Shown here in pieces: positions 1 to 64,000 of a stretch of DNA of 64,000 nucleotides. The position numbers and the translations under genes are program-made. Source of the DNA: Tricholomella constricta (Eukaryota > Basidiomycota > Agaricomycetes > Agaricales > Lyophyllaceae); NCBI GenBank assembly GCA_013368375.1, contig JAACJP010000030.1:434001-498000 (forward strand), in the 5' to 3' direction. Position 1 is the first letter of the stretch; every line of letters begins with the position of its first letter. The notes beneath the pieces were generated by a model. The model had not been told where the DNA came from. It ran no database searches and saw only the letters and a program-made list of their open reading frames with translations.

Positions 1-220
1 GCTCATATGGCCAACCGTCGGAAATGTTTGTTGCCCCTGATGGGGCGGTTGGCTCATATGGCCAACCGGAGGATATTGGTATAATTGGGGCTGCGAGCCC
101 ATGTAAGTTGGGGGCAGGGGCGCATTTTCCGCGCGCCCCTGCACTCCCTCCCCACTTGAACTCGGCCCCGGGTTCAAATTTTGCTGGTCGGTGCGGCTGT
201 CGCCGCCCCGAATCGCGTCG
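1..220 (-). CDS. Gypsy-A accessory ORF, N-terminal part (copy 1, cut by window start)
   Basis: On the minus strand this stretch encodes a Pro/Gln/Tyr-rich segment (PPTYMGSQPQLYQYPP) that is nearly identical to the start of the accessory ORF in copy 3 (60,530-61,030). It lies directly downstream of the integrase ORF in element orientation. Upstream of about 220 the two copies diverge because copy 1 has extra sequence. The function is unknown; see the copy 3 entries for the rest of the protein. The start codon is not evident: the frame meets TAA shortly upstream, so splicing, reinitiation or a non-ATG start would be needed. Confidence 0.55.
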
Positions 221-380
221 TTGCTGGAGGTTGGTACTTGGCTGGGGTACATGTTGGTTTGTGTTGAGAGGGTTGAAAATCGGTTGCGCGTCTAGCGCCA
301 AACATATTTAACCTTCTGTCATAACTTTTGATGGTTATGTAATTTTCCTGATCGCTGTGGTCACATGACCGCGCCACATT

Positions 381-2324
381 CTAGGTTCGTCGCGGTAATC
401 TCGACGCGCTCTTCACCCCTTGTAGTTCCAAGTAGCGATCCAGTGCCGCTAACTTGTTACAATTGGTGTGCGGCCAGGTGGTGTCTCCCAGGCTCCACCT
501 AACCTGATATTCCACAGTATTATTTTGGGTCCATCTATGGCCCAAAATGTCTTCTACAAACCATTCGTGATTATCCGGCGCCCCAAAATCGTAGGGCTCC
601 GGATGAGTTCTATTAGGGAACATTGTATCATTCGTTGCGTAGTATGGGCGCAACATCGATATATGAAATGTTGGATGTATCCGGCGCTCCATGAGTGCCG
701 TAGGTAATTCCAACGTATAGTTCGACGTGTCTGGCGTGGCCTTCAGCACTTTGTAGGGCCCGACGAATTTCGGGCACAATTTACGGGCGCGTCCCTTGGG
801 GAGGTTCAAGTTCTTGGTGGATAAATACACCAAGTCTCCCCCCTTTATTTCTGGACCAGCGGATCGGCGCCTGTTTGCCTCGCGCGTTTGAAATACGTGC
901 GCTTCGATTATAGCGTCATGCGCCTCCGCTATATTCTGCAATGCGCGTTCCGCATACTCTCGAATTCCCTTCGGTATTACGCTGTCTGAGCGTATCTCTT
1001 TCAACATGGACGGCATGTATCCACTATTCAGCTCAAATGGAGCGAACTTGGTGGTAGCCGATACGCTCGCATTTATCGCGAACTCAGCCATGGGTATACA
1101 ATCTACCCAATCCTTTTGGTCATGCCTCACAACGGCACGAAATATCTGGCCAATACTACGATTGGCTCGCTCCGTTTGTCCATCCGTCTGAGGATGGAAG
1201 GATGTCGACATTAGGAGCTTAGCTCCTAATAACTTATGTAGTTCGCGCCACCAGCGTGACGTAAACTTAGAGTCTCGATCGCTTACGATCAAGCTTGGCA
1301 GGCCATGGAGCCTGACGATCTCCCGTAAGTATACCCATGATAATTGAGCTGCTGTCATCGTCGTATGTATGGGTATCATATGCACCATACTCGTCATACG
1401 ACAAATTACTACCCATAGGTAATTATATCCCTTTGATTCTGGAAATGGACCGATAAAGTCCATTCCGATAGAATCCCAAGGCTTAGTTGGTACTGGCAGG
1501 GAGTGTAGTTTCCCTGACGGTTTTTGATTCGACGTCTTGATCTGCTGGCAGTACTCGCACGTTTTACAAAACGTACGCACGGTCGTGGCTAGTGATGGCC
1601 ACCAATACCATCGTCGAATATATTCAGTAGTCCGTTCGGCACCGAAATGGCCCATAGTTTTATGGGCTTGCTCAATAATTGTGGTGATGAGCTCGGGTTC
1701 TCGCGGTATGCATAGAACGCTATCATTTATAGCGTTCGTGGTCCAAATGAGATTGTCTTTCGTGGTGAACGTACGAAAGTCCATGGGGTTAGCGAGAATA
1801 ACTGAAAATAGTTTATCCTTTGGGTATCCAAGGATAACGTCGTGACGGATCTTTTCATCCGTTTTGTCTGGGGGAGGAGAAACTGTGTCCCTCCCGAGGA
1901 CAATATCTCCGACCGTACGTTCCCGTTCGGTTGGACTCATGCTTTTCTGAGGGTGTGACGATGTTCCGGATGCGGTACTTGGTGCCGCAGCCTCCATTAT
2001 CTGAGCCTCGACATCTCGATCCTCCTGGCGTTCTTGAAGACGCTTGCTTCGACGTATTTCTACGTCTTTCATCGCTCGAATCTCAACTACTTTTTCCACG
2101 ATTTCATGGTATCGTGGTACTGGTAGATCTTCACCAGTAGGATCGATTCTAGCATCAGCAGCTACGAAGTCGTGGACGTCGTAACGATCTTGATGGTTAT
2201 CGCTCTCGAAGTATCGCGATAGACAGTCGGCGACTTTGTTCAGTTCGCCTTTCACATAGGTTATGTCGAAGTTAAATCGCGACATGTATTCCATCCATCG
2301 ACGCTGCCTAGGTGATAAATTCAC
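381..2324 (-). CDS. Gypsy-A pol: RNase H C-terminus, integrase and chromodomain
   Basis: Integrase inserts the element cDNA into the host genome. The ORF begins directly after an in-frame TAG inside RNase H (next codons V-N-L-S-P-R-Q). Its first 50 residues are the RNase H tail (WMEYMSRFNFDITYVKG). A HHCC zinc-binding region follows (H...H...CKTCEYC), then the DDE core with Asp in MDFIGPFPES, Asp in SDRDSKF and Glu in DGQTERAN. The C-terminus carries a chromodomain-like segment (EYQVRWSLGDTTW). The GTG at the frame start is only the first possible codon after the stop; native translation would continue from RT. The catalytic triad is intact in this copy. Confidence 0.9.
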   Translation of the reverse strand: MNLSPRQRRWMEYMSRFNFDITYVKGELNKVADCLSRYFESDNHQDRYDVHDFVAADARIDPTGEDLPVPRYHEIVEKVVEIRAMKDVEIRRSKRLQERQEDRDVEAQIMEAAAPSTASGTSSHPQKSMSPTERERTVGDIVLGRDTVSPPPDKTDEKIRHDVILGYPKDKLFSVILANPMDFRTFTTKDNLIWTTNAINDSVLCIPREPELITTIIEQAHKTMGHFGAERTTEYIRRWYWWPSLATTVRTFCKTCEYCQQIKTSNQKPSGKLHSLPVPTKPWDSIGMDFIGPFPESKGYNYLWVVICRMTSMVHMIPIHTTMTAAQLSWVYLREIVRLHGLPSLIVSDRDSKFTSRWWRELHKLLGAKLLMSTSFHPQTDGQTERANRSIGQIFRAVVRHDQKDWVDCIPMAEFAINASVSATTKFAPFELNSGYMPSMLKEIRSDSVIPKGIREYAERALQNIAEAHDAIIEAHVFQTREANRRRSAGPEIKGGDLVYLSTKNLNLPKGRARKLCPKFVGPYKVLKATPDTSNYTLELPTALMERRIHPTFHISMLRPYYATNDTMFPNRTHPEPYDFGAPDNHEWFVEDILGHRWTQNNTVEYQVRWSLGDTTWPHTNCNKLAALDRYLELQGVKSASRLPRRT

Positions 2325-4277
2325 CTAGGTCTTAAAGAATTCGAGGGCTTTATGGTCGGTAATGATGTGGATTTTATAGCCCACAAGTTTATCCTCCCAC
2401 TTAAGTAATGCTTCGAGAATAGCTAAGGTCTCGAGTTCATGCACAGCATAATTCTGCTGTGCATTAGTGAATTTTTTGGACATGAATCCAGCCGGCTGGG
2501 CTTGGATCCATGTAGGTCCTTGTCCATACATCGCACCGACGCCTGATTTGGAGGCGTCACAGATAATCCAAATTGGTTCGCCTGTCTTCGGTTGAATCGG
2601 CCGAATAATTGGTGTTGTGCAGCATATATGCTTTATCATTTCAAAGCATCGCTGATGAATTGGTCTCCAATAAAATGGCGACCCATTCTCGGTCATCGCC
2701 ATTAGTGGACCAGTGTATGCAGATATATCTGGGAGAAACTGTCCCAGATAGTTAACAAGTCCAACGAATCGTTGGATATCGTTGTAATTCCGTGGTATCC
2801 TCCAGTCACGGATCCGTGCCAGTTTGTCGGCGTCAGGGTGAATTCCTTGGTCGTCAATAATATGACCAAGGCAATCAACGCGATCCGAATACAATTCGCA
2901 TTTCTTCCATTTAAGGTAGAGTGATTGTTCGCGTAATCGTTCGAACACAACTCGCAAGTGGTCTTCATGTTCCTCAATAGAGTTCGAGAATATGAATATA
3001 TCGTCCAAGTATACATGCATGAACTTCCCAATGACGTCCCGAAAGATGGACGTCATTAATCGTTGAAATGTCGCGGGAGCATTACAGTCCCCGATTTGCA
3101 TGATGTTACTGATGTATGTTCCCGCTATCGTTGCGAAGGCGGTCTTATGTACATCTTTTTCAAGGATGCGTACTTGTTCATACGCATCCGTTAAGTCAAT
3201 TTTGGACCGTATTTTTCCCCTAGCGACATCTTCGCGAATAACTTCCTGGTCTGGCAAGGGCGTAACGTCCTTGATCGTGTTATCGTTACGCTGGCGTGCG
3301 TCCAAGGGTGTTCTCAGGGAGCCGTCTTTTTTCGGGATACATAGCAGCGGCGCTGCTTGCTTCACCGAACGAGGCTCCCACCATTTAGAATCCGTATACC
3401 GATTGACCTTCGCATAGAATTCCTCGCGAAGGGACATTGGGCACCTCGGCGCGTGGTACTGGTACTGTTTCTCATCATCGACGAGAGTAATCTCGTGATT
3501 GACTTCCCGCCAGGGTGGTAGCTGTTGTTTCGTACCACCCACCATATCTTCGAATTTGTCATGCCATTGCTGGCGAAGTCGTGGATAATCTTCCGCGGTA
3601 AGGCCTCCATTGGGTGCCTTACCTTTTCCGTTCACCGTTCTTGCAGCGCGAATGTGCGCTGTGTCTTTATTGCTAGGTTTAACATCAAACCTAGCTCGTA
3701 GTTTTACGAGAGCAAAGTCACTCTCATCCTTCACTGGTAACCGATACAACGGCCGTTTAGCCCGTTGTATATTCACCAGAAAATTCATTTCCGTTGGCTC
3801 CGATACTTCCTCAGGCCGTGGATTTCGGTACGCTTGTCCTCGCGTGCCTACATTTCTTCCTTCGTGAGCCCGCATTGACGCTATTACTGCGTTCCATTCT
3901 TGCGGCATCCGTGGGTCGAACATCCACTCATATTGTGGATGTGGATTTGGTCTATCCCAAAATGATCGATTACTCGTATTCGTATACGGCTCTGATTCCG
4001 TATCCTTGTCGGCCCCGCTCGTCTTACGCGCTTCATTATCGCGCTGATGTTCTTCGCATGGCTCGTCAACCTGTGCTCGTTCGTTCGAAGGCTCGTTTTT
4101 TGCCTTCTGCTGTCGTCGTTGGGGTTTTCTCTTCTTCGGAGGTGGCTTATCCCCCTCCTTAAGAGTTTCTTGAAACTCTTCCTCGGATAATAGAAGTGCT
4201 GGATGATCCTTCGGTAGGCTGTTTATCGGCCTACCCTCATTATCAGGATCATCGTCATCTTCTACTGTTACTTTTAG
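2325..4277 (-). CDS. Gypsy-A pol: reverse transcriptase and RNase H N-terminus
   Basis: The frame is open from the codon after the gag TGA (4,278-4,280) to a TAG at 2,325-2,327, so it extends well above the first ATG at 3,923. The N-terminal 120 codons are charged and low in complexity. RT motifs follow: IPKKDGSLRTPLDARQRN, KIDLTDAYEQVRI, the YLDD catalytic box in MHVYLDDIFIFS, then an RNase H start with the catalytic Asp in IWIICDASKSGVGA and ITDHKALEFF. The ORF stops two residues later (KT-stop), inside RNase H. The same TAG occurs in copy 2 at 47,652-47,654, so it is not a private mutation of this copy. Confidence 0.9.
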   Translation of the reverse strand, partial: LKVTVEDDDDPDNEGRPINSLPKDHPALLLSEEEFQETLKEGDKPPPKKRKPQRRQQKAKNEPSNERAQVDEPCEEHQRDNEARKTSGADKDTESEPYTNTSNRSFWDRPNPHPQYEWMFDPRMPQEWNAVIASMRAHEGRNVGTRGQAYRNPRPEEVSEPTEMNFLVNIQRAKRPLYRLPVKDESDFALVKLRARFDVKPSNKDTAHIRAARTVNGKGKAPNGGLTAEDYPRLRQQWHDKFEDMVGGTKQQLPPWREVNHEITLVDDEKQYQYHAPRCPMSLREEFYAKVNRYTDSKWWEPRSVKQAAPLLCIPKKDGSLRTPLDARQRNDNTIKDVTPLPDQEVIREDVARGKIRSKIDLTDAYEQVRILEKDVHKTAFATIAGTYISNIMQIGDCNAPATFQRLMTSIFRDVIGKFMHVYLDDIFIFSNSIEEHEDHLRVVFERLREQSLYLKWKKCELYSDRVDCLGHIIDDQGIHPDADKLARIRDWRIPRNYNDIQRFVGLVNYLGQFLPDISAYTGPLMAMTENGSPFYWRPIHQRCFEMIKHICCTTPIIRPIQPKTGEPIWIICDASKSGVGAMYGQGPTWIQAQPAGFMSKKFTNAQQNYAVHELETLAILEALLKWEDKLVGYKIHIITDHKALEFFKT

Positions 4278-4280
4278 TCA
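4213..4280 (-). promoter_or_regulatory. Candidate stop-codon readthrough site between Gypsy-A gag-PR and pol
   Basis: TGA (4,280-4,278) is followed by CTA AAA in copy 1 and CTC AAA in copy 3 (62,389-62,384). UGA-CUA is a known leaky context in several viral and cellular genes. Both copies can form a 7-bp hairpin about 43 nt downstream: arms GGTAGGC/GCCTACC at 4,213-4,235 in copy 1 and 62,322-62,344 in copy 3, with one loop change. Gag-PR and pol are in the same frame, so readthrough would give Gag-Pol without frameshifting. That the stop is used this way is inference. Confidence 0.45.
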
Positions 4281-6530
4281 TTCTCTTCGTTTCTCCAATG
4301 ACCGATGGCGTCTAGCTCGGCCATCGGTATCCTCCATTTTTACCTTAGTCGCTGGTATAGCGACTCCATTGACGACAACTTTGTCACGGTTAAAGTCCAG
4401 CACGACGTTATTTGCGCGCATAAACGGCGTGCCTATAATCACGTCGTATCGATCAAAGTTAGCAAGGTCCATGTAAACCTTGCCTTTAAACCCTGGCAGA
4501 GCGGCTTCCACCGTCGTACCAAAGTTTACTGTGGCCCGACTTCCTTTAGTCCCGAGCTGGAGGATTAATGGATCCTCCAGCGGAAATACTCGAATATCGG
4601 CCACTTGAGCGAATGACGGCGTAAGTCCGGTAGTTGTACTCCCGGAATCCCAAAGGGTCCAAGCCTCATGTCCACCTACGTTAATGTAGGTGACAAGGCA
4701 CTCCTTGTCCTTTATCGGAACTACGGGACGAGCAATTTTGTCCCTCCCCGTCCGCACTTTAACTTTGCGAACTGGTGGTTTATCATTGCGTTCTTCTGAC
4801 GCAATTACTTCTGTCATTGCAAACATACGCTCGGTCTCATCGTCCCGAGCATAGTATTCATTTTCGTAGACCTCCATGTCTACGAACTCATCGCCTTCGT
4901 CTTCATTGTCCGCCTCTGTATCATGGCGTCCATTGTCTCGTCCGTCCGGGTCCTCGGGAGACGTGTCTTCATCGTCCGCCTCACTTGCCGCGTCAGGTGC
5001 CGCTGTACGTGCGGCCCTTAGGAACGCTCGCTGTTTCTTGGGCTGTTTGCAATCTTTTGCAAAATGCCCTAGTTTTCCACAATTAAAGCACACTTCCCCC
5101 GGAGGGTGGTTGTGATGATCGTGGTTTTTAGGTTGATCGTAACGCGGACGATCTCCTGTCTTCATCGCTGGTTTTTCGACGTGGGGCTTTTGCTCTCCAC
5201 GTCCAGGTTGATCCTGATACGCTGGCTTGACATATGGCTTTTCATTTACTGCGCCATACACCCGTCGAGGCCTGTTGAAATTATTGTGTGGAGTGTTTAC
5301 TCGCCCCTCATCTGGTTTCCGCATTTGGCTCGGTTGACTTCGCTGAGCGGTTATGGTCCGCTCAAAGTAATCAGCCGTTTTCTGGGTGGCTTGAAGTGCT
5401 AGGCCCACCGCTAAGAACTCTTGGGCTGTATTGATTTCGGGTGATAGCCCGTCATCGAATAATGCCTTCCGCATATCGCGCGGAAGTGTTTTGAGAAATT
5501 TCTCCAGGAACGTCCAATCATCCGTTCTTGCTGCCATGTTCATGGCATGATCCACAAGGTCGTCATACAGACCTTGTATGCCTTTGCTCGCCGAATAGGT
5601 AACGGCGTTAAAGTCGTTACGAGCATCCTGCATGGTTGAAGGCAGCACGAACCGATCGTACAGCCCTAGTATGACGTCTTCAAACGTCCAGGACTGCTTT
5701 TCGCGGTTCACATGGATAACATGGCGATTGTACCATTTCCGAGCTTCACCATCAAGGAACTCGGATGTTATCAGAACGCGCTCTTGGTCGCGTTCTGCTC
5801 CTCCAAACTGGCTCACGGCTAGCATCACGACAAGGCTGGCTAGCCATTCTTCCAATTCGCCAAACTTGGCACTTCCACTATAAGTGCCTACGGACTTTGA
5901 GTCCGCACGACGAGATTTCATACCATCAGGGAGCGATAGGCGTACAGCCAGTCGCTCGTGTATCAGTTGATGCAACCGTTCGTGCATCTTAGTTTTATGC
6001 TGCTCTCCAGCAGCATGTATTCCGTCCGCAATTGATTGACTCCTGCGAATCGGGTCAGGCATTGAGTAGCCTCGACTTTGAAATCGAGGCTGAGCATGTG
6101 AAGTGGGTTCACTTATACGAACCCGCATGTCTTGACGGCCGTTAGCCGTCGCCGTCGTATTATGTTTTCCGACGGCCCCATTTCCCAGTCCACCATCCGA
6201 ACCTTGAGTTTGCGAGGCCCATTGCCTCGCCATCTCATCTACGGGCATATGTCCTTCGAAGACGACTCCTTGATCATCATAATTCGTGAACTTGCTCCGT
6301 GATAAATCAGCGTTTCTCAAACGCTGATATGCGACTCGGTTGTTCCAATCTTTCGCTAATGGAACACGGCCATCCTTCGCATCCATAGGTACTTGAATAG
6401 CTGGCGCGCTTTCGTCGCCAGCTGCTTGCGTGGTTGTATACTTACGTTCCGTGGGTGGGTCTAACGTAGACTCACTAACAGGGGCCCATTTGGATCCCTG
6501 TGGTTGCGCAAGATGCTCTTCACGAGTCAT
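4278..6530 (-). CDS. Gypsy-A gag and aspartic protease
   Basis: A 750-residue ORF. Residues of roughly 220-390 form a retrotransposon capsid-like region (GELEEWLASLVVML, WTFEDVILGLYDRFV). A CCHC zinc knuckle, CFNCGKLGHFAKDC, sits near residues 479-492 and would bind the element RNA. An acidic linker is followed by a retropepsin domain with DSGSTTTGL near residue 628 and a later VIIGTPFM. The ORF ends in TGA directly followed by CTA, and pol continues in the same frame. Upstream of the ATG at 6,530 the frame stays open to the TGA at 6,591, so the ATG may not be the only start. Confidence 0.88.
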   Translation of the reverse strand: MTREEHLAQPQGSKWAPVSESTLDPPTERKYTTTQAAGDESAPAIQVPMDAKDGRVPLAKDWNNRVAYQRLRNADLSRSKFTNYDDQGVVFEGHMPVDEMARQWASQTQGSDGGLGNGAVGKHNTTATANGRQDMRVRISEPTSHAQPRFQSRGYSMPDPIRRSQSIADGIHAAGEQHKTKMHERLHQLIHERLAVRLSLPDGMKSRRADSKSVGTYSGSAKFGELEEWLASLVVMLAVSQFGGAERDQERVLITSEFLDGEARKWYNRHVIHVNREKQSWTFEDVILGLYDRFVLPSTMQDARNDFNAVTYSASKGIQGLYDDLVDHAMNMAARTDDWTFLEKFLKTLPRDMRKALFDDGLSPEINTAQEFLAVGLALQATQKTADYFERTITAQRSQPSQMRKPDEGRVNTPHNNFNRPRRVYGAVNEKPYVKPAYQDQPGRGEQKPHVEKPAMKTGDRPRYDQPKNHDHHNHPPGEVCFNCGKLGHFAKDCKQPKKQRAFLRAARTAAPDAASEADDEDTSPEDPDGRDNGRHDTEADNEDEGDEFVDMEVYENEYYARDDETERMFAMTEVIASEERNDKPPVRKVKVRTGRDKIARPVVPIKDKECLVTYINVGGHEAWTLWDSGSTTTGLTPSFAQVADIRVFPLEDPLILQLGTKGSRATVNFGTTVEAALPGFKGKVYMDLANFDRYDVIIGTPFMRANNVVLDFNRDKVVVNGVAIPATKVKMEDTDGRARRHRSLEKRRE

Positions 6531-6590
6531 TCTTTCGCGCTTCGCTGCCGCAGACCGACGACGATAATCGTCGTCAGATTCTCCTAACTG

Positions 6591-7442
6591 TCACGCTTGA
6601 TGCAGCGCCGATACTGCCATGGCAGCCTCATCAAGAGGCTGTTTCGATCCGGCAGCCACTGCTTGAGGAGTGAAGAGGTCATCCCAACGACCTTTTCCTT
6701 TGTTGAACGAGGCTTTCTTAGGTACAGGCGTCCCAGCGATCGAGCTGACTGCTGAATTCGAAGTTCCCTTAGGGTACTTCTTCCTGTATTCTGTAACTAC
6801 TACGGACAGCGCTTCCAAGTATCGGTCGGCATATGCTTGTGCGACCATTTCTCCAACGGATTGTGCTCCGGTAGATCGCAGAACGAGCCTATCCGCTCGT
6901 TCCTCCAGTCGCCTTCGCCGATGCTCGCTAACCACATCGGTGGTGTCCCAGAATTGCTTCACTTGAAGCGCAAGCAATTCCCTTTCGCTGGCCTCTTCTT
7001 CATTAGCCTCGGGGTCGGACAAGTCGTCTTCGTCCGACTCCATCTTGACTATGCTCAGGGTGGACGCCCCGAACACTCTATTTGACAGACGGCTGTCTGG
7101 CCATCTGCTTCCCGCCGTGGGGCCAGGTCGATGTGACCTGGCCAATTCGTCGGCCAAGCTCCCAGGCACATTGGTGCTTGCTATTGGCCAGAGTTCCTCC
7201 GATTCTACTCCTAGTGTATTCTGCGCTGGTGAACTTTGTCCACCAGCGACTGATCCGACTTCCACTGGTTGCAGTGGAAGTTGTGATGGAGGATGCGCTG
7301 TGAGCGCATCCTCGAGGACCGGAGTTCGGCTCTTTTCGGATGTGGGAGTTGTTGTCATCGGGTCTCGGTCTCGTTGGTTCTTTTTGATGATGGGTGTTCC
7401 AAATGGAATGTGGGTCTGCGTAACGTCGTGGGTACGCAGCAA
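6591..7442 (-). CDS. Gypsy-A N-terminal ORF upstream of gag
   Basis: A 283-codon frame on the minus strand, in phase with gag and separated from it by TGA (6,591-6,593) and 20 codons. The start marked here is the first candidate codon after an upstream stop; an ATG lies at nearly the same place. The protein is low in complexity, Ser/Pro/Thr-rich at the N-terminus and acidic near the middle, with a basic helical stretch (RRRRLEERADRLVLRST). It has no recognisable catalytic motif. It may be the N-terminal part of an ancestral Gag whose reading is now interrupted, or a separate protein. Neither other copy in the window covers this region. Confidence 0.5.
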   Translation of the reverse strand: MLRTHDVTQTHIPFGTPIIKKNQRDRDPMTTTPTSEKSRTPVLEDALTAHPPSQLPLQPVEVGSVAGGQSSPAQNTLGVESEELWPIASTNVPGSLADELARSHRPGPTAGSRWPDSRLSNRVFGASTLSIVKMESDEDDLSDPEANEEEASERELLALQVKQFWDTTDVVSEHRRRRLEERADRLVLRSTGAQSVGEMVAQAYADRYLEALSVVVTEYRKKYPKGTSNSAVSSIAGTPVPKKASFNKGKGRWDDLFTPQAVAAGSKQPLDEAAMAVSALHQA

Positions 7443-8009
7443 TAGAAAGCAAGGTAGCTTAAAAAAATGTAACGGGGTTACAGAATTTGGGGACCTTGTT
7501 GTTCACACTAGACGTAAGCTTGACAAGTCTGTCGATTGCTACGTATAGGTGTACAAGGTTGTTTATACTTAATTAATGTAATGAATTAAATAGGCAACAC
7601 CAGAAGGTGTTGCCAAACAATAGCGTAATCGTCTCGATAAGATACGATTAGATAACCAAGATTAGATAAGATAGTGGGCGTCCTTACACGAAAGTACTTA
7701 CATGTTCTCCCCCACCCTCGCCTCACTCACCCCCCCCCCCCCAGTAATCTAGAACCATAGCGGCACACGACACTTGACCTCACTGACACACCAAACGCTA
7801 AACCAGCTCCATCTCGGTCTGAGTGCACAGTCGTGCTGCTCGCTTCACCACCCACCCGCTCTGCGGGACATCGTCGCGACAAAACGACTCCAGCAAAGCC
7901 CCGTGAGCCCGATCTACAACGGTGTTGGATACGCCGACCCGCCCTTTCTCCGCTTAACGGGGGGGTGGGATTCCGGGACTCCCGTAGCATGTACATACCT
8001 GTGTACCAT
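7443..8009. other. Gypsy-A 5' region and unresolved flank
   Basis: No gene is seen. 7,590-7,612 holds a hairpin (GGCAACACC/GGTGTTGCC around AGAA) just inside the LTR edge at about 7,623, where a primer-binding site would lie. Homology to the copy 3 LTR ends near 7,690. A run of 13 or more C at about 7,730-7,742 follows and may be a breakpoint or an assembly weak point. 7,743-8,004 is anonymous, GC-rich flank of the Gypsy-B insertion. ACCAT at 8,005-8,009 is the left target-site duplication. Confidence 0.5.
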
Positions 8010-8367
8010 TGTCACGAACGTCCCTAACGACCACCCCTAAAGTCACACCCACTACGCTTTCCCACGCACGTCCGCCGTACATATATGACACCACTTTCTT
8101 TTCGGACACCTTACCTCGATATTACCATTTGTTACGACTAGTTCCCGTTCCCGTTTCTTATTCTCTCTTACTCTCTCGGTTTACTCAGCTCCGCAATTGT
8201 ATCACTTGTGCTCAATTCGTTCGAATAAGCTCCGGTGAACATCCTCGTCAACGCTCACGACCTCCGATTACCCTATCGGAGCCCGTCTTCCTTGACGACG
8301 TCAGGCCTGTCCGCTTCGGTGGTCTCGGAATAACTCCGCAACCAGCGTGCTACGCAAGGTCCTAACA
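8010..8367 (+). repeat. Gypsy-B copy 1, 5' LTR
   Basis: 358 bp, starts TGTCACGAAC and ends CCTAACA. It contains an ATATATGA box near 8,090 that could serve as the promoter of the genomic RNA. Compared with the 3' LTR it keeps CG at all four differing positions, so the 3' LTR has lost CpG sites and this one has not. Confidence 0.95.
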
Positions 8368-8396
8368 TAATATCGAGGTCCTCCCACCCACCGGAC

Positions 8397-11231
8397 ATGT
8401 CCTCGACGATAGTGGAGCCTAACACAACCATCCGCTATCAAAACTTCGAAGGTCCCTCCTTCACTCAAAGGAGACCTTCACCACCACCCTTCGAAACCTC
8501 CCCTGCCTCAACAGGACCTCCGATGCAAGGGACTTTCGGATCCAACAGGTCCAGGTTGGAACACCAGATCTTCCAACCTGGCCAACATGAGGGGGATTTT
8601 TCCTCAGTCAGTCAGGATTCACGACGACCCCTACCCCGAACCCCCTCAAACGTATTCAACCCCTCTTACCAACTCGCCACCCCCAACTATCCCCCCTTAC
8701 CACCATCCGCAACGACCTCCGGACCTCCGCTTTCAAGTAACCACACTCCCGGGTCGTACTACGAAAGGTTGAGGCACCCGGAGATGTTCCAGAGGAGGGA
8801 TAGGGCTCGAGAGGAGGGACAGGGACAGTTCGCTCGTCAACAAAACCCCTTTCTACACGGTTCAGACCACGAAAGGATACTCTACGAACTCCGCATGACG
8901 CGAGAAGAGTTTTCACGACAAGCGCACGAGCTCCTAGTCGAAACCATGGGGATGGATCATCAACCCCGAACACCGGAACAATGGGCCAACCTCGTGTTGT
9001 CGACCATGCAACTGCACGAAGCCCATCGATTACCCCCACAACTGACGGTGTTGCTACAAATGGGGGGAAACGAAAGAAGGTTATGCACTCTGGCTGGAGA
9101 AATCCAGACGTCCAACGAGGGAAGAAGATTCTCCGACCCCCAAAGCGCGGGACGTTCCTTCCACATGCCAATTCAGGAGCCCGTTCCCTCCAGAATCGAA
9201 ACTAGATTCGAAGAACCTCCACGAGCGACAAGCACGGTCAATACGCAGACAGCTTCGCCTCTACTCAGGAGGATGAACCAAGGGAATGCACCCCCCAGCC
9301 AAGAAGGGTTCGAACCCACCGTCACACCAGGGACAGACGCTCGAAGAGCTCCGACGTTCGGGTTCTGGGGAGCCCACAACTTACAAAGAATCCCCGAAGA
9401 GAACCCCCCTGTCGAAGGACCGTTTTCCAGGCCAAATTCGGGTTTTCAGGGCCCACAGAGGACCTTTGCAAACCAAGAAGGAGTACCTCCGAGGGAACCT
9501 GAGAACATTCCCCTACCTCCGTCGGAACGGGGAATCCCAACGCCACTGTCGTACGCCCACAGCTACGAACTACGTGAAGAAAACTCGGAAAGAAGAGAGG
9601 GAGCACCCCCTAGGGCACGAGAAGACTGGCGCCAAACACCACCTCATCTGGCAAATCAGAACAGGAGGTCACCGCAAGGCCCACGCCCAATCTCCCCAAG
9701 AGAACGACGTGGAATCGGAGCGGACCCCGGCCCCGGTCAAAACGTAAACATCCTCGACGGAAGGCAAGGGACCCAACAACAATTCCCCCAGTTCGAACAA
9801 TACAGAACTGGCTACAACCCCGGACCAGCCCCACCCATACCCGGCGGACGACCGAACCCCCAGTACAACGGACCACCTCCACAGCCCCAACCACCTCCGG
9901 GATCTTTGGGACCACCTACCCCGAGAGGAACTCAATGGGGAAACGGCCCCCGAGGACCAGGAGGGGGAGGAGGAGGTTATTGGGGAAACGGCCCCGGAGG
10001 AACAGGAGGTCCTGGAGGAGGGGGAGGTCACGGAGGATACGGACCACCACAAGGACCAGGAGGCCCGGGAGGCCACGGAGGAGGAGGAGGAGGAGGCCCA
10101 CCCGGAAATCCGGGAGGGGGCCAATTCGCAAACCCTCAACGACCCCCACCTCCACCGCAACAACTCTTAGGCCCAAACCAAAACCTGACCCCGGAACAGT
10201 ACCGACACCTCCTAAACCTGGAATCGAAAATCGACATCAGGAAACCGGACCCCTTCACTGGAAAAGAACCGAGGAGATGGAAAACCTTCGTCACGGAATG
10301 CCTAGTAATGTTTCAAGCCAAGGCGATCACCTACGAACAGGATCACCTGAAGGTGTCATTCGCGAGCTCCTACTTAAAGGACGGAGCTATGGACTACTTT
10401 CGGCTGCAACTCACGTACAACCCCCAACACCCAATGTTCACGAATTGGGAAGGATTCGTACACGAATTAGGATCACGCTTCGGAATACCGAACTCGAGAG
10501 TGGAAGCCGAGAACAACATTTCGCGACTGAAAATGAAGGAATGGGAAAAGTTCACAGCATTCATCATCAAGTTCGAACAAGAAGCGTACGAAACAGGCTG
10601 GAACTGGGTAGCACTACAGTTCACACTCCGGAAAGCGCTCCCCCAGCGAATCCTTAACGTCCTGGCCATCGCACCAAGCCCCGAAACCTACGAAGGTTAC
10701 CGAGATCTGGTCACTCAAATCGATCGGAGGTACTGGGAACATCGCATAGAAAATCCAGAGTCCTACAAACCCCTCTGGGCGAATAACGCGAACACCCCCA
10801 ACACCTCCGCACGACCTCCGATGGGACCTTCAGCCGGACCCGCAAGCCGCACGACGCCGCAAACGGCTCAAGGGAACAGGAACGCACGCTTGAACGCCGA
10901 AAGTCACGATCAGGACCCGGACTCAGGTAAGGAAGGTAAGGCGCAAGACCAAGAAATCGCATGGGATGACGAAGAGGCACTACAAGCCAACAACTTCGGG
11001 TTCAAGAAGTCAACGCGCCCCTGGATGAAGATCGATGAAGACGTAAAGCAACAACGAATTCGAGACAAGGCCTGCATCCTATGCGGTGACCTGGAACACT
11101 GGATGCGCGACTGCCCAACAGCAAACGCCATGGGCAGAGCCACCTACCTCATCGGCGACGACATCTTCGAATTCCATCACAAGACAGAAGAGGGAAACGC
11201 GGGGGCGATTCAGGACTTACCCGGGCTCTGA
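8397..11231 (+). CDS. Gypsy-B gag
   Basis: A 944-residue Gag that would form the virus-like particle and bind element RNA. The ATG is 29 nt past the 5' LTR. Residues 1-600 are rich in Pro, Gly, Gln and Arg, with a Gly/Pro-rich stretch around 10,000-10,150. Residues of about 615-790 form a capsid-like domain (RRWKTFVTECLVMFQ, FASSYLKDGAMDYF). A CCHC zinc knuckle, CILCGDLEHWMRDC, spans residues 893-906. The ORF ends in TGA at 11,229-11,231, inside a hairpin that is part of a predicted -1 frameshift signal. This Gag is much longer than typical Gypsy Gag because of the N-terminal low-complexity half. Confidence 0.92.
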   Translation: MSSTIVEPNTTIRYQNFEGPSFTQRRPSPPPFETSPASTGPPMQGTFGSNRSRLEHQIFQPGQHEGDFSSVSQDSRRPLPRTPSNVFNPSYQLATPNYPPLPPSATTSGPPLSSNHTPGSYYERLRHPEMFQRRDRAREEGQGQFARQQNPFLHGSDHERILYELRMTREEFSRQAHELLVETMGMDHQPRTPEQWANLVLSTMQLHEAHRLPPQLTVLLQMGGNERRLCTLAGEIQTSNEGRRFSDPQSAGRSFHMPIQEPVPSRIETRFEEPPRATSTVNTQTASPLLRRMNQGNAPPSQEGFEPTVTPGTDARRAPTFGFWGAHNLQRIPEENPPVEGPFSRPNSGFQGPQRTFANQEGVPPREPENIPLPPSERGIPTPLSYAHSYELREENSERREGAPPRAREDWRQTPPHLANQNRRSPQGPRPISPRERRGIGADPGPGQNVNILDGRQGTQQQFPQFEQYRTGYNPGPAPPIPGGRPNPQYNGPPPQPQPPPGSLGPPTPRGTQWGNGPRGPGGGGGGYWGNGPGGTGGPGGGGGHGGYGPPQGPGGPGGHGGGGGGGPPGNPGGGQFANPQRPPPPPQQLLGPNQNLTPEQYRHLLNLESKIDIRKPDPFTGKEPRRWKTFVTECLVMFQAKAITYEQDHLKVSFASSYLKDGAMDYFRLQLTYNPQHPMFTNWEGFVHELGSRFGIPNSRVEAENNISRLKMKEWEKFTAFIIKFEQEAYETGWNWVALQFTLRKALPQRILNVLAIAPSPETYEGYRDLVTQIDRRYWEHRIENPESYKPLWANNANTPNTSARPPMGPSAGPASRTTPQTAQGNRNARLNAESHDQDPDSGKEGKAQDQEIAWDDEEALQANNFGFKKSTRPWMKIDEDVKQQRIRDKACILCGDLEHWMRDCPTANAMGRATYLIGDDIFEFHHKTEEGNAGAIQDLPGL

Positions 11232-11236
11232 ATCGC
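11192..11236 (+). promoter_or_regulatory. Programmed -1 ribosomal frameshift signal, gag to pol (Gypsy-B copy 1)
   Basis: The heptamer G-GGA-AAC lies in the gag frame at 11,192-11,198. A 6-nt spacer (11,199-11,204) leads to a perfect 9-bp stem, GCGATTCAG (11,205-11,213) with CTGAATCGC (11,228-11,236), around a 14-nt loop holding CCCGGG. The gag stop lies in the 3' arm. A -1 slip puts ribosomes exactly in the pol frame, which is open through the whole overlap. Copy 2 keeps heptamer, spacer length and both arms at 51,323-51,367. Confidence 0.85.
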
Positions 11237-14200
11237 GAAGACCTAAAACCGGACCTTGACACTAAACTACGCGCAACGGCATTATCGACAACGGACACCC
11301 GCACAGTAACTCTCTCCTCCCATTTGTCACTGGCATTCCTAATACACCTCACGCCAAACGGAGGAGGAGAAGACCCCGAAAACACGCTCATTGACAGCGG
11401 AGCTACCGACAACTTCATGGACTCCGTCATGGCGACATCACGTGGGCTCCACCTTGAGGAGCTCAACCCCCCAATAAACCTCTGCCTATTCGACGGAGAA
11501 CTCTCCGCATCAGGCAAAATCACACACTATACCACCAACGAAGTCAAATTCAGTGACGGCACCACTCAGAGGATAAGATTCCTCATAACGAAACTCCACG
11601 AGACAGCGACGATAGTACTGGGACTACCATGGCTGAAGGAGGTCAATCCCCACATAAATTGGAAAGACCTCTGCATCACGCTACGACGGGGGTCAAACGG
11701 CAAAATCGAAGGATCACTACCGGAGCTCCGAAGGAAAAAGGAAGTCGCTCCAACAACAACAGGCACAGGAGCTCAACGCTTACCCTCGCGGTCGGCTCGC
11801 TCCTTCACGATCGAAGTACAGTTGGAGGGATCTGCAACGCGTCTACGGGCACTTATTGATAGTGGGGCGGCGGGCAACTTCATAACAAAATCCTCGTGTA
11901 CGAAGCCGGAACCTCTCGCCAACCCCATGACCCTACAACTGTTCGACGGAAACCCCAGCAGAGGCGGAGCCATTTCACACCATAGTCCCGAAACGATCAA
12001 ACTCGAGAACGGACTAGAGTATAAGGTCGACCTCCTCATAACACAGTTACATCCAGCCACACCATTAGTGCTCGGATTACCTTGGTTACGGGAAGCAAAT
12101 CCGGACATCGACTGGCGGGAAATGTCCATGACCATGGAACAAGGAGCAGGACTAGCCGCGATATCGCTTTCCCAGAAGACGCAATGGGGAACCGTGACCC
12201 TTGAGGAGGAGGAAGACGTCGAAGCTCCGAAACCAGCCAACCCCCTTTCGGAAAAACAACCCCTCCTCAGGGACCTCCTGGACGACAACAATGATCAGAA
12301 CGACACCTCCAGCGACAACATGAAGGAGGAAGACACCCGCCCAAACACCAACGAACCCCAAGAGGAAGTACCAACACCGACAACCGAGTCGCCAGAGGAG
12401 GTAACGGGACGGAAACGCACCCGAAAACCACCTCCACCCAACTACTTCCCTCCAAACGTTCCGAGGTCCAAATTCAAACCCCACCCCAAACGGAAACCCG
12501 CAACATCCCCAACGACAGAAACACAGGAAGAAGAGGAAACTGACCCGGAAACGGAGGTCGAAGACGAAACCAGAGAGGGAGAAGAGGATGTTGAAACACA
12601 AAGCATCCGCCTGATCGGAGCGGCGCCATTCGCGAACCTCATCAGGGACGGAGCCACAGCGTTCCAACTACACATCTCCCCCACCGAACAGGAAGAACAC
12701 CTCCATGCCAATAACACCTCCGACGACGAACCCAAGCAACCAAAGACAGAAAAGGAAATCTTCGAGGAAGTCGTACCTCCGGAGTACAGGGACTTCGAAG
12801 ACGTATTCTCAGCGGGCAAAGCGAAAACCATCCCCCCACACCGACCTTACGATCACACAGTGGAACTCGACGAAAACACTACCCCTCCTTTCGGAAAGAT
12901 ATACAACATGTCCGAACTGGAGTTGAAAGCATTGAAGGATTACATCGACGAGATGCTCGGTAAAGGGTTCATCCGACCTTCGAGTTCGTCAGCGGGAGCT
13001 CCGGTACTGTTCGCAAAGAAGAAGGACGGATCACTCCGGCTATGCGTGGACTATAGAGGACTAAATCGGATCACCAAGAAGAACCGTTACCCTCTACCCC
13101 TGATCGGAGACCTCATAGACCAACTTCAAAAAGCAAAAGTATACTCGAAGATCGACCTCCGAGTGGGCTACAACAACGTCCGCATAGCTCCGGGACACGA
13201 ATGGAAGACAGCCTTCCGCACTCGCTATGGACTTTTCGAATACCTGGTAATGCCCTTCGGCATGACAAACTCACCCGCGACGTTCCAACACTTCATGAAC
13301 GACATCTTTCACGACATGAACGACGTGTTCGTAGTGATCTATCTCGACGACATTCTGGTTTTCTCGGAGACCTTAGAGGAACATCACGGACACGTTCGGA
13401 AGGTCCTCGAGAGGCTCCGGAAACACAACCTTCATGCGAAACCGGAGAAATGTACGTTTCACACTACGGAGATCGAATATCTAGGCGTCATCGTATCCCC
13501 CGGCGGAGTAAAGATGGATCCAGGAAAAGTCGACGTGATCCGGAAGTGGCCTAGACCGACGAAGGTCAAAGAACTTCAATCCTTCCTAGGCTTTGCAAAC
13601 TTCTATCGGCAGTTTATCGACAATTACTCGGGCATAACGAAGAGGTTAAACAAACTCACGCAAAAGGACACAATCTGGAAATGGGATTCCGAATGCGAAG
13701 GAGTCTTCGAGCTATTGAAGAAAGCATTCTCCTCCGCACCCATCCTACGACACTTCGATCCTCAACTACCGGTGATACTAGAGTGCGATGCCTCCGACTT
13801 CGCCATAGCGGGGATCATCTCCCAATTTGACGAGACATCACAAGACTTACGTCCGGTCGCCTTCTACGCGAGAACTATGATAGACGCGGAGCTCAACTAC
13901 GACATCTATGACAAGGAGCTCCTAGCAATCGTGGAAGCGTTTAAGCAATGGAGGGCCTACCTAGAGGGATCTCCCCACCGCATTCAAGTGTACTCCGACC
14001 ACAACAACCTACAGTACTTCTCCACGACCAAACAACTCAGTCGCAGACAAGCACGATGGTCGGAATGCCTGGCGAACTTCGACTTCCAGATAAACTATCG
14101 ACCCGGAAGACTGGGAGCGAAGCCAGATGCCCTTACGCGAAGAGCGGACGTGTATCCAAAGAAGGGTATCGAGCAGGATCACAACTCCTTCAACAACCGC

Positions 14201-15697
14201 ATCATCATACCCCCCGAACGATTGAACGCGGCCCTAATACTGAACGAGGAGCTCCTACTAAACAATGTCCGGAACGCACCCCGAGACGATTTCTTCGAAA
14301 GGCATGCACCCAAACCCGGAGAAGAGACCTCCGCATTCTCCCTATCCGATGATCACAAACTACTCCTTCGCGACGGAAGAATCTATGTACCAGACCATTC
14401 CAGATTACGACTCGACATCCTACAGCAACACCATGATCACAAACTGCGCGGACATCCAGGGATCAGAAAGACCACACAACTCATCATGAGGACTTATTTC
14501 TGGCCCGGATTACGGAAGGAGGTCACTCGATACGTCCGAAGCTGTCATACCTGTAAAAGAGCGAAGGTCCCACGCCATAGCCCATACGGATTATTGAAAC
14601 CACTCCAGATTGGGCGAAGGGCGTGGGCCTCCATATCCATGGACCACATCGTAGAATTACCGGAATCGGATGGGTACGACGCCATACTGGTCGTAGTATG
14701 CCGCCTCACCAAGCAAGGCATCTTCATACCCTGTCACACAACGGACACAGCAAAGGAACTTGCTCAGCTATTCTTGGAACATGTCTTCTCCAAGCACGGA
14801 CTGCCCGATGACATCATCTCCGACAGAGGCACCCTCTTCGTCTCCCGTTTCTGGAGCTCGCTATGTAAAGCCCTGGACATCAAATCGAACCTTTCGACCG
14901 CGTATCACCCGGAGACCGACGGCCAGACAGAATGAGTAAATCAGACACTGGAACAATACCTCCGGATGTACGTGAACTACCTCCAGACCAACTGGCGAAC
15001 ACAGCTTCCTCTGGCGGAATTCACGTATAACAATACGACCCATTCGACCACGGGAGTTTCCCCTTTCTTTGCGAACAAGGGCTATCACCCCCGCTTGACA
15101 ATCTCTATAAACGATATACCGGCGAAAGAAGCCCAGGAGGTAGCCGTAGACCTCCGGACCCTCCAGGACTACCTCCGCAAAGAAATAGAGATCGCAAACG
15201 AAGCCTACAAACGATTTGCGAACAAGAAGCGGGACCCTACACCAGACTGGGCTGTAGGAACGGAGGTATGGCTCGACTGCCGGAACATCAAAACGAAACG
15301 CCCCTCCAAAAAGCTAGACCACCGGAGACTGGGCCCCTTCAAAATCTTGCAGAAGATTTCCAGCCATGCGTATTGACTGGAACTACCTCCGACACTGAAA
15401 GGGATTCACAACGTATTCCACGTCAAGTTACTCGAGAAGCACGAACACGAGAATTTCCCCGGACGATCAAAACCACCTCCGCAGACGATCAAAGTCGAGG
15501 GCGAAGAACACTACAAAGTGGGACAAATCCTAGATTCCCGAACACGAGGGAAACACGTCCTCTACTTGGTACGATGGGAAGGGTACGGCCCCGAAGACGA
15601 TACCTGGGAACCAGCGGAGAATATAGAGGGAGCAAAAGACATGGCCCTCGAATTCCACCGACTTTTCCCAAGAAAGCCACGGGACCCCACGATTTAA
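11198..15697 (+). CDS. Gypsy-B pol, interrupted by two TGA codons
   Basis: Read in the -1 frame relative to gag; the frame is open upstream of the gag stop. In order: two retropepsin domains (DSGA at 11,393 and 11,858), an acidic linker, RT (VDYRGLNRITKKNRYPLP, YLDD at 13,340-13,351), RNase H (ILECDASDFAIAG), integrase with HHCC and DDE (SMDHIVEL, ISDRGTLF, DGQTE) and a C-terminal chromodomain (VLYLVRWEGYGPEDDTWEP). TGA at 14,933-14,935 falls directly after the catalytic Glu. A second TGA is at 15,374-15,376. Copy 2 reads CAA and AGA there, so both are probably CGA to TGA changes. True stop is TAA at 15,695. Confidence 0.92.
11380..12160 (+). other. Tandem duplicated retropepsin domains in Gypsy-B pol
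   Basis: Two homologous units follow one another: IDSGATDNF ... IVLGLPWLKEVNPHINW (about 11,385-11,660) and IDSGAAGNF ... LVLGLPWLREANPDIDW (about 11,850-12,120). Each has the DSGA catalytic motif and the hydrophobic-GLPWL segment. Both DSGA motifs are kept in copy 2 (51,442 and 51,907). Retropepsins normally work as homodimers of one such domain; two in one chain could pair within the molecule. That last point is inference. Confidence 0.85.
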
Positions 15698-15901
15698 AAC
15701 GACTCGACGAACACTCATGCACATCACAAAAAATTATGCAAATCCATTTCAAGAAGACAAACTGTGTTATATGTATTCGTACCTCCTGGACAACAACATT
15801 ACGAAAGAGAAACGATACCAAGAAAAAAATAAACGAACTTCAAGTGTAAATATTTGGCAAAAGGAAATGAAGGAAGTCCAAGACACCGCGAAAAAGACCG
15901 T
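15698..15901. other. Convergent 3' region between Gypsy-B pol and antisense gene
   Basis: About 200 bp with no ORF, A-rich around 15,730-15,850. pol (plus) and the antisense gene (minus) end toward each other here, so polyadenylation signals of both transcripts may overlap. Confidence 0.4.
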
Positions 15902-17898
15902 CTACTCGACGCGACGATGCTTGGAGGGACCTGCACTGGCAGAGGAACCGTCCTCGCGCCCAACCCCCACCTCCCCAACCACCCCTACCTCCAGAGGAAG
16001 CATCGACGCGATGTCCTGCTCGTCGTCGGCGATCAATTGAGACTGAGACACGAACCCCGCAAGGGCATCTTCATGAGTGAGAGATGGACGATGAAGAGCA
16101 AGGAAATGCTCGAAGGCGGGAAAAGGGGACTCAGGATCGATGGGAGGGCGAAAAAGCTCGCGGAGAGAATGCTGCTCAAGAATCTGGTGAGCGGCGTCGA
16201 CGATACCCCGGACCGGCGACGCCTCCATCTCGACGAGGGCGCGACGCAGGGCGCCATCCGCAACAAACATATCGGATGCGAAAGCAACACGCGCAAGCTC
16301 AAGGGCTACAACAAATTCCGGAGGTGAAAAAAGAGAACGAAAGAAGACAAAAGAAAGACTCACCATCGGTGCGAACGCGAAGGTCCAAGGCATGACCACG
16401 CCAATAGTCCCGAACCTCCTGGAGATGGACGACGTGCCCCTTCAGACCCGCAACCTCATCCTCAAGACCCGCAACCTCCATCCGCAGATCCTCGACCTCG
16501 GCGTCACGATCGACGTCGACGACCTCCACGGCACTCGATGTCTGCGCCTGCAGATGAAGGAAACGTTCACGCTCGTCGGCGAGTTCGGCTAGGACTCCAC
16601 GAAAACGACCCTTGTTGCGTTCGCCCTCGGCCTGGAGACGCTCTACCTGGAGGGACAAAGCCTGCGCACGCGCGACCTCCTGGTCGTAGAGGCGCTGAAG
16701 ACGGAGGTGCTCCTCAGGCGAAGGAGCAAGAAGGGCAGGAGCAGCGGGGGGGGACGAAATCAACATAGCAGGAGGGGAAGCCTGGTGCAGAACCGGTGAG
16801 GGAGAGACCGATTCAGACGAACTCTTTAAAAAGAGAGGCTCCGAGGGCCCGACGATGGGAGAATCCGGAGAAGCGGCACGCATGGCGGCCCCAAGACGAC
16901 GAACAGGGAAAGGGGAAACCGAGCTATCGGAGGGGGGAGGAGAATAACCAGGCATAGGCGAAGGGCGCGCCTCCGGAACAGACAAGCGCGCACCCCCACG
17001 ACCGACAGGCACAGACCTTCGTCCCTGACCTCGCGTACCACGGAAAATAGCACGAGGAGGGGGAGCAGGAGGAAGTGAAACGGCACCAGTCCCTACAACG
17101 GACAAAGAGGCGGCGGGAAGAGGAGGCGGGATTGGCAAACGCAGGGCGCGACGGATGCTGGTAAAAGACATCGCAACGCCAGGGCGGGAGAAAGTAAAAC
17201 CCTCGGCGCGAGAGCGAAGCCACTCCAACAGAATTCCCAACTGCCTAGCTGCCACCTCTAGGCCATGGTCCAACGAAAGCGAGCACAGGGAATGCGCCGC
17301 ACGACACTCAACACAGGGCAGGGTCCCACGAAGACGAACCTCCTGAAATCGACAAGACAGCCGACGCGTCCGACACCGATCACACTAACGAAGACCCCGA
17401 AAAGGAATCAGCTGAAACGCTGGACTCGATCGCAGAAGAAGGGCAACATACCGGCTCATGCGCCTCACACCATGCCAAGGAGGGAGGAACCCGCACAGCG
17501 GTATGCAACACCTCCGCCAAAATTGCATCAGTGAAGAGGGGCCCCCACGACAACGAAGTCGCCGCTGGACGCGACACAGGGTCACTAGCAAACTCGAAAT
17601 CGGCCTCGGGAGTGGTGGAACGAGGGCGACAGATCTGTTGGGATCGAATGGGCAGGCGGATGATCAGACGAGGGACAGGAGGTGGGAGAGGAACGGGGGA
17701 CGACTCGGGGACCGCCCCGACACTCCCATCGAGAAGGGTGGCAATCCCAGGGAGAGAGGGCGCCGGGGAAACGGGTTGAGGCGCGTCTAAGGACGCGACG
17801 CGCGACCGATCTTCGTCGATCAAAGGCGCCACGCCCGGATCTCGCAAAGCGGGGGCATTAGGAGGAGGAGACGCGACACGGGGCATAGGAGGCGACAT
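15902..17898 (-). CDS. Antisense spliced gene inside Gypsy-B: Zn2Cys6-type cluster plus coiled coil (copy 1)
   Basis: A three-exon gene opposite to the element: exons 17,898-17,452, 17,384-16,364 and 16,305-15,902. Intron 1 (67 nt) is GTATGT...TTAG; intron 2 (58 nt) is GTGAGT...TTGTAG. Phases agree, giving 623 residues. Exon 1 is Pro/Ser-rich. Exon 2 opens with six cysteines at residues 150, 153, 160, 173, 176 and 183 in C-x2-C-x6-C-x12-C-x2-C-x6-C spacing, matching fungal Zn2Cys6 clusters. A Pro/Ser-rich linker and a coiled coil at about 373-476 (RAQALSLQVERLQAEGE) follow; exon 3 ends in a basic SKHRRVE tail. It sits between pol and the 3' LTR, where copy 2 has the same gene with the same introns. 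DNA binding is inferred from spacing; an RNA- or protein-binding zinc fold is possible. Confidence 0.75.
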
Positions 17899-18102
17899 GA
17901 GGTCGACAGAATTGAAACAGAAGAAGAAAAACGACCAAGTTCTTCTCCTTTTTGATCTCCGAGATCCTCAAAACACCCACAAGGACCCACAACCGAGGCC
18001 CTCACGTGCCCCTCACGTGACCGCGCGCGCGCACCAAAAAGGAAAAACAAACGCCACACTCCCCGTATCCGAACATTTTTCCGCGTCTCAGTGGCTCGAC
18101 GC
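17899..18102. other. Region upstream of the antisense gene, next to the 3' LTR
   Basis: About 200 bp between the antisense start codon and the 3' LTR. It holds a CA/GC alternating run (cgcgcgcgca near 18,022). It would contain the 5' UTR and perhaps the promoter of the antisense gene; the LTR itself is another candidate promoter. No clear TATA box is seen on the minus strand. Confidence 0.35.
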
Positions 18103-18117
18103 TTGAGGAGGGGGTAA
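18103..18117 (+). promoter_or_regulatory. Gypsy-B polypurine tract
   Basis: TTGAGGAGGGGG followed by TAA directly precedes the 3' LTR. The same run precedes the 3' LTR of copy 2 (56,511-56,520). Polypurine tracts prime plus-strand DNA synthesis in LTR elements. Confidence 0.7.
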
Positions 18118-18475
18118 TGTCACGAACATCCCTAATGACCACCCCTAAAGTCACACCCACTACACTTTCCCACGCACGTCCGCCGTACATATATGACACC
18201 ACTTTCTTTTCGGACACCTTACCTCGATATTACCATTTGTTACGACTAGTTCCCGTTCCCGTTTCTTATTCTCTCTTACTCTCTCGGTTTACTCAGCTCT
18301 GCAATTGTATCACTTGTGCTCAATTCGTTCGAATAAGCTCCGGTGAACATCCTCGTCAACGCTCACGACCTCCGATTACCCTATCGGAGCCCGTCTTCCT
18401 TGACGACGTCAGGCCTGTCCGCTTCGGTGGTCTCGGAATAACTCCGCAACCAGCGTGCTACGCAAGGTCCTAACA
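18118..18475 (+). repeat. Gypsy-B copy 1, 3' LTR
   Basis: 358 bp, matching the 5' LTR at 354 positions by direct reading. The four differences are CG to CA or TG changes, three within the first 60 bp and one near 18,300. It is followed by the target duplication ACCAT (18,476-18,480). A purine run (GAGGAGGGGG, 18,105-18,114) precedes it and is the likely polypurine tract. Confidence 0.95.
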
Positions 18476-18480
18476 ACCAT

Positions 18481-18819
18481 AGGCACAATGCGTAACACAA
18501 TAATTTCAATAATAAAAATAAAAATCAATGACACACCAAGTCCCCGCCCGCAATTGCCGAACAGCAGGGGCTCGGGTGCACATGTATTTCACGCGCTTCA
18601 ACCTCACATGTTGCAAATGGGTATGTAACGTCATTATCATTGGGTCAATAGTGTTGACTAGGTCTCCGTGCACAGCACATATTCTAACATGTGCCCTGGC
18701 ATTCCAGTCACATGACTTAATTAGCGTGCGTCGCGAGGCGTCGCGTACTTGATCCTTTGTTCTTTGACTTCGTCTCCTACCTCAGCCCTTATTTCTTAGC
18801 GCATCCCTATTTCACCACT
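18481..18819. other. Right flank of Gypsy-B and upstream region of the next gene
   Basis: AT-rich sequence (ataataaaaataaaaa) directly after the target duplication, then about 280 bp that should hold the promoter of the gene at 18,820. No specific site is recognised. Confidence 0.3.
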
Positions 18820-20292
18820 ATGTCTCAAGCTGGGCCGTCCGCTTTCTCTCAGCCATCAACACCCTCCAAGCGAAAGCGACCTCAAGGCAATGACACAACT
18901 TCAGATGAGTCACACCACAAGCGACGAGGTATCATGCCTCCTGGGACTCCGAAGAAGGTCAAGCAAGATGTATAATATCATCTGAAGAAGGATAACATTC
19001 CCGAGGATGCAGCAGGGTTCAAGGTGTGTTATTTTTAGCATTTCTTTCTTTCACAGAATTAGAGCCAATGCGACTTGTGATTTTAGACTGCGCTGGAGAC
19101 CCACATCAGGATTCTACTGGGCGCCATCACCAATATATCTGTCCCTGTGTCTCCCGATGTGCACACCATGACAGTTTTTGAGCAAAGGTTCTCCGACGCT
19201 GCCGCCGTCAATAATCTACTGAAAGGGGGTACAAGCTTCCAACATATCGACCACATGACACTACAGTCACTCAAGGACCTCCGAGCGAAGTGCGCGACGG
19301 ATCCAACATCCAACATTGTTCTAGCCATCACTCGCGTGCCAGAGAATGTGCTTCGACTGATTTTCGGGACCATTCATTCTTTTGGGTTGCCTGCATGGCG
19401 TCCAGATATTCTTGGCGGCACTCCCACCTCTCTTTATAACGGAACACTTGAAACAATCGCGATATGGACCTTTGAACAGGCGGCAGTAACTTTTTCATAC
19501 TCTCATCTGTCGCCAAATCTGCGATATCTTCGGGACACACATCTGGTGCAGAAATTATATAGGAACTTTCTATGGTCATACATGAAGGGTTTGGTGGTCA
19601 AGGAGACGGAAGAGGCTGGGAGTGTGGCACGAGCTGTGGAGGAAAACAAGGCTTATAAGAATCGCCAGGAGGTATGGAGTCCCCAGCTTTGACACTATGT
19701 ATTTTTATTGACATTTTGACAGCTCACGCGGCGCCGAAGCAACTATTTGCGGGACAATGGCTGGAACGACCGCATACAGCGTTCGGCAGGTGACCCCGAG
19801 TGCACGTCCGATCAAGAGACAAATCCGTCGGGACCAGGCTTCCTCATCATGAAGAAGCACGCGCGAAATCAGCATGTCACTGATTTCAACTATACCATGG
19901 ATGAGCGCCGACAGCGTGGAACACCTCTTTTTCGTGGCCAGCGCAAGAATTTGCGAAGAGAAGAACCTCGCATCCCTCACCCCGAAGGTCGAGAGAGTCG
20001 GATCTCGGAGCGCCTACCTCTCCATTGCCCTCTCGATTGGTTCGATGTGGACTTCTTTAACAGCATGGACATCAGATTTCGCGCCATCTATGTCAATGCC
20101 CCCATCGCTCTACCCCTCGCAGAAGATTGCACTGGGTTCGAAGCTATCGCTGAACCTGACTGGAAAAGGATGTCGAAAGAGGCGTTCATGGAGAAATACG
20201 GCAATCGGGTTCGTGCCCAGTATATTTTGCCTACAGAGGAGGAACTAGAGGCTCTAGCTGAGGCCGATGCTGATGCCAATGATGAAGCATGA
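18820..20292 (+). CDS. Unknown fungal protein, three exons
   Basis: The start ATG at 18,820 begins an Ser/Lys-rich N-terminus (KRKRPQGND, basic, possibly nuclear). Exons 18,820-18,969, 19,087-19,671 and 19,723-20,292 are joined in phase 0 and give 434 residues. Intron 1 would use donor GTATAA and acceptor TTTTAG, which removes an in-frame TAA at 18,973. The alternative donor at 19,024 (GTGTGT) keeps that stop and would make the gene broken. Intron 2 is GTATGG...GACAG. Middle and C-terminal parts (KLYRNFLWSYMKGLVVKE, a GPGF motif) resemble a family I recall as multi-copy in Agaricomycetes, of unknown function. No catalytic motif is recognised. Confidence 0.6.
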
Positions 20293-20442
20293 GGTGAATA
20301 ATTCTGGTTTGACTTTCGCTGCTTCGGACTGGCTTCGAGTACGGCTTTTATGACAATCCCCCCTATAGTTTTCATGCCTACATATATGCCTCTCATTGTT
20401 CACTCTATGTTGATATATGATATATGACACATGCCAATATGC

Positions 20443-20820
20443 TTATATATTCTGTGGACTACGAGTCGAGCGCGTAATCACCTTTGATATGACACTGCGT
20501 CCGCCTGCCACCCCTTGTTCGTCTCCAGCGACGCAGCACTGACTACGCGACCGTGTACGCGTATCACACCTCCTCCATGTGACTGGCGCACCCGAGCCCC
20601 AGGATGAGCAGCCCGATGGTGCAGAGTGAGGGCGCCTTGCTGACCTCGACTCTGCTGCGGAACTTGGCGAAGGCGGAGGGAGAGCGAGCGCGCAGAAGTC
20701 CGGGTTGTGCAGGGCTTGGAACCCAGCATGGATGGTCTTGGTGAGGTAGGGCTCGATGCGCACTTTGGACTCGGAGTTGAATTGAACGCGGCTGGCTTCG
20801 GAAGCGGGCTCTTCGATGGC
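20443..20820 (-). pseudogene. Unidentified coding remnant downstream of the ubiquitin-protease fragment
   Basis: Several overlapping minus-strand frames of GC-rich, coding-like sequence, one with VRIEPYLTKTIHAGFQALHN. No single frame continues from the neighbouring fragment. I do not recognise the family. Confidence 0.25.
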
Positions 20821-21640
20821 CTAAGCGCGAAGGCCGATTGGTTGGGGTCCATGAGCACACTCTGCAAGGCTGGGCCGAGGGTTTCCAACTTGTAAGACTG
20901 CTGGTGCCGCCGCCTTGACTGGGATCAGACGATCCAGCGACATCGACATTGGGCTCAACTCCCGGCCTGACGGCGTAACACTCAAGCTCCGTCTCCGCCC
21001 CGCCGCCACGCTCCTCACAATCCTCGGGGCAGGCACCGAACCCACCGAACCCACCGAGCCCACCCCCAAACCCACACCCGCACCCACATTCCCATTCCCA
21101 TTCCCATGCGCACTCCCATTCATCGCCACCCCATTCCCATTCACCCCGCCCTTCTCGCCCTCCTCCCCTTCCCGATTCAACACCCCAAACCCAACCTCAC
21201 TAATCAGCGACCCCACACTCCCATTCAGATCCACTGCACACATCTCCGGCTTCAGCGTCTCCTCCGACCCGTTCCCCGCCATCCTGCCCGCATACATCCC
21301 CGCCTGCGGCAGCACCGCCCGCTTGTAGTACAGCATGAACGCCCCCGCGCCCTCCTGCAGCACCGTCTCAATCCCGCACTCCCGCACCGCGTCGTCGCTG
21401 ATCGGCAGCCACCCGCGCCCTGGACGGCTACGACTACTGCCGTCCTCGTCTACCCACCGATACTGCGGCGCCGCATCGTCGTCGTCCTCCGCGGATTGGG
21501 GCTGGAGTGGTCCCGCGAGACGGGGGGGCGCCCAGGGCAGGTGGCTGCATGGTTTGTGGCGGTAGCAGATATGGTGCCCGAAGGAGTGCTGGTCGTAGTG
21601 GCACACGACGGCGGAGAGGCGGTAGAGCATGTGCGGGTGT
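20821..21640 (-). pseudogene. Ubiquitin-specific protease C-terminal fragment
   Basis: The minus-strand frame reads [18 protein letters not shown], then ICYRHKP, the histidine box of C19 ubiquitin-specific proteases (usually GHYxCYR), and later WLPISDD ... AFMLYYKR, the usual end of the fold. The cysteine box and the first two thirds of the domain are missing, so it cannot be an active enzyme alone. The tail is Gly/Asn-rich and then basic. Upstream the frame runs into an HSP70 fragment, giving a 394-codon chimeric frame (20,821-22,005). It may be a degraded gene end or a fragment captured by a mobile element. Confidence 0.6.
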
Positions 21641-21719
21641 GCGTAGGTGGCAGGCGTGGGCATGGTCGATCGCGGGACGGCGGGCGGGGGTGTGGAGATG
21701 GCAGAGGTGGGGACGACAG

Positions 21720-21955
21720 ACAAGCTGCCGGAGGTGGTGTGATGACAGCGTTGTTGGTGGTGGTGTCGAGGTACGATTCGGCGGTCTCCTTGATCTTGAG
21801 GCACGAATTCCTTCTGCTTGCCGCGGTACTCAACGCAGATGTAAGGCTTGCCCTGCTTGCTGAACACACTGAAGGGGAAGTGCTTCATATCTGACTGTAC
21901 TTCAGCGTCTTCGAATTCACGTCCGATAAGACGCTTTGACCGCACCTTCTGTCGA
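21720..21955 (-). pseudogene. HSP70 ATPase-domain fragment
   Basis: The minus strand encodes [20 protein letters not shown] and [20 protein letters not shown], characteristic of the HSP70 N-terminal domain. It continues in another frame as [20 protein letters not shown]. Between the two a short segment (about 10 residues expected in HSP70) is missing, and the frame changes. Only about 70 codons of HSP70 are present, so it is a truncated remnant. Confidence 0.75.
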
Positions 21956-22049
21956 TTACCTCCCTCTCGTCGATGCAACTGTCGGCTACATGAGCGGTCA
22001 TGCAAAACCCGTCAGCGCGGCCACTCCCCTCGACGGCAGAAGTAGGATA

Positions 22050-22530
22050 GAACGCACCAATCGTGCTGTCACCCTCGCCGTGTCCCCTACTTGCGTAATG
22101 AGTGCACCCACAACTTTTCCATGTTCGTCCCAAGCTGTTCGCGCGTCGAGCAATTCGTCCGTCCGCCAATTTCGTTTTCATTGAGTCGTTGGGGGTGACT
22201 AGGAGGGGATGCACCACGATGGGTAGAAACGAGATGAGTGCAAAGTGAGAGAAGAGGAAAGGAGAGAAGTAGAAGTAAGAACGCACCATTCGTGCTGTCA
22301 CCTGTGCCACATCCAAGCTGTTGATCCGAGCCCTGCCATTCGCACGTTGTTTGTGAGGAATTGAATTGAACGTCGAGAGATTCGTCTGTCCGCCAATCAC
22401 GGTTCTAGCACCAATGTGAGAGAAAAGGAAGGGGAACACACCATTTGTGCCCTCGCCCGCGCCGTGTTCTACCTGCTTAACGAGCGTGCCCACACCTTTT
22501 CCATGTCCGTCATGCCAGATGCCATGTCCA
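22050..22530. repeat. Three degenerate direct repeats
   Basis: Units start at 22,050, 22,279 and 22,434 with GAACGCACCAATCGTGCTG or close variants. Units 1 and 2 also share a GTCCGTCCGCCAAT segment about 110 bp further on, and units 1 and 3 share CACAACTTTTCCATG / CACACCTTTTCCATG. No ORF in this stretch is convincing. Confidence 0.55.
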
Positions 22531-22904
22531 TGGATGCGGTGTGCGTTGTTGTAATTGCTACTGTTGGTGTTGGAGCGTATGTGCCCTCGGCACGGACGAC
22601 GACGACTTCCCAACACTGTCAAGAAAAAAAAAGAGGGCCATGAAATGCTTGATGTCGACGTCGCACTCTGATTCCCAGGGCTCTAAGTCCGCTGGGAACA
22701 CGGCCAGTGGCTCCCACTGTGGAGGCTGGTTCATGGACGCGTCGGAGGAAAGTGAGTCACTGACTGAAAAGTAAAGCACGATGCCACTCACGTGACTATT
22801 AACGGACCGCGGCGCGGACGTACAGTATTTCTGAGTATGAACACTTCACAATCAATTCAAAAAAATTACTCTCACTTCAGGGGGTGCATCTTCAGTTTGA
22901 GAAA

Positions 22905-22928
22905 CGCAGGCCACTAAGGTGGCCTGCG
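22905..22928. repeat. Perfect hairpin palindrome
   Basis: CGCAGGCCAC and GTGGCCTGCG arms (10 bp) around a TAAG loop. It lies just beyond the 3' end of the Tnp2-like ORF (minus), next to a TATATATA run. Confidence 0.7.
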
Positions 22929-22968
22929 ATATATATTTTGAGATCCACCTGGCTACCAATAATAGTAT

Positions 22969-25900
22969 CTACTTACGTCTTCGATTCAGCCCCCAGCAAA
23001 TTGTCAATGTCTCTTTGTCAAGTCCAAATGTTCCTGATGGATTTTTGTACATAGCAAGGTGGCAGATGATATGACGCAGTTCAATAATGAAATTATAAGC
23101 TGATAATTCTGTATCCACAACTTTTGCTTGCAGATTTGAGCATGGTTGAAACATATATGGTGTGTGCCCTGCCTGAGCTGGTGAAAGAGGCCTATGTTGT
23201 CGAATCAAAAGGAATGTCTGCCAAACTCCCTCGAGCGGAAATTTCCAGATTGCTTCAATGTATCCTGTCTCTACTGTGCCTGCTGGAGCTCTTGGAACGT
23301 AGAACTGTATATGACTATTTCCGTTGTGACTGTCATTCTGACTGTACGTGCAGTCTTCAAAATTTATTTGGCGTGGCTGTTGCACCAAAGGTGGAAGAAT
23401 GATTGTACCCTGTGTATATGGAGTCATCTCATATGCAGAGTGATAATCATGTCCAGTCAAGTTCAAATGTTGAAGAAGCATCATATAGTAGCGCAAATCC
23501 AGCCGGTCTGCATTTGCATGAGCCCGTATGATGTCTGCATCACTCAAGATATTGCTTGTCTCTGCTGGGTGCTCCGACATAAGAATCTTAGCTAGTTCAG
23601 CTATAGTGCTGCTCTCAGAGCTACTGTCATGGAGCAGTGCCTCCAAGCGCCCGCGACGAGCCGACTGGCGAAGCATTGTTAACTCCATATGATTTTTATA
23701 ATACAAGTATCAATAGTCAGGAAACATCTTAATAGACTGGTAACTTACAAAGCCTGCGATTTGTTTTAATTCTTCCAAAATCACCATTCATTCTTTCACC
23801 AGGAAACTCACTCAGTAACGATAAAGGGCCCCAGAATTTTAGCAGATCCCTATTGTGCATTGCATAGTGGTGATTGGGCATTGAGCGAAACCCAGGAAAG
23901 AGCTGCTGCATTGATGATCGATACTTGACATAATGATCCAAGTATGCATCTGCTTCTGCATTTGTAACAGAATATGCTGCAATGATATTTGTAGAACAGA
24001 CCAAGTCACAAAAATTCTCAAGTAGCTGTTGCTTGTTATTGCTGTGATTCCACCAGAGCTTGGGTACAATGAGAGGAAAGATGACAGAAAAAAGAACCAG
24101 CAGTTCGTGAGCTTTAAGTTTCCCATGGCTAGCTTCACCAAGGTTAGTTGGTGGCCGCTGAACCCATGTGGGTAACTGGACATCACGGATACAGCCTCTG
24201 ATTGCCTCCAACTCTGTATCAGAGAAATTGAACACATGCTGAGAATTGGTAGAATCCTCTTCCTCACTATCTTCGTCATCATCAGGGGTCAAGAAAACGA
24301 AGTTTGAATTCTGAGTAGGTGTTCCAGGAGTATTAGCATTACTTTCTTGACTGTCCAAGTCCCAAACAAAATCATCATCAACGTTCATTTGGTTCAAGTC
24401 ATCAGTAAGCCCTGATGTACTATGGCTACCTTCAGAGGCAGTGTCAGATACATTAGATACATTCTCTTCCTGTTCCATGTCTGCTATTGCTTTTAGAGCT
24501 GCTTTTGTGCGTCCAATACCCCAAAGCACACGAAGATGATATTGAAGAATACCCTCTAGGAAATTATGCATAAATCCAAGAAGAACATGACGAACTGGAT
24601 CCCAGTAAGGCATATCATGCAGAGGTGTCCAACGAACTCCAGTCTCTCAAGCTAAAGATTCTTTAGCCTTGACAGTTACAAGGTTCCGCCATTCTTCAGC
24701 TTGAGCTCGCACTTCTGCTCCTCTTCTCATTTCCCAATTGAACATGTTCAAATTCTCAACGTCTTTCTTGTTTAATTTGCAGAAGGAGCAGAAAAGAGCA
24801 GCAGAAGCTGATAAGTATCCAGCAACTTTACGTATAGCTTGCAAGTCTGCAATAAGTGGAATGATTCTAGCAGCAACTGAAGCACCATCAGGATGATGAT
24901 GAGTTGAAATTCTTTTTCCAGGAAGGTCCCATTCCATGATCATCTCTCGAACTGAATGCAGAACATGAGAGATTGTCCAAACATTTGGTGCATGAGGTGC
25001 TGGTGTCATGCCAATTATAAATGTATTCTCAGGTCGAAATCTGATAGACAGAGGCAGATTTAGGCAGTACAAGATAATAGCACCACAAGATACTACTTGG
25101 CCTGCAATTTTATTGGTAAATGGATTGAACCAATCAATGTATACAGCAAAGACTAGGTGGTAACAAGATCGTAGAAATCCTCGAAGTGAATGCCAAGCTG
25201 GACTGTCATGGATGTCATACATCCGATCAGGAATAGCAGGATTCTGAAATTTTGCAAATGTTTGCCGCAAGCCATCATCAATCTGAGCACGCTTCAAGAA
25301 GAAAGTGAGCCATGACTCAAATGATTGACTAGTATAAAGGCATTTAGGAACTCGTTGTAGCCCTTCATGAGTGCGGTGCTCAATAAACAGATCAGCACCA
25401 CAGATTTTAGACCTTGGTGACCGCCTCCAGTTACACTGAGCAGGAGTTCCATCAGCAGTGTAATGCTTGAAGCACTGAGGGCAACATATAACACGCAGAA
25501 TCTCAGGCTCAAACTGGCTATGAGAATATACAGTACGAATATCAGATGGAATGCCCAAGCTCTCAGAGATTGCTATATTGACCCCAGAAGAAGCAAGCGC
25601 AGTTTGAATCAGCCCAAGCATAGTCAAGATAATGAATCGGAACGCTTTCAGCAGAATGTTAGCAGTATCTCGACTAGCACCTGCATGGAGAGAGAGCCAA
25701 GCGACGACAAGACAGCATAACTCAAATACCGGTGCAACAACTAATAGGAGTTGAAGTTTGAACAAAGTAAATGGAGTAAAGACATGAAACTCACCTTCCG
25801 TTAGATCCAAGGAAGCTTGAGGTGGTCGGGGCACATTGGTGGTAACGTAAGGAGTAGCTAATACAGTGTGACTAACTGAGGTTTCACCCCTGTTGCGCAA

Positions 25901-26011
25901 TTCATGCGCTCTGCGAGTCTGAGGAGAGACCTTGCGACCAGGTACAGTGCGCCCATGATCTGTACATGTTGTCTTGATACAGCTACTGCAGGTGCAGATA
26001 ACCTTGGCCAT
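22969..26011 (-). pseudogene. Tnp2/CACTA-like transposase gene, interrupted
   Basis: Minus-strand ORFs 26,011-24,647, 24,613-23,729 and 23,706-22,969. A 54-nt intron (25,794-25,741, GTGAGT...TTAG) lies in the first. Motifs such as WFNPFTNKIAGQ, LNLPLSIRFRPENTFI and YWDPVRHVLLGFMHNFLEG fit the Tnp2-like proteins abundant in Agaricomycetes. The N-terminus has a CTCSSC cysteine group. TGA at 24,649-24,647 joins the first two ORFs in frame and is probably CGA to TGA. Consensus donors (GTAAGT) end the second ORF near 23,742 and the third near 22,975; their acceptors are not clear. The family assignment is from memory of conserved strings, so alternatives within DDE-type fungal transposases remain. 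Confidence 0.6.
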
Positions 26012-27961
26012 GGTTATCTGATCTAAAATGAATCAGTGATCAGTGCTGACATGAAAGGGTTGAAGGACTGGATATTTACCAAAATAAGCAGCTGACTACA
26101 TAAATGACAGTCAGACAATAATACTCAGGTAATGTATGAAGGCTTACCTTGGTTTTCACGCTGGTGGTGGAACACTGAGGGAGCAGCAAGCCGCGCGTTG
26201 CGTCCAATTCTCGGCCGAGAATTTGGATTGCCGAGCCGAGCCGAGCCGATTCTGATTGCCGCAACGCATTTGGATCAAGGGCGAGTCGAGTGCCGCGCAA
26301 GTGAACAAAGGCATGTGAGTTTCACATGAGGTGGACTTTGCCCCCGGTGTCATTGCTTACGTTTTCTTTGCACGTGACGTTCAGGTATCCTCAGCCCATT
26401 CTGGTCTGCCATCCTCAGTTGTCTTTTCCTTTCTGCCATGACACTGAGGACATACATATTTCCCTTGTCACTCCTCTTATGTCCCTCGTACTCATAAATG
26501 ATGGCCTGATGGTCTAGAACAGCAGGAACACGAATCCTCAGCGTCTAATCAGAGATAAAGAAGAGCTAAAGATTCGTTATACCTAGAACAGCAGGAACAC
26601 GACTAGAGTACAATGAACAAGTGTGAGAATAAGGAAAGGACTGATAACGAGAGATACATACATCCTCAGCGTCTAATCAGAGATAAAGAAGAGCTGAGGA
26701 TGGGGACGCGACGACGTGGAAGTATATGGAGGGATCATGTGACCGTGTATGTAAGCGATGAAGAAATAGGACTAAGTCCCAACACAACCCCATCGTCAGT
26801 CTTGAGTCGATTGTTACAACTCGATTTGGATCTGCCAGATCCAATGCTCAATCCGGATACCCGACCATTCCTTTGAAGCTCTTCTCGAAAGGCCGGTGAT
26901 GCAAGGTTGAGCGATGTTTGGTGGGACCCGAGAGACCTTGCATAGTGTACTTTCGTCCCAAAGCGAACAACGATTTCAGTTACAGTATTACTGCTGGCTG
27001 TGACATGAAGACAATAGCCGAAATGACCGATGTGATGGCTGGAAGTATCAATTCGCTGGCATTTTCTCTCTTTTTCTTTTCCAGCATGCGTGCGCTGAAA
27101 CGGGAGGAGGTCGATTACTCAGAGCCTGGCAAGTTCGATTCTCCTCGGGTCTCATGAACAGGTTCAGTTTGGGTTCAGTGCAGTCATTCGTTGCTTAATT
27201 TCTTCTCTTTCTTCTTACCACATAGTTGTCGCAGTCCTCACTACCGTGAAGTTAGTAAGTCGCTTTCTCTCTCTAGCTCAAGTCGATTCTGACGCATTTT
27301 TCTAGCTTCCTAAATGTGCAGCAAATGTTATGGCCTACATGTTTGCCGTGTCATATCACGGTCTTGCTGGTCAGAAACGGGTGTAGGGGCCAGGCGGCTG
27401 GGGCAGCGAGAAACCTGCATGGTGTGTTGCTCTTCCTTCTGATGATACTTATCTGATGTGTTACATATCTTATCGAAGGCGACTCTGCACTCCACCGGTA
27501 CTCCTTGCCTATCGAACACAGCAGGCAGCTAACTACCATCCGCCAGCATGTTGGCCACCAACGTAATGTGAACTGGTACCCCCCGCGCTAGGCTATCAAC
27601 ATCTCCTGCCTCCACTTAGGTCCTAAATGCGGAGGCTCCTGCAGTCACAGGCGGTCTGCATGCCGGGAACATATCTGGCAGTGCAACTCGAGGGTGGGTC
27701 GTCGAGAGGGCTGGGCCTCGAACCTACCCAATGTATGACTTGGTAGACAAAACTTGATTTCCGGTAGTGAATTAGGTCCATAGTGTAGCGCTAATGTAGT
27801 GTTCCTTGTAAAGTCAAAGTTTTCTCCGTTCGAAAACAATTTCTCAAGTGTTCGCGATGGTCGAAAGTGACATATTAGAATAGGAAATTTTGTTGTACGA
27901 CGATTGCAAGCTGCACGACAGGTTACCAATAGCTTACTGAAAATTTAAGAGTGTACCTACT
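26012..27961. other. Long non-coding stretch with short direct repeats
   Basis: No convincing gene. 26,231-26,249 has a small GCCGA tandem run. 26,514-26,533 and 26,583-26,602 are copies of CTAGAACAGCAGGAACACGA. 26,534-26,567 and 26,662-26,695 are a 34-bp direct repeat. Scattered ORFs under 95 codons have no family resemblance. Confidence 0.4.
26514..26695. repeat. Interleaved short direct repeats
   Basis: A 20-bp repeat (26,514 and 26,583) and a 34-bp repeat (26,534-26,567 and 26,662-26,695, core CAGCGTCTAATCAGAGATAA). The first copies of both abut each other; the second copies are separated by about 60 bp of unrelated sequence. Confidence 0.7.
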
Positions 27962-28688
27962 TCATTCAGCGCAGTGGGCAAAATGAAGCTTCAGCACGTC
28001 TTCACGGTAAAAGCAGTGACACTTGTCACATTCCTCTACTAAACCCACCCAATCATACTTCGAAATTCCCTCACCATCCAGAAGGCGCTGCAGATTTTCG
28101 GTGGTGTCGTTGATTTGGATAACTTCGGATGACCTGCGGGCCTCAGGGCGAGGTTGCCGTATGGTGGTTCTTGCACGAGAGGGACCAGCAACTGGCTGCG
28201 TCGAGGGCCATGGAGTCGGAGAGCTTGGAATGGAAGAACTGGCAGAGGAGAACGAAGAAAAGGGCGAGGAGTTGCCGAGTCCATCTGAAGAACCCATACG
28301 CTGAAGGCGGAAGCTGTTTTTCTTCGAAAGAGGCTGCAGAGCACTAGGGAGGTACGGGTCTACTAGAACGGTACTGTCAGGTTTGCAGACAAGTAAATAG
28401 GACATCGCAACGCTCACCTTCCGTGATCCTGATGCGCTTTCCTTTGGATGGAGTGGTAGGAGCAACAGGGCGGCCATACGGAAGTGTAATACGAGGGCCA
28501 CTGAGTTGCCTTGCCTTTGTTGGGTCGGGTTCATACGAGCCGAAGTATCCCTCGAAGTAAGGAGTAACCTCGGGGGAGTTAATTGTTGCACGTGTGAGAA
28601 ATGCAAAGGCAACGGCGGCAAGATCAGGTGCTGAAACGATGCCAGCATAAGTATAAGGCGCCGTGGCTACAGCAGAAAGCTCATACAT
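27962..28688 (-). CDS. Unknown small protein with C-terminal zinc-finger-like motif, two exons
   Basis: Exon 1 is 28,688-28,418 and exon 2 is 28,362-27,962, joined by a 55-nt intron with donor GTGAGC and acceptor TTCTAG. This keeps the frame and gives 223 residues. The N-terminus starts MYELSAVATAPYTY. The middle is Ser/Pro-rich. The C-terminus has CDKCHCFYREDVLKLHFAHC, a C-x2-C ... H-x3-C arrangement that could bind zinc. I do not recognise the family. A nearer acceptor (GACAG, 28,375) would break the frame, so the model is favoured by phase. Confidence 0.5.
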
Positions 28689-29748
28689 TTTGCAAGGTGC
28701 ACGTATGTGGACTGCAATAGTCCCCGAATGCGCACATTGTTAAGGTTGACTGCGCAATACTAATTAGTTGATATTTTCAGGTAATTCCGATAATTGACGT
28801 ACCCCTAAAGTCGCACCTGCTTGGCTCGTGGTGGCAAAAAATATAAGCAATGGGTGGTTCCGTTGCAGAGTGGATTATCTGGGTGGAGAGTGGCACATTG
28901 GATGTCATGCCACAAAAGCACTCAAGGAAGAGTCCCCGCTTTTGAAGAAAGCCCCGAACACCAGTGGGAACAATGCGTTGATTGGATTGGGCGCAAACCA
29001 GACTTGGAGAGTGTTGATTAGATATAAAAGATGTAGAAAATGACTGAAAAAAATACATACTATGCCACCTCTACGACTTGGCCAACTTCATGGCTAAAAA
29101 CCAGTATTTCGGTGCTCTTCTGCTGGAGGGCCCTGACTGTTGTATACTGCCCACACTGGGCCTCGTTGACTATCTGAAGTGCCATCAAGGGGTGAGTTAG
29201 CTTGACCATTGAGTGCACACACTGGCCTACCTTTATACCCTCCTTTGAAAATTCCTGGGACATGTCGAAGTCAAGCAGCAGTCAAGGATAAAGCCTGCCC
29301 AGCATATCCAAGGAAAATTAGAACTTCATCCTAACAACAGAAGGGTAGGGCTGTCGCTTCAATGACTGCTCACAAATTTGTTGTTCGCGGATGAAAACTT
29401 AACTTGAGTGAAAACAAAATCCGAAAGCATTTTACGCTGCGCAGGCCTGTTAATCCCGCTGTACTTGCAACATTCAAATAGACTGACCTATAGGATTACA
29501 ACGATGGTGTGCTTGCAGCGGCAAGAAGCAGTCAGGAGGAGCGAAAGGCCGTTTCGGTGTTTAAGTTATGTTGCGATTCAGCTTGTTATGGGTAAACAAC
29601 GTTGTCGGACTGACTTTGTCACAGCCTACCATGACACCAACTTCCTCAATCTATTGGCATCTATTCTGTGCTCCTGCTTGTCGAGAAACTACTCTTTATC
29701 AACTCCCAATAAAATACATGGCATTCAAAATCCCCCTGCCTTGGTCCC
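28689..29748. other. Intergenic stretch
   Basis: About 1 kb between a minus-strand and a plus-strand gene. A minus-strand ORF at 29,060-29,263 (67 codons) has no recognisable family. The last 100 bp should hold the leader of the gene at 29,749. Nothing else is seen. Confidence 0.3.
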
Positions 29749-32700
29749 ATGCCTCTGTCGGCAGTTCAGCTCAGTGTTTTGATTCAAGCAAAACAGATTC
29801 TTGACGACGTTGGACTCGATATACATGGTGCATCTGGAGATACTGATGCGCTTCAACTGACTACCTTTATCTCAGATACCATTCCACAGTTGCCCTCAGC
29901 GGAAGTTCAGCTTTTGTGCTATGAACCACCCATAGCACGGTCATTTACCCAGGAGGAATTGCTCGCTGGAAGTCATCATATCAACCGACAGACTATTGTT
30001 GACGCACTCATTGATCACCCATTCAATGCTATTGTTGAATATCCACAGACAGGGTCATGCAGGGGCGAGTCCATTGCCCATCGATTTTTGGTCGACCCAG
30101 CAAACTTCGTACACCCAAAGTCAAACATCCAGTATTCCCTTGGTGATGGTCACGGAGGTCATTCAAATGTTCGCTGCGGCCTTCTTGTAAATAACGATGG
30201 AACACTGGCCTACAGTAAGCATCTCCGAACATCATGTATGTCACATTGCAATTTGTCTGGATTTTAAATGTTGTCTAACGTGAGTGTACAGGCAAAGGTC
30301 TCAAGTTCTGCTCGGCAGCTCCATTTCCCCAGCCTCTCAGCATATCACATTTTCTTACCTCTCGTCACAAGCTTCCATTGTTGAACCGACATGGTGTTCG
30401 CAGCACTGGAACAGCCGAAGAAGAAGTCTTCATGAAGACCCTGGCTTTTTTTTGTGCCATCCAGAAGAAAGGCTGTGGGTTTGATGCAAGCATTGATTTA
30501 GATGGAGAATTCGCCATTTGTAGTGTTCCGGAGGATAACGACGATGCCCCAGAAGTTCGCGGTGGAGAGCGGAGTGCAACCTGTAGAGGCCGGCTCCTGT
30601 TTCAGTGTGACAAGTACAGTCGGTGGTACATTCAGTAAGTGGGTCTGTATTCCGCGGTATCACTTTTGCTCAAGCTGGTCTCCAGGTGCGCGGAACGTAA
30701 CGAAAAAAATCCAAATCATCTTATTCTTCGAAACATCGACGAGTTCAACCTGGAATATCTTCGCGCCTTGATGAGTGGTGATGCAGCGGCCATAATGGTG
30801 TTCGAACTGCCTGCAAAGCGGCTTGGCTATGGACCACTGGCACCCTGCACCTTTGTCGCATCACCAAGTGAGCAAAAGCAACACTGTCGTGCGTTATTTC
30901 CATACTTTCTTCATTGACAAAAGCTAAGTGGGCCAAAAAAAGCGTACTGGCACAGGTCTCAAGCTAATGGTGTCCTTCAACGAGGTCGTTTAGAATCACG
31001 GTCGGATGGTATGCCGTGTACTGCTCAATTCGACATCTACACCCCTAACGACCTGGTCGCGTGCCCTCGGGTGGTTATAATATGCCGAAATCCACACTCA
31101 CACGTACCTCCCCTTCCACTCAAGACTCCTCCCATCCTTTCGCATTTACTTGCATCTCTCTTCACTAATATGGGCTGGAAATTGGCTGATGTCACGCCGC
31201 GAAAAGCTTTGCTTGACTCAAATTTTATGTTTGCTTTGCGGAAGCACTTGGGTTGGCAGAGACTTGTTGACCCTACACTTTCAGACCTTCACCCATCACT
31301 CGGAAACCTTGATCATGTTCGTCGTCAAATCGATGTTTTGCAGGCCGAGCTATTTCCGTCTGGAACCGGATGGTCAGGTCAGTTGTCATGTTTTCTTTGA
31401 TGAGGATCATGACTAAAGACCACAAAATCCAGGTGCTCTTCACCTTCTGTCCGAGCATGATGCACTCCCTTTGGAGGAAAGATATGTTCGCTGCGTGGAA
31501 ACACACACAATTGAGAAGAACAAAGAATTTCGCCTCGTGATTTGCATGAGCCCGGCCATGTCGCGTCAACTCTTGAAATGCAAGCGGCCCACCATTGATA
31601 CGTCATTCAAGCGATTACATGGCTGGCAGCAATTTGAAATAGAGACATGGGATGCCGAACACATGCGATGTAAGTCATTTCTGGTTCATCATCTGGTCCC
31701 TGAATCATCTCGAACAGCCATTGTAGTAACTCGAGCATTCACGACATCGCAATCAGCGGAGGCCCATTGCATTCTTTTCCGGCGCCTGTTTGAGATAGCT
31801 ACGGCTGATACCGGTCTACCAGTCAAGTTCTTCTATATTCACGGCGATGGGTTTGAGACGTGGATTGCAGATGCGCACAAGGGTCAGGCCCTCGGTATGT
31901 CTTCAAAAATTATCCAATTCAGGCTACCAATTTTTGCGATAGGCCTTGGACGCTTCTGCCAGCTCTTATGCCAGCCACTCGATTTGTTCTGCCGTTATGA
32001 TGAAAAGCAGCGGCTGTGTGATCTTGATCCCTATGAACACTTGCGCCGATTTTTCCGACTTTGCATCACGCACTTCAAGAGAAACATCAACGACATGCGC
32101 CGCTACATATCGAAAGATGTCCGTATTGCGATGCTGAGCCTCGCTTCATCTCAACCTCATGCCTGCCTTGAGGAGACGCTCCGATTTATAGAAGCTGGAG
32201 GGCAAAAGGCAAAAGGTATGTCTCCGCACTTCGGTCCTTTCTGATATTGATGACAGCTTTGTAGCCTGGTTGAACGACAAGCGTACGGGGTCAAAGTTTG
32301 TTTTGCCTGCAGTGTACCAGCCGATGAGCCTTATTCCAATCCAGTTCTGGAAAGCGTCGGCATCTACCAGCAACGGAAACGAACAGGCACATCGAAACAT
32401 CAACCGTGACGGCATCAACCTCACCATGCTTGCTGGGATAATGAGGGGAATGCAATATGACGGGCGGGCGATGGCAAGCCTCGAGCTTCATGCATCTCTT
32501 GGTGTGAATTCTCGGGATCAAGCAGCCACTCACTATCGGAGGATGATGACATCTGTTGGGCGGCAGAGTAAGCACCGGAAGATCTTCTCCACCACCCTTT
32601 TTCTTGACTTTTCAAAATTCAGTCACTGTTCAGCGTCGTGTGGCGACCGCAAAATCCGAGAAAGAAAGTAGCCACGATGCGGTCCGTCAGTCTCCATCAA

Positions 32701-33116
32701 AAAAGCGTAGAACTTCAGGTGCGACTACTGAAAGTGGATTGTTGCTTGCCTTTACTCATGTCCGAGTCTCTCTACTGGCACTTCAGACTGGGCTCACCGA
32801 AAGCCTTAGCCTCAAAAGGGACACGTCCGTTCTGGCAACTCACAGCATGCTGTCGAGCAATACATTGCCGGTGCTTGATACTCTCGAACCACCCCCGATC
32901 CTTCATCATTGGGATGCTGCGCAGCCACCAGTCATCCCCGCCTCTGCGTCTCATGGCGAAATCAGACCTTATCACTACCTGCATTTTTCGACCACCTCGG
33001 ACTTTGATGCACTTTTCTTGGGCACCGACAATTTTTCCTACGGCCGCGAGCCTCCTCACTCACAATTCATGGACAGGTATGCAGCATACTCGGAATCAGA
33101 TAATAAGGAGCTTTAA
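29749..33116 (+). CDS. MULE-like transposase-related protein, nine exons, apparently intact
   Basis: Exons: 29,749-30,214; 30,292-30,634; 30,686-30,867; 30,943-31,377; 31,433-31,669; 31,718-31,894; 31,943-32,215; 32,265-32,567; 32,623-33,116. All introns are GT-AG, 48-77 nt, and phases agree, giving 969 residues with no stop. Exons 5-8 hold the conserved core: PTIDTSFKRLHGW, TRAFTTSQSAEAH, HGDGFETWIADAHKGQALG and NGNEQAHRNINRDGIN. The spaced acidic residues (DTSF, DAHKGQ, NEQAH) resemble the DDE layout of MULE transposases. I recall this core as a large multi-copy family in Agaricomycetes. The C-terminus has a basic KKRRTSG stretch. No terminal inverted repeats were found, so it could be a domesticated gene. 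Intron 3's acceptor (AAAAAAAG) is the least certain. Confidence 0.7.
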
Positions 33117-33467
33117 TGTATAAACATTGTCTTACTGTCCTTGTCCGAATTTTTGAAAGTCATGTAGTCAATGTTTCGACAGCAGACAAGGCATATCAAA
33201 TGGTGTACATACTGTCCAAAACTCGGCTGGAGATACACTGAGGTTCGACAGGGTTCCCTGGGTCCTTCACTGTTCGGAGCGACAAGGCTGGCAGTGACAC
33301 TGACTTCCGCGCATTCTGACCTTCTCCTGGGGCTTCCGCCATCGGCGATCCGAATCGAGTTGTAACAATCGACTACAAACTCCCCCATCGTCGCGGAATA
33401 TAAGGAAAAGAAATTGACGAGACCTAATGAAGTGCAGTGGCGAGTATGAACAGGGAGAGGAAGAAGT
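33117..33467. other. Downstream region, no gene seen
   Basis: About 350 bp after the nine-exon gene, presumably its 3' UTR and the flank of the copia remnant. No feature is recognised. Confidence 0.3.
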
Positions 33468-34008
33468 TTATGTAGCGAAAGAACCAGAACGAATATGCTC
33501 GCGAATAAAATGATATCGAATGTCGATGTGTTTGGAGCGAGAGGACGTTGAGTTGGAGTTCGCGATCTCGATGGCACTTTGATTGTCGCAGAGGAGTGGG
33601 AAAGGATGAGGGGCAGGCAGATCAAGAGAGCGCAAGAATTGTCGAATCCATATAGCTTCCTTCATGGTGTGGGACATGGACATGTATTCGGCCTCGGTCG
33701 AAGAGAGAGCAGTGATGCATTGACGAACGGCGCTCCAGGAGACAAGACTCGAATACATAAAAGAAAACATATCCGGAGACACTGCGACGATTGAATTCGT
33801 CAGAAGCCCAGTCCGCGTCCATCATGCCGCAATCACTTGGAATCAGTAAACGCAAGGGGGGACCGACAGGCGTTTGCGAGAAGTTGTACTCCAAGGAATA
33901 GTCAAGAGTGCCGATGAGATAGCGAAGAACACCTTTAGCTGCGAGGAGATGCGCGCAAGTGGGAGAAGAATTAAATTGTCCAAGTGCCATAGCGGTATAG
34001 GCAAGGTC
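33468..34008 (-). pseudogene. Ty1/copia RNase H remnant
   Basis: Two minus-strand frames together encode a copia RNase H: LRYLIGTLDYSLEY and DADWASDEFNRRSVSGYVFF in one frame, then WSAVRQCITALSSTEAEYMS and CDNQSAIEIANS in another. A frameshift near 33,770 separates them. RT, integrase and LTRs are absent. The fragment ends abruptly at about 34,008 against Gypsy-A copy 2. Confidence 0.85.
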
Positions 34009-34372
34009 CTAGCGATCAAGTGCCGCTAACTTGTTACAATTGGTATATGGTTCCCAGGTGGTGTCTCCCGGGCTCCACCTGACCTGATATTCCACAGTAT
34101 TATTTTGGGTCCATCTATGGCCCAACATCTCTTCTACGAACCATTTGTGATTATTCGGCGCCCCAAAATCATAGGGCTCCAGGTGAGTTCTGTTAGGGAA
34201 CATTGCATCATTCGTTGTGTAGTATGGACGCAACAGAGAAATGTGGAATGTTGGATGTATCTGGCGCTCCATAAGCGCTGTCAGCAATTCCAGCGTGTAG
34301 TTCGACGTTTCTGGCATAGCCCTCAAGACTTTGTAAGGCCCGACGAACTTCGGGCACAATTTTCGGGCATGT
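34009..34372 (-). mobile_element. Gypsy-A copy 2, 3' part (integrase C-terminus and chromodomain)
   Basis: The minus-strand ORF (CPKFVGPYKVLRAMPETSNY, then EYQVRWSPGDTTWEPYTN) matches the C-terminus of Gypsy-A pol. The stretch ends in ...TTTTCGGGCATGT, which is where the sequence at 46,129 resumes when compared with copy 1. The two pieces are therefore the halves of one copy. Its own 3' end is cut at about 34,009 by the copia remnant. Confidence 0.85.
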
Positions 34373-35030
34373 TGTCATGGCCAAAAACAGTTTCCACTGA
34401 ATCCAGCATGAAAACCCCACACTGCGACAATAGCGCCTCTGGAAAAGAAATTGCACAACAGAGAATAGAAACCACTACACAGATAAGATCGATCTTATCT
34501 TATCAAATCCACAGATAAGGCTTTAGCGCTTGCTCGTAAATTTCGGAGAAAGAGGAAAAGGAGAGATCGGTTTGGCGAGGGGAAGTCCGTCCGCCGGAAG
34601 CCGAGGTTGCGGGGCGCGCGGGAACTCGTCGGGCACGCGAAAGGTAAAGAAAGATCGGTGTTGCGGGGACGTCCCCTGTACAAAGGCAGTGCTTAAATTA
34701 AAGGTGGTCCGTGAGTAAGCGAGTGAAATAAGACTACCAACCAAGAGCATGGCTCCACGTCGTGGTGAGCGAGCTTCCCAAAAGACATGCGAAGGGAAGG
34801 AGGTTAGGTGAATGGGTGAGTGTGTAATGACTGGGGCGATTCATGGTGTAATGACTGGGGCGACTCGTGGTGAGGAATTGTGCGAGGAGAGAGTGATACA
34901 GGACCGGATGTAATGACCGGGACGAGTGGTGAGGAGAGACTGGGTTTGGGGGAAAAGGGAATTGTGGGAGGGAAAAAATATAAAATATATTGAAAGTAGT
35001 ATGATACAGAGGTCGATATTAAGTGAGTAG
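34373..35030. other. Non-coding left part of the insert
   Basis: It holds a 20-bp perfect palindrome at 34,481-34,500 (AGATAAGATC/GATCTTATCT) and short repeats with GTAATGACTGGGGCGA around 34,826-34,872. It should include the 3' end of the DIRS element; no terminal repeat of that element could be matched. Confidence 0.4.
34481..34500. repeat. 20-bp perfect palindrome
   Basis: AGATAAGATC followed by GATCTTATCT, self-complementary with no loop. It contains two inverted GATAAG motifs, the class bound by fungal GATA factors; that role is speculative. Confidence 0.6.
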
Positions 35031-36568
35031 CTAAAGATTATATTTGCGGGCGAAGTCGTCGCGCTGGGATGCCCAAGCGCGGGTGATGGCGGCAGGGACG
35101 AGGAAATCGAGGCGTCGCCAGTAGTTGAGGAAGCAAAGGGAAGTCCACCCGCCGAGTTTCATGACGACCTCAGGAGGGACCCCGGCAGCAAGGAGTTCGA
35201 CGGTGCCGCCAATGCGATAACTGTGCCCGAAGACGGGGTCGAGGGATTCGGTCGAGAAGATGCAAGAGGTGATATCGAGAAATAGATTTTTAGTAAGTAC
35301 GGTATGAGAGGAGGAGTTGGGATTAGAGTAGGCGAAGAGATGAGCCGGAGACGAAATATGATTAAGGCGAAGATGGTGAAGAAGCGCGGAGACGGGACAG
35401 AACACGTTGCGCATTGCGGTGAGAATGCATTGATCGCCGGAGGGCGAGGTTTTAGTGGAGGGGAGGTGAAACGTAAGGACCTTCGAACCGTTGACGATAG
35501 AGGAGGTAATGTTAGATGCGCGAGAGACATGAACGGCGGGTGGAAAGCAGGTGGAAGAGGAGAGGAGCTTGCCTAGATGGCGACAACCCCAGAAAGCAGT
35601 GAGAGCGGCCGCCCAGATGGCAGCGTCGCGAGGCGCTTTAAGGTCGAGTTTTTGATGGAGAGCGAGGAGGTGCTTAGCCGTGATAGGGCTGCGAGGGAGG
35701 CGTTTAAAAGGGACCCCGAGCTTGTCAGCCACCTTCCAGTAAGTAAGGACCCAAGGATCCTGACCGTGCCATTCGGCACGATTGAGGATATGCCACGAGC
35801 GTAGACCATTGAGCCAGTTGCGAATGCAGTTATCGGAATGGGAGCCGGAGGCGTCGGCGACGAACATTGAGAGAAGGAGGTCGGACGCTAGCATGTGTTG
35901 CTCCTCAGGAATACGTAAGCGGTCACAGAATTGGGTGAAGCGCAAGAGACCCGCGCCATAGGATTGGCGGGTAGAGCTGGAAAGCGACTCCAGAAAACGT
36001 GTATAGAGGAGTGGCTACGAGAAGTTAGAGAAGGGTTAGGATTTTGAAGGAGTTGGGAGGATACCTGATAGTCTGGAGGAATCTAAGAATTGATGGAGGA
36101 CTGGGCAACGCGCGAGTGGGGGGTAGTCCAGAGTAGGAGACGTTGGTCAGCCGGGACGAGCGGACGATAGGAGCTAGGCGTGTAAGAATTGTCGTCCGAA
36201 GGACTTTTGACGGTATGGTGAGAGAGAGTGCGAGCAGCACTGTTGCGAGGAGAGGTAAGCATTCGAAAGACGCCTGGAGCTACCGAATTAGAGGTAGTGC
36301 GAGGCGGCGAAGTCATGGACTCTAAGTTGGTAAATTGGGAGGTGAATGGCGGTGACGAGGCAGAAGGACGTTGAGGAGCGGCGGTACTGTTTTCGAGTGT
36401 CGGAGTGCATGGAGGACGTTTACGCATTGCGAAAACTCCAAAACCGACGTCGACGGCCTCATAAGAGGCCGTGTTGGAAGCGCTGCTAGACATGGAAGAA
36501 TGGAAGGAGTTCGCGCGGTAAAGAGAACGCGCATGTGAGGTAGGTACGAGGGGCGCCCGAGACTCCAC
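35031..36568 (-). CDS. DIRS tyrosine recombinase
   Basis: The enzyme would integrate circular DNA without target duplication. The C-terminal part has the four catalytic positions of the family: Arg in WGCRHLGK, HSYR as the H-x-x-R box, GGW at the second His/Trp position, and Tyr in FLNYWR. The upstream exon (36,568-36,065) is Ser/Pro-rich and ends in donor GTATCC; the acceptor is CGTAG at 36,015-36,016. A TAG at 36,085-36,083, six codons before the donor, interrupts the exon in frame. The recombinase core itself is open. Confidence 0.75.
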
Positions 36569-39034
36569 GCGAGATCGGGTCAGCAGGATTTAAGTCGGAT
36601 TCGACGTAGACAAAGGATGGTACGATGAGATGTTGTACGAGTGTGGCGTAGGTACGACGGGTGCACAGGTTGATGGGGAGATTTGGACTACGGTGCTTGT
36701 GATGAGCACCGATGGCGCCGTAGTTGTCGGAATGGATTAGGACGTGGACATTTGAGAAACCCAGTTGAGCTAGGAAGGAGACGGCGAGTTCGACGGCGAC
36801 TGCCTCGAGCCAACAAATGTCGTGGTTGGGCTGCTTCCAGTTGTCAACCAGCTTAAGAGCATGCCAGGAGTTACCGATAATAATACCAAGGCCCCAAGAA
36901 GTCGAAGCATCGACGAAGACGTCGATTTCGGCGATTTTGGTGATAGGGTGAAGCTGGCAGAATCCCGAAGGGTCGTTCAGCTTGTCCTGCCACCAGCGGA
37001 GCGTGTGCGCTACTGAGTCTGAGAGATGGTGAGTAACAAAGCTGTTAGCTTCGTAACCTAGACGAATGTGAGAGATGCGTATTGGAGATAGAATAAAGAT
37101 CGAACCTGCCATGAAGTTCGAAAGAGGAGGGAGGTGAGAGGAGCCCTCCGGGAAGACGAAGGAGACATGGACTAAAGTCCCATGAATGACTTGAATATCT
37201 CGGAGAGTAAAAGACGAATGACGAGAAATATGGGCGTCGAGCATGCCCGAGACGCGACTGAGATATTTAAGACACTTTTTCTCAGGTAAAGAAACTGTGC
37301 GGGCTACTAAATCCCAGGCGAAGCCGATGTAAGTGAAAGTGGTCGAGAAGCAAGGATCGGTCTTCTCTGGGTGCCAAGGGATATTGAGCTCCTCGATAAG
37401 TTTCATGATAGACTCGCGGTCGTGGGCGTAGGAATAGGAGCCTTCATGAAAGGGACCGGAGGCTACTGGGAAGCGAAACACCTCAATGTCGTCTTCGTAT
37501 TTCAGAAAGAGTGAAGAGGGCCGAGCTTCGGCATGCCAAATGTCAATGGAAGCATTAGATATTTGTCCGGAATTGCTATTCGCAGGGCGAGCACTGAAAG
37601 GGTGGACGTGATCAATGTAAAAGAGGCCTTTAAATGAGACGACCAGGAAAGGTTTATGGTCGGGAAGCGCAGGACAAGTGCAATGAAAGGATTTGATGTC
37701 GAAAGACATTGCTTGAGTACCAGGTGGCGCGCGCGTGACCTAGGAGATGAGATGCATGAGAATGAATATTGAGATAAGAAAGATGATATAGAGATTGGAG
37801 TGATGAACCTACCCAAGGAAGGGTAGGTTCAAAGGATTGCGACGAACGAGTGTCAAGAGATATGCGAGAACACGAGTTTGGAGTAAAGGGCACCACGACG
37901 GCCCCGGAGATTGGAGATAGGAGATCGGGTATGTACGATGTGAGAAAGGAAAGGATAACGGTGACATACCTCGTCGGCGACACGGAAGGCCATGTCGAAA
38001 CGTGTGGGGAAATCCTCCTTGGGGATGAAACTATTCACCGACGGTGTGCCCGTCAAAGGATCACCTTTAGACAGGTTACGACAAACTCGTAGTTTGGGTG
38101 GAAGTCCAGGACCCGCGTCCTGCTCGGCGACTATGAAGGGCGAGCAGTAAACGGGTCCACGCATAATGCGCTCGACTTCCTCGAGTTTGAAAGGTCTAGA
38201 CATTCAACCGAGTTTGATTTCGATGGATAGGTAATCGGCAACGGCATCGGGGTGTACATTGACGGAGGGATGGTTCTTGATGATAACCAAGGATGTGAGT
38301 TTAGGAAGTGTGCCGAGAGGGAAGCCGTTGGTGAGGTTGTGGACGAGAGAAGGATATGCAGGGATTAAGTTGTGTTTATTAAGGAAGTGATCGAAAGCCG
38401 AAGCGTTGTAAGGAGTGGTTACACGTTCGAACAACTCGTCATCTTCCGGCCTGGATGAAGGCGGGCGAGGACGGGTATGAATAACACTGCTAAAATCACG
38501 ATAGGTGATGACAACCTCAGGCTTGAATAAAGCTGTCAAAGGTCCGATCACATGCGGCGCTACGTTCAAAGGCTGCGTGTTGAGCTCCGCATAATGAACA
38601 AGCGTGGACTGCATCCGGTCCATGGCGGTTGTCGCAGAACCTGTTGAGGTTGAACAGGGTGCAGATTCTTTTGGGCGAGTTTTCGTTGTAGGGTTTCGAG
38701 GTCCAGAGGGCGTTGTCGCGATAACGCGAGAAGAACGGTTTTCCGTCCTTGAAGGCCGAGGTACCCAAGGGATGGTCTCGGAAAGAATGCCCTTTAGTGC
38801 ATATGAGGCACTGGGGAGCTCTGGTCGATCCCGGACGAAAGGACTGGCGCAGATGAGAGGAAGGTAGCGAAGCTTCATTGCAATGAAGGCGAGGAAACTT
38901 ATTGGCGGGGTTGAAGTCATGGTCTGAGGGGCACTTGTTGACGGGAGCATGGGAGCGCCGCTTGTGGTCCAGTTCTCCGAGGCGAACACGCAGAAGAACC
39001 TCTGAAGCGTAAGCATCCCAATCAAAGAGTACAC
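36486..39034 (-). CDS. DIRS reverse transcriptase and RNase H
   Basis: The frame enters at 39,034, overlapping gag. An in-frame TGA at 38,206-38,204 (context KLG-stop-MSRPFKLEEVE) is probably CGA to TGA. RT continues to 37,970, then a 230-nt intron (37,969-37,740, GTATGT...CTCCTAG) leads in phase to TRAPPGTQAMSFDIKSFH. The catalytic box reads LKYEDDIEV. RNase H follows with EIDVFVDASTSWGLG, WLEAVAVELA and HSDNYGAIGA. It ends NPADPISRG, as usual for this order. The intron makes the full RT depend on splicing. Confidence 0.75.
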
Positions 39035-39998
39035 CTTTGAGGATATCTCTACGTGCCTTGACCTCGAATGGGTACCAATCAGGGTAGGTCAGCTCAAAGT
39101 TGTCGAGCTGGACAAAGAAATCCCGATGCTTCCTAAATTCCATGGCATAGGAGAAGCCCGAAAGCGAGGTGGCCGAGGAGGCCGAGTCCAGCGTAGACGA
39201 ATCCGGGGAAGAGGGACTGCAGAGGAGCTCCAGAGCCGCGAAGAGATTGTTTGAAGCTTCTACGAAACGGAAGGGAGTGAGACAAGTCGGAGACTCATCC
39301 GAACCCCATAACCCGATCATCTTGGGCATATCCAAGAGCTGAACTTTCTCCGAGGAGTCCTCGTCGGCCCAGGGGCACAGCAGTTTGAAGTGAATGTCCT
39401 GGGGTGAATAATTGACCATCTCAATGCGCTCGTTGGTGAAGAAATTGAGCGGCGGGCACATCTTGTTTTTAATACAGAGTAAGTAAGTGGTCGGAATGCT
39501 GATCCGGCCTCGTCGAGCCGGGACCCGCTTGACCGGATCAACGAGTTGCATACTCCCGAGCAGGCGGGTACGCATCTTGGTTTCATTCTCTTTGTCCTTC
39601 TCCTTCTCTAGTTGCCTGCCCACTTCAGCGACCTTCTTTAAGCGAGTGCGTTTACCCTCGGTAAACCGGATGAGAGCCACAGGCAGCGGGCTCAAGGTCG
39701 CGCAGAGGGTCTCGCTTTTGATAAGCTCTTTAAACTCGTCATCCGTGAAAGCATAACCGTGCTTGAGAGGAGGTCCAATGTCGAGGTCCTCAGGCCAAGG
39801 GCAGGGAGTCTCCTTGGCTGTAATAGTTTTGAAAATACTTTGATTGTTGTACTTCTCAATTTGCATGTTCCGTTCAATTCGGGTTTGGAGAGGAATCTCA
39901 GGCACCATCAATACGTCGGGGAGCGCGACATGCGCGTCAATATCGAAGTCCTCGGGAATAGGACCCGGGATACCGGCGTTAGGGAGCTGAGTGGGCAT
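38517..39998 (-). CDS. DIRS Gag-like protein
   Basis: A 493-residue ORF starting MPTQLPNAGIPGPIPED. The C-terminal 120 residues contain two cysteine/histidine groups: CLICTKGHSFRDH and RICTLFNLNRFC ... HACSLCGAQH. These look like the zinc-binding tail found in Gag-like proteins of fungal DIRS elements. The ORF overlaps the RT ORF at its 3' end (to 39,034). Confidence 0.65.
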   Translation of the reverse strand: MPTQLPNAGIPGPIPEDFDIDAHVALPDVLMVPEIPLQTRIERNMQIEKYNNQSIFKTITAKETPCPWPEDLDIGPPLKHGYAFTDDEFKELIKSETLCATLSPLPVALIRFTEGKRTRLKKVAEVGRQLEKEKDKENETKMRTRLLGSMQLVDPVKRVPARRGRISIPTTYLLCIKNKMCPPLNFFTNERIEMVNYSPQDIHFKLLCPWADEDSSEKVQLLDMPKMIGLWGSDESPTCLTPFRFVEASNNLFAALELLCSPSSPDSSTLDSASSATSLSGFSYAMEFRKHRDFFVQLDNFELTYPDWYPFEVKARRDILKGVLFDWDAYASEVLLRVRLGELDHKRRSHAPVNKCPSDHDFNPANKFPRLHCNEASLPSSHLRQSFRPGSTRAPQCLICTKGHSFRDHPLGTSAFKDGKPFFSRYRDNALWTSKPYNENSPKRICTLFNLNRFCDNRHGPDAVHACSLCGAQHAAFERSAACDRTFDSFIQA

Positions 39999-40202
39999 TT
40001 ACCAAATAAAATTTTGAAGTGATGGGTGAACGCAGTTGGGAAAGATGTCTCACAACCGCCACCCGAAGGGAATATAAGATTAGTAAGAATAGGAGGCAAA
40101 TATGGCGAAATTTCGTGTACGCGCAAGCCTTATCTAAGCTTAGGCTAACGTGTGCAAGCTTAAGAAGCCTTAGCAGACAATAAGCGCACCTCCAAGTCCA
40201 TA
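39999..40202. other. DIRS upstream region, left flank of the hAT insertion
   Basis: About 200 bp upstream of the DIRS gag start. The last 8 bp (40,195-40,202, AGTCCATA) are the left target duplication of the hAT element. No other feature. Confidence 0.4.
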
Positions 40203-40340
40203 TAGGGCTGCACACCGTCCGTCGTACGGCTACAGCCGTACAGAATACGGCTACCGACGGTATACGGGGCTCCGTATACCGTCCGTCAGAGGACTCAACG
40301 ACATGTTGGACGATTCGGTCTGGTACTGTAGACGGCCGTA
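40203..40340. repeat. hAT left terminal repeat and subterminal ACGG/CCGT cluster
   Basis: The TIR at 40,203-40,218 is followed by a run of ACGG and CCGT motifs, many next to TA (TATACGG, CCGTATA). Likely transposase binding sites. Confidence 0.75.
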
Positions 40341-40422
40341 TTACGGCAGACGGTGGATACGGACCTGACCATTTTTTAAAACAATTCATAGACATTGTAT
40401 TCTATACCCAATCTAGCAGATC

Positions 40423-43400
40423 CTACTTACGAAGGGCGGCATTGACTTGAGCGCGAGCAAGGTGTAATCTTTTCTTTACCAACATCAAAACTCTGATAGT
40501 TTCAGGGTGTAGACTTGCCCGCCGCAATGATATAGTATCACGGCCGCCCGAAAATATCCTTTCGACAGCGACAGCAGAGCCTAGTAGAAGGATTACATGT
40601 CAAAACCGTTGTGTACATTCCTCCGGAGATGCCATGTGCTTACCTGGGATGGTCAGAATGTCACGCGCAAGCCAAAACAGATTGGGAAACTGAGCACGAT
40701 GAGCCGTCCACCACTGCACCGGGTTACATTTCATGAAGTCTTCAGGATCCTGCGTGAGCTTGTAGTATTCTGCCAGCTCATCACGCACGAAGGCCTTTGT
40801 CTTCCGCTGAAAGCGAGCCACGAAGTTCTTCTGTGGGGAATGGGAAGATGACGAGGGAGTGGAAAGAAGAGGGGCCGATGGTTGGGAAGGGGCCGTGTGC
40901 TTGCCAGCGTAATGATTGTGGAAGTGCGTAGCAAGATCCTCCTTCGATTCTTCGAGGTAAGCTGCAAGTGTAAAATCATTGGCGTAGTCGTCCTTCATCA
41001 CCTCATAGGAAATGCGAGGATCAAGAACTAAGATAAGAAATCTTAGCACGACAGAGGCTGATAGGAAGGAAGGTGACTTACGGGCTGACCACATGTAAAA
41101 TGGGGACTCGTCAAACTTGTGGTAATAGTCACTCAACTTGCGATGCGCTTCGATGAGGCCAGTCTTGATCTTGACATCAACGGTGTCCGGAAGACTGCGG
41201 AGAATAGACTTCAATTCATCTTGCAGCCCACGGAAGATTGCATGAGTTGTTGAGAGCATTGGCAACTTGGTCGCTGACATCTGGGTCGTAGCTGAACGGA
41301 AGGACTTGAGCCAGTCGGTAACCAGGACAAGGGACCTCCAATCTGATTCAGACAGCTCATGTTGCCGCAGGTCTCGGTGACGTGAGACGAAGCCTTCAAT
41401 TACGTCTTGATAATCGAGTGCACGTCCTAACAATGAACCTTTTAGTCATGTAAAGTAGGGTAAGAGTTCGTGTTACGCACGGAGCATCTGATGAGTCGAC
41501 GACCATCGTGTTTTGACGTCGAGAATGAGCATAAGGGCTGGGCTCTTCTCGTCATCCTCTTTGTTCGTCGTCATTGCAATCTCTTTGAACCATGTCTGCC
41601 GCCGCTGAGTACTTGAGCGTACAGCTCAAACAATTGCGCGCAACTGGAAGAAAAGAACGATCAGATCCAGTAAAGAGGTGCATTGCTCAGATACTTGCTT
41701 ACCTTTCCTACAGCAGACAGCATCTCCTCCACCGGCGATCCTTCTATATCATCTGAGTTGGGGGTGGGCTCGCTGTTGTCTTCCCGTGCCACAGCGTCAT
41801 CGTCAGCATCACGGCTGATTGGAACCGAGACAACTTCTTGATAGTTGCCGCCGCGTGACACCACTTTCTTTGAGTCTGCCTTGGAAATTGCACCAATGCC
41901 TTCGAGCAACTATAAAGATTGGTGTTATATTAGTAAGTTACGATGGACGTTCGGAGACTGCTAACCTTCAGCGCAGCAAGATGAATAGTATGCGGCATAC
42001 ACCGCATACGCGCATGTGACACGGAAAAAGGTATATCAAGCTCAAGACACCGGCGAGCTATGCCTTCAACCAGTGTGTCATTATTTGAAGCGTTGTCCAT
42101 CATGAAAGCTATGACCTAGAGGCAGAGAACTGCATCAGAGCACGGACAACTGATACATAAATAGAGTACACACCCGCCCGATAAGCTCATACATCTTGAG
42201 GGTCTCCCAAACGGCCTCCGCCATGTTCTCGCCAGAATGTTCACCGACAAGTTCCCGAAAATCGATGAGCAATTCTTCTGTAAGTCAAATGTCAATTGAT
42301 TTGGTGACAGTGAGGAATGAACTGCATTACCGAGTTCTCCCTCATTTGTGATGTAATGGGCGATTATAGCCAGGAATGCATGTTGATTGCTTGATGTCCA
42401 CGCATCGAGAGAAATGCTGATGTTCCCCTCGAGCTCCTGTTCAGTAGTTTAGAAAGAGATTAAGCCCAGAAACAAACATGATCCAAACATGATCACTTTA
42501 CCTTGAACATCTGCTGAATCCCCTCCACAGTCTCCTCGCCCATCTTCATTATCCTTCGCTTGATGACATTACGGCCAGGTAACTTGAGGCTTGTAGCAGA
42601 GCGATGGGTGTATTTCATCATGTTGATAAATTCGGGCTTCTCGACTTCGTCGAATGGCTGATCGCACGCCACGATCCACTCAGCCAGAAGTTTTTCGAAA
42701 TGCTCTTGATCCCACGGGCCCTGTTATATACGAGTCCATACTATCACAAATGAATAAAATAAATAGCGCACCGCGGCCTGTTCGTTTTGTTTCTCAAAGG
42801 CCTTTTTGATATTACTGGAAACAGTCTCGAGCGTTTGGAGGTATTCGGCTTGTTTTTTTGCATTGAGTGTTGATTTATTCGCGGCGATTGCTATCTCCTT
42901 GGGTGTTGGCGGCTCTGAGCGGTGTTTGAGGGCGAGATAAAGTCGCTCCATTGGAGGGAAATGCTTGAGGTGACTAATGAGTCCTATAGTGATATCAGCA
43001 ATGCTCGCACGTCAACTCGAGGTCAATTTTTACTCACCGTTTAGATTGCTCTTCATAAGTTTGGTTATTGTCAGGATTTTTCGATTGCCATGATAGCATT
43101 TGTAGTACTTTGATCCAGGGACTTGCTCGCCATACATGTCGGCGTCGACCACCTCGTAGAACAAATAGACAGGGTTTCGCAACTGTAGAACTACTTATGA
43201 ATTGGTCCGAATTTGACAGAAATCGCACGTACCCGCTCTACAACCATTTTACGGCTGGTCCCTTGTGCTGATGGCTTCGAGGCGACAGGCTCTTGAGGAC
43301 TGTCTTCGTCTTCAAAGTCTTCGACTGTCACGGTGCGTCGCTTTTTTTGTGGTGGGTCCAGGTTTGCAGCTTTGCTCTTGTTCGAGCTCCGTGTCGCTCC

Positions 43401-43884
43401 TTTCTTGCTGTTTGACGTAGTCGGTACCGTCTTCGAGGGAAGCATATCCGCAAGCTAATTCAAAGAATATAAGTCAAGAAGAAAAAGAACAGGGTATAAG
43501 ATTGCGCACCTCGTCGTTTGTAATTTCTATAATATCCATATCATCATCAGACACCTCTGAGGAGACGCCGGATTCGGACGACGTCAGAAAGGCAGCATCG
43601 TCGTCTTCTTCTCCAGAGTTGCCCGGTACTGTTGATGACTTCTTGAATCGACGCTTGCGCTTTGTTGGTGCTCGGGGGTGTGCATTCTTGGGCTCGACAG
43701 TATTTCCATTCTCATCGAGATGCTCCAGCGCAATGGCCTCCTCTAGTGCCGTAGTTTTCTTCTTGCGGAGGCCACGACCTTGAAATGAAGGACAAGGTCA
43801 TTGGAAATGAAATAAAAATTAGTCAAATGAAATACCTTGAGGCAAATGGCTGCTGCCAGCTGCAAGTTGATCGTCGTTGGACAT
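40423..43884 (-). CDS. hAT transposase, multi-exon
   Basis: The start ATG at 43,884 (MSNDDQLAAGSS) opens a 49-nt exon; about a dozen short introns follow. An acidic/basic N-terminus is followed by a BED-like zinc-finger region (YYKCYHGNRKILTITKLMKS, then HLKHF). The core holds SLDAWTSSNQHAF and MMDNASNNDT, the usual acidic residues of the hAT fold. The C-terminal dimerisation region reads CNPVQWWTAHRAQFPNLFWL and ends SAVAVERIFSGGRDTI. Stop TAG at 40,425-40,423. Exon joins checked at both ends keep phase (G|GT at 43,778, G|GC before SAVAVERIF). No stop was met inside the exons I followed. Confidence 0.85.
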
Positions 43885-44109
43885 GAGATTGAGTCTCGGG
43901 AGGGAATGTGCAATTGTTAATAGTGCAGAGGTAAACAGCCAGATTAAATACCTTGGATTTCAAGATGGTCAGTCGGCCGAATTTTTAGATCGAGCGTGGT
44001 AAGGCCCGCATTTTCCCTCCAAGGCAGAAAAAAAAAAACTGGACCATGAGATGAAGCGTGAAATCGGGGCAGCGGGCTGTGGTATTTCATAATGAACGTA
44101 AAATGGTAA

Positions 44110-44415
44110 TCAGCAAGTAGAAAGACTCAGCGACGACAGCTCATTGTGATAGCAGGATTTGAACTTTGAAGCATGTTGTTTAAGGTCCAGCTGGATGCGG
44201 CAGCCAGTCATGAATCCTGAGAGCATAGCAGGGACTGGAGGGTAAGCACCGTTGCTTCGCGGAATGCGAAAGGTCAGTTCAAGGCCCGCGCTGTTGATGA
44301 GTTGAGGCTTGGGCTGCTTGGTGTCGTCGATGATGAGCTCAACTTGATGGTGCACATGGTCAATTTGAAATCTCAGACTCCGAAGGGATGCCGTGGTGCC
44401 GTACACTGCCGTCAA
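44110..44415 (-). CDS. Small ORF in the hAT leader, doubtful
   Basis: A 101-codon frame starting inside the right subterminal repeats and ending before the transposase start. It may be chance or an upstream exon. No family is recognised. Confidence 0.2.
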   Translation of the reverse strand: MTAVYGTTASLRSLRFQIDHVHHQVELIIDDTKQPKPQLINSAGLELTFRIPRSNGAYPPVPAMLSGFMTGCRIQLDLKQHASKFKSCYHNELSSLSLSTC

Positions 44416-44561
44416 CGGCCGTTTTCCTACGGTTAAATACGGTTATAACCGTCCCGTCTACCGTGCCGTTGAGTCGGTCACTAAATTGCCAACGGTACGA
44501 CTACGGGAGCCGTATATACGGCACCGTCAACCGTGTTTATACGGCACGGTGTGCAGCCCTA
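44395..44561. repeat. hAT right terminal repeat and subterminal ACGG/CCGT cluster
   Basis: The mirror of the left end: ACGG/CCGT motifs from about 44,395, ending in the TIR at 44,546-44,561. Confidence 0.75.
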
Positions 44562-46128
44562 AGTCCATATAGTGCACCGGATAAAGACGCTCACTCAAGT
44601 CCTCCCTTATTCCAGAACATTTATGACATAATCCAACTCGTATTCTGGAACCTTCCCAATATTCCGGAAACCCTCGTCAGGGGCAGAGATCTCTCGAATC
44701 TTACTCCTTTAAGGCATTTGATATAGATCGCCTGGATCTTACCCCGTCAAGGCATTTGATATGGACCTGACCGAAATCGTACAGCAGATCTACCTATTGT
44801 TCTCTTCATATAGAAATATGCTGACAAAGATCCTATGCAGATGACTCACCAGGAGTTATGGATGAGTAAGCTGCACCTATCTGTATATAGAAATATGCTG
44901 ACTAAGCCTAGATAACGAAAATGTATATAAGGGAGAGGGAAAGTCGTATCCCCCCAAGTACAATACAGCATAAAGTAACCACCTGTTATATGGTACCTCT
45001 TGTAAGGTATACACACGTGCGAAAGCCGTAGAGCCTAAGTCAGACTCAGTACTTCACCATTGTCAGATTTGTCTTTCACACACCCTCCCTCGTTGTCAGA
45101 TACAGCGTCGGAGTTTATAAGAGCTTGCTCGCTAAGGTTCTCGGTAAGTGGTCAACAGTGACCACTGAGACATTTTAGGTGCCTCCTCTTCATCCGTCAT
45201 CAGATTTACTTCTGCACGAACCCCTTCGTCACTGTCAGATACAGCGTCGAAGCACGTCTCGTCTTTACAGGTAACCCTTTGTCACTGTCTGATACAGCGT
45301 CGAGGCACGTATTTCTCTTTTAGGTTCCACATCCTTCATCACTGTCCGATACAGCGTCGAGGCACGTAGTTTCTGATATCCTTCGTCACTGTCCGATACA
45401 GTTCGAAGCACATATTTTCCAGGTCCAGCAATCCTTTGTCACTGTGTGATACAGCGCCAAAGCACATACGTCCAGCATCAATTAGTTAGCACCATCAGCA
45501 TCAGTCACGACCATCAGCATCAGTCACATCTATCAGCATCAGTCACAATCATCAGCATCAGTCAATCATCAGCATCAGACTTTGTTCATCATTGTCCACA
45601 GCACCGAAGTATAGTCCGTCATCATCATCAGACATAGCTCGTCATCGTCGTACACAGCGTCAACACCTATCTCCATCAGATCAAGTCCGTTTCACAACCG
45701 TTTCAGCATCAGACCTTGTCCATCATTGTCCACAGCCCTGCAGTATAGTTCGTCATCATCAGATATAGCCCGTCATCACAGTACACAGCGCCAATGCCTA
45801 TCTTCATCAGTTCAAGTCCGTTTCGCACCATTCCTTCAGTAGTCAACAGAGGACAACACAGCGATCAATATTCCCATGGTTACATAACTTTCCCATGGTC
45901 ATAGATTTTACACGTCAAGTCACATCAAGTCATATTACATCATCACATATTTTCCCACGATCCTTTCAGGTGTATCAAGTCTTCGAGGACACTAATAAAC
46001 CATTTATAGGTCATTTACAGGTTACACTTGATATTACAAATTCCCTCGAACACCCAGGTAACTTCCCGTTGCATTCAGCTAGCTTCCGGTAGCCCTGGAC
46101 ACTTAGTTAAACAAACTTAAGTGTGACA
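44562..46128. other. Right part of the insert: TATA-bearing, tandem-repeat-rich region
   Basis: Starts with the right hAT target duplication. A TATATAA box at 44,924-44,930 precedes GGGAGAGGGAAAG, and a possible transcript would run to the right. Short duplicates (TATAGAAATATGCTGAC at about 44,810 and 44,885) lie upstream. From 45,095 on there are three kinds of tandem repeat (separate entry). No ORF is convincing. The layout suggests an LTR or a long leader, but no partner repeat exists in the window. Confidence 0.4.
45095..45840. repeat. Three successive tandem repeat arrays
   Basis: First, five to six units containing CACTGTCAGATACAGCGTCG, spaced about 50-60 bp (45,095-45,465). Second, a short array of CATCAGCATCAGTCA units (about 45,474-45,580). 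Third, two copies of a 133-bp unit starting at 45,582 and 45,715 (ATCATTGTCCACAGC ... TCAAGTCCGTTTC). Confidence 0.75.
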
Positions 46129-49059
46129 ACGTCCCTTGGGGAGGTTCAAATTCTTGGTTGATAGATACACCAAGTCACCCCCCTTTATGTCAGGACCGAC
46201 CGAACGACGCTTGTTAGCCTCGCGCGTTTGAAACACGCGCGCCTCGATTATAGCGTCATGAGCCTCTGCTATATTTCCTAGGGCTCGTTCGGCGTACTCC
46301 CGAATTCCCTTTAGTATTACGCTGTCTGAGCGTATCTCTTTCAACATGAATGGCATGTAACCACCATTAAGCTCAAATGGAGCGAACTTGGTGGTAGCCA
46401 ATACGCTCGCATTTATCACGAACTCGGCCATGGGTACATGGTCTACCCAATCCTTCTGGTCATGGCTCATGACGGCGCGAAATATCTGGCCAATACTACA
46501 ATTGGCCCGCTCCGTCTGTCCATCCGTTTGAGGATGGAAGGATGTCGACATTAGGAGCTTAGCTCCTAACATCTTATGTAGTTTGCACCACCAGCGCAAA
46601 GTAAACTTCGAGTCTTGATCGCTTACAATAGAACTTGGCAGGCCATGTAGCCTGACGATTTCCCGTAGATATACCCACGATAATTGGGCAGCTGTCATAG
46701 TCGTATGTATGGGTATCATATGCACCATACTTGTCATACGACAGATTACTACCCATAGGTAGTTATATCCGTTAGATTCTGGGAATGGACCAATAAAGTC
46801 CATTCCGATGGAATCTCATGGCTTCGTCGGTATTGGCAGAGAATGGAGCTTTCCTGACAGTTTCTGGTTCGAAGTCTTGATCTGCTGGCAGTACTCAAAC
46901 ATGCGAATGGTAGTGGCTAGCGATGGCCACCAGTACCATCTTTGAATATATTCCGTTGTTCGTTCAGCACCGAAGTGGCCCATAGTTTGATCGGCTTGCT
47001 TTAGAATTGAGGTGATAAGCTCCGGTTCTCGAGGAATGCATAGAACACTGTCATTTATTGCGTTCATAGTCCAAATAAGTTTATCTTTCGTGGTAATGCA
47101 CGAAATTCCTTGGGGTTCTCAAGAATAACCGAAAACAGTTTATCTTTGGGGTATCCTAGAATAACTTCTCGACGGATCTTCGCATCCGTCTTATCTGGGG
47201 GAGGAGCGACTGTGTCCCTCCCTCATACAATATCTCTGACCGTACGTTCACGTTCGGTTGGGCTCAGACTCCCCTTAGGATGTGATGATGGCCCCGATGC
47301 GACACTTGGTGCTGCAGCCTCTGTTATCTGAGCTTCGATATCTTGATCCTCCTGGTGTTCTTGAAGACGCTTGCTTCGATGTATTTCTACGTCTTTCATT
47401 GCTCAAATCTCGACCACTTTCTCCACAATTTCATGGTATTGTGGTACTGGTAGATCTTCACCAGTAGGATCAATTCTAGCATCAGCAGCTACGAAGTCGT
47501 GGACGTCGTAACGATCTTGATGGGTATCGCTCTCAAAGTATCGCAATAGACAGTCGGCGACTTTGTTCACTTCGCCTTTCACATAGGTAATGTCGAAATT
47601 AAATTGCGACATGTATTCCATCCATCGACGCTGCCTGGGTGATAAATTCACCTAGGTCTCAAAGAATTCAAGGGCTTTGTGGTCGGTAATGATGTGGATT
47701 TTATAGCCCACAAGTTTATCCTCCCACTCAAGTAACGCTTCGAGAATAGCTAAGGTCTCGAGTTCATGCACAGCGTAATTCTGCTGCGCATTAGTAAACT
47801 TCTTGGACATAAATCCAGCCGGCTGAGCTTGGATCCATGTAGGTCCTTGCCCATACATCGCACCGACGCCTGACTTGGAGGCGTCACATATAATCCAAAT
47901 TGGTTCGCCTGTCTTCGGTTGAAGGCCAAATAATTGGCGTCGTGCAGCATATATGCTTTCTCATTTCAAAGCATCGTTGATGAATTGGTCTCCAATAAAA
48001 TGGCGACCCATTCTCGGTCATTGCCATTAGTGGACCAGTGTACGCAGATATATCTGGGAGAAATTGTCCCAGATAATCAACAAGTCCAACAAATCGTTGG
48101 ATATCGTTGTAATTCTGTGGTATCCTCCAGTCGCGGATCCGTGCCATTCTATCACCGTCGGGATGAATTCCTTGGTCGTCAATAATGTGACCAAGGCAAT
48201 CAACGTGGTCCGAATACAATTCGCATTTCTTCCATTTAAGGTAAAGTGATTGTTCGTGTAATCGTTCGAACACAACTCGTAAGTGGTCTTCATGTTCCTC
48301 AATAGAGTTCGAGAATATGAATATATCATCCAAGTATACATGCATGAACTTCCCAATGATGTCCCGAAAGATGGACGTCATTAATCGTTGAAATGTCGCG
48401 GGGGCATTACAGTCCCCGATTTGCATGATGTTACTGACGTATGTTCCCGCTATTGTTGCAAAGGCGGTTTTATGTATGTCTTTTTCAAGGATGCGTACTT
48501 GTTCATATGCATCCGTTAGGTCAATTTTTGAACATATTTTTCCCCTGGCGACATCCTCGCGGATGACTTCCTGGTCCGGCAGGGGTGTAATGTCCTTTAT
48601 CGTATTGTTGTTACATTGCCGTGCATCCAAAGGTGTTCTTAGGGAGCTATCCTTTTTCGGGATACATAGCAGCGGCACTGCTTGTTTCACCGAATGAGGC
48701 TCCCACCAGTTGGCATCTGTATACCGATTGACCTTCGCATAGAATTCTTCACAAAGTGACATTGGGCACCTCAGAGCGGTGATACTGATATTGTTTCTTG
48801 TCGTCGACGAGAGTTATCTCATGGTTGACTTCTCGCCAGGGTGGTAACTGTTGTTTCGTACCACCCACCATATCTTCAAATTTGTCATGCCATTGCTGAC
48901 AAAGTTGTGGATAGTCTTCCAGGGTAAGGCTTCCCCTGGGCGCCTTACCCTTTCCTTTGGTAGATCTGGCAGCGCATATATACGCTGCATTTTCTTCACT
49001 AGGTTTATCATCGAACCTAGCTTGTAGCTTTATGAGAGCAAAGTCACTCTCGTCCTTCA
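46129..49059 (-). mobile_element. Gypsy-A copy 2, main part (integrase, RNase H, RT)
   Basis: Minus-strand ORFs match copy 1: integrase 46,117-46,803 with MDFIGPFPES, SDQDSKF (Asp kept, next Arg changed to Gln) and DGQTERAN; zinc-binding part 46,816-47,067; RNase H tail 47,403-47,651; RNase H start 47,652-47,858; RT 47,884-48,762 (VYLDDIFIFS). Frames are broken at several places, for example near 46,803 and 47,890. The RNase H TAG is kept at 47,652-47,654. Homology to copy 1 ends at about 49,059, where copia gag sequence begins. Confidence 0.85.
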
Positions 49060-49077
49060 ATCGGACAAGGAGTAGCA

Positions 49078-49776
49078 ATGGAGGGCACGGCCACAGAGAA
49101 CTGGGAGTCCCTCACGACCCTCAGAGACGCGAAGTCAGGCCTAGCGCTGATCAACGCGGAGGAGTCCCTAGGGCTCATAAAATATACGGAGGGGGCAGAC
49201 ATCGAGAAACACTTCACAGCCATGCATGAAGCGTGGTCAAAGGCCAACACACAGGGGGCAGGGATAGATGACAAGAAGTTCCGCATCTACGTACTGAAGT
49301 CAATGCCAAAATCCTGGAGCATACTCACCGGATCTCTGTTCACTGAAACAACATCAGCAGTGATCATAACCTGCCTCACCATGCATGCCATGCTCACCGC
49401 CACCACCATGGACATCTCTGCAGCAAAGAACACACAAGCGCTGTCAGTACAAGCCAGAACCTTTGTCACAGAATGTCTGGTAACGTTTCAAGCCAAGGCG
49501 ATCACCTACGAACAGGACCACTTGAAGGTATCATTCGCGAGCTCCTATTTAAAAGATGGAGCCATGGACTACTTCCGCCTGCAACTCACATACAACCCGC
49601 AACACCCAATGTTCACGAACTGGGAAGGATTTGTACACGAGTTAGGATCACGCTTCAGAATACCGAACTCCAGAGTGGAAGCCGAGAACAACCTTTTGCG
49701 ACTGAAAATGAAGGAATGGGAAAAGTTTACAACCTTCATCATCAAGTTCGAACAGGAAGCATACAAAACAGGCTAG
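49078..49776 (+). pseudogene. Chimeric ORF: Ty1/copia gag joined to Gypsy-B gag
   Basis: Residues 1-125 look like copia Gag (ESLGLIKYTEGADIEKHFTA, MHEAWSKANTQG, LKSMPKSWSIL). From about 49,462 the sequence is Gypsy-B Gag (FVTECLVTFQAKAITYEQDH). The join is in frame, at a shared AACCTT.GTCAC. The ORF ends where two Trp codons of Gypsy-B (TGG) have become TAG (49,774 and 49,780). Confidence 0.75.
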
Positions 49777-50263
49777 AACTAGGTAGCGCTACAGTTCACG
49801 CTCAGAAAAGCGCTACCTCCGCGAATCCTCAATGTACTGGCCATCGCACCAAGCCCCGAAACCTATGAAGGCTACAGAGGCCTGGTCACTCAAATCGACT
49901 GGAGGTACTGGGAAAATCGCGTAGAAAATCCAGAGGCCTACAAACCCCTCTGGGCGAATAACGCGAACGCCTCTAACACCTCTACACGACCTCTGATGGG
50001 ACCTTCAGCGGGACCCGCACACCGCACGACACCGGAAACAACTAAAGACAATAGGAACGCACGCTTGAACGCTGAAAGTCATGATCCGGACCCGGACACA
50101 GGTAAGGAAGGTAAGGCGCAGGATCAAGAAATTGCATGGGACGATGAGGAAGCCCTACAAGCCAACAACTTTGGGTTCAAGAAATCAACATGCCCCTGGG
50201 TGAAGATCACCGAAGACGTAAAGCAACAAAGGATTCGGGACAAGACCTGCATCCTATGTGGCA

Positions 50264-51222
50264 ATGCAGTGATACGCACCCTTCCTGGCTGGTCGCCGAC
50301 ACACCATTACGACCACTATAAACGGCTCAGCGATGTATGTGACTACGCCGACAGCTCACCGACCAACGTGATCGGCTCGAATCGGCCGACCCTCCTCTCG
50401 GTCTGTGTAGGTTGGTATAACCGCATGGTCAGCCAGCAAGCACACACGCTCAACCGCCAAGTACCGACAGCTGACGAAGTACTTCGCCGATGACGTATTT
50501 CCCGGCATACCCTTCCGCCTCCTATTCACGGAACAGATCCGACCGACTCACGGGATTCCGCAATCATCTAAATTCTCCGACCGGGTATCCAATTCAACAT
50601 TGGCGGCCAATCGATAACACGCCATACTAGACCTGTCCTCAGCAAGGAGTCGCGCGGTACCAGACTTGGCGGCAACCCAACCCGAAACACCCACATGGTC
50701 GCGTTAAGAGAGAATAGTTCGCCTTAGCATAAAAACACTCATCATGTAGTACATACACCTCCAGTGAATTATAGCCCGTATTTTCCCTCATATTCAGAGT
50801 TACCAGTTCAAAAACCGTTGTCTCTGTCGTCTCTGAACTGTCCTCGTCGTATAAACTCTTCGCAACCCGCTGCAACTGTCGCCACCGTCATAAAACTCAT
50901 AACCGCCGTATCTGTCCGCTCGTACTCGTCGCCCGAACCCGTGAGTTCTCCGTATTAACATCGTTCGTCTCGTTGTCGTGCCACCAACACAAGCAGTCGC
51001 GTCGCTGACCTGTTCCAGCTGGGAACGGTCGCATCTTATCGCGTTTGTCGCATCGTCGTCGGTTCGACTAATATCGAGTCGGATTGTCTTTACCTTCGTC
51101 CAAACCACCCTTTTAGCCTGGCACACTTGCGTGTTTGGGAACTTTTAACACTTCTCGCCCCCTATAGTTGTTAGTTGTTTTGTTATTGCGTACAGCACCT
51201 ACAGGCCTTCTAGCTCTATCAG
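50264..51222. mobile_element. Unidentified 960-bp insertion in Gypsy-B copy 2 gag
   Basis: It splits the zinc-knuckle codons: sequence before is CATCCTATGTGGCA and after is CGGAACACTGGATGCGAG, contiguous in copy 1. It has no long ORF. TG and CA dinucleotides occur near the ends but no clear target duplication is seen. A solo LTR of another family is the simplest guess. Confidence 0.5.
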
Positions 51223-51322
51223 CGGAACACTGGATGCGAGACTGCCCGACAGCAAACGCCATGGGTAGAGCCACGTACCTCATCGGTGACAACATTTTCG
51301 AATTCCATCACAAGGCTAAAGA

Positions 51323-51367
51323 GGGAAACGCGGAGGCGATTCAGGACTTGCCCGGGCTCTGAATCGC
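51323..51367 (+). promoter_or_regulatory. -1 frameshift signal, Gypsy-B copy 2
   Basis: GGGAAAC (51,323-51,329), 6-nt spacer, and the same 9-bp stem arms as copy 1, with one loop base changed and one spacer base changed. Conservation in an otherwise decayed copy supports the signal. Confidence 0.8.
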
Positions 51368-54107
51368 GAAGATCTTAAACCGGACCTTGACACAAAACTA
51401 CGTGCAACGGAAGAGGAGAAGAAACTGAAAACACACTTATTGACAGCGGAGCTACCGACAACTTCATGGACTCCGACATGGTGACATCACGAGGACTCCA
51501 CCTTGAGGAGCTCAACCCCCTAGTAAACCTTTGCCTCTTTGATGGAGAACTCTCTGCATTAGGCAAAATCACACACTATACCACCAACGACGTCAAATTT
51601 AGTGACGGCACCACGCAGAGGATAAGATTCCTCCTTACGAAACTCCACGAGACAGCTACGATAGTGTTGGGACTATCATGGCTGAAGGAGGTCTACTCCT
51701 GCATAAATTGGAAAGACCTCTGTATCACGCTACGACAGGGGTCAAACGGCAAAATCGAAGGATCACTACCGGACCTCCGAAGGAAAAATGAAGTCGCTCC
51801 AACGACAACAGACACAGGAGCTCAACGCTTACCCTTGCGGTCAGCTCACTCCTTCACGATAGAAGTACAGTTGAAAGGATCTCCAACGAGACTACAGGCA
51901 CTTATAGATAGTGGGGCAGCGGGCAACTTCATAACACAATCCTTGTGTACGAAACCGGAACCTCTCGTCAACCCCATGACCCTACAACTGTTCAACGGAA
52001 ACCCCAGCGGAGGTGGCGCCATCTCACACCATAGTCCCAAAATGATCAAACTTGAGAACGGACTAGAGTATAAGGTCGACCTCCTCATAACACAGTTACA
52101 TCCAGCCACACCACTAGTGCTCGGACTACCTTGGTTACAGAAAGCAAATCCGGACATTGACTGGCGAGAAATGTCCATGACCATGGAACAAGGGGCAGGA
52201 CTAGCCGCGATATCACTTTCCCAGAAGACACAATGGGGAACCGTGACCCTTGAGGAGGAGGAAGATGTCGAAGCACCAAAACCAGCCAACCTCCTTTCAG
52301 AAAAAACAACCTCTCCTCAGGGACCTCTCGGACAACGAGAACGATCAGAACGACACCCCCAACGACATCATGAAGGAGGAAGATGACTGCCCAAACACCA
52401 ACAAATCCCAAGAGGGAGTACCAACAACCGACCTGAAGGAGGAGGTACCAACAACCCCCCACAGAGAATCAACAGGACCAAAATGCACCTGGAAACCACC
52501 TCTACCGACTACTTTCCTCAAAAAAAAAAAAAACATCCCAAGGTCAAAATTCAAACCCCACCTCAAACAGAAACCCGCAACGTCCCCAATGACAGAAACT
52601 CAGGAAGAAGAGGAAACCAACCCAGAAACGGAGGTCGAAGGCGAAACCGGAGAGGGAGAAGAGGATGTCGAAACACAAAACATCCGGAGCGGCGCCATTC
52701 GCGAACCTCATCAGGGACAGAGCTACAGCGTTCCAACTACACATCTCCCCCGCCAAACAGGAAGAACACCTCCATGCCAATAACACCTCCGATGGCAAAC
52801 CCAAGCAACTAAAGTCAGAAAAGGAAATCTTCGAGGAAGTCGTACCTCCAGAGTACAGGGACTTCGAAGACGTATTCTCAGCAGGCGAAGCGAAAACCAT
52901 CCCCCCACACCGATCTTACAATCACACAGTGGAACTCGACGAGAACACCACCCCTCCTTTCGGAAAGATATACAACATGTCTGAACTGGAGTTGAAAGCA
53001 TTGAAGGATTATATCGACGAGATGCTCGGTAAAGGGTTCATCCGACCTTCGAGTTCATCAGCGGGAGCTCCGGTACTGTTCGCAAAGAAGAAGGACGGAT
53101 CCTTCCGACTATGCGTGGACTATAGAGGATTAAATCAGATCACCAAGAAGAACCGTTCAGCAAAGGAACTCGCACAACTATTCCTGGAACACGTCTTCTC
53201 CAAACACGGACTGCCCGACGGCATCATCTCCAACAGAGGCACCCTCTTCGTCTCCCGTTTCTGGAGCTCACTATGTAAAGCCCTGGACATCAAATCAAAC
53301 CTTTCGACCATGTATCCCCCGGAGATCGACAGCCAGACGGAACAAGTAAATCAAACACTGGAACAATACCTCTGGATGTACGTGAACTACCTCCAGACCA
53401 ACTAGCAAACACAGCTCCCACTGGCGGAATTCACATATAACAATACGACCCATTCGACCACAGGAGTCTCCCCTTTCTTTGCAAACAAGGGTTACCACCC
53501 CCGCTTGACAATCTCTATAAGAGATATACTGGCGAAGGAAGCCCAGGAGGTAGCCGTAGACCTCTGAACCCTCCAGGACTACCTCCGTCAAGAAATAGAG
53601 ATCGCAAACGAAGCCTATAAACGGTTTGCAGACAAAAAACGGGGCCCTACGCCAGACTGGAATGTAGGAACGGAGGTATGACTCGATTGCCGAAATATCA
53701 GAACGAAACGCCCCTCCAAAAAGCTGGACCACTGGAGGTTGGGCCCATTCAAAATTCTGGCAAAGGTTTTCAGCCACGCATATAGACTAGAATTACCTCC
53801 GGCACTGAAGGGAATTCATAACATCTTCCATGTCAAATTACTCGAGGAACACGAACACAAGAACTTCCCAGGACGATCAAAACCACATGCGCAGACGATC
53901 AAAGTCGAGGGCAAAGAACACTACGAAGTAGGACAAATCCTAGACTCCAGAACACGAGGGAAGCACGTCCTCTACTTGGTACGATGGGAAGGGTACAGCC
54001 CCAAAGACGACACCTGGGAACCAGCTGAAAATATAGAAGGAGCAAAAAAAATGGCTCTCAAAATCCACCGACTATTCCCAAGAAAGCCACGGGACCCCAT
54101 GATTTAA
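51368..54107 (+). pseudogene. Gypsy-B copy 2 pol remnant
   Basis: Protease pair at 51,442 (DSGATDNF) and 51,907 (DSGAAGNF), then an acidic linker with a frameshifting A run. RT is cut after [17 protein letters not shown], and the frame jumps to the integrase part [18 protein letters not shown]. The position of the copy 1 TGA reads CAA here (TEQVNQ). TAG, TGA and TGA codons interrupt the chain at about 53,403, 53,567 and 53,680. From 53,739 to 54,107 the chromodomain end is open (VLYLVRWEGYSPKDDTWEP). A small deletion of about 88 bp at 51,410 removes the gag-pol linker. Confidence 0.85.
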
Positions 54108-54325
54108 ATCAGAAAAACTCCACCAACTTTTATGCACATCACGAAACTTAGGAAAATTCTCTCAACAAAAAAAAAAAAACCCTTCTATCCCATGTATTCT
54201 ACGACAACGGGGAATGACAACATTACAAAAAGAAATCACCAAGAAAAACGAGCATACTTCATAATGTAAATATTTTGCAAAAAAGAAAAAGAATCGAAGT
54301 CCAAAAACACCACCAAAAGGACCGA

Positions 54326-56305
54326 CTACTCGACGCGACGACATTTAGAAGGACCCGCACCAGAAGAGGAACCATCCCCATGATCGACCCCCACCTCCCC
54401 ATCCAACTTTTCCCCCAAGGGACGCATTGATCCAATGTCCTGCTTGTTGTCAGCAATCAGCTGGGACCGGGTACAAACTCCGCAAGAGCGCCTTCGCAGG
54501 TGAGTGAGGTGCGGTGAAGGGCAAGGAAGTGTTCGAACGTGGGAAAGGGAACCTCAGGATTGACGGGGGGGCGGAAAAGCTCGAGGAGCAAGTGCCGCTC
54601 AAGAATCTTGTGGGCGCCATCGATGATATTGCGGACCGGTGACGCCTCCAGCTCGATGAGGGCGTGACGCAGAGCACCATCCGTGATATACATGTCGGAC
54701 GTGAAGGCGGTACGCACAAGGTCGAGGGCTACAAAAAGTTTCAGAAAGGAGAAAGAGAGAACAAGGGGAATCGAAGAAAACTCACCGTCGACGCGAATGC
54801 GGACGTCCAAGGCGTGACCACGCCAATGATCCCTAACCTCCTGAAGGTGGACAACGTGCTCCTGCAAACCAGCAACCTCATCCTGAAGAACTGATACCTC
54901 CATCCGAAGGTCCTCAACCTCCGCGTCATGATTGACGTCTACGACCTCCGCAGTCTGCGCCTGCAGATGAAGGAAGCGTTCGCGTTCATCGGCGAAGTCG
55001 GACAATACGCCACGGAGATGGGCCTTGGCACGCTGACCCTCGACCTGGAGAAGCTTGACTTGAATAGAAAGGGCCTGTGCGCGCGCAACCTCCTGTTCAT
55101 AGAGGCGTTGAAGACGAAGGTGCTCCTCAGACGAGGGAACAGAGGGAACTGGGGCAGCGGGAGGAGTCAAAATCAACATGGCGGGGGGGGAAGGATGCAA
55201 AACTGGTGAAGGAGAGACTGAGGCGGACGACCCCTTTAAAAAGAGAGGCTCCGAAGGACCGACGATGGGGGAACCCGGAGACTCGGTGCGCACAACGGCC
55301 CCAAGACGATGAACGGGGAAAGGCAAAACTGAACTATCGCAGGAGGAGGGAGAAGGGCTAGGTATAGGCGAAGAGCGCACCTCCTGAACGGACAAGCGCG
55401 CACCCCTATGGCCAACAGGCACAGACTTTCGACCATGGCCTCACGTACTGCGAAAAATGGCACGAGGTGGGGGAGCACGAGGAAGAGAGACAGCGCCAGA
55501 CCCTTCAACGGATGTGGAAACGGCGGGAAGGGGAGGTGGGAGCGGCAAACGTAAGGCGCGACGGATACTGGCGAAGGACATCACAACACCAGTGCGAGAA
55601 AAAGAAAACCCTTCAGTGCGAGTTCAAAGCCACGCCAAGGGGATGCCCAACTGCCTAGCCGCCACTTCTAGACCATGGGCTAACAAAAGTGAGCATAGGG
55701 AATGCGCCGCACGGCAATCGACACAGGGCAGGGTCCCGCGAAGACGGACCTCCTGAAACTGACAAGACAGCTGACGCTCCCGACAATGATCACACTAACG
55801 AAGACCCCAAAATGGAATCAACACTTGATCGCAGAAGGAGGGCCACACTTACTGGTGCATGCGCCTCACACCACGCCAAGGAGGGAGGAACCCGCACAGC
55901 GGTACGCAAGACCTCCACCAACATCTCATCCATCAAAAGGGACCCCCAAGACAACGAGATCGCCGCCGGACACGACACAGGATCGCTAGCTGGTTCGAAT
56001 TTGACCTCAGGAGTAGAGAAACAAGGGCACCGGATCTGTCGAGATTGAACTGGCAGACAAATGACCAGACGGTGATTGGGAAGTGAGGGAGGAGCAGGAG
56101 AAGACTCGGGGACCGCCCTGACACTCTCATCGACAAGTGTGGCGATCCCAGGGAGAGAGGACGCTGGGAAAACGGGTCGGGGTACGTCCAGGAACGCCAC
56201 ATGCGCCCAATCTTCGACGGACAAATGTGCCAACTGGGAATTGCGCAAAGCTTGGCCATGGTCAACGGAGGCGGGGGCCGTAATATCTGGGTTGAAGGAC
56301 GACAT
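54326..56305 (-). pseudogene. Antisense Zn2Cys6/coiled-coil gene of Gypsy-B, copy 2, decayed
   Basis: Same layout as copy 1: exons 56,305-55,853, 55,794-54,786 and 54,728-54,326. Intron 1 (58 nt) has donor GTAAGT, intron 2 (57 nt) donor GTGAGT; both acceptors are at the same places. All six cysteines keep the C-x2-C-x6-C-x12-C-x2-C-x6-C spacing. The coiled coil (RAQALSIQVKLLQVEGQ) is kept. Damage: two in-frame TGA codons in exon 2 (about 55,617 and 55,442) where copy 1 has CGC and CGA, and a 1-nt frameshift near 54,460. The protein N-terminus differs more than the rest. Confidence 0.75.
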
Positions 56306-56523
56306 GAGGAGGACGAAAAGCAGATAGAGGAGAAACAAACAGCCTAAGTTTTTTCTCTTTCGATCTCCGAGATCCTCAAAAACACCCACAAGGACCCACA
56401 ACCAAGACCGACACGTGCCCCACACATGACCACGCATGACCCAGAAAGGAGAACAACCGCCACACTACCTGTATTCGAACATTCTTCCACGTCTCAGTGG
56501 CTCGACGCTTGAGGAGGGGGTAA

Positions 56524-56868
56524 TGTCACGACTACCCTCAAACTCACACCCCTTGTACACTTTCCCACGCACAACCACAGTATATATTATGGCACCACTT
56601 CTTTTCGAGACCTTACCTCAATATTACCAATTGTTAAGACTAGCTCCCGTTCCCATTTTCATTCTCTCTTACTTCTCAATTTACTCTGCTTCACGCTCGT
56701 ATCATCTGAGCTCGTTCGTTCGAATCAGCCCCGGTGAATGTCCTTGTCAATGCTCACAACCTCCCAAATACTCTTCCGGAGCTCGTCTTCCTTGACAAAC
56801 GGCAGGCCTGTCCACCTCGGTGGTCCCGGAATACCTCCGTAACCAGCGTGCTTACACAGGTCCTAACA
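56524..56868 (+). repeat. Gypsy-B copy 2, 3' LTR
   Basis: 345 bp, TGTCACGACT...GGTCCTAACA, clearly related to the copy 1 LTRs but with many substitutions and small gaps. Preceded by GAGGAGGGGG. The next 5 bp are GTGAC; no matching 5' flank survives. Confidence 0.9.
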
Positions 56869-56961
56869 GTGACCCCTCCGGAAGGACAGATCACTGAACA
56901 AGGTGTTCTTTAACACGTTATTAACAGTGGTATTCCAGTAAGCTGGCACCACAGCTACACT
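56869..56961 (+). pseudogene. Fragment of the Gypsy-A accessory ORF
   Basis: Reads PPEGQITEQGVL, a stop, then INSGIPVSW on the plus strand; it matches 58,750-58,845 (minus) of Gypsy-A copy 3. It abuts the Gypsy-B LTR exactly, so Gypsy-B copy 2 probably inserted into an older Gypsy-A accessory ORF of opposite orientation. Confidence 0.75.
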
Positions 56962-56969
56962 TCCATCAC

Positions 56970-57764
56970 AAAAAAGTCCGGGAAATTTTCAGTGACAAGG
57001 CTGTCCAAAGGAAAAACCAAACTTATATCTTCAAGAGTAACAAATACTTGGACAGTTATCTTTGTTTGCAGATGGACAAATTTTATCCAGAAGCTGCCAC
57101 CCCGACTCCTGAAGAACTGTCCCTTTTCCAGCATAGCAAGTCCATATCGAAGGAGTTTTTACAGCATACTTTGGAAGTTATGGGTGCCATCAGCCTATGG
57201 TTGGGCGATCGAGTCAAGTTTGCAGAAGGGGAGGCCCAAGGTGCTTTTGGCATGGTCCAAAGTATTGTTGGAAATGAGGCCATCATTCACTTGTTGTCGG
57301 ATGTACAGCTCACCTTACCCATCAAGAATCTTTGCAAAAATATCCGAATCAGAGACGAAGTCATCGTTCATGCAGGACCTCACACCGGTGTGACAGGCTG
57401 GGTCATAACAAGTGGAGACACAATTCTTATTTATGATCACAAGACTGCGCGAGAGGTTGGGCCCTTTCTCCCTGTTTTCATGAATGTACTCATATGCCGC
57501 TTCAGTTCATCATCTCGTCCCATGCCATCAATTTCTTTGAGGCCAGTTTTATCATGAGGCCACTCTCACTCGACCCCGGACAGAGTCAAGCTAGGACCAG
57601 AGATAACCTCAAAGTCCAGCCTGACCCCAATCTCCGATTTGTTGGTCGACATGTGCAAGTCATGGGGTCTGGTCATGGTTTGAAAGACTACAAAGGGATC
57701 ATCAAGTCAATCAAGGTCGACAATTACGCATTAGTAGAGATCAGCACTACAATGCATCAGCAAG
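56970..57764 (+). pseudogene. Spt5/KOW-like gene fragment, broken by Gypsy-A copy 3
   Basis: Exon 56,970-57,455 and exon 57,506-57,764 joined by a 50-nt intron (GTTGGG...TTCAG). Two KOW-like segments are visible: IRDEVIVHAGPHTGVTGWVI and RHVQVMGSGHGLKDYKGIIK. These resemble Spt5-type transcription elongation proteins, which have expanded KOW relatives in Agaricomycetes. Neither start nor end is present: the left edge meets transposon debris, and the coding frame is cut at 57,765 by the Gypsy-A LTR (TTMHQQ then LTR). Confidence 0.6.
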
Positions 57765-58190
57765 TGTAATCGTCTCAATAAGATACGATTAGATAACCTT
57801 TAGTTGATAAGATAGTAGGCACCCTTATATACCCCCCTCTAAGATCACTTGTAGCGATCTTCACCAGGGAGTAGGGCAAGAAAATAAAATAAAATAAAAG
57901 GAGGGTCTAGGTCCCAGCGACCTATACCTATCAAGTAATGCAAGAATACGTAGGTATGATACATATTCTTGACTTAACAACTAGTGGATGCATTAGCTCC
58001 ACTGCACAGCCTCAAAGTGCCGCGCAACGATGTGTGGTTGTGAGGACATCCGGTGTTGTGTTCATATGCAACCTGCAGAGTGCTCCTCGGGAGTCAGGTG
58101 GTCTGCACCTGACAATGGCGGTCGTCCCGACAGTACGCCCTACGTGTCGAGGTCAGTTCGTTGATGGGGGGATTAGGTTGTCTCCCCAAC
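57765..58190 (-). repeat. Gypsy-A copy 3, 3' LTR (inner limit uncertain)
   Basis: Starts TGTAATCG; the first 65 bp match 7,623-7,690 of copy 1. AAAATAAAATAAAATAAAA near 57,880 and a CCCCCCTCT run near 57,826 are landmarks. The inner end could not be set because copy 1 gives no full partner. Confidence 0.5.
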
Positions 58191-59273
58191 CTATGACTCC
58201 ATCACTGTGTCGGGGTCGGTGGTGTTGTTATCCGGACCCTGGCTGGTGGTAATCACTGCCAGTGATAAAGGCCCTGTAAGGGCCGACACGGGGTCCACTT
58301 GGGTTTCGGCAGCTCCAATTGGAGCTGCCACGACTGTGGAGGGTGTCGCAGGGGCAGGTATAATTGCCGCTGGGTCCGCCATTTCGACGTTGATCGATGT
58401 CGATCCCGATGAAACTGGGTGGTGCAGGCCTGGGGGGAGATATTCCCCCACCTGAACACGGAGTCCTCGGAAGTGTGGGTCTTCACCCACAAACATCCAT
58501 TCCAAGCTCACTAGACAGTCTAGCACCTCGGTCTGGAATTCCACGTGCATCAACGTTTGGATGTGCATGATGTCGTCTGTGGTAGGATGGTACCACCCAT
58601 CCCACTCAGGAATTGCGGGCGGTACACCCATTTGATCTAGACAACGAACTCGATCGTCGTCTACATTGCGAAACAGGTCTTTATAGGGACCTGAGTTGGA
58701 ATAGTTATTGTCTAGATAATGTAGACCATAAGTGTATCTGTGGTGTATCCAGCTTACTGGAATACCACTGTTAATAAGGTGTTGAAGAACACCTTGTTCA
58801 GTGATCCGCCCCTCCGGAGGGATCACCTGGATGCGAGGTATAGTCACCTCGGGGCCTACGATCGGTGTGAAGGGCCGATCTGGATTGGCCTCATTATGGG
58901 CAGCCACGGCCTCTGAGTAGAGGTATGGCCACGCAGTGGTCGCGAATAGTCGCATGAACCATGACCGCATGCTGTGAGTTGTTGGCGCAAGTACATTCGC
59001 CAACAAGTATCCCCATGTTCCACGCCGATGTACGCGGAACCGGTAATCCATGACAATTCCTCCGTATTGGTTCTTTGAACCAATACACCCATGGTGAATC
59101 ATATGTCGGCACCAGTGCTCGACATCGAGGGCATGGTCGGGGCCTGGCCATGGAAGGCCAGCGCCTCGCGTAGGATTGTCAGGCCTATATTCGAAGGCCC
59201 TCCCAGGCCGCCTAATTGGCGCAGCCTGCCAAATGGGTGACCGTGTATCGGCGGTTGACGCTTCAAAATTCAT
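58191..59273 (-). CDS. Gypsy-A accessory protein, C-terminal part
   Basis: A 360-codon open frame on the sense strand of the element, after pol. It contains LPWPGPDHALDVEHWCRH, PFTPIVGPEVTIPRIQVIPP and a C-terminal Ala/Pro/Thr-rich tail. No signal peptide, membrane segment or fusion-peptide-like region is seen, so it is unlike an env protein although it sits in the env position. I do not recognise the family. It continues from the upstream frame (59,296-60,111) after a 1-nt frameshift at about 59,300. Confidence 0.55.
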   Translation of the reverse strand: MNFEASTADTRSPIWQAAPIRRPGRAFEYRPDNPTRGAGLPWPGPDHALDVEHWCRHMIHHGCIGSKNQYGGIVMDYRFRVHRRGTWGYLLANVLAPTTHSMRSWFMRLFATTAWPYLYSEAVAAHNEANPDRPFTPIVGPEVTIPRIQVIPPEGRITEQGVLQHLINSGIPVSWIHHRYTYGLHYLDNNYSNSGPYKDLFRNVDDDRVRCLDQMGVPPAIPEWDGWYHPTTDDIMHIQTLMHVEFQTEVLDCLVSLEWMFVGEDPHFRGLRVQVGEYLPPGLHHPVSSGSTSINVEMADPAAIIPAPATPSTVVAAPIGAAETQVDPVSALTGPLSLAVITTSQGPDNNTTDPDTVMES

Positions 59274-59295
59274 CCATGGCAGCTCGGGCCATGGA

Positions 59296-61030
59296 TCAGT
59301 CGCGCAAATGGGGCGCTACCGAGAGGGAGACTCGACGAAACTCCCTAAAGAGCATAAAGGCCTCTGCCTGCTCTTCATCCGTCACACCGTGGTGCCGATC
59401 GTTGATCAGCGCATATAGCTGATCGACTTCACGAGGGTTCATTGGGAACCCGCGTGGTGCGACGGCATATAGCCGTCCGGATGGGGGACGAGAATTGTGT
59501 CCCGTCCCCAGCTCGCTTTCGGATACTGCTGCGCCCAGTGCATAGGCACGATTCTGGGCGGACGATACATATATCGTCCGCACTAACATATCCCAAACAC
59601 GGTTGTCCCTCTCATGGCGGTCGTTGATGAAGACCACCCCGAGCTCGTCAGGGATCTGCCCCAGCATCTCCTTTTCAGCTTTGCGAGCCATATTCTTGCG
59701 CTTTTTGCCCGGCAGCCTTCTTCTTGCTGACAGGCTTGTCATCGTCTGACAACTTGCCCCAGTCCGATTCGTCCATAGCCTCGGCATATGGATCCGACGC
59801 CTTTTGTTTGCCTTTGGATGGCGGCGTTGGGGGCTGCACCATTGTAATAGGTGGTGCAGGGGCTGGTGCTGGCAACATATATTTGCCAACAGGTTCCTTC
59901 TTTTGAGAACCTCCTTCTGGGTTCCGCACACGGCTTTCTCCCGGGAGCGGTAACACTCCGGATAAGTTTTGCGGCTTTGTCTCCGCTGACATCGACGAAG
60001 TCGGCGCAATGCGCTCGATTTCTCGAGCAGGTAAGGGGCGCACTTCACGTGTCCCTTGATCCTCGCAGCGCTCTTCCCGTTGAGGACCATAGTCAAGTGG
60101 GCGTTCATCATGCCACACTTCCTGGTCAGGATGGCGGTTGTACCACCAATTCTCCTGTTCCAGGCATCGTTCCTCTCTTGTCGTCTCGGCTCATAAGAGG
60201 TGCATTCTTCTCAACGCACCTCCATTTGCTGCCTTTTTATGGGTCGGGACGATGGTCCCTCCCCGCCATCCGGCGATGCTACTGCCGGTCGTTTTTTTTG
60301 CCAGGCTGAGTTGCTCAGCCATGGCTGCTTCTCTCGCTTTCACGCGTCTCAAGTCCGCGCGAACTCCATCGTATGCATCAAGCAGCTGGGTTATGACCAG
60401 CTGCGCCATTCCATTGTCCAAGAAATCACAAAATTCGCGGTGAATACCCGCATCTTCCAATCAGTCCAAGAGAGAAGAAAGGAGCCCATCATCTGCGAAT
60501 GGTCTCCTCGAACTTGACACAGGCGATGCTCAGCAATCGTCTGCCATCCTCCGCAAACTCGACGCAGACGACGCTCTGTCGTCTGCGTTCAGCGCGACGT
60601 GGTGCTGCGACGGTTCACCGCGCACCACTTGCGCCGAAGGGACAGGTGCTTGTAGATGACTTTGGTCGTCTACCTCCATCTTCTCAGGCTCGTTGTACCG
60701 TGTATTGTGCGGCACAGGCTGCATGGGCATTTGAGGGTACCACGTCGGTTGCGGGTACCCCATGAAGCCCGCCATTGATGGCATCTGTTGAAATACCATT
60801 GCTGGCGGGTAAAAACCTCCCATAGGTGGTTGTTGCCCTTGGTGGGGCGGTTGGCTCATGTGGCCAACCGGAGGATATTGGTATAATTGGGGCTGCGAGC
60901 CCATGTAAGTTGGGGGCGGGGGCGCGTTTTCCGCGCGCCCCTGCACTCCCTCCTCACTTGAACTCGGCCCCGAGTTCGAATTTTGCTGGTCGGTGCGGCT
61001 GTCGCCGCTCTGAGTCGCATATAGCGCCAA
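59296..61030 (-). pseudogene. Gypsy-A accessory protein, N-terminal and middle parts, broken
   Basis: Consecutive segments: 61,030-60,530 (Pro/Gln/Met-rich, PPTYMGSQPQLYQYPP), 60,460-60,191 (helical, DFLDNGMAQLVITQLLDAYD), 60,118-59,675 (Pro-rich, then KKKAAGQKAQ) and about 59,700-59,296 in another frame (GQIPDELGVVFINDRHERDN). Two stops (60,530; 60,461) and a frameshift in an A run near 59,700 separate them. Together with 58,191-59,273 they look like one protein of roughly 940 residues. The stops could also lie in an unrecognised intron. The N-terminal part is conserved in copy 1. Confidence 0.5.
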
Positions 61031-61109
61031 ACATATTTAACCTTCTGTCATAACTTTTGATGGTTATGTAATTTTCCTGATCGCCATGATCATATGACCG
61101 CACCACATT

Positions 61110-62190
61110 CTAGGTTCGTCGCGTTAATCTCGACGCGCTCTTCACCCCTTGCAATTCCAAGTAGCGGTCAAGTGCCGCTAACTTGTTACAATTGGTATAC
61201 GGTTCCCAGGTGGTGTCTCCCAGGCTCCACCTGACCTGATATTCCACAGTATTATTTTGGGTCCATCTATGGCCCAACATCTCTTCTACGAACCATTCGT
61301 GATTATCTGGCGCCCCAAAATCATAGGGCTCCAGATGAGTTCTATTAGGAAACATCGCGTTGCGTAGTATGGCCGCAACAGTGATATGTGAAACTTTGGG
61401 TGTATCCGATGTTCCATGAGCGCCGTCGGTAATTCCAACATGTAATTTGAAGTTTCTGGCATGGCCCTCAAAACTTTGTAAGGCCCAACGAACTTCGGGC
61501 AGAGTTTTTGGGCGCGTCCCTTGGGGAGGTTCAAGTTCTTGGTGGATAAATACACCAAGTCACCCCCCTTTATTTCGGGACCAACGGATCGATGCCTGTT
61601 TGCCTCGCGCGTTTGAAATACGCACGCCTCGATGATAGTGTCATGAGCCTCTGCTATATTTTATAGGGCTCGTTCGGCGTACTCCCGAATTCCCTTCGGT
61701 ATTACGCTGTCTGAGCATATCTCTTTCAACATGGATGGCATGTAACCACCATTAAGCTCAAATGGAGCGAACTTGGTGGTAGCTGATACGCTTGCATTTA
61801 TCGCGAACTCGGCCATGGGTACACGGTCTACCCAATCCTTCTGGTCATGGCTCACGACGGCGTGAAATACCTGGCCAATACTACGATTGGCCCGCTCCGT
61901 CTGTCAGGAGCTTAGCTCCTATCTTATGTAGTTCGCACCACCAGCGTGAGGTAAACTTCGAGCCTTGATTGCTTACGATCAAACTTGGCAGGCCATGTAG
62001 CCTGACGATTTCCTGTAGATATACCCACGATAACTGGGCGGCTGTCATAGTCGTATGTATGAGTATCATATGCACCAGACTTGTCATAAAACAGATAACT
62101 ACCCATATGTAGTTATATCCGTTAGATTCTGGGAATGGACCGATAAAGTCCATTCCGATTGAGTCCCAAGGCTTCGTCGGTACTGGGGGC
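61110..62190 (-). pseudogene. Gypsy-A copy 3 integrase and chromodomain remnant
   Basis: ORF pieces 62,153-61,881 (MDFIGPFPESNGYNYIWV), 61,855-61,661, 61,558-61,286 (KGRAQKLCPKFVGPYKV) and 61,355-61,110 (EYQVRWSLGDTTWEPYTN). Small deletions (for example about 25 bp near 61,903) shift the frames and remove the HPQTDGQ segment. Confidence 0.85.
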
Positions 62191-62270
62191 CCCGGGGTAT
62201 AAATATGGATTTAAAAAAAAAAAAAAAAAAAAAGCTGAGCTTGGATCCATGTAGGTGCTTGCCCTCCTTA
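62187..62270. other. Odd junction with a 20-base A run
   Basis: Integrase sequence stops at GGTACTGGG, followed by GGGCCCCGGGGTATAAATATGG, about 20 A, and 30 bp of RNase H sequence (GCTGAGCTTGGATCCATGTA). The pre-RT region then follows. RT and most of RNase H are missing. Confidence 0.7.
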
Positions 62271-62386
62271 AGAGTTTCTTGGAACTCTTCATTGGACAGT
62301 AATAGTGCGGGATAATCCTTCGGTAGGCTGTTTACCGGCCTACCCTCAATATCCGGATCATCGTCATCTTCTACTGTGACTTTGAG

Positions 62387-63954
62387 TCATTCTTTTCGTT
62401 TCTCCAGTGATCGATGGCATCTAATGCGGCCATTGGTATCCTCCAACCTGACTTTGGTCGCTGGTGTTGCGACTCCATTCACAATAACTTCGTCACAACT
62501 GAAGTCGAGCACGACTTTATTCGCGTGCATGAACGGCGTGCCTATAATCACGTTGTATTGATCAAAGTTAGCAAGGTCCATATAGACCTTGCCTTTAAAT
62601 CCTGGTATAACAGTCTCCACCATAGTGCCAAAAATTTACTGTAGCCCGACTTCCTTTCGTTCCAAGCTGTAGGATTAATGGGTCCTCCAGCGGGAACACT
62701 CGAATGTCGGCTTGAGCGAACGACGGAGTAAGTCCGGTAGTTGTACTCCCAGAGTCCCATAGGGTCCACGCTTCATGGCCACCTACATTAATAGGTGACA
62801 AGGCACTCCTTGTCCCTTAGTGGTAGTACGGGACGACCAATCTTGTCCCTTCCCATACGTACTTTCACTCTGCGAATTGGCGGCTTCTCCTTGCGTTCTT
62901 CTGACGCCATTACCTCCGTCGTCGCAAACATACACTCGGCCTCATCATCCCGAGCATAGTATTCATTGTTGTAGACCTCCATGTCTACGAACTCGTCGTC
63001 CTCGTCTTCTTTGTCTGCCTCTGTATCATGGCGTCCAGTTTCTCGTCTATCTGGATCCTCAGGAGACGTATCTTTGTCATCTGCCTCGCTCGCTGCGTCA
63101 ATTGCCGCTGTATGCGCAGCCCTTATGATCGATCGCTCGTGGTTTCTTGGGCTTCTTGCAATCTTTTGCAAAGTGCCCTATTCCTCCACAGTTGAAACAC
63201 ACCTCGCCAGGTGGGTGATTGTGGTGGTCGAGGTTCTTCGTGTGATCGTGGTGGGGATGATCTCCAGTCCTCACCACTAGTTTATTGATGTGGGGCTTGT
63301 GATCTCCACGTCCTGGTTGTTCCTGAACCGCGGGCTTGGTGTACGACTTCTCATTAGCTGCGCCATACGGATGTCAGAACTTGTTGTAATTGTATTGTGG
63401 GGCATTTCCTCGCCCCCCGTCTGGTTTCCTTGGCTGACTCGATTGAGTTTGTTGAGCGGATATATTCCGCTCAAAATAATCAGCCGTTTTCTGGGCTGCT
63501 TAATATGCTAAGCCCAGAGCTAAGAACTCTTGTGCTGTGTTAATTTCGGGTGATATGATAACCTGTCATCGAATAGCGACTTCCGCATCTTACGCAGAAG
63601 CGTCTTGAGGAATTTCTCCAAGAACATCCAATCGTCCGTTCTCGCTGCCATGTTCATGGTGTGATCAACAAGGTCGTCATACAGACCTTGTATGCCTTTG
63701 CTCGCCGAATAGGTAACAGCGTTAAAGTCGTTACGAGCGTCCTGCATGGTTGAGGGCAACACGAACTGGTCGTACAGCCCTAGGATGACGTCTTTAAACG
63801 TCCAGGATTGCTTCTCGCGGTTCACATGTATAACGTGGCGATTGTACCACTTCCAAGCTTCACCATTAAGAAACGCGGATGTTATCAGAACACGCTCTTG
63901 GTCGCATTCTGCTCCTCCAAACTGGCTCACGGCCAGCATAACGACAAGGCTCAA
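62387..63954 (-). pseudogene. Gypsy-A copy 3 gag-protease remnant
   Basis: Gag 63,954-63,520 (LVVMLAVSQFGGAECDQ), linker 63,171-62,788 and protease 62,801-62,548 (LWDSGSTTTGLTPSF) and 62,623-62,387. Frameshifts lie near 63,530, 63,170, 62,790 and 62,630. It ends in the same TGA as copy 1, followed by CTC. Confidence 0.85.
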
Positions 63955-64000
63955 CAGCCATTCTTCCAGTTCGCTGAACGTCGCACTTCCACTGTAAGTG

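Follow-up and report, generated by a model that had tools for sequence, protein, structure and literature searches.

Sequence comparison identifies the minus-strand reading frame between pol and the 3' LTR of a Ty3/gypsy chromovirus in Tricholomella constricta as a genuine gene of the element, kept by purifying selection and inherited by at least four subfamilies. The gene contains two introns and encodes a protein with a Zn2Cys6-like cysteine cluster and a predicted coiled coil. The window, i.e. the whole stretch of DNA that was analysed, comprises 64,000 nucleotides. Further copies were surveyed in the 44.1-Mb assembly that contains it.

Host element and structure of the antisense gene

The host element shows the features of a Ty3/gypsy chromovirus: LTRs, a target duplication, a polypurine tract, the order PR-RT-RNaseH-IN and a chromodomain. 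For coordinates see Table 1. The rve match in pol scored 28.3 bits, below its own cut-off of 32.6 bits. The name chromovirus, used in an earlier note on this DNA, is borne out by the Pfam Chromo match, although this match lies past two in-frame stops in the pol of the window copy (14933–14935 and 15374–15376). Because of these stops the window copy is probably not autonomous, though its antisense gene is intact.

Table 1. Features of the element and of its antisense gene (positions within the window).
Feature	Position	Strand	Details
Target-site duplication ACCAT, 5' side	8005–8009	.	5 bp
5' LTR	8010–8367	+	358 nt; 98.9% identity to 3' LTR (4 mismatches, no gaps)
gag ORF	8397–11231	+	944 aa; DUF4939, zf-CCHC and Retrotrans_gag matches weak, all sub-cut-off
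pol ORF to first in-frame stop	11324–14935	+	protease, RT, RNase H, integrase (Pfam)
pol continuation, same frame	14966–15376	+	SH3_Tf2-1 match; terminates at second in-frame stop
pol continuation, same frame	15377–15694	+	chromodomain PF00385, 54.6 bits
Antisense gene, exon 3	15902–16305	-	404 nt; carries the conserved domain of the C-terminus (as far as residue 590)
Predicted coiled coil	16277–16718	-	residues 372–499, spans intron 2; block pLDDT 57–77
Intron 2	16306–16363	-	58 nt, phase 1, GTGAGT...AG
Antisense gene, exon 2	16364–17384	-	1021 nt; encodes the Zn2Cys6-like cluster and the greater part of the coil
Most conserved block	17148–17586	-	residues 105–228, spans intron 1; dN/dS 0.08–0.17
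Zn2Cys6-like cluster	17283–17384	-	residues 150–183, C-x2-C-x6-C-x12-C-x2-C-x6-C
Intron 1	17385–17451	-	67 nt, phase 0, GTATGT...AG
Antisense gene, exon 1	17452–17898	-	447 nt, ATG at 17898
Leader, antisense ATG to 3' LTR	17899–18117	-	219 nt; presumed antisense promoter and 5' UTR
GATCTCCGAGATCCTC, near-palindromic conserved block	17954–17969	.	in type C the palindrome deviates at its first base pair
Two CACGTG boxes	18003–18019 (18003, 18014)	.	17 of the 18 leader rows shown retain both
Polypurine tract GAGGAGGGGGTAA	18105–18117	+	adjoins 3' LTR
3' LTR	18118–18475	+	U3 ~18118–18218, near-invariant block 18219–18234, then R-U5 (presumed boundary)
Target-site duplication ACCAT, 3' side	18476–18480	.	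5 bp
Second, decayed type B gene copy	54329–56305	-	in-frame stops and frame shift (L032)

The coordinates of the antisense gene, both introns with their phases 0 and 1 and the length of 623 residues were re-derived and agree throughout with those first described. The spliced frame of 1872 nt consists of 623 codons and a stop codon. The six cysteines with exact Zn2Cys6 spacing were found as claimed, and this spacing did not arise once when the protein was shuffled 20,000 times. Splicing had been thought to bring the cluster into frame. It does link the cluster to the start codon, but it does not assemble it, as all six cysteines lie within exon 2, whose first codon is the first cysteine. Similarly, the coil said to follow the cluster is indeed predicted (helices 372–431 and 442–499), but it starts about 190 residues downstream and not directly behind it. 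The protein ends with PSKHRRVE in the window copy and with PSKRRRIE in types B and C. A public protein from T. constricta, P0001, is 97% identical to the window protein over its full length. Its model also comprises 623 amino acids, so that the annotators predicted the same splicing there.

Positions 49456–56946 of the window hold a second element of this lineage; it is damaged, and pol residues 589–1141 were not found in it. Pieces of another gypsy family are located at 1170–6530 and 46130–48699 (both minus strand) and at 61515–62186. The pol of this family is 34–44% identical to that of the host element, its gag ORF (4278–6530) contains a CCHC knuckle (31.7 bits), and two repeats of 91–92% connect the regions at 46 kb and 61 kb. 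Long ORFs at 22969–26011 (minus strand) give the impression, from the letters alone, of a large DNA-transposon transposase.

Genomic copies, selection and mosaic structure

The antisense gene occurs at about 100 places in the assembly (102 after merging the matches listed, on 49 contigs), a count from which lone-exon matches are mostly left out and in which a broken copy may appear twice. Starting from pol, 39 of the best 40 among 111 pol-tail candidates have a listed antisense gene at most 4 kb away on the other strand; the exception (C24:573243) has a leader block 2.8 kb off. Starting from the gene, we fetched 39 loci, which were picked as best matches and are thus biased to well-kept copies. 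A pol tail lies beside the gene in 38 of them (L035 is at a contig end) and an LTR likewise in 38 (the exception being L026). The six-cysteine spacing is kept in all 39 of these best-matching copies. In a mechanical test for an open spliced frame, 31 of the 39 genes were intact. The failures were L016, L021, L025, L028, L029, L032, L034 and L035, and that of L025 was due solely to the mechanical placement of the end of exon 1. At L016 the public protein P0002 is a frame-shifted antisense protein fused to a Ty1/copia RT fragment (RVT_2, 48 bits), which makes its public name misleading.

The copies fall into four subfamilies, A (the window), B, C and D, and the introns and six cysteines are common to all. 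Both introns retain GT-AG ends and their phases in all 15 copies that were aligned, which represent the four subfamilies. Intron 1 measures 67 nt in A, 58 nt in B, 69 nt in C and 75 nt in D, as counted from the alignment. Exon lengths of intact copies vary only by multiples of three, intron lengths by non-multiples.

Between types, dN/dS for the whole gene is 0.24–0.31. The lowest values were obtained for the block around the cluster (residues 105–228, 0.08–0.17) and for the C-terminal domain (0.09–0.16); the coil gave 0.16–0.31, the N-terminal region 0.26–0.52, the proline-serine region 0.35–0.60 and the tail 0.32–0.84. Pol is under tighter constraint, with 0.02–0.16 in RT, RNaseH-IN and the chromodomain and 0.27 in the protease region. 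One pair of type A copies, with a dN/dS of 0.74 on 30 differences, counts against the explanation favoured below. When all six frames were compared in five subfamily pairs, the gene frame alone was stop-free. Four of the other frames gave 0.93–1.79, and the mirror frame gave 0.35–0.44 with 18–20 stops. A chance ORF was rejected on this control together with the conserved splice sites, and a trapped bystander gene on dN/dS. Purifying selection and the pairing with pol tails (38 of 39 loci, 39 of the best 40 pol tails) thus uphold the view of the earlier note that the gene belongs to the element and is not a trapped host gene.

The leader upstream of the antisense ATG is conserved as well. A GCGTC...GACGC inverted repeat is present in 17 of 18 rows, and in most rows of types A, B and D, but not in C, the TCTCCGAGATCCTC blocks form the palindrome GATCTCCGAGATC. 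The 16-mer GATCTCCGAGATCCTC occurs 90 times genome-wide, compared with 0 occurrences of its reversed control, and 80 of the 90 copies lie within 1.5 kb of a gene place among those listed. The remaining ten, on contigs C1, C3, C5, C10, C20, C24, C30 (two), C110 and C111, are away from listed genes and may represent unlisted or remnant elements. Since such abundance is expected from copying of the element, it is no proof of function. A search by eye for a conserved paired CGG site in the leader and U3 picked out none. The inverted repeat CTCCGAT...ATCGGAG in the LTR of the window element is absent from the other LTR types.

The element is a mosaic. At synonymous sites, types A and C have diverged by 0.06 in the protease, 0.10 in RT, 0.54 in RNaseH-IN and 0.28 and 0.47 further on, compared with 0.61 in the antisense gene. 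Because this divergence rises inside pol, the breakpoints are placed within pol, and we rejected a swap of the antisense gene alone onto a shared gag-pol. Grouping of 39 LTRs with thresholds of our own choice yielded six U3 groups with one gene type each, two of which are single loci that are damaged or divergent (L026 and L032). Of eight R-U5 groups, three mix gene types, one combining A, B and C and another A, B and D. R-U5 types thus occur across elements that differ in U3 and in the antisense gene, and some pairs are only 0–2% divergent; this pattern was likely left by strand transfer between co-packaged RNAs. The switch point is located at ~18219, ~28 nt downstream of CATATATG, which looks TATA-like by eye; this position would fit the border of U3 and R and a strand transfer from one RNA to a different one.

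Pol tails track the gene type too, with identities of 98–99% in A, 94–96% in intact-looking B loci and 89–91% in C and D. The association of U3 and gene therefore needs linkage alone and no functional cause, and we dropped coevolution of U3 and regulator as a proven result, as the adjacent pol tail also tracks the gene type.

The cysteine cluster and possible functions of the protein

Zn2Cys6 domains follow the spacing pattern C-x2-C-x6-C-x5..12-C-x2-C-x6..8-C. The antisense protein conforms to it, its x12 loop being the longest that the pattern allows. The profile search with PF00172 did not support the assignment: the window protein scored 14.3 bits against a gathering score of 21 bits, and Zn_clus stayed below the cut-off in every type scanned, including P0001 (15.5 bits) and type D (11.5 bits). 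Moreover, the match pairs residues 144–164, i.e. C144 and the first cysteine triplet, with the latter half of the model and does not cover the six cysteines as assigned. C144 is a seventh invariant cysteine.

The AlphaFold model built with two sequences had a mean pLDDT of 44.5, with values below 50 for the cluster and a plausible coil. For a piece of 64 residues, a long helix was predicted across the last three cysteines. A PDB profile search with the protein gave 0 matches, and Foldseek on the low-confidence model gave 254, none with an E-value of 0.001 or better and with coiled-coil proteins at the top. Among the Pfam matches up to E 5 there was no bZIP domain. The basic segment CDRCRxRR and the exact spacing resemble Zn2Cys6 domains, and the UniRef name of P0001 reads "Zn(2)-C6 fungal-type domain", which is an annotation name. 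In view of the sub-cut-off Pfam scores and of models without a zinc-cluster fold we use the label Zn2Cys6-like, and the Zn2Cys6 identity suggested by the cysteine spacing is provisional. Searches for homologs beyond the species, which scored 7989, 1141 and 7995 candidates, each returned the same two proteins, both from T. constricta. In viral contigs, 48 pattern matches included no relative.

Regulation of the element through DNA binding by the antisense protein would be its likeliest function. The full explanation that we favour comprises a gene kept by the element, transcribed from its own promoter, whose product is a nuclear, dimeric DNA-binding protein tuning the element; taken as a whole, it has about an even chance of being right. 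Transcription would start from the gene's own promoter in the 219-nt leader by the 3' LTR. The protein would enter the nucleus by means of its basic C-terminal end and could dimerise via the coiled coil. The cysteine cluster would bind DNA, most likely the U3 or leader of the element itself, and the bound protein would tune transcription or chromatin of the element. The introns would persist because the antisense splice signals are absent from the genomic RNA, the template of reverse transcription. By analogy, plant antisense proteins that are nuclear or resemble DNA-binding proteins are counted in favour of this explanation.

A possible but rather doubtful alternative is a nuclear or chromatin accessory protein, which would aid nuclear entry of the cDNA complex, site choice or integration and would not regulate transcription. 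Passages of PMC7264820 suggest such a role for antisense proteins of plant elements. The basic C-terminal end and the coil would suit it, and targeting already matters to an element with a chromodomain. The Zn2Cys6-like cluster, however, favours sequence-specific DNA contact over transport.

We consider it unlikely that the cluster is a zinc module for contacts with RNA or protein, for example with genomic RNA or Gag, and not a GAL4-type DNA-binding domain. The exact spacing and the basic CDRCRxRR look like Zn2Cys6 by the general pattern, in line with the UniRef name of P0001, whereas the sub-cut-off, half-model Pfam alignment, the long x12 loop, the invariant cysteine 144 and the AlphaFold helix over the last cysteine triplet point towards such a module.

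An action of the antisense transcript itself, as double-stranded RNA silencing or dampening the sense RNA, with a secondary role for the protein, is very improbable. Sense and antisense RNAs would overlap by geometry, and passages of PMC7264820 put forward such a role for antisense transcripts, but selection acts on the protein, as seen in dN/dS, the stop-free frame, exon indels in threes and the splice sites. Least probable of all is a captured host gene carried as a passive passenger without function for the element, since the host origin suggested by the introns and the fungal-type domain is set against a dN/dS of 0.24–0.31 across four subfamilies and the intactness of the gene, no free-standing host gene was recognised among the places listed for this genome, and 0 of 22 Zn_clus matches fall on a listed gene place.

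Regulation by the element's own DNA-binding protein could be extended to a family of LTR retrotransposons with its own GAL4-type factor, in which diverged regulators and matching U3s would make each subfamily mainly self-answering and gag-pol and R-U5 would be freely exchanged. This wider picture is tentative, and the balance leans against it.

Relation to known antisense genes

The earlier note knew of no described Gypsy element with this layout; it is in fact shared by fungal Boty with brtn and by Grande, RIRE2 and Retand from plants. Boty-like elements with brtn were reportedly described by Zhao et al. in Virology in 2011. As elements with antisense genes, passages of PMC7264820 name Grande, RIRE2, Retand, PvRetro13 and fungal Boty. 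According to excerpts from PMC8365987, PMC4227169 and PMC5987419, Boty-like elements of Botrytis cinerea have the antisense gene brtn (product BRTN) and a chromodomain in gag-pol, and the review PMC7264820 locates this gene between pol and the 3' LTR. The likeness to the T. constricta element, a fungal gypsy element with gag-pol ending in a chromodomain and an extra antisense gene, is thus one of description and not of BRTN sequence, and the host of Boty is an ascomycete.

According to passages of PMC7264820, an antisense gene lies between pol and the 3' LTR in maize Grande (gene23) and rice RIRE2, too, and gene23 possesses an upstream promoter of its own and encodes a nuclear product. Unlike the present element, they are plant elements, for whose proteins the same passages report no clear database similarity. 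The antisense TRP28 proteins of Retand share predicted DNA binding with our protein, and a regulatory role has been proposed for Retand (excerpts from PMC11963269). Retand differs in being a plant non-chromovirus with a TRP28 domain and no Zn2Cys6, and the word "intron" is absent from this paper.

Elements of this kind form the aORF-3R (antisense additional ORF) class of LTR retrotransposons; for the T. constricta element an own promoter is presumed, and the leader is conserved. With GAL4-like PF00172 factors the antisense protein shares the six-cysteine spacing, a basic segment and a coiled coil in one protein. It differs from them in the sub-cut-off Pfam score, the x12 loop, the coil about 190 residues off, the seventh cysteine and its encoding by a retrotransposon. 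HBZ of the deltaretrovirus HTLV-1 is encoded by an antisense gene near the 3' LTR and is a regulatory nuclear product. It is of bZIP type and belongs to an animal virus, whereas the T. constricta protein has no bZIP match in Pfam, and we claim no homology. Deltaretroviral antisense genes are also mentioned in excerpts from PMC11963269.

Searches of the open-access literature listed no antisense zinc-cluster gene in a gypsy element of a fungus, and the word "antisense" does not occur in passages on fungal LTR elements from PMC3248453 and PMC3411680 or in those from PMC3158057. Compared with known antisense genes, a domain resembling a zinc cluster and the preservation of two introns are unusual; the layout itself is known.

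Antisense genes recur in LTR retrotransposons of fungi and plants and in retroviruses, and outside retroviruses their function is described as unclear in passages of PMC7264820. The single genome of T. constricta combines a recognisable DNA-binding-like module with four diverged subfamilies, along with dozens of intact copies, so that self-regulation becomes directly testable by reporter and binding assays. The element also illustrates how an intron-bearing gene can live in a retroelement: only in antisense.
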